Source of the DNA: a virus
Direction: 5' to 3' (one strand)
Virus record (IMG/VR): IMGVR_UViG_3300047382_000013
Span: 1-26,393 of that record
DNA length: 26,393 nt
The notes under the pieces were generated by a model. That model saw only the letters and a program-made list of their open reading frames with translations, was not told the DNA's origin and searched no databases. Shown here one piece after another: positions 1 to 26,393 of this stretch. The first letter of the stretch is position 1; every line of letters starts with the position of its first letter. The position numbers and the translations under genes were made by a program.

Positions 1-3000
1 TGTACATACCCGCTACACGCATCCAACCTTCTTGAGTAAGCCTAGGGGCAGTCTCTAGTACCGCACCACCATTTGTTTGTTGTGTTATATACAACGCTTC
101 TCGAGCAGCAAATTCACGAAGTTTTGCAGTTGACGTTTTGGGGTCTACAAATTCACCATCAAACTCACTAAAGTATTTCTTCCCCGCTTTGGCTCTATCT
201 GCCATCTGCTTACGCACTAGGTTGTATGTAGCTATAAGTGTAGATTGGCGGTTAAATCTTTCCGCAGCGTTAAAGAATATGGCGGAGCCATGAGTGATTT
301 TATCTAACAAGTTACTCTTTTCATTTACACCTAACTCATCCATGAATGACATGGAGTATAGTTGTCCGTTAGCGCTCGCTTCTTTAATTAGGGGTATAAG
401 ATCGTTTAGTTGCTGTATTCTTGCCGCCGCCTGTTCCTTACTTATAGCCGTGTCTTGTATTTTCTTTATCTCAGAAGGCTTCAATGTAAACACGGAATCG
501 TAGCCTGTGCCTTCTTGGTCAAAGTAATCTTTTATGTTAGCGTTGCCACCCAACATACTACCCGCAGAAGTGAACGCATCTATAGAATCTGATAACCCAA
601 ATCTACCACTAAGGAATGGTACTATCACTAGTGGTATTTGTGACAAGTTAACAACAGCAGACGACACGTTAAAACCTAGAGTGTATAGGAAGGCAACCTG
701 ATTGAAGTTCTTTAGCACTGCTTCTTTGGTTTTATCCTGCGCACCCGTTCTAGCGAACTTACCCCTTGCTAGCAATACATCTTTTAGTTCTGTAACGTCC
801 TCGGGTATAGCGTTCGCTTTCTTATCAATTTGATCTTCTATCGCCTTAATCTTAGCGGAGCTTTTTATCTTGGCAGTCTGTATAGCTAGGCTAGAACCTT
901 TAGTCTCCAGTGCGTACCCTGCATCATGAATGTAACCTATGGTCTTTTTACGTCTTCTAAATGCTTTCGCAAAAGATGTTTCTGGTAACTTGTCTATGTA
1001 CAGCTTTATGATTTCTTCTTGTACACTGTTACTTACATTGGCTTTGCCTAGTATACCTAACACTTCATTAGTGAAGGAACTACTAGGGGCATTATCAAAC
1101 CGCTTACCACTTACGTCACCTTTAAACGATTGTATAGAGTCTTGATCTACGTCTTTGTCATCTTTTAAATCGTTGGCATAGGCATCTCGCTCTGCCTTAC
1201 TAGCAAACATCAAGAATATTTGTTCTTTTGAGTCATCAAGTTGCACATCAAAAGATAACTTGTAATCACCTTGACGTACTAGGGGGAAGTAAACATCCAA
1301 CGCGCCACTTGCCAGTAGTCTGTTTTCTAGTTTTTTCTTGATAGAGTTAGCAGCTGCTTTCTCGTCTCCCACCATAGTATCAATCTGCGTGTTAATTGCA
1401 GACAGTAGGTCTTTATACATTTCTTTGTAGGTGTTTCGCATAGCAGAGAACAACGCTTTGCCTTCAGCATCCAACGAATTCCAGTCTTTACGCTGTGCTT
1501 TCCATACAGCTAACTTCTCGCCAGAGTAAGCGGTCTCAGGCTTTGTCGGATCTACTTGGTATATAGTTGCGCCATACTTGCGGTTATAGATAACACGGTC
1601 TAAAGTTGCCTTACCCTTTTTGTTCTTGAACGCCCACTTTTTGTATCTATTTTTAATCTTTTCTAGTTTGGCTTCGGCATCCATCTGCAAGCCACGCTGT
1701 TGGGTTATCGCCTTATCCAGTTGTAGACCTAAAGAACCGAACCCAGCTGCCCTAGCTAAGTCACCTATAGCCTGCCCGCCATGCAATTCATAGAACTTAG
1801 TTTTAACTACTTTGCCCGCATCCGCTAGGAGCGTAATTGCCTTCGTTGCCCAACTACTGTCAGCTATGTCACCTTTATACTTATCTGTAGCTTTCTTAAC
1901 CTCAACAGTAAGATCTAATATCTCTCTAGGTGTGCGAGCCATAGCTATTCTATCATCACCAACCCGATCTAAGTTAGTGGTTACTAGTGCCATAGTTAAG
2001 CCGTCTATGTTATCCATATCAAGACGCTCGATAGGCTTAGTGCTAAGTCCGACTAGCGCTCGTAGTCTGTTACTTATAGCATTAAATACTAAACGCAGTA
2101 CGGGTATGTTCTTACCATTAACATCTAGTCTTGCTAGTTCTCTCCTAAACTTGTCGTTAGACATTACTTCAGCTACAAACTCTTTTACATTCTCAGCCCC
2201 GTAAGCACCCCGTAGCGAACCCTTAACGGACTCAAATACTTTATTTAGCTGTATGGTAGCCGGGAGGAGCTTGTTGTCTAAACCAGAATTAGTTACCACG
2301 TGCGCTACCTCGTGGAGCAACGCGTGTCCTGTTAGCGGTATGTCAGAGTTATACGATACAGTGTTATTACCCACGTCTAGCTGGCCTTGCTTAACTCTAC
2401 CATCTACTACACCACCTAGCTGCTCAGTAGTACGCATGTCTACTTTGGCATCGCCTAGATTGTTTGCCATAGCTCTTGCTACGCTAGCAGGTTGTCCAGA
2501 TAGTGTCTTAGCGAAGTCTAGTATCGCACCTTTTAAGTCGCCCTTCTCAATAAGTTTTAGGGTGGTTGCAGGTACAAAGCCTTCTAATGACGCTATGTTT
2601 TTAGCATCTATCTTTAGATTCTTACGGTCAAGGTCTCGGAAGTACTTACCGCTTTCGTATTCTTTAGCATCTTCTATTATTTGCTCTTTGGTAGCATTCT
2701 CAAAGTATTCTGCAACACGTTTACTAGCTCCAGTAGACCCACCCGCTTCTTCCGCTTTGCGCAGGGCACCAATAATTTGCTTATCCGTTAGGCCTTTAAA
2801 CCCGGGTTTAACCATTACTGGCTTGCCATCAGCACCCGTTTTATATTTTGGTTTTGTAGCCTTAACCTTAGCTACTACTTCAGCTGTTTTGGTTTCTTTA
2901 TAAGATTTCTTTTTCTTTTTAGTTTTCTTTTGTCTGCTATTTTCTTTTCTAGCGTCTAAGTTTTTCTCTGCTTGCTCTACTTCTTTTTGCTCAGACTCTG

Positions 3001-5380
3001 CTTTTCGCTTAGTAGCTTTGGCCTTTGACGTGGCTTCTACTAGACGCGCTTCGTTATCTTTAGGGTTCTGAGATGTTTGAGCAGTTTGTAGTAGGCTATC
3101 AAAAGTAGATTGCTTAGTTAGGTCTAAGTCTTTCCTAGCCATAGAATCTTTAAACGATATTTCAGCTAATTCTTTCTCGTCTTTCTTTGGTTTAGCTTTT
3201 GCTTTTGGTTTGGCTTCTGGCTCAGTTACTACTTCTACCTTAGCATCTTTAACGTCAGCTGCTTTTTCCTGTATGGCATCTATTTGTTCAGTTGGCTGTT
3301 CAGCAGCTACGGGAGTTTCACTTACCGCGTCTTTCACAAACTCATTATACTCAGGAGTATCTTCTTTTAGCCCCTGCTCTTTTGCTTTTTTCGCAGCTGC
3401 CTCTTCTGCATTTGCTACGCGCCTGACTTGTGCAGCTGCTTCTTTTTGTGTTGCTTGTTCAGTTTTAGCTGTACCCTCTATGGCCTGTACAGCTTGAGGG
3501 CTTAGATTTTTATTGGCCCAGTCTATTACTACCTCTCCAATGTTTACGGTCTTACCTGAAGCACCCAAGTCTTTTATTAGTTGTTCATTACCAGTGTAGT
3601 TTAGTTGTCTTGTTAGGGGCGTTTTTTCTCCAAATGCCTGTTCTAGTTCTAAAGTGCCTCTATCTTTTTCGTCAGGCTTACTCCCCGCTTTCTGTATTAT
3701 TTTGGCCGTTGGGTTTATCTTGTCGTTCATAGCCGCGTATATTGCTTGCTGCGGGCTAGAGAAAAAAGACATGTAGGTAGCTACTACTTCTTGGACAGCA
3801 GGGGATGTGTCTGCGGACGCAGCTTTTTTAGCTATGGCTGCTAATTTAGTTTTATCAGCCTTGGAAGATAGTTCTTTTGCAAACTTTTTGTAGGGCGCAC
3901 TAAAATAGCTGAACTTTTTTGCCACGGGGTTAAACGTAGGAATTACTGACTTTCTTTCTTCCGTAACCGCACTAGCTGCTTTCTCAGCATCTTTTCTAGT
4001 AATAAGTCTTTCTAGCTCAGCATACTTAGACTCGGGCATCGTTTTCTTAGCGAACGCTAGGCCGGCTTTCTTATCCTCGGCGGTTTGTAGTACATCATAT
4101 ACTCTTTGTACTATTGGAGAGACTGACTCTCCCTCTCGTCCAGCAGGTCTTCCAGTGTCACGCTCACTATCATCCAGTCTTCCCTGCTCAGGTCTTCCAG
4201 ACTCTTCGGCACTCTCAGCACGCTCGTCTCCCACGACTCCTGCACTACTAGGAACGCTGTCTCCAGTTGTTTCTGTGTCAGGTGTTCCAGTAACTTGCTC
4301 TCTAACATCGCCTTTCTCCTTAGCATCAGCTTCTTCTATTTCTAGTATAGCCTCGAGCTGCTCTTCTGTCGATTCTACCGCTTCTACTTTTGGTTTTTCT
4401 TTCGGGCTTACTTCTTCTGTAGGCTCTTCCGTTACAGTTTCTTCTTGAGTACCTTCTGTAGCTTCGTCTTCCTTATCGGGTATCGTGTCATCTACAACGG
4501 TGTCGGCACGTAGGTTTTTCCTATTAAGCATATCTGCTATGCCCTGCACTATTGCACCTGCACCACCACCGATAGCTCCTTCTTCTGCTACACCCATCTC
4601 AAACATAACTTGTTCTGGATTGTAGCCCGCTTCGTTTAGGTTTTGTAAGATAGCAGCTGTTGCTTCCTGCGTGCCTTCAGATACCCCAGTGGCAGCCATA
4701 CGCTGTAGTCTATCTCTGATACCAGTAATGGTCTTTGGTGTAACCTTACCAGATAATTTTTCTATGAAGTCAGGTAGGCCGGGAATGTCTAAGTTCTTAG
4801 CGAGTCTACCTAGGGGTAGAAGTTCTAGCGTACCAATAGCAGCACCACGTAAGCTAGCTGCGTTTCTTTCTTCTTCACTAGCGCCATACGCCCTAGCACG
4901 TTCTGACGCTTCACCAGCGCCTGCGCCAAGAGCTAGTATACCGGCAGCAGGTAACGCTGCTTTCCCCAATAGTGCCGTACTAGCAAATGCACCAAGAGAA
5001 CCTACGCCAGATGATAATTTATAGGTGAGGGAGTCTTTGTCACCGCCTTCAGGAGTGAAGTCTTCTTGTAAGTCTAATATCTTTCTTCTAGCTTTTAGCT
5101 CATTATCTTCTTCAAGTACCGTAGCAGCACCTAGCGCAGCCGTAGCAGTAGTCCCAACAAAACCTGAACCAAGACCTGTAGCTACGTTCTCTAAGAACCC
5201 AACTTCTTCGTCAGTCTTTTCTTTCTTGGCCGAGCCGTCTTCCTCAGTAGGAACAGCAGGCAACCCGATAATAGATCGCCTTTTCTTCTCAAACATACCC
5301 CTGAGTATTTGTGCAGACTCAGCGTCCCCTTTGGCTTCCGCCTTATTTATAGCGGTGTATATATCGTCTAAACTAGGCAT
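1..5380 (-). CDS. Giant polyvalent-type virion protein with zincin motif (partial, at least 1,793 aa)
   Basis: Open from ATG 5378-5380 to the left edge, so the C-terminus is missing. Order by residue: Gly/Ala-rich hydrophobic stretches (about 69-89 and 122-156); GEASERARAYGASEEERNAA (156-175) and EGTQEATAAILQNL (235-248), an N-terminal pattern I recognise from very large marine phage proteins; an acidic, disordered linker (about 295-415); Lys/Glu-rich coil (about 700-830); KPKYKTGADGKPVM; HEVAH (1023-1027) followed by EFVAE (1067-1071), a HExxH...E zincin signature; then helical regions with GFNVSSAVVNLSQIP and FFNAAERFNRQSTLIA, like the C-terminal parts of LPD38/PLxRFG-type phage proteins. 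It is probably packaged in the capsid and injected. The protease could process virion or host proteins. Family placement is from memory of patterns, not a search. Confidence 0.7.
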   Translation of the reverse strand, partial: MPSLDDIYTAINKAEAKGDAESAQILRGMFEKKRRSIIGLPAVPTEEDGSAKKEKTDEEVGFLENVATGLGSGFVGTTATAALGAATVLEEDNELKARRKILDLQEDFTPEGGDKDSLTYKLSSGVGSLGAFASTALLGKAALPAAGILALGAGAGEASERARAYGASEEERNAASLRGAAIGTLELLPLGRLAKNLDIPGLPDFIEKLSGKVTPKTITGIRDRLQRMAATGVSEGTQEATAAILQNLNEAGYNPEQVMFEMGVAEEGAIGGGAGAIVQGIADMLNRKNLRADTVVDDTIPDKEDEATEGTQEETVTEEPTEEVSPKEKPKVEAVESTEEQLEAILEIEEADAKEKGDVREQVTGTPDTETTGDSVPSSAGVVGDERAESAEESGRPEQGRLDDSERDTGRPAGREGESVSPIVQRVYDVLQTAEDKKAGLAFAKKTMPESKYAELERLITRKDAEKAASAVTEERKSVIPTFNPVAKKFSYFSAPYKKFAKELSSKADKTKLAAIAKKAASADTSPAVQEVVATYMSFFSSPQQAIYAAMNDKINPTAKIIQKAGSKPDEKDRGTLELEQAFGEKTPLTRQLNYTGNEQLIKDLGASGKTVNIGEVVIDWANKNLSPQAVQAIEGTAKTEQATQKEAAAQVRRVANAEEAAAKKAKEQGLKEDTPEYNEFVKDAVSETPVAAEQPTEQIDAIQEKAADVKDAKVEVVTEPEAKPKAKAKPKKDEKELAEISFKDSMARKDLDLTKQSTFDSLLQTAQTSQNPKDNEARLVEATSKAKATKRKAESEQKEVEQAEKNLDARKENSRQKKTKKKKKSYKETKTAEVVAKVKATKPKYKTGADGKPVMVKPGFKGLTDKQIIGALRKAEEAGGSTGASKRVAEYFENATKEQIIEDAKEYESGKYFRDLDRKNLKIDAKNIASLEGFVPATTLKLIEKGDLKGAILDFAKTLSGQPASVARAMANNLGDAKVDMRTTEQLGGVVDGRVKQGQLDVGNNTVSYNSDIPLTGHALLHEVAHVVTNSGLDNKLLPATIQLNKVFESVKGSLRGAYGAENVKEFVAEVMSNDKFRRELARLDVNGKNIPVLRLVFNAISNRLRALVGLSTKPIERLDMDNIDGLTMALVTTNLDRVGDDRIAMARTPREILDLTVEVKKATDKYKGDIADSSWATKAITLLADAGKVVKTKFYELHGGQAIGDLARAAGFGSLGLQLDKAITQQRGLQMDAEAKLEKIKNRYKKWAFKNKKGKATLDRVIYNRKYGATIYQVDPTKPETAYSGEKLAVWKAQRKDWNSLDAEGKALFSAMRNTYKEMYKDLLSAINTQIDTMVGDEKAAANSIKKKLENRLLASGALDVYFPLVRQGDYKLSFDVQLDDSKEQIFLMFASKAERDAYANDLKDDKDVDQDSIQSFKGDVSGKRFDNAPSSSFTNEVLGILGKANVSNSVQEEIIKLYIDKLPETSFAKAFRRRKKTIGYIHDAGYALETKGSSLAIQTAKIKSSAKIKAIEDQIDKKANAIPEDVTELKDVLLARGKFARTGAQDKTKEAVLKNFNQVAFLYTLGFNVSSAVVNLSQIPLVIVPFLSGRFGLSDSIDAFTSAGSMLGGNANIKDYFDQEGTGYDSVFTLKPSEIKKIQDTAISKEQAAARIQQLNDLIPLIKEASANGQLYSMSFMDELGVNEKSNLLDKITHGSAIFFNAAERFNRQSTLIATYNLVRKQMADRAKAGKKYFSEFDGEFVDPKTSTAKLREFAAREALYITQQTNGGAVLETAPRLTQEGWMRVAGMY
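2168..2314 (-). other. HExxH...EFVAE putative zinc metallopeptidase site
   Basis: HALLHEVAHVV places H1023 and H1027 as zinc ligands and E1024 as the catalytic base. E1067 or E1071 in KEFVAEVMSND is a plausible third ligand about 40 residues later. This arrangement resembles the zincin-like peptidase domains of phage polyvalent proteins. The motif is seen directly; activity is inferred. Confidence 0.6.
2814..2861 (-). repeat. 48-bp dispersed repeat, copy in the second giant gene
   Basis: Partner of 6600-6647. It encodes KPKYKTGADGKPVM at about residues 841-856, in a Lys-rich linker before the zincin domain. Confidence 0.8.
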
Positions 5381-5387
5381 AGGGCAG

Positions 5388-5391
5388 CCTT
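5388..5391 (-). promoter_or_regulatory. Ribosome binding site of the second giant gene
   Basis: AAGG lies 7 nt upstream of the ATG at 5378-5380, overlapping the stop region of the 764-aa gene. It supports this start. Confidence 0.45.
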
Positions 5392-7684
5392 ATTGATTCA
5401 TTTGTTTATTAAACGCATCGGTTTCTGCCGCGCTATAGTCGGTCTTGTCGCCATCATCCCCGCCTATCATTCCGTCAATATTAGTAAGTTTCCTCAACCT
5501 ATTTAACGCCGCTATTTGTAGAGACAAGTATAATCTAGCATGCTCGGTAGCTAGTTTAGCTACGGCTACCTTTCTTTCCTCAACGTCAAGGATTTTGTTA
5601 GCCTGTTCCATCTCCTCCACTTGAATTTCGCTTAGAGTCTCAACCAAGTCACTTATAGCCTGTCGGTCGTTACTTTCCCTCGCTATCCTATTGGCTTCCT
5701 CATAGTTGTAGTTCACTTTAGCTCTTATTTTTGCATCAGCTTCTTGGGTTAACTTATCTTGCTGCAGTTCAACATCCTTTTGGTATACAGAAAGGTTATC
5801 TTTTGCTACACCCGCCCGCAATTCCATTGCCTTAGCCACGTCTGTCATGCCCACCTCGTATGCCTTAGCAGCGCGCGCGTCAACTTCTTTCATTAAGTTA
5901 ACTTCGGTATTGGTTGTGGATACAAAATCACCGATACGTTGGTTTATTAGGTTCATATCTTTGTTTTGGCTATCTAATACATTCTGGCGGTATGCCTGAC
6001 CCTTAGCGCCTCTAGTTGCAAATATGTTCGCCATGCGCCGCTTGTACTGGGCGTGGGGGTCGTTTGCTAGTCTTTCTTTTTCTTCCATACGTTGGCTATA
6101 TAAGTCTTTTAGCCCACCTACCCTTTGATCTGTCTCAAATCTACCCGCTAAGCTAATAGCGTCTCGCTCTTTTGCAGGGTCTTGGGATATGCGATCATCT
6201 ACTTTTTTATTGAACGCATCACCTAACTTGTCACTAACTTGTGTCTTACTAGTGTTTGGGTCGGCAGAGAAATCAAACTCCTGAGCTCCACCTATTTGAG
6301 GGCCACCAGCGGCTTCTTTATTGTACTGGTCACGCACAAATGCTTTAGCGTCATCCACAGTGGGGCCATCCTTACTTCCGTACTGCGCGATAGCGTCTCT
6401 ATTAGTATCATCGATCAGTTTTTGATCCACAGATTTCTGATCAGTCTCAGGACGTAATACTCCCGCACCGCCCATGTCAGCCGTAGGAGGTTTAGTGCCA
6501 CCCATAACAGCATCGGCACCATAAGCAAGTCCACCAAGCCCTAACGTAGCACCAGTTAAATTTCCAACATTCGGAGAGGCTGCTTGGCCGGGAGCTGTCA
6601 TTACTGGCTTACCATCCGCACCCATCTTATATTTTGGTTTTGAAGCCGGAGTCCTAGCAAAATCTTTACCCTTTGCTAGTTTTTGTTTGGCATAATTGAT
6701 GACCTTTGGCCCATACTTTTTGCCTGCGTTAGCGATAATTTGTTTAACTGCCCCAAGACCACCCAACATCATAGCCTGATCTACAATAGCCATACCGCCA
6801 CGTTCATCAATTTGCTTTGTTATAAGGTCTCCGTGTGCAGGACTGCCTGCCCCACCACCGAATGGACTACCCATATTGTAGTTTTTGTGTTGTTTTAATT
6901 TTTCTCTATCCGCATCAGAAACCCCTGCCGCAGAAGTGTCTTCGCCTTTTCTATCTTCAGGGAACACGTAACCATCATCAGCGTAAGCACCTGACCTAAT
7001 TTTATCTGTAGGGCCAGTTTTCAAACCAGCATCCACAAGGACTTTTTTTACAGCATCTTTTTCTTCTGGGCTACTTTGCGCCGTAAGAGTTTGCATTATT
7101 TTTTGTAGTTTGGCTTGGTACTCTGGCGAACTTGAGTCCGTGGTTCCGCCAAGCGCTTGTATTTGTCTTTGCGCAATAGCTACAGCAGCGTTAACATCTC
7201 CACCGTTTGCATACCCAACAATACCACCACTAGCCATCATAGGACGAGGAGCACCACCCATTGCACTAGGCATGCCACCCATCATAGGACGAGGAGCACC
7301 ACCCATTGCACTAGGCATGCCACCCATTGGAGGACGAGGAGCACCACCCATTGGAGGCTTACCACCACCCATAGCGCCCATAATGCCACCCTGCTGCGGT
7401 TTTTTCTGTTGCGGTTGCTGTGCGCGTTGCGCTAGTATACCGCCAGTCTGATTGGCTATTTCTTTCTGCGTCAAACCAAGTAACTTCTGCTCTTGTTGTT
7501 CCGCTATAGTCCCACCAGTCTGCTCTTGCTTCATCGCCATATCTCGAGCAGCAGCTTGTTTCTCTTCAAGTAGTTTGCGAGTAGCTAAAACTTCAATTAG
7601 GTCGGGGCCAACACCTTGGTTTAGTGGTTTATTACTAGCCGCTAAAGTATCTTTCTTATCGTTAACTAATTGGTTTATGTTCAT
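5390..7684 (-). CDS. Putative virion/internal protein, Gly-Met-Pro-rich with helical C-terminus (764 aa)
   Basis: Not assigned to a named family, although its N-terminal style (helix LLEEKQAAARDMAMKQ, then TIAEQQEQKLLGLTQKEIANQ) is familiar from marine phage virion genes. Residues of about 98-152 are a Gly/Met/Pro-rich low-complexity tract built on GGAPRPMMGGMPSAM, followed by ASGGIVGYANGG (151-162), a motif related to those in the 589-aa protein. A short segment KPKYKMGADGKPVM (about 347-360) recurs in the giant gene downstream. Residues of about 500-740 are predominantly charged and helical, likely coiled coil. No signal peptide or catalytic motif is seen. Overlapping the 589-aa gene by 4 nt and preceding the second giant gene by 9 nt, it probably works with them as an internal or ejected virion protein. 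That is inference from position. Confidence 0.55.
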   Translation of the reverse strand: MNINQLVNDKKDTLAASNKPLNQGVGPDLIEVLATRKLLEEKQAAARDMAMKQEQTGGTIAEQQEQKLLGLTQKEIANQTGGILAQRAQQPQQKKPQQGGIMGAMGGGKPPMGGAPRPPMGGMPSAMGGAPRPMMGGMPSAMGGAPRPMMASGGIVGYANGGDVNAAVAIAQRQIQALGGTTDSSSPEYQAKLQKIMQTLTAQSSPEEKDAVKKVLVDAGLKTGPTDKIRSGAYADDGYVFPEDRKGEDTSAAGVSDADREKLKQHKNYNMGSPFGGGAGSPAHGDLITKQIDERGGMAIVDQAMMLGGLGAVKQIIANAGKKYGPKVINYAKQKLAKGKDFARTPASKPKYKMGADGKPVMTAPGQAASPNVGNLTGATLGLGGLAYGADAVMGGTKPPTADMGGAGVLRPETDQKSVDQKLIDDTNRDAIAQYGSKDGPTVDDAKAFVRDQYNKEAAGGPQIGGAQEFDFSADPNTSKTQVSDKLGDAFNKKVDDRISQDPAKERDAISLAGRFETDQRVGGLKDLYSQRMEEKERLANDPHAQYKRRMANIFATRGAKGQAYRQNVLDSQNKDMNLINQRIGDFVSTTNTEVNLMKEVDARAAKAYEVGMTDVAKAMELRAGVAKDNLSVYQKDVELQQDKLTQEADAKIRAKVNYNYEEANRIARESNDRQAISDLVETLSEIQVEEMEQANKILDVEERKVAVAKLATEHARLYLSLQIAALNRLRKLTNIDGMIGGDDGDKTDYSAAETDAFNKQMNQ
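6600..6647 (-). repeat. 48-bp dispersed repeat, copy in the 764-aa gene
   Basis: Matches 2814-2861 at about 43 of 48 positions and in the same reading frame. It encodes KPKYKMGADGKPVM. Confidence 0.8.
7238..7356 (-). repeat. 45-bp tandem repeat (about 2.6 units) in the 764-aa gene
   Basis: The sequence AGGACGAGGAGCACCACCCA (plus strand) recurs at 7241, 7286 and 7331, a period of 45 bp or 15 codons. The first two units are identical and the third is shortened. They encode MGGAPRPMMGGMPSA. Confidence 0.9.
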
Positions 7685-9450
7685 TCGCCTTCTCCGCTAT
7701 CCGTAGGAACGTTAGCCCCTATCCACTCCAGTACAGTATTTAGGTCTATCCCCGCATCAGTTAACTGGTCAACCGTACTAGGTTCTTGGTATTGGTAACT
7801 CTGTGCAGTAAGTGGCATGCCTTGTAATAGTGAGTGTAAGAACTGTAACTGCTTGTAGTCGTAGTCTTGCTGTCTTATATACTCGTCGAAATCAGCTGAT
7901 ATACCTTCTTTAGCGATGTCTCTCTGTATTCCACCTGCTTCTGCTTGAGCTCTTAATGCATCAAAGCCATACTTGTTATTCATTTCTTGGCCAGTACGGG
8001 CATTAGTCATAGCGGTATCAAATCCTTGCGCTCTTAAAGTCCCTGCCATATCACCAATACCACGGTTCAGGTTGTTAGATCTTTCGGCACGCATTAATGC
8101 ATCTCTAGAACCACCAAATGCACCCGCAGATGTCATAGCTGTTCTATCTTGTAACGCATCAATACCACTCTGTCTGCGCATGTCAGCAGAAGTGCGGTCA
8201 ATAACATTCTGCTCATAAGGATTCATGTACGGATCTAGTGTAGCTTGATCGGGAGTAAACGTTCCCATTTCTTTTGTAACAGACTGCCCACTAAGAGGAT
8301 TGTTTAAGTCTAGTATCCCAGTAAACGCTTGGTCTTGTAGTATGCTAGTACCCGCTGTCAGTGGCCCATCAAACGCTTCGTAGCCGTCTTTAGCTAACGC
8401 TGCTGCGGGTTCTAGTATCCCTTCAGTTACGTAGTCACCTGCCCAGTTAGATAGGCTAGATTCTGTTCCTGTTTTGTTCAAAGTATCTGTATCGCCTGCA
8501 CCTGTACCGCCAGCACCTGTACTGTCAGCTGGGGTTTGATTGTCGGAGGATTGTACAGCGTTTTCGGTGTTAAAGTTAGTAGTGTATGGTTGACGTTTAA
8601 ATACAGAACCACCACCAGCATATTGCGCTATGCCACCCTGCGCCATCTTAGGCATGAAGTTCTGTGGGTCTATTTGTTTGCCTTGTTTAGGGTTGCCTGT
8701 ACGAGCTTGTCTAATGTTACCCATCATACTATGTAACTGGTCTGCGCCTGCATCTGAATTACCATTGCCTAGGTGACTTACTACATCAGCTGGTACTACA
8801 AACTCGCCATCACTCAAGCGTGCTTCTTGCTTGCCATCAATACGTGCAGGTACATCATCTGCCATGCCATCAGTCTTACCACCTAAATAGTAACCTTTGT
8901 GTGCGCCAGCAATACCACCGTGAGCATACTTAGGAACACGACCACCCATAGCCATAGCAGGGGGTTCTGGAGGTACATAGTTAGGATTGTTCTTTTTTGC
9001 TAGCTCTGCTACTTGCGTTGCTGCCGTTGCCTCGGCTTCCGCCACAGTAGGTACTGTAGTTTCTGGGCGTTTAGCATATATAGTGTCAGTGAAGTATCTT
9101 TGGGCATTTGATCCGGGTCTACGCTCCTGACCTTTTTGGTACATGTCACCTGCCATGTTATTTTCACCGGACATTATACCTACGTTCCGCCCTGCAGTAG
9201 GCATTGGTGCAGTAGGCACTCGCTCGCGGACACGCTCAAGATCCATGTCTACCTTACCTTGGTAGCCCGTTGGTTGCGTTTGTGGCTGAGAATATTTTCT
9301 CATTTCGTTGGTAAGCGCCAAGTTTAGTATCTTACCAAAGGGACTTTTATCATTAGCAAGGTAAGCCATGCCGCCTTGCGCCCCTGTGCCTACCCAGTTT
9401 AAAAACTCACCGAAAAAGTTACCGTCGTCTTTATTTTCTTCTTCTGGCAT
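7681..9450 (-). CDS. Putative virion protein with DGEFVVPADVV motif (589 aa)
   Basis: A conserved-looking phage structural protein without an assigned function. Visible parts: an N-terminal segment GEFLNWVGTGAQGGMAYLA (14-32); Pro/Ala-rich linker to about 165; a Gly-rich motif region AMGGRVPKYAHGGIAGAHKG (167-186) leading to GGKTDGMADDVPARI and LSDGEFVVPADVVSHLG (212-228), a signature found in many marine phage virion proteins; a second MAQGGIAQYAGGGSV (269-283); and a helical C-terminal part with LDPYMNPYEQNVID (405-418) and AGAFGGSRDAL (442-452), also familiar from phage structural proteins. No membrane segment or enzyme motif is seen. It starts directly after the giant gene and overlaps the 764-aa gene by ATGA, suggesting the products act in the same particle or internal-protein complex. 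The exact role is unknown. Confidence 0.6.
   Translation of the reverse strand: MPEEENKDDGNFFGEFLNWVGTGAQGGMAYLANDKSPFGKILNLALTNEMRKYSQPQTQPTGYQGKVDMDLERVRERVPTAPMPTAGRNVGIMSGENNMAGDMYQKGQERRPGSNAQRYFTDTIYAKRPETTVPTVAEAEATAATQVAELAKKNNPNYVPPEPPAMAMGGRVPKYAHGGIAGAHKGYYLGGKTDGMADDVPARIDGKQEARLSDGEFVVPADVVSHLGNGNSDAGADQLHSMMGNIRQARTGNPKQGKQIDPQNFMPKMAQGGIAQYAGGGSVFKRQPYTTNFNTENAVQSSDNQTPADSTGAGGTGAGDTDTLNKTGTESSLSNWAGDYVTEGILEPAAALAKDGYEAFDGPLTAGTSILQDQAFTGILDLNNPLSGQSVTKEMGTFTPDQATLDPYMNPYEQNVIDRTSADMRRQSGIDALQDRTAMTSAGAFGGSRDALMRAERSNNLNRGIGDMAGTLRAQGFDTAMTNARTGQEMNNKYGFDALRAQAEAGGIQRDIAKEGISADFDEYIRQQDYDYKQLQFLHSLLQGMPLTAQSYQYQEPSTVDQLTDAGIDLNTVLEWIGANVPTDSGEGE
7692..7695 (-). promoter_or_regulatory. 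Ribosome binding site of the 764-aa gene
   Basis: GGAG, within GGAGAAGG, lies 7 nt upstream of the ATG at 7682-7684. It is a strong site. Confidence 0.55.
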
Positions 9451-12400
9451 TTACCCGTCTCCAAGAATCCGTAGGATCTCATCTGTTTTAGCTTTTACTT
9501 TACCGCCAGCGGCTAAGCGTTGCTGTTGTGTATTTGAACTTAGTTGTGTATTGGCCCCCAAAGTTCCTCCATAAGGATTAACCTTGCTATAGGGGTTAGC
9601 TGCCGTAGTCGCGGCGTATGGGTTGTCTCGCCCGTAAAAACCTTCCTGTTGAGGAGTAGCAAAAATGCTGTCTCCCCCATAAACATCATACTCGTACTGA
9701 ATAACCGCAGGGTCATTTGGAGTCTCTACATCCACTATCCGGCCCGGTTTAAATATCTGGCTTATTCGCTTTTCCTGTTCCTCTTTTTCTGCTTCCGCCT
9801 GCTTAGATTGTTCAGCTTCTGTACGTATTTCAGTACGAATATCTGTATCTTGTTGTGTTAACGCGTCTTGCTTAGCTGCATCACTTTCCGCTTGCTGCTG
9901 CTCTAACGCTTCCTGTTTTTCTAATTCGTACTGTACTTGAGCATCTATAGCAGCTTGATTTTGTGCCGCTATCTCAGCTTCTTTTTCTGCCACGGTCTTG
10001 TACATGCCGGTAGCAGGGTTAAAATCTGCGTCAGGATCAAAGCCATCGTAGTTACCAAGTGTATACGCATTTGTCAACAAAACCAAGTCTTCTTGCGTAA
10101 CTAAATCATCTTGTCCAGTTACGTCATAACGTAATATATTGTCAAACTTTTCTTGTGTTAGCTCTACTGTCCCCAAATACTCAGTTACTAGCGCTATATC
10201 TTCCTCTGTAACTAAGTTAGCTTCTTTACCTAACACCTGAGCGGTAGCGTCTGCCGCATCTTGCTGTTCTGATATTGTGCCTTGTAGTGCCTCTATCTCT
10301 AGGTCTTTGGCTTCTAACTCCGCAGCATTGTCAATATTTAGCTGGGTTATATCCCCAGTTAACTCCTCTATATCGTCTGACAGGTCATCCCTTTCTTTTG
10401 CCAACGCACCTATAGTTTCGTTTCTATCAGATATTGTCTCCCCTGCAGTTAATCCGGTGGCAGCGAGTGCATCTATGCGAGCTTGTAAAGCCTCCTTCTC
10501 GGCGTTCAGCGCTGCAATTTTTCCGTCTTTTTCACCTAACGCCTCCGCATGGGCTGCGTTTAACTGTTCTTTTTCTAAGTTTAGCGCGTCTACTTGTTCT
10601 TGCTTAAAGGTTTCGTACGAACCCTCTAGGTCTTCAATAGACGTATCTCTAAACTCGTCATAACCTTCTTGGGTACTAAACCTAATATCTTCTGGGAACT
10701 CGTCAGCATTATCACCTACCTCATCCCCATCGGTATCAACAGTTTCGGTAACATCTTCTGGGAATGCGTCAGCATTATCCCCAGTGCCATCCCCATCGGT
10801 ATCAACAGTTTCAGTAGCATCTTCTGGGAATGCGTCATCCCGATCATCTACCTCATCACCATCAGTATCTATTAATGCTTTGCGGTCAGCATCTTCTGGG
10901 TAGAAGTCAGCATTGTCACCTACACCATCCTCATCAGTATCTGTAGTTTCAGCGCCATCTTCTGGGAATGCATCGGCATTATCACCAACACCATCACTAT
11001 CTGTATCTACGCTTTCATTAGGATCGTTAGGGAATACATCAGCTTCATCACCTACCTCATCCCCATCTGAGTCAGTAGTTTCAGATCCATCTTCTGGGAA
11101 CGCGTCAGCATTGTCACCAACACCATCACTATCTGAGTCTAAGTATTCAGCAGCATCATTCGGGAATACGTCAGCATTATCACCAATACCATCATTATCT
11201 GAGTCTAAGTATTCAGCAGCATCATTCGGGAATACGTCAGCATTATCACCAGTACCATCATTATCTGAGTCTAAGTATTCAGCAGCATCATTCGGGAATA
11301 CGTCAGCATTATCACCAGTACCATCATTATCTGAGTCTAAGTATTCAGCAGCATCATTCGGGAATACGTCAGCATTATCACCAGTACCATCATTATCTGA
11401 GTCTAAGTATTCAGCAGCATCATTCGGGAATACGTCAGCATTATCACCAGTACCATCATTATCTGAGTCTAAGTATTCAGCAGCATCATTCGGGAATACG
11501 TCAGCATTATCCCCAGTGCCATCATTATCTGAGTCTAAGTATTCAGCAGCATCATTCGGGAATACGTCAGCATTATCCCCAGTGCCATCCCCATCGGTAT
11601 CCACGCTTTCATTAGGATCGTTAGGGGCCCAGTCAGTATTGTCACCTACCTCATCCCCATCTGAGTCAGTAGTTTCAGAGCCATCTTCTGGGAATGCGTC
11701 AGCATTATCCCCAACACCATCACTATCTGTATCTACACTTTCATTAGGATCATTAGGGAATACATCATCAGCATTTCTTACACCGTCTTCATCATCATCT
11801 TGGTCATCTTGGAACTGCTGCTCAGTAGCATAGCGATCATCTTCTGGGTAAGCATCATCCCGATCATCTACCTCATCACCATCAGTATCTATTAATTCTT
11901 GACGTTCTGCATTATCTGGGTAGAAATCGGCATTATCACCAGTACCATCCCCATCAGTGTCAAGTCGTTCTGTTGGGTCTAATGGGAATGCATCTACTTC
12001 ATCGGGAGCGCCATCCCCGTCATCATCAGAATCTCTATTGTCACCAATACCATCATTATCAGTGTCAAGTGTTTCTTCTGGGTCGTATGGAGCGCCATCA
12101 TCTTCGTTAAGTACGCCATCACCATCTATGTCAGGATCTTCATCATTTGGTATGCCATCCCTGTCTCTGTCAAGCGACTTGGTGGGGTCGGTAGGCCAAA
12201 AGTCGAACATGTCGTCAACGCCGTCATTATCATCGTCGTAGTCAGCCTCATCACCTACACCATCATTATCTGAGTCTAAGGTTTCAGCAGCATCTAACGG
12301 GAATGCGTCAGCATTGTCACCAACACCATCACTATCTGAGTCTAAGGTTTCTTCTGCGTTTTCTGGGTAAGCATCATCAGCATTTCTTACACCATCACCA

Positions 12401-15400
12401 TCATTATCTTGGTCATCTTGGAACTGCTGCTCAGTAGTATAGCGATCATCTTCTGGGTAAGCATCATCAACATCTAGTACGCCATCTCTGTCGGAGTCTG
12501 CAAAAGTTAGGGCGTTTAACTCATCGTAGCTGGAAGTATCTAGGTCATCTAGTGCATCTTTTGCCTCATCATCGGTAAGGTCAGGCGAGGTGAAACCGTT
12601 TTCATAAAGTTCACCTTCGGACACAGGTAAGGCTTTTAAATCATCGGTAGGCTTACCTTCTGAATCTAGGGAGAAAGCGGAGTGTGTAGCGGTAATTAGG
12701 TTATCCATTACCTCTGTTGCGCTATCATTGGGTAATAACAGGCCATCTGTTATATTGTCGCCCGACATACCAAAAGCCGTCCGCATAAATAGTAGGCCGT
12801 CGGTTAACGCGTCTATTTTCCCATCTTTATTGAAGTCAAAAAGTTTTTGTACTCTAGGGTCTTCTAAATACTCAATTACTTCTTCCGCGGTGTTCCTAAT
12901 AGAGTTTTCAGTAACAGCATCATCAATTAGATCGTCGCCCGACATATCAAAAGCATACCGCATAACAAGTAGGCCGTCGGTTAACGCATCCACCACACCA
13001 TCGCCGTCTATGTCCGCTATTAGGGAATACTTGCCCAGCCGTTCTGTGTCATTAGCATCAATAAACTCTGCTTCCGTAACATAGCGATCATCTTCTGGAT
13101 AAGCATCATCAGCATCTCTTACACCATCATCATCACTGTCTTGGTCATCTTTGAACTGCTGTTCAGTAGCATAGCTATCATCTTCTGGGTAAGCATCGAG
13201 GTTATCACCTACACCATCATTATCTGTGTCTAATGTTTCAGTAGCATCATTCGGGAATGCGTCTTGATCGTTATAAACACCGTCGCCATCGGTATCGTTA
13301 GGTATGTTGCCTTGGGTCAGCTGCCAGTATTCTGTTAGGGCACTATCTAAATCAACGTCTGTATCCAACGCCATTGCAGCATCTACATCGGCTTCCGAAG
13401 GAACATCGACACCTAACCTAGCGAATGACTCTTTAGCTTCTGACTGCGTTACATACGAGCTATCATCTACCACGTTTAAAACGTCTATATACAAGTCGTT
13501 GGATACGTCTTGAGTTATGCCTAAGTTCGCTAGAGTGTCCTGTACTTGAGTAGCATCACCAGAGTTAATAGCGTCAATCATTAGCGGGCTATTCAATACT
13601 ACATTCGTAATAGGGTTAAAAGACCCCCCATCAGTGTTCCCACCATTTGCTGTGGGAGTACCTATACCATATATTGTCGCCGTAGTACCGAATGCGCCAA
13701 GGGCCGACACTGTAGAATTTAGAGCGATATTGCCCATGTAGTCTCTGTCCTCTACTCCCGCGTTATACAGAGCAGATTCTATGTATGCAGTGGTGCCACC
13801 TTCTTGTACAAACTCGTTTAGAGTCTCTTTTGTAACTACCTGAGCGCCATCAACGAAGCGTTCCCCCAACTCTGTTAATGCTTTTTTGCCGGAAGAAGAT
13901 AATATTTTTGTGTCTAGGGCTTTAGCCCCGGGAATTGTAGACATAAGCAATATAGATATAGACCCTGCACCAACTGCTATTTCACCTGCTTTAGCTTCAG
14001 CGTCTGCGGGAGAATACCCTACTCTTATTAGCTCTGCATAGCTAGTGTCATACGCCTGTGTAAACGCCCCACTATAGGCTTCTGTTACTTCCAAACCCCT
14101 ATTAGTTGCTACAGCTGTGCTTACACCTACGGCCCTAGCTACATCATCAGCCATAGCCAAACCAGCTGTCTTAGTAACTACCTTACCAACACCCAAACTA
14201 GCTACTAGGGTGGCTAGTTCTTGCCCTATTTCCATCCCAATAACTTCTACTAAGAAGACTTTTGGTTTATCTGTTAACTCTCCGTATAGCGCTTCTAACT
14301 TACCGCCCACACCTTCAGCATCTTCTACGGTCTGCCAAAACTCTGCTACGTCTTCTTGATACACTTCGGGTAAATACCCAAAAGACATAGACTCTAACAA
14401 GTTAGCGGTTCTAGAAAAGTCGTTATTCATTACCGAAGCAAAATCTATATCTTTATACGCGTCGGCTATTATTGCGTCTGCGGCAGCATTCGCGTCTTCT
14501 ACTGTACCGCCGGCTAAGATTATTTCTCGCCGTTTCTTCTCAGCGGCTACTTGTGCAGGCATAGTTTCAGCAAACTTACCCAAAGCCCTAACACCTTCAT
14601 TAAATATGTTAGCTGTGCCCGCTGGGAACCTTATTGCCACATTTACAAACGTTTCTAAACCGTCTTGAATAGTTTCAAGCTGCCGGCTATAAAAGGTTAA
14701 ATCTTCTTCTTGCTTAGCGGTGAGAGGGCCCTCAATAGCATTTAATTCGTCTATTTTTCCCTGTGCTTCGTCTATTCCGTCTTGGTAGAAATCTAACGAG
14801 TCTTTGGCTATACGTGCAATCCAAGGTAGCTCAGAATACGGTATACCATCATACCCTTCACGTAGGTCTTGCTCTGCTTTAAAAGCGTCAACCTCGGCAT
14901 TATAATCTTGGAATATCTGTACCTTTTCTTCTTCCGATACACTCATGTCTATGAGCTGGTTATACTCTCTAGTAGTTTCCGCAAGCCACGCTGCTTCTGG
15001 GGATGTAGTTACAGCTTCACTCAAGAACGTCGCATACGCCAGAGGACTAGATTCTTGAAGTGTATTCTTGTCGGTAAATATAGGAGTCTGTATATACTCT
15101 TTTACTAGCGGCTCAGTGCCATCCTCATTAAGCACGTACTTAGCGCCGCCCCCAGCATCATATTGATAGGTTTCAAACTTGCCTGTTTCAGGGTTAAACT
15201 CTGTTCTTCTAAATCCGTCACCACCCCAACCTATGTTTCCTTCGCTGTCCATAGTGTAAGTGATGTTACCCTGCGCTACGTCGTTCATTCTTTGACGTAT
15301 TTCTGCATCAGACATATCGTCGTCGTACAAATTACGGAAAAAGTCTTGTGCTGACCTGTTAACTAAAGTCTCATCTAAAGCAGCCCTTGACCCAAATACT

Positions 15401-18400
15401 GACTCTACTAGTCCATCTCCTTGAGCCTTTAGGGCATCGACACCTAACTGTTCGTCAGATAGACTGGTTTGCTGCTCTAAAAACTCTAACGTTGACATGT
15501 TACTAGGCGTACTTTCGAAGGCCTCACTAAGAAGTTGTAATTGTAGAGTTTTTAGTTCGCTTGGGGTTAACAGGCTTACGTCTACATTACTAGCTGCCAG
15601 CAAACGCGTGGTAATGTTAGATATAGCAGCTTCTGTACGTTCATTGTACTGGCCCGCATTTATGGGTGCGCCATTTTGTATGCCCTCAGCTATATAGTGA
15701 GAAAACGCGTCTTCGTCCGCAGATAGATTATTTGCTAGCCTATACTCAGCCTCGTTAAAGTCTGGAGCTAACTTATTTACCATATCCTTCACAATAGCAG
15801 TCTGGTATGCCTGCACCGCAGGATCAAATTTAGTCGTGGCGGTTAATGTCTCGAGCATCGTGTCATACTCAGTTACCAAAACGCCTTCGTCATACTCTAA
15901 TTGTTTTATTGCATTACTTACACGCACCACTTCTTGGTTGGCTTCAATTAACTGTCTCTCATAGTCCTTGTCCTGTAACAATGCTGCATACGCACGTCGA
16001 TCAGCGTCCGTAGCGTTAGGGCCTTCAGCCGCGGCTTCTAGGTTACTGCGCTGCTGTAATAGAGCGTCTCTTTCTGCAAGGGCAGTTTCCATCTCCCCTC
16101 CTAATACTTCGCCCCTTTCGGGTAATGCGTCTAATTCTTCTCTTTTGGCTACCGCAAGGTCATAGTCGCCAGAAACGTTATCCACGTAGGTCTTAAAATC
16201 TTGCGAGAAAGTGCCCGCTAGAAAACTATCTGTTATGGCCGTTGCCGCTACACCAGTCATAGCCGCTAAAACGCCATCCCCTATGTTAGGGTTATTCATT
16301 AGTATGCCGCTTATAGCACTACGCATACCTGCCGCAAGAACCGGGGCGGTTAATACATCAACTACACTGTTATCTAATTTATCTATTTCTTGGGCTATTA
16401 TTAGCTCGTTAGTAAACGCACGCACTATCGCCGTTTTACCTGCAATAGTCCCGTCATTCCCTAGCACAGATTGCACTAACCCTTGCCTTACTGCTTCCTT
16501 AATAGGCCCATCTAGATTTTGAAAAGAATTATCTAAGTACGTATCTATGTCGTTAGTTAACTTGTCTAGTTGGTTTCTAACTCCTTCTGGTAAGTCTTCA
16601 TACATCAACGAGGCCTTAGCAGCTATAGGAGCCATAACCTGATTAATCGTATCTTCTAGAGGTTGGAGTAATTCTTGGTCAAAGTTTTCTACAATACCTG
16701 AAATATTTAACGCTTCATCTAGTCGCCTTAGAGTACCTTCAAAATCTTCTTCAATGTCACCTAGTATGTCTTTAAATGGAATTTGCTCAACAGCACCTAA
16801 TATGTACTCCCCTAGAGTTCTAATGTCGTCATTAAAAATAAATTCTTCTGCAACGCGCAACATGTTAGATAAGTCGCCTTCTAGACCGCTAAAGAATTGC
16901 TTTAATTTTGCGTTATCACCAATTGAATCGCCTAACCAATCCAATGCCTGCCCTGCCATAGCCTCTTCAAATGTAGCTCCTTTAGCCATATCAGAAACTA
17001 CTTCGTTTATGGCTTCATACTGTGCAGGAGTTATAGCATTAATTACATTATCGGATACACCTAAACTACCAAGTCCATTCTTAACCCACCCATCACCAAA
17101 CTCACTAAGAACGGGCAAGATGGCGCTTTTTATATCCCCGCTACCTGCAGCACGTATTAGCGATATAGTCTGTTTACCGTTTAGTCCAGCTAGCCCGATT
17201 CCAGCCATCTGAATAGCCATGAAATCATTGTACGCCTGAGTGCCCTTCGCAAGCCCTTGTGCGGCTGCCTGTTTTGCTGCTTCGGCTTCACTAACAGGCA
17301 TTGTTATCTTACCGAACTTTTGTAGCGAGAATAACGCCAAGGATGCCCAATCTTCCGCGTGCAAAGTCTGCCCATCTACAACTTTCAATGCAATGTTTGC
17401 GGCTTCTATTTGTAATGCCAAATCTGGACGACCAGCTACAGTAAGAGCTACCTGAATAACCGCTTTTAGCGGGCCTATCTTATCAATAAATTTACTTAGT
17501 GAGCTGGGTTCTTCTTGTAGTTGAACCCACATCATAGTGTAGTCCCCTACCTTACCATCTCCCCCTGATATATCTACGAAATAACCTGCCTTGGTGCCAC
17601 TACTTTGGGGGTAGTCTTGTCCGTCAGTAAACTTACTACGTATATCTTCGTCATTTAAGTGTTGATTCAGTGTCCTAGCGCCATCGTAAAAATACGGAGA
17701 TGCTATTTCGGCCGTATGATTGAATTCCCCAAATATTACGTCATCGTCTCCCGGCATTTTCATGTACAAGCGATCTTTGTCGTAGTTTACGCCAAGATCC
17801 ATATCAAACGATTGTGGTAACTCTATGTAAGAAGCTACTTCGTAGTCTTCTAGCTTATCCATCCACTCCCTATGTTGAAACTCTGATAGCCCTTCGTCTT
17901 TGAAGTTATTAATGTACTCCTTGGTATTCATGGCTTCTAGGTGTCCGATAGCCTGCGCTCTGTAATTCCTTTCTCCGGGTGTCATACCACCGTGTATCGC
18001 CCCTCTCATTATTTCTAATTGCCTAACTTTCCTGTCTTGCATGAAATAAAAGAAACGTTGGTCTGTTTGTACGTCTATGCCACCTAAGTCATCCCAAAGG
18101 TCTCCTAGACGCATAGAAGCACCTAGGTTTACTAATTGCTCCCTATCCCAAGGGGTAGTGCCATCTTCCATAGCACCAAAAGAATTATTTATAGATACCC
18201 TATAACGACTTATCAGAGCTTGCTCCGCGTCAGTAAGAGAGCCGTCTATATAACCGTCTGCCTTGGCTATAACTTTTATTAGTTGTTCTGCCCCCGGAGT
18301 GACTTCTACGCCTGCCCCCGATAAATTAGCCCAGATAGGGGCATTAGTGGGTCTATTGGACAGTAACCAATTTGTAAGTCCTTCTTTTTTAGCTTCTCGT

Positions 18401-21400
18401 TCACTAAGTCGCCCCTGCGACAGAAAATCGCCTTCAAGGTCTAAGTAGTCTACGACTTTCCTGCCGCTAGCGTTTGGTACGTTAGGAGTAAACCCCGGCC
18501 GGCCGTATACGCCGGTATCAGCCATCCAGTTTTTATTTTTTAACCACTGATTTGCCTCGGCTCTGTTTGGGGCTCGCCCATTCGTCTTAACAAAGTGCTC
18601 TCGCCACGTATTAAATTCACTTACTTCGTCTGTGTAGTAAACTTTTTTCCATGAATCGTCTTCTCCACTTACGTTGTCAATCAACTTCCCCATTTCATGC
18701 ATAGAATAAGCGCCGTATATTGCTCGACTATTCTCTAGCACGAAGGTATCTACCATTGCTTGTTCTTCTAAAGACTCTTTTTGCGGGGTACTGTAGTATC
18801 TAGAATCTTCCGGATACGCATCAGCATTATCTCCTATCCTATCTCCATCAGTATCGACAGACTCCTCAGACGAATAAGGAAAAGCGTCGGCATTATCACC
18901 AACACCATCTTTATCCTTATCAGAAGATTCGCTAGGGTCGTTTGGAAACGCATCTATATCGTCGGAATACCCATCGTTGTCGCTGTCGGTTGCGGGGGGG
19001 CCATCATAATCAGTTGGAGTTGAAACAGGATTTTCGACTTCATTTATACGGTAAGCTACCCGATTAGCTTCTTCGGGTATAGTATCTTCAGTTACGAAAA
19101 ATACTGATCTATAAACAGATTCCAACAAAGCCAAGTTAGGCAGGTCATTTTTTAGGCTTTCTTCTAAGTCTAATAGCGCTTGTTCGTCATCTTTTATAGG
19201 AGAAACTCGATCAAACATCTCCTGAAGTTTCTTTTTGTAGGCCTCACCTTGAGGCCCTCCTACTCCTAATCCTGATAACCTAGCATACCGTTCTTCGGGA
19301 GTTTCATTTGCAATTAACGCTTGTCGCTCCGCCTCAGCAGCAGCTTCTGCTTCCGCTTGTTTTTTAGCTTCTTCTAGAGTAACTTCAGCTTCTCGTTCTG
19401 CGACTGCGGAGAATTCATTAAAATACCAATCGTCTGGATATTCTTCTCGTATTAGGTCAGTTACTTGATCTAGCGTTACCTCTATCGCTAGCTTGTCGCT
19501 GAATACCCCAGTGTTATGCCTTGCCTTTAATTTTTGGGCTAAGTCTTTAAACTTTTCTCCCGTTCTACCATAAAACCAATCCCAATAACGCGATGCGTTT
19601 CCAGCATAGTTCCTGTTATAGTCATTTACAAAATCTTGGAGGGTGTTGTAGGTTTTGGTGCCCTGCCATTCCCTTTTTTGTTTATCCCTTGCTTCTTGCA
19701 ATGCAGCAGCTTCAAGCCGTTCTTGTTCTGCTTTGGCCGCTGCTGCCGCTTCTTCCGCTGCCTTTATGGCAGTCTCATCATCTGCTTTCTTGGCCGCTGC
19801 CGCCGCTGCCTCCGCCGCCGCTATTTCCGCTGCAAGTTTATCTTCTTTGTGTTGTACTACATCAGAATACCTAGTGTAATGATCGTCATCAGGAAAGTGG
19901 GCATCTAGCGCATCTAATGCTTGTTCGTAAGTTATATTAGTGGCTATACCCTTACCATTGTTATGCGCAGATCTTAGTTTTCCTGATAACGCATATAGCT
20001 TAGTACCTACCTGTCCAGAAAACCAATCCCAATATTTAGAGACTTGGCCAACATGATTCCTGTTGTAGTAATTTACAAAATCTTGGAAGGTGTTAAATTG
20101 GGTTTTGCCTTCTTTACGTGCAGCCTCTTCTGCTGCCGCTGCTGCCGCAGCCTCCGCTTCTTCCTCTGCTTTTCTCTTGGCTTCATCCGCCGCAGCCGCA
20201 GCCGCTGCTTCTTCTGCTGCTTTCTTAGCTGCTGCCGCTTCTTCTTCTGCTTTCTTAGCTGCCGCTGCCGCTGCCGCCGCTCTTTCTTCTGCTGCTTTCT
20301 TGTCCGCTGCCTCCGCCGCTGCTGCTGCCGCTGCCGCTTCTTCTGCTGCTTTCTTAGCCGCTGCTTCTTCCGCTGCTTTCTTAGCCGCTGCCGCTGCTGC
20401 TTCTTCCGCTGCTTTTTTCCTAGCTGCTTCCGCCGCTGCTTCTGCCTTAATAGTGTCCTTATGATTCGCTACATCAGAATATCTATCGTAATAATCGTCA
20501 TCAAAAAAGTGGTCATCTAGCACGTCCAGTGCTTGTTCGTAAGTTACATTAGTGGCTATACCCTTACCATTGTTATGCGCAGATCTTAGTTTTCCTGATA
20601 ACGTATATAGCTTAGTACCTACCTGTCCAGAAAACCAATCCCAATATTTAGAGACTTGGCCAACATGATTCCTGTTGTAGTAATTTACAAAATCTTGGAA
20701 GGTGTTAAATTGGGTTTTGCCTTCTTTACGCGCCGCTAGTTCTGCCGCTGCCGCTGCCGCTGCTTCTTCCTCTGCTTTCTTGGCCGCTGCCGCCGCAGCC
20801 GCCGCTTTTATGGCATCATCTGCTGCTTTCTTAGCTGCTGCTTCTTCCGCTGCTTTCTTAGCTGCCGCTGCCGCTGCTTCTTCCGCTGCTTTCTTAGCTG
20901 CTGCTTCTTCCGCTGCTTTCTTAGCTGCTGCCGCTTCTTCTTCTGCTTTCTTAGCTGCCGCTGCTGCTGCCGCCGCTGCTTCTTCCGCTGCCTTCTTAGC
21001 TGCTGCTGCTTCTGCCGCTGCTTTCCTAGCAGCTTCTTCTGCCTGTAACCTAGCAAAGGCCTCTGCTTCTTCTTTTGCTTTCTTAGCCGCTGCCGCTGCT
21101 GCCGCTGCCGCTGCTTCTTCCGCTGCTTTTTTCCTAGCTGCTTCCGCCGCTGCTTCTTCCGCTGCTTTCTTAGCCGCTGCTTCTTCCGCTGCCTTCTTAG
21201 CTGCTGCTGCTGCTGCTTCTTCCGCTGCTTTCTTAGCCGCTGCTTCTTCCGCTGCTTTCTTAGCCGCCGCAGCCGCTGCCGCTGCTGCCGCTTCTTCCGC
21301 TGCTTTTTTCCTAGCTGCTTCCGCTGCTATATCGTCCCTAACCTTTTTTACTTCTGAATATCTAACATAATAGTTATCATTAGGGAAGTGCTCAGCAACC

Positions 21401-21600
21401 TCTGCTAAAGCATCGTCTAGAGTTACTTTTGAGGGGATTCCTTTGCCGTTGTTGTGCGCAGATTTTAATTTAAGGGCTAGAGGTTTTAGTTGGTCGCCAA
21501 TTCTACGGTAGTACCAACTCCAATAACGCGATACGTTTCCAGCATAGTTTCTGTTGTAATCGTTTACAAAGTCTTGGAGAGTTGCGTAATTTTCAGCCAT
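9451..21600 (-). CDS. Giant 4,049-aa repeat protein with TSP3/dockerin-like Ca-binding arrays
   Basis: This one gene covers 46% of the window. Layout by residue: four copies of a ~90-aa module (1-90, 294-384, 498-588, 647-740) separated by Ala/Glu/Lys helices; a three-unit TSP3-like cluster (871-935); an unrecognised region (about 940-2245) with a coiled coil near 1812-1920; a helical module with hydrophobic stretches (about 2245-2650); a long DxDxDGxxD array (2768-3642) interrupted by a dockerin-like pair (about 2859-2952); coiled coil (3648-3789); a second weak dockerin-like pair (about 3793-3850); another Gln/Glu/Ala coiled coil (about 3870-3947); and a tail ending AAGGKVKAKTDEILRILG. No signal peptide or catalytic motif was recognised. 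The ATG has only a weak AGG 7 nt upstream; the stop directly abuts the next start. It is probably a virion fibre, bridging or ejected protein. The role is inference; the open frame and domains are directly visible. Confidence 0.8.
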   Translation of the reverse strand: MAENYATLQDFVNDYNRNYAGNVSRYWSWYYRRIGDQLKPLALKLKSAHNNGKGIPSKVTLDDALAEVAEHFPNDNYYVRYSEVKKVRDDIAAEAARKKAAEEAAAAAAAAAAKKAAEEAAAKKAAEEAAAAAAKKAAEEAAAKKAAEEAAAEAARKKAAEEAAAAAAAAAAKKAKEEAEAFARLQAEEAARKAAAEAAAAKKAAEEAAAAAAAAAKKAEEEAAAAKKAAEEAAAKKAAEEAAAAAAKKAAEEAAAKKAADDAIKAAAAAAAAKKAEEEAAAAAAAELAARKEGKTQFNTFQDFVNYYNRNHVGQVSKYWDWFSGQVGTKLYTLSGKLRSAHNNGKGIATNVTYEQALDVLDDHFFDDDYYDRYSDVANHKDTIKAEAAAEAARKKAAEEAAAAAAKKAAEEAAAKKAAEEAAAAAAAAEAADKKAAEERAAAAAAAAKKAEEEAAAAKKAAEEAAAAAAADEAKRKAEEEAEAAAAAAAEEAARKEGKTQFNTFQDFVNYYNRNHVGQVSKYWDWFSGQVGTKLYALSGKLRSAHNNGKGIATNITYEQALDALDAHFPDDDHYTRYSDVVQHKEDKLAAEIAAAEAAAAAAKKADDETAIKAAEEAAAAAKAEQERLEAAALQEARDKQKREWQGTKTYNTLQDFVNDYNRNYAGNASRYWDWFYGRTGEKFKDLAQKLKARHNTGVFSDKLAIEVTLDQVTDLIREEYPDDWYFNEFSAVAEREAEVTLEEAKKQAEAEAAAEAERQALIANETPEERYARLSGLGVGGPQGEAYKKKLQEMFDRVSPIKDDEQALLDLEESLKNDLPNLALLESVYRSVFFVTEDTIPEEANRVAYRINEVENPVSTPTDYDGPPATDSDNDGYSDDIDAFPNDPSESSDKDKDGVGDNADAFPYSSEESVDTDGDRIGDNADAYPEDSRYYSTPQKESLEEQAMVDTFVLENSRAIYGAYSMHEMGKLIDNVSGEDDSWKKVYYTDEVSEFNTWREHFVKTNGRAPNRAEANQWLKNKNWMADTGVYGRPGFTPNVPNASGRKVVDYLDLEGDFLSQGRLSEREAKKEGLTNWLLSNRPTNAPIWANLSGAGVEVTPGAEQLIKVIAKADGYIDGSLTDAEQALISRYRVSINNSFGAMEDGTTPWDREQLVNLGASMRLGDLWDDLGGIDVQTDQRFFYFMQDRKVRQLEIMRGAIHGGMTPGERNYRAQAIGHLEAMNTKEYINNFKDEGLSEFQHREWMDKLEDYEVASYIELPQSFDMDLGVNYDKDRLYMKMPGDDDVIFGEFNHTAEIASPYFYDGARTLNQHLNDEDIRSKFTDGQDYPQSSGTKAGYFVDISGGDGKVGDYTMMWVQLQEEPSSLSKFIDKIGPLKAVIQVALTVAGRPDLALQIEAANIALKVVDGQTLHAEDWASLALFSLQKFGKITMPVSEAEAAKQAAAQGLAKGTQAYNDFMAIQMAGIGLAGLNGKQTISLIRAAGSGDIKSAILPVLSEFGDGWVKNGLGSLGVSDNVINAITPAQYEAINEVVSDMAKGATFEEAMAGQALDWLGDSIGDNAKLKQFFSGLEGDLSNMLRVAEEFIFNDDIRTLGEYILGAVEQIPFKDILGDIEEDFEGTLRRLDEALNISGIVENFDQELLQPLEDTINQVMAPIAAKASLMYEDLPEGVRNQLDKLTNDIDTYLDNSFQNLDGPIKEAVRQGLVQSVLGNDGTIAGKTAIVRAFTNELIIAQEIDKLDNSVVDVLTAPVLAAGMRSAISGILMNNPNIGDGVLAAMTGVAATAITDSFLAGTFSQDFKTYVDNVSGDYDLAVAKREELDALPERGEVLGGEMETALAERDALLQQRSNLEAAAEGPNATDADRRAYAALLQDKDYERQLIEANQEVVRVSNAIKQLEYDEGVLVTEYDTMLETLTATTKFDPAVQAYQTAIVKDMVNKLAPDFNEAEYRLANNLSADEDAFSHYIAEGIQNGAPINAGQYNERTEAAISNITTRLLAASNVDVSLLTPSELKTLQLQLLSEAFESTPSNMSTLEFLEQQTSLSDEQLGVDALKAQGDGLVESVFGSRAALDETLVNRSAQDFFRNLYDDDMSDAEIRQRMNDVAQGNITYTMDSEGNIGWGGDGFRRTEFNPETGKFETYQYDAGGGAKYVLNEDGTEPLVKEYIQTPIFTDKNTLQESSPLAYATFLSEAVTTSPEAAWLAETTREYNQLIDMSVSEEEKVQIFQDYNAEVDAFKAEQDLREGYDGIPYSELPWIARIAKDSLDFYQDGIDEAQGKIDELNAIEGPLTAKQEEDLTFYSRQLETIQDGLETFVNVAIRFPAGTANIFNEGVRALGKFAETMPAQVAAEKKRREIILAGGTVEDANAAADAIIADAYKDIDFASVMNNDFSRTANLLESMSFGYLPEVYQEDVAEFWQTVEDAEGVGGKLEALYGELTDKPKVFLVEVIGMEIGQELATLVASLGVGKVVTKTAGLAMADDVARAVGVSTAVATNRGLEVTEAYSGAFTQAYDTSYAELIRVGYSPADAEAKAGEIAVGAGSISILLMSTIPGAKALDTKILSSSGKKALTELGERFVDGAQVVTKETLNEFVQEGGTTAYIESALYNAGVEDRDYMGNIALNSTVSALGAFGTTATIYGIGTPTANGGNTDGGSFNPITNVVLNSPLMIDAINSGDATQVQDTLANLGITQDVSNDLYIDVLNVVDDSSYVTQSEAKESFARLGVDVPSEADVDAAMALDTDVDLDSALTEYWQLTQGNIPNDTDGDGVYNDQDAFPNDATETLDTDNDGVGDNLDAYPEDDSYATEQQFKDDQDSDDDGVRDADDAYPEDDRYVTEAEFIDANDTERLGKYSLIADIDGDGVVDALTDGLLVMRYAFDMSGDDLIDDAVTENSIRNTAEEVIEYLEDPRVQKLFDFNKDGKIDALTDGLLFMRTAFGMSGDNITDGLLLPNDSATEVMDNLITATHSAFSLDSEGKPTDDLKALPVSEGELYENGFTSPDLTDDEAKDALDDLDTSSYDELNALTFADSDRDGVLDVDDAYPEDDRYTTEQQFQDDQDNDGDGVRNADDAYPENAEETLDSDSDGVGDNADAFPLDAAETLDSDNDGVGDEADYDDDNDGVDDMFDFWPTDPTKSLDRDRDGIPNDEDPDIDGDGVLNEDDGAPYDPEETLDTDNDGIGDNRDSDDDGDGAPDEVDAFPLDPTERLDTDGDGTGDNADFYPDNAERQELIDTDGDEVDDRDDAYPEDDRYATEQQFQDDQDDDEDGVRNADDVFPNDPNESVDTDSDGVGDNADAFPEDGSETTDSDGDEVGDNTDWAPNDPNESVDTDGDGTGDNADVFPNDAAEYLDSDNDGTGDNADVFPNDAAEYLDSDNDGTGDNADVFPNDAAEYLDSDNDGTGDNADVFPNDAAEYLDSDNDGTGDNADVFPNDAAEYLDSDNDGTGDNADVFPNDAAEYLDSDNDGIGDNADVFPNDAAEYLDSDSDGVGDNADAFPEDGSETTDSDGDEVGDEADVFPNDPNESVDTDSDGVGDNADAFPEDGAETTDTDEDGVGDNADFYPEDADRKALIDTDGDEVDDRDDAFPEDATETVDTDGDGTGDNADAFPEDVTETVDTDGDEVGDNADEFPEDIRFSTQEGYDEFRDTSIEDLEGSYETFKQEQVDALNLEKEQLNAAHAEALGEKDGKIAALNAEKEALQARIDALAATGLTAGETISDRNETIGALAKERDDLSDDIEELTGDITQLNIDNAAELEAKDLEIEALQGTISEQQDAADATAQVLGKEANLVTEEDIALVTEYLGTVELTQEKFDNILRYDVTGQDDLVTQEDLVLLTNAYTLGNYDGFDPDADFNPATGMYKTVAEKEAEIAAQNQAAIDAQVQYELEKQEALEQQQAESDAAKQDALTQQDTDIRTEIRTEAEQSKQAEAEKEEQEKRISQIFKPGRIVDVETPNDPAVIQYEYDVYGGDSIFATPQQEGFYGRDNPYAATTAANPYSKVNPYGGTLGANTQLSSNTQQQRLAAGGKVKAKTDEILRILGDG
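9459..9462 (-). promoter_or_regulatory. Ribosome binding site of the 589-aa gene
   Basis: GGAG lies 8 nt upstream of the ATG at 9448-9450. The giant gene's TAA is immediately adjacent to this ATG. Confidence 0.5.
10045..10225 (-). other. Second, degenerate dockerin-like pair near the C terminus
   Basis: Residues of about 3793-3850: EANLVTEEDIALVTEYLG followed by YDVTGQDDLVTQEDLVLL, then YDGFDPDADFNPATGMY. The helix pattern after each loop resembles dockerin duplicates, but several metal-ligand positions are not acidic in the first half. Calcium binding is uncertain. Confidence 0.4.
11141..11602 (-). repeat. 7 x 66-bp nearly perfect tandem repeat
   Basis: Units begin at 11141, 11207, 11273, 11339, 11405, 11471 and 11537. 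Each encodes 22 residues (DVFPNDAAEYLDSDNDGTGD plus NA). Differences between units are few and mostly near the G(T/I)GD codons. The very high identity compared with the diverged flanking TSP3 units indicates recent expansion. Confidence 0.95.
12745..13026 (-). other. Dockerin-like EF-hand pair
   Basis: Residues of about 2859-2952. Two copies of a loop-helix motif: DIDGDGVVDALTDGLLVMR and DFNKDGKIDALTDGLLFMR, each followed by (Y/T)AFxMSGD, with about 45 residues between them. Compared with the classical dockerin loop, the last Asp is one position later. This variant is common in marine bacterial Ca2+-binding proteins. No cohesin-like partner is visible in the window. Confidence 0.65.
13660..14860 (-). 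other. Hydrophobic/helical module of the giant protein
   Basis: Residues of about 2245-2650, from GIPYSELPWIARI to ALGAFGTTATIYG. It contains several Ala/Gly/Val-rich amphipathic or hydrophobic stretches (LATLVASLGVGKVV, VGAGSISILLMSTIPG) and a GYSPADAEAKA...EFVQEGGTTAYI pattern. That pattern parallels GASEEERNAAS...SEGTQEATAAI in the other giant protein (nt 4530-4940). I infer a shared virion/ejection-type module. Confidence 0.45.
18796..18990 (-). other. First TSP3-like calcium-binding cluster (3 units)
   Basis: Residues 871-935. Three DxDxDG-type units (TDSDNDGYSDD, SDKDKDGVGDN, VDTDGDRIGDN), each followed by an AFP/AYP turn. This is the thrombospondin type 3 repeat pattern, whose Asp residues are known to coordinate Ca2+. 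Confidence 0.8.
19381..19662 (-). other. Module copy 4 (DFVNxYNRN domain) of the giant protein
   Basis: Residues 647-740. The N-terminal half resembles copy 1 (LQDFVNDYNRNYAGNASRYWDWF). HNNGKGI is replaced by HNTGVFSDKLAI, with a small insertion, and the end (EEYPDDWYFNEFSAV) is more diverged. Confidence 0.7.
19663..19836 (-). repeat. Ala/Glu/Lys-rich helix 3 of the giant protein
   Basis: Residues 589-646 (about 58 aa). It is Ala-rich with more varied charged residues (Asp, Arg, Gln) than helices 1 and 2, and separates module copies 3 and 4. Confidence 0.65.
19837..20109 (-). other. Module copy 3 (DFVNxYNRN domain) of the giant protein
   Basis: Residues 498-588. It has the same YWDWFSGQVG and RSAHNNGKGIA landmarks as copy 2 and diverges only in the C-terminal third (DALDAHFPDDDHYTRYSDV). 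Confidence 0.75.
19936..20118 (-). repeat. 183-bp direct repeat, copy A
   Basis: Matches 20548-20730 at a fixed offset of 612 bp, with one mismatch found by eye (C versus T in the ...AACGyATAT... stretch). It codes for the N-terminal two thirds of module copy 3. Silent positions are also conserved, which points to recent duplication or gene conversion. Confidence 0.9.
20110..20448 (-). repeat. Ala/Glu/Lys low-complexity helix 2 of the giant protein
   Basis: Residues 385-497 (about 113 aa), with the same KKAAEEAAA grammar as helix 1. It separates module copies 2 and 3. Confidence 0.75.
20449..20721 (-). other. Module copy 2 (DFVNxYNRN domain) of the giant protein
   Basis: Residues 294-384, beginning GKTQFNTFQDFVNYYNRN and ending near SDVANHKDTI. 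Its first ~60 residues are practically identical to copy 3 at both protein and DNA level. Confidence 0.75.
20548..20730 (-). repeat. 183-bp direct repeat, copy B
   Basis: Partner of 19936-20118, coding for the N-terminal two thirds of module copy 2. The 612-bp offset is exactly 204 codons, so unequal recombination between the copies would keep the frame. Confidence 0.9.
20722..21330 (-). repeat. Ala/Glu/Lys low-complexity helix 1 of the giant protein
   Basis: Residues 91-293 (about 203 aa), built from variants of KKAAEEAAA with runs of Ala. It should form a long charged single helix or coiled coil of roughly 30 nm (0.15 nm per residue, an estimate). The DNA is an internally repetitive GCN/GAR/AAR tract that creates long antisense shadow frames. 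Confidence 0.75.
21331..21600 (-). other. Module copy 1 (DFVNxYNRN domain) of the giant protein
   Basis: Residues 1-90. Conserved landmarks: LQDFVNDYNRN, GNVSRYWSWYYRR, LKSAHNNGKGI, a VTxxxAL helix and HFPNDNYYVRYSEV. The aromatic/Asn/His pattern and repeated use suggest a folded domain. I know no family that matches it. Confidence 0.75.
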
Positions 21601-21607
21601 GGCAAAG

Positions 21608-21611
21608 CCTA
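21608..21611 (-). promoter_or_regulatory. Weak ribosome binding site of the giant gene
   Basis: TAGG, partly made from the stop codon of the preceding gene, lies 7 nt upstream of the ATG at 21598-21600. It is the weakest site among the large genes here, so translation probably depends on coupling to the 75-aa gene, whose stop is 8 nt away. Confidence 0.35.
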
Positions 21612-21836
21612 TGCGGGGTCAAGAAAAGCGAATTTATTATATATTCTGTTTCCGTCTTCGTCGTCTTCCCCAACATACTGCTGTATAAATAGAGTAGTTA
21701 CATCAGTCCTTCCAGATAACGAAGTTTGAAGCGCAGCCAAAGCAGTATTTGCCGCAGGCATATCATCTTCAAGTGTAGAGTCTACTACATCTACAGGCTC
21801 ATTATCCACTAATTTCGTGTACCCTACTTGTATCAT
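21609..21836 (-). CDS. Small acidic protein of unknown function (75 aa)
   Basis: I do not recognise this gene. It encodes 75 residues, acidic overall, starting MIQVGYTKLVD. It contains an Asp/Glu-rich middle (VVDSTLEDDMPA), a probable helix (AANTALAALQTSL) and a C-terminal patch GEDDEDGNRIYNKF. No signal peptide, membrane segment or Cys pair is seen. A good Shine-Dalgarno, an ATGA overlap with the tail fibre and a gap of only 8 nt to the giant gene indicate a real gene. By position it might be a fibre-associated factor or fibre chaperone, but nothing in the sequence shows that. Confidence 0.6.
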   Translation of the reverse strand: MIQVGYTKLVDNEPVDVVDSTLEDDMPAANTALAALQTSLSGRTDVTTLFIQQYVGEDDEDGNRIYNKFAFLDPA

Positions 21837-23470
21837 ATTGTGTTCTCCGTAAAACCATAATACCCAAATATTATGGTGTTAATATTAGTTATGCTAGATA
21901 CATGGTCAAACATTATTCTTAGATTACTCTCAGTCGTTTCCCTACCAAAAGAGTACGTCAGAGGTATCATACGCACTTGATAACTAGACGGGGGCAAACT
22001 TATATATTGACTATAGAAATCAGGCACTGAAATGTAAGTCCCGGCACCGACAAAACCTGACTTACTGTAAAACACTTCTACACCATCAAATACAGTAGCT
22101 GCATCGGGGAACTTTGATATTCTGACGTATGTATAACCAAAATAATAATAATATTCAGTTATGGTGGCTGCATTAGCGCCCGCTGCAGTAGTGCCAAACT
22201 TCCCCATACCCGAAGCAAGTTTATCTGTAATATCCCCACTTACCTTATACCAAGCGTTATATGTAGAGGGAACGCTTACAAACTCCCATGTTCCAACAGA
22301 AACTCCGGTGCTACTTTTACTTTGCATTTGCATGAGAATTTTAAACTGGTGGTTGATTTTGCTTGACGATGACGAAGTATTACCAATCCTCACCTTCAGG
22401 GTAAGTGTTAGGCTTTGAGTAGCCTCATTACCAGCCGGAGGGGCAGGAATAGAAAATTGTCGTATAGTAACAGCCGCGGTAGTGGTTATATTCATCGAGG
22501 TATTAGAGAAAAAACTATGCTTACTGCTAAGCGGGGCGCTTGGTAATAAATTACCGGCTACGTTGACATTAGCATTAAGATTAATGGTCTTAGTGGTTGT
22601 CGTCGATGTTGGGCCAATGTTAATTGTTGTTGTGCCACCATTATGGTATCCAGTGCCTATATCAACTACTTTAGTGGAGCCGCCAGAATTTATACCTGTA
22701 CTGTAATTATCGTCAAACGAGCCAGTTTTACCACTCCCAATCTCGGCTCCTCTTGTTTCTATATCCCCTGTAGTCGCATATATATTTCCACTAGTTGTGC
22801 CAACATCTCCATTTGTAGTTCCAATGCCTGAAGACGTAGATATTACCCCTGTACCGGTAACAAAATTGCCGTTTAGGTTTAAAGTACCACCTAACTGTGG
22901 AGTAGTATCTTCTACGACGTTTTGTAGATATGTAGCAGATAACTTAACGGGTGTAACTGCACCATCTGCTATCTGGGCTGTAGCTATAGTTCCGCTTAAA
23001 CTAGATGTAGGGTAATTAGTAGCATCACTTAGGTCAAATGCAGGGGTAGCATCTGTGCCCCCAAGAGACAATTGAACACCACCATAAGAGACAGTGGAAT
23101 TAGATAGTTTTGCATTTGCTATACTCCCAGCTAGTTGCGCGTTCGTAATCGTGCCTACAAGGCTAGATGTAGGATACCCAGTAGCATCTGACAGGTTAAA
23201 CGCAGGGGTAGCATCAGAGCCACCTAATGACACAGTTACGCCACCAAAAGACACAGTAGAGTTTTCTAACTTACTATTAGGTATAGAACCATCAATTATG
23301 TCACTGGTATCAAATTGTAACGCTTTCGCTACTGCACCGTCTAAGTTTGCAAAGTAATACCTAAGTACGGCATTATGCTGACTCTGCCACTGCATATTGT
23401 ACTCTGCTGGCGGATTCGGCAACGCGGGGGCATGAAATATCTTTTGCGAGTCTCTTATTTTTGTAGCCAT
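21833..23470 (-). CDS. Putative tail fibre / receptor-binding protein
   Basis: A 545-aa predicted tail fibre. Residues 1-55 form an N-terminal segment (FHAPALPNPPAEYNMQW, then RYYFANLDGAVAKAL) similar to virion-anchoring ends of marine phage fibres. Residues of about 58-175 hold two ~60-aa repeats with LxNSTVSxGGVxxSLGGxDATPAF and DATxYPTSSLxGTI, typical of cyanophage-like fibres. A third, divergent start (IADGAVTPVKLS) leads to VEDTTPQLGGTLNLNGNFV. The shaft at about 195-290 is Gly/Thr/Ser-rich, as in trimeric beta-structured shafts. The C-terminal ~230 residues are beta-rich and aromatic (YYYYFGYTYVRI, YSQYISLPP) and are probably the receptor-binding tip. There is no visible chaperone domain or autocleavage motif. 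It overlaps the 75-aa gene by 4 nt, so that small gene could be a partner or fibre chaperone. Confidence 0.75.
   Translation of the reverse strand: MATKIRDSQKIFHAPALPNPPAEYNMQWQSQHNAVLRYYFANLDGAVAKALQFDTSDIIDGSIPNSKLENSTVSFGGVTVSLGGSDATPAFNLSDATGYPTSSLVGTITNAQLAGSIANAKLSNSTVSYGGVQLSLGGTDATPAFDLSDATNYPTSSLSGTIATAQIADGAVTPVKLSATYLQNVVEDTTPQLGGTLNLNGNFVTGTGVISTSSGIGTTNGDVGTTSGNIYATTGDIETRGAEIGSGKTGSFDDNYSTGINSGGSTKVVDIGTGYHNGGTTTINIGPTSTTTTKTINLNANVNVAGNLLPSAPLSSKHSFFSNTSMNITTTAAVTIRQFSIPAPPAGNEATQSLTLTLKVRIGNTSSSSSKINHQFKILMQMQSKSSTGVSVGTWEFVSVPSTYNAWYKVSGDITDKLASGMGKFGTTAAGANAATITEYYYYFGYTYVRISKFPDAATVFDGVEVFYSKSGFVGAGTYISVPDFYSQYISLPPSSYQVRMIPLTYSFGRETTESNLRIMFDHVSSITNINTIIFGYYGFTENTI
21843..21848 (-). 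promoter_or_regulatory. Ribosome binding site of the 75-aa gene
   Basis: GGAGAA lies 6 nt before the ATG at 21834-21836, within the last codons of the tail-fibre gene. It is a strong site and argues that this small gene is translated. Confidence 0.55.
22940..23300 (-). repeat. Two ~180-bp imperfect repeats in the tail-fibre shaft
   Basis: Each unit encodes NSTVSxGGV, SLGGxDATPAF, LSDATxYPTSSLxGTI and then an AQLA/AQIA-type segment. The units are in frame and diverged, so they look like an old structural repeat and not a recent duplication. Confidence 0.7.
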
Positions 23471-25620
23471 TAGCTACCTCGTCTACCATCAGGGCGTATG
23501 TTTAGTCTAGGGGTACCCAACTGCCACGTAACCCCCGTGGTATCATTGTTTGCTACCCTCAACGACATTTGCCTACCCCGCACTCTTATATCAAGTTTAT
23601 CGGTGTATAAGTCTACATTAGATTGAGATGTAGAGGTTCCCGCAGAGTTTCCACCCTCAGATAACGGTGCATTGTCCCCAGAACCCGGCTCACTGGAAGC
23701 ATTTAAAGTGAAAGTTACATTCGCAGAACCCGCTGTAGTGCCCAAAAAAGATACGTCGGGGATTACTTTGTCCACAAAACTAAAACTATTGCCCGACTCT
23801 ATACCAAATTGCCCCGATTGGATGAACGCAGATATACCTTCTATGGTAGCGCCTTCTACGTCATCTACACCATTCTCGTGTTCAACTAAGTTATTACTTC
23901 CGGTAGCGGCTATAGGGTGATTATTTATAGGAGAGTCCAACCACGCAGATCGGCTAAGCGTGCCATAGTACCATACATCTTCTAAATAATTGTACACTAC
24001 ATACTTATCTGGAACACTCTGCTCAGAGGAACAATAAAACCACCACACTTCATGGAACTCCTCAACCGTACCAGCAAACACCTGTCCATATTGCCCGTCG
24101 TTAAGGTCGTCAAATATATACTTACGCACATCACATTGTAGAGGTTGCACGTTACCATCGTACTTATAAAACTTCCCTATTCCCATCCAATACGCGACTC
24201 CGTTGGCGTACGCAACGGCCTTCGATGAAGCTATGGACGTGTTCGACCCAACCAACTGAGAACCCCACACTACTGGCGCTCCAACATACTGCAACGAGTA
24301 CACAGCAGAATCGGTGAAAACCAATATTTCTTGCCGTGACTGAATAGCGGAAATTATTTCTGTGCCTTGTGATAGCGTTATGTCTCCCGCTTGGTTAGTT
24401 GAACGTGGTCGCCAATCAAACATATCTTCTTGGTCTGACCAACGAATTAACATAGGGTTTTTTGTAATTACATCAAATGGGTTTGTACCAAAACAAAATA
24501 CGAATCTACTCGCGTCAGAGACCATTAACATATCTTGGACTACAGGTACATTTGCAGATAACTCATATTGGGCTACGGGAGTGCCTCCACCAGTAGCGGT
24601 ACCACTAGCTGCAGTAGCGACCGCGATTGTATAAGTATTAGCACCAGAATCTACTGTTAGGATCTCAAACCTATCATTAAAATCTGCTGCGGGAACGCCA
24701 CCTATGGCACTTAAAATCCCAACAAAAGTTACGTGTTGTCCTATTTCGTATGCCCGAAGTCCTGTAGCATCGGTGACAGTTACGGTTTTAGACCCACTAG
24801 CTGTAGTGAAAGGGTTAGAGGCTAAAGATATAGCCGCACCGTTATTTACACTCTTTACCGGAACGCCTCTAGTGCTAAGTCCATTTGTGGCATCCCAATA
24901 AAACATCTCGCCCCCTCTAGGGCCAAATATCAAGTCTTCACCAAAATTAGCTTGGTTGTAAGTACGTAGGCTTTCTGAGCCCGCATTGCCTTGATTCCAA
25001 CCCCCACCATCAAAAAAGTTAGAACTATACCCATCAGTAGGTATTACTTGTCCCGGCCCTGTGTTTATTTGGTACTTAGCGGTAACGCTACCTCCAGCAG
25101 TGGCTACACTAGTGGCTGAAGTCGCTACAGTTATTTTATAGGAGTCAACATCAACTACTGTGGTTATGGCGTGTTCTTTGTTTAAGTTATCTGCAGGTAT
25201 TCCCCCCACAGCACCAGACCCAGAAAAAGTTACGTAGTCCCCAGCAAGCGCCCCATGCCCAACATCTGCTACAAGTACTACTTTTTCAGTGCCGGCAGTT
25301 GTATTTGTAGTAAAAGGGTTAGTTAGGCTAGCTGTTTCTCGTATTGGAGTTATGTCCGTATAATCTCCACCAGATTCGATATAAAACTTTACGCTAGTCC
25401 CTACTCCGGTGTACTTAACATAGTCTAAATCTGTCCACTGATGCAACGACCGAGCAACACCCAGATACGTGCTATCACTTATTTTTTGCCAGCCGCCAAT
25501 TTTCTCAGGGTAGCCCTGACGAAAACGAACCTTGTCGCAGTCATTCCAACCAAGCTCGTTGGTATACTTAGTTACCTCACGGTTAATCCCGGGCTCAAAC
25601 TGGAGTTTTATAAGTGGCAT
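23470..25620 (-). CDS. Putative tail tube / nozzle protein with two FCCH-like inserts
   Basis: A 716-aa predicted structural protein. The N-terminal signature (residues 7-47: FEPGINRE, then YTNELGW and KVRFRQGYPEKIGGWQ) is one I recognise from many marine podovirus tail proteins, often left unnamed or compared with P22 gp10 / T7 gp12-like head-tail components. Two homologous beta-rich inserts begin with NPFTT (about 101-187 and 268-352). Each contains a GDYVTFSG / GQHVTFVG turn, a GG(I/V)PA segment and a Y-K/T-I end strand, resembling the FCCH-like beta-barrels seen in phage tail proteins. The region at about 380-590 is Trp/Tyr-rich (IRWSDQEDMFDWRP, EEFHEVWWFY, YNYLEDVWYYG), compatible with a propeller-like ring. 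No signal peptide or membrane segment is seen. The stop overlaps the next start by 1 nt (TAATG). Being part of the tail is well supported; the exact ring position is inferred. Confidence 0.65.
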   Translation of the reverse strand: MPLIKLQFEPGINREVTKYTNELGWNDCDKVRFRQGYPEKIGGWQKISDSTYLGVARSLHQWTDLDYVKYTGVGTSVKFYIESGGDYTDITPIRETASLTNPFTTNTTAGTEKVVLVADVGHGALAGDYVTFSGSGAVGGIPADNLNKEHAITTVVDVDSYKITVATSATSVATAGGSVTAKYQINTGPGQVIPTDGYSSNFFDGGGWNQGNAGSESLRTYNQANFGEDLIFGPRGGEMFYWDATNGLSTRGVPVKSVNNGAAISLASNPFTTASGSKTVTVTDATGLRAYEIGQHVTFVGILSAIGGVPAADFNDRFEILTVDSGANTYTIAVATAASGTATGGGTPVAQYELSANVPVVQDMLMVSDASRFVFCFGTNPFDVITKNPMLIRWSDQEDMFDWRPRSTNQAGDITLSQGTEIISAIQSRQEILVFTDSAVYSLQYVGAPVVWGSQLVGSNTSIASSKAVAYANGVAYWMGIGKFYKYDGNVQPLQCDVRKYIFDDLNDGQYGQVFAGTVEEFHEVWWFYCSSEQSVPDKYVVYNYLEDVWYYGTLSRSAWLDSPINNHPIAATGSNNLVEHENGVDDVEGATIEGISAFIQSGQFGIESGNSFSFVDKVIPDVSFLGTTAGSANVTFTLNASSEPGSGDNAPLSEGGNSAGTSTSQSNVDLYTDKLDIRVRGRQMSLRVANNDTTGVTWQLGTPRLNIRPDGRRGS
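23477..23480 (-). promoter_or_regulatory. Ribosome binding site of the tail-fibre gene
   Basis: GAGG lies 6 nt upstream of the ATG at 23468-23470 and inside the end of the 716-aa gene. Confidence 0.5.
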
Positions 25621-25621
25621 A

Positions 25622-25981
25622 TTAGTACTTCCAAGCTACTGGGGTAGTCTCTCGCGTGTCAACATGTACAAAACCTTTAGCAACCCCAATACCATTGAAG
25701 CCCATAATAGAAGCGTTACGTATAATAGACATACGCTGTGCACCACCCGTTACTTTAATGTCAACAGCAATACCCTGTGCATGTGTTCCTGCAGGTTTGC
25801 CACTAAAGATTTTTGCCGCTTCTATGCTATGTTTAGGCGATCTGTACCCACTAGTTACAATAAATGGAAACCCACACACCTCACGCAGTGCATCAAGTTT
25901 CTGTAAGAAGTCAGGACACATCTCATTTTCACCAGTTTCCTGACAGTTAAAATCTTCTACTTTAAAATACTTTAAATTCAT
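25622..25981 (-). CDS. Peptidase M15-type endolysin
   Basis: A 119-aa single-domain zinc peptidase of the M15 family (M15_3 type), which typically cleaves peptide cross-links of peptidoglycan. Motifs visible: TSGYRSPKH at 43-51; GTHAQGIAVDI at 65-75, where H67 and D74 are the expected zinc ligands; and FVHVDTR at 104-110, where H106 is the third ligand and D108 sits beside it. All key residues are intact and the length is normal for a minimal catalytic domain without a cell-wall-binding module. There is no signal peptide, so export should rely on the holin encoded immediately upstream (ATGA overlap). The Shine-Dalgarno is weak (AAG), consistent with coupling. A virion-associated role cannot be excluded because the gene sits directly before tail genes, but the holin pairing favours lysis. 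Confidence 0.85.
   Translation of the reverse strand: MNLKYFKVEDFNCQETGENEMCPDFLQKLDALREVCGFPFIVTSGYRSPKHSIEAAKIFSGKPAGTHAQGIAVDIKVTGGAQRMSIIRNASIMGFNGIGVAKGFVHVDTRETTPVAWKY
25628..25632 (-). promoter_or_regulatory. Ribosome binding site of the 716-aa tail gene
   Basis: GGAAG lies 7 nt upstream of the ATG at 25618-25620, inside the end of the endolysin gene. It supports this start. Confidence 0.55.
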
Positions 25982-26349
25982 TTTCTTAGACTCATTAGTT
26001 TAGAAACACCTTTAACACCAAAGCTACTTGATATGGCTATAAACAGCAAGTATTGGTACCACTCAGGCAATCCAGCTAGCGCCACAAAACCCTGCTGTAC
26101 TCTATCTATAACTGTTGTATCGTTAGCCACAATAGCATACCCAATCATAAATATGGGCACTGAAAGTACAATAGTCCAAAATTCGTCTTTCCAGCTATGT
26201 GCAGAAGCATCAGCCATTTTAGCTTCCCAGTCACCATCGTTCTCAATGACCTTCATTTTGGCTTGATGTTTAGCTTGTTTCTCTTCCGCTTTATTCTTTA
26301 GGTAGCCCCCAGCTATGTTAGCTATAGGGCCTATAAGATGTTGTAACAT
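25978..26349 (-). CDS. Putative holin, GTA_holin_3TM-like
   Basis: A 123-aa small membrane protein, probably the holin that permeabilises the inner membrane at the end of infection. Residues 18-35 are a charged, Lys/Glu-rich amphipathic stretch. SWKDEFW at 52-58 leads into a hydrophobic segment at about 59-75, and a second hydrophobic segment lies at about 98-114, preceded by LPEWYQ and followed by FGVKG. The pattern W-K-D-E-x-W, hydrophobic segment, GLPxWY, hydrophobic segment, SFGxxG matches what I know of the 3-TM holin family of gene transfer agents and marine phages (Pfam GTA_holin_3TM). The start has a good Shine-Dalgarno. The gene overlaps the endolysin gene by 4 nt (ATGA), which is the expected holin-endolysin coupling. 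The call rests on pattern and context; lytic activity is inferred. Confidence 0.72.
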   Translation of the reverse strand: MLQHLIGPIANIAGGYLKNKAEEKQAKHQAKMKVIENDGDWEAKMADASAHSWKDEFWTIVLSVPIFMIGYAIVANDTTVIDRVQQGFVALAGLPEWYQYLLFIAISSSFGVKGVSKLMSLRK

Positions 26350-26354
26350 ATATA

Positions 26355-26358
26355 CCTC
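26355..26358 (-). promoter_or_regulatory. Ribosome binding site of the holin gene
   Basis: GAGG lies 5 nt upstream of the ATG at 26347-26349 and overlaps the stop codon of the preceding gene. This supports the chosen start and suggests translational coupling. Confidence 0.6.
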
Positions 26359-26393
26359 ACTTTAGTGGGTTGTATAACTCGTCCATACCATCC
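26357..26393 (-). CDS. 3' end of an upstream gene (partial, 11 codons)
   Basis: Only the last codons are visible. The frame reads ...DGMDELYNPLK and ends in TGA at 26357-26359. This stop overlaps the Shine-Dalgarno sequence of the following holin gene, the same tight packing seen at every other junction in the window, which is the main reason to believe it is a real gene end. Function cannot be inferred from 11 residues. The neighbourhood suggests a late structural gene. The short match to the C terminus of GFP is chance. Confidence 0.4.
   Translation of the reverse strand, partial: DGMDELYNPLK

Follow-up and report, generated by a model that had tools for sequence, protein, structure and literature searches.

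Several described systems resemble parts of the locus considered here. The palindromic elements of Rickettsia occur as in-frame inserts in unrelated genes, carry a long palindrome and are present in many copies. Block changes attributed to template switching at quasi-palindromes are reported in yeast coding genes (PMC8604942); the process was first suggested in phages, for which the same source credits Ripley 1982. Delivery during invasion is assumed for polyvalent proteins of the kind considered here, which often carry zincin-like peptidases with a proposed role in processing them (PMC5512222). Among the titles listed from the literature on short intragenomic copying in phages none was on point, and no claim is made that such events are unreported. 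The analysis concerns two adjacent genes, gene 1 and gene 2 (Table 1), in a virus record of 26,393 bases, the whole of which served as the window. These genes share a short in-frame segment that is probably an ectopic copy, placed in gene 1 and taken from a gene-2 allele of the type found in one close relative, L003.

Like the Rickettsia elements, the segment adds one short in-frame peptide to proteins that are otherwise unrelated. Unlike them, it is found in two copies in the record, which is possibly a fragment, and has no significant fold, both regions being unremarkable in this respect (z of -0.81 for 81 nt of the gene-1 region folded as DNA and +1.96 for 71 nt of the gene-2 region folded as RNA). 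A mobile element of the Rickettsia type was considered and rejected on these two counts, the number of copies and the want of a long hairpin. The yeast template-switch mutations (PMC8604942) provide a parallel at one junction of the segment, where a multi-base block change would complete a perfect inverted repeat in coding sequence. Unlike those mutations, the block change here would accompany a 54-nt insertion from another gene, and the intermediate is not observed.

The protein of gene 1 shares with large polyvalent and DarB-like proteins its very large size, its position beside virion-type genes, an HExxH motif and DarB-like similarity in its C-terminal part. This part matches 16 phage records at E 1e-3 or better, with 22-26% identity across 15-26% of the protein; five of these are annotated as DarB-like antirestriction proteins, other annotations being DNA methylase, Snf2 helicase and hypothetical protein, and the best match (E 2e-12) is to a protein annotated as hypothetical. 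One difference is that gene 1 itself has no family match in Pfam or PHROG; the Pfam family LPD39 (large polyvalent protein associated domain 39) is matched at E 9.8e-13 by a distant syntenic homologue in the record L012. Judged by these similarities, gene 1 encodes a DarB-like large polyvalent protein. Its counterpart in the close relative L005 has 2095 residues. "Giant gene," the label given to it in an earlier, sequence-only reading of this DNA, is a loose one, as the 1793 residues run to the window edge and the largest gene here encodes 4049. The HExxH motif is kept in all four aligned gene-1 homologues (HEVAH here and in L005, HEMTH in L012 and HETTH in L014), and the zincin-like domain to which the motif would belong is a putative one, the model of the region having a mean pLDDT of 43. 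For gene 2, there is no family match in PHROG or Pfam and no match in the "phages" collection.

As regards possible packaging of the gene-1 protein in the virion and its injection, the surrounding genes of the record include matches to a virion structural PHROG and to an endolysin PHROG. The virion structural match is to a gene of 716 residues (23470-25620), which also has similarity to proteins in 127 phage records; 98 of these carry the name of a Pseudomonas phage, and Roseobacter and Pelagibacter phages match at 33-35% identity. The 4049-residue gene (9451-21600, minus strand) contains 66-nt tandem repeats encoding DTDGDGVGDNADAFP-type units, which we take to be thrombospondin-3/calcium-binding-like, together with long Ala/Lys/Glu repeats, four QDFVNxYNRN-type repeats and stretches that are presumably dockerin-like. 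Gene 2 has a tandem array of 45-nt units at 7234-7389 (GGMPSAMGGAPRPMM repeats), two of them identical and two diverged, which varies between relatives.

Table 1. Features of the two genes and of the segment that they share (positions in the window).
Feature	Positions	Strand	Remarks
Gene 1, DarB-like large polyvalent protein, 1793 aa	2..5380	-	Cut by window edge; recipient gene
HEVAH, zincin-like metallopeptidase motif, gene 1 residues 1023-1027	2300..2314	-	
16-bp perfect palindrome TTAAACCCGGGTTTAA	2796..2811	.	Coding-strand 3' end of insert; sole perfect palindrome of at least 14 bp in window
In-frame insert, 20 codons (842-861) where L005 has 2, net 54 nt	2798..2857	-	DNA alignment with L005
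49-nt shared segment, gene-1 copy	2813..2861	-	Encodes (A)TKPKYKTGADGKPVM; identity 97.96% with gene 2 of L003 and 89.8% with own gene 2
Gene 2, 764 aa	5390..7684	-	Putative donor, as its L003-type allele
Near-identical block with L003 gene 2, gene nt about 640-1379	6306..7045	-	Flanks strongly divergent
Nested patch, gene nt 1028-1155, with 11 of 12 block differences from L003	6530..6657	-	Shared segment at centre
49-nt shared segment, gene-2 copy	6599..6647	-	Encodes (A)SKPKYKMGADGKPVM; kept in 2/2 relatives covering site

The shared in-frame segment is real and beyond chance. The sequence-only reading had reported about 43 identical positions out of 48 in two adjacent genes with differing surroundings, and the exact count bears this out: 43 of the 48 bases are identical between 2814-2861 and 6600-6647, both copies being in frame on the minus strand, while codon shuffling of gene 2, done 60 times, gave best matches to gene 1 over 48 nt of at most 35 (mean 30.4, sd 1.2). 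As peptides, the gene-1 copy reads ATKPKYKTGADGKPVMVKPG and the gene-2 copy ASKPKYKMGADGKPVMTAPG; of the five bases that differ, three are synonymous changes. BLAST, with six loci as the database, stretches the match to 49 nt (E 4e-11). A cross-gene search of the six loci on the forward strand, run with the low-complexity filter, at E 1e-3 or better and with all unlabelled regions treated as a single class, found this as the sole segment common to differently labelled genes. The flanks of the two copies are unrelated except for CCCGG, which follows the segment at the same offset in both genes.

Six relatives were found by six protein scans of viral_contigs, all of them listed without a completeness value. 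Three are close (L003, IMGVR_UViG_3300017751_000173; L005, IMGVR_UViG_3300025070_000289; L010, IMGVR_UViG_3300047382_000062) and three are distant (L012, L013 and L014), the open frames of L012 and L013 being alike over their common stretch. With part of gene 1 as the query, a single protein scan of genome_contigs found no relatives. As far as the contigs reach, the gene order is kept, with a large gene, a gene of about 600 residues, gene 2 and gene 1, the third of these being split or cut in L012 and L014. In gene 2, the two relatives with coverage there (L003 and L005) both have KPKYKMGADGKPVMTAPGQAASP letter for letter and the flanks with it, and it is the gene-2 surroundings as a whole, not the motif alone, that are kept. 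The contig of L010 stops six residues short of the shared segment in gene 2 (L010:10923), either by chance or because assembly broke off at a segment that is variable or repeated.

At the gene-1 site, the only relative providing coverage is L005, as the L003 contig ends before it. There the protein, about 80% identical in the remainder, reads ...AEVVAKVKA-KH-KGL..., compared with ...AEVVAKVKA-TKPKYKTGADGKPVMVKPGF-KGL... here. Absence from relatives, which the sequence-only reading would have taken to suggest a chance recombination remnant, is thus found for gene 1 (segment in none of one relative, L005) and not for gene 2 (in two of two, L003 and L005). The gene-1 length difference from L005 amounts to a single gap of 54 nt, exactly 18 codons, with alignable sequence on both sides, and the insert lies in a lysine-rich linker about 160 residues before HEVAH. 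Because L005 alone covers this site, gain here and loss in L005 are not firmly separable by such a comparison. Along 2-5380 (minus strand), identity between gene 1 and its L005 counterpart switches blockwise, from 90-100% to about 42-80%, and on this alignment gene 1 is also strongly mosaic.

Which gene-2 allele was the source can be approached from the bases themselves. Over the 48 nt from GCT to ATG, the gene-1 copy agrees with gene 2 of L003 at 47 positions and with that of L005 at 45, compared with 43 for the gene 2 of its own genome, and the single base that separates it from L003 is non-synonymous. Two bases, in codons ACA and AAA, are common to the gene-1 copy and L003 and different in both other gene-2 copies; in addition, own gene 2 carries two private bases in the segment. 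The gene-1 copy is therefore unlikely to come from the present own gene-2 allele, and the donor would be either an L003-type allele of a co-infecting phage or own gene 2 at a time when it was L003-like, before a later overwriting. Such overwriting is plausible because 11 of the 12 differences from L003 cluster around the motif in a near-identical block, which itself is probably a recent allele exchange. Among the 11 differing sites of this nested patch, the present phage agrees with L005 at seven and L003 does at three, all differing at one. When 12 differences were placed uniformly in the 740-nt block, none of 20,000 simulations put 11 of them in a 128-nt window, a result to be read with the patch having been noticed and the block limits set after looking, and with uniform placement assuming even constraint. 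The comparison of gene 2 with L003 at 6306-7045 (minus strand) also shows sharp mosaic boundaries within one gene.

The scenario most consistent with these observations is that gene 1 of this phage received an in-frame copy of about 49-60 nt from a gene-2 allele of the L003 type, the direction being presumably from gene 2 to gene 1. The copying may have proceeded by template switching at short homologies, for example at the GGC that donor and recipient have in common at the 5' junction. Beyond that point the donor-like run continues through ATG, after which six bases differ (ACAGCT in the donor, GTTAAA in the insert) before CCCGG follows; the insert ends with GTTTAAAGGC, where L005 reads CATAAAGGC. 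A second switch, of the quasi-palindrome type, may have rewritten the 6-nt block, and the product would have been tolerated in the linker with no function needed. By the reverse route, an old gene-1 copy could have converted gene 2 in L003, giving the L003-like match.

The proposed second switch draws on the palindrome at the junction, which was noticed after the fact. Of the six changed bases, five sit in its left arm, where they pair with the right one, and this is what a template switch between imperfect palindrome arms would leave. This step, nearly as likely as not, is rated below the copying itself. Thirty triplet shuffles gave means of 1.6 palindromes of at least 14 bp and 0.3 of at least 16 bp per window, so that the palindrome is notable for its place, not for its existence. 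Counts of palindromes of at least 14 bp in L003, L005, L010, L012 and L014 were 0, 0, 1, 0 and 1, respectively, with none of 16.

A different history, in which the segment is ancestral in both genes, L005 deleted it cleanly from gene 1 and gene conversion kept the copies alike, is unlikely. Absence from gene 1 is seen in only one relative, and the patch around the gene-2 segment suggests that short tracts are exchanged there, both of which such a history could accommodate. The gene-1 copy, however, is closest to the gene 2 of another phage and not to its own, so that the copies do not show conversion going on inside this genome. Moreover, loose motif expressions found the segment in neither gene 1 nor gene 2 of L012, L013 and L014, where the site itself aligns unreliably. 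Four near matches arose in these distant records. Three were not counted as the motif, namely GSDGKPM, which L012 has in the large gene upstream of gene 2, KPRY in a stop-broken frame of L012, and RRDGTPVQV, from the start of gene 1 in L014. The fourth, YKKTEKGEPV, falls near the gene-1 site in the alignment of L014 and was taken for a misalignment, because it is directly followed by NRNLSP, similar to an NKNLSP that the protein here has some 220 residues upstream of the insert. Of the sequence-only reading's proposal of a recombination seam from a shared ancestor, the recombination is supported in the form of an ectopic copy, while the common ancestry is not.

Decidedly unlikely is that the peptide serves as a docking or cleavage signal, cut for instance by the HExxH peptidase of gene 1, which gene 1 gained and selection has kept. 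The idea of a peptide processed in this way accords with the proposal, in the portion of the source used, that polyvalent proteins are processed by their own zincin-like peptidases (PMC5512222), but L005 keeps HEVAH with a gene 1 that is without the segment, and the distant L012 and L014 keep both gene order and HExxH with no such motif seen in either gene. All three gene-2 proteins that cover the segment carry it letter for letter; against this, the whole neighbourhood is conserved there. The share of synonymous differences between the two copies in this genome may also suggest constraint on the peptide, but the gene-1 copy and L003 differ by a single non-synonymous base, which says nothing about selection. 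Both AlphaFold models place two short strands flanking the GADGK turn, at low confidence (mean pLDDT of 43 and 45, poor).

The distribution of the motif bears on the same question. A degenerate pattern search of the whole record, which may be a fragment, found exactly two places and no third copy, and a genome-wide virion tag was rejected on that count; at up to three mismatches, the pattern occurs once each in two of the six relatives' records and in none of the other four. Among the same proteins of close relatives, the segment is thus a feature of gene 2 (two of two) and not of gene 1 (none of one, a single relative). The common processing or docking tag that the sequence-only reading had envisaged, and for which it had suggested a search of the remaining genome and of relatives, does not emerge from these results. 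A similar peptide, KPKYKMGPDGKPVAIT, does end an unrelated protein in another record, L007, which argues for a tag; this protein of 168 residues (L007:2443-2946, minus strand) closes with a Pro/Thr-rich linker and that peptide, and has no relative in the phages collection. The L007 contig is presumably T4-like.

In viral_contigs, KPKYK-x-G-x-DGKPV is found in three records, two of which are the relatives, and the looser KP[HKNQRS]YK form is absent from genome_contigs. The shorter YK-x-G-x-DGKPV occurs in 20 viral_contigs records, which are those of L003 and L005, L007 and 17 others sorted by eye into about 10 unrelated protein contexts; a linker-like Lys/Pro-rich lead-in is present in two contexts (L007 and L017). 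From this spread over unrelated viral proteins, the short core resembles a generic turn sequence, as is expected of a common turn and counter to a dedicated tag. A 32-residue peptide found nothing in "phages" at E 10. A further reading, very unlikely, treats the segment as a portable peptide module that a co-injected polyvalent protein recently captured from a co-infecting relative, and that possibly serves the gene 2 protein as a signal for docking or processing.

An assembly artefact of the metagenomic contig is scarcely credible, for although this record and its relatives are IMG/VR contigs, that of L010 stopping just before the segment, no exact word longer than 25 nt is shared with any of three gene-2 alleles, and none longer than 16 nt with own gene 2, most assemblers end with words longer than 25 nt, and an artefact would require two in-frame junctions.

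By itself, the short ectopic copy from gene 2 into gene 1 is an ordinary recombination event, ordinary in kind and instructive in detail. It provides a clean case of a very short in-frame segment moved between unrelated phage genes, with the likely donor allele in another phage and with a palindrome at the junction that hints at template switching. Should events of this kind prove common, short "shared motifs" of unrelated phage proteins would be explained without function. If the portable module were true, short template-switched copying of linker peptides between unrelated virion genes would be a route for phages to retarget injected proteins.
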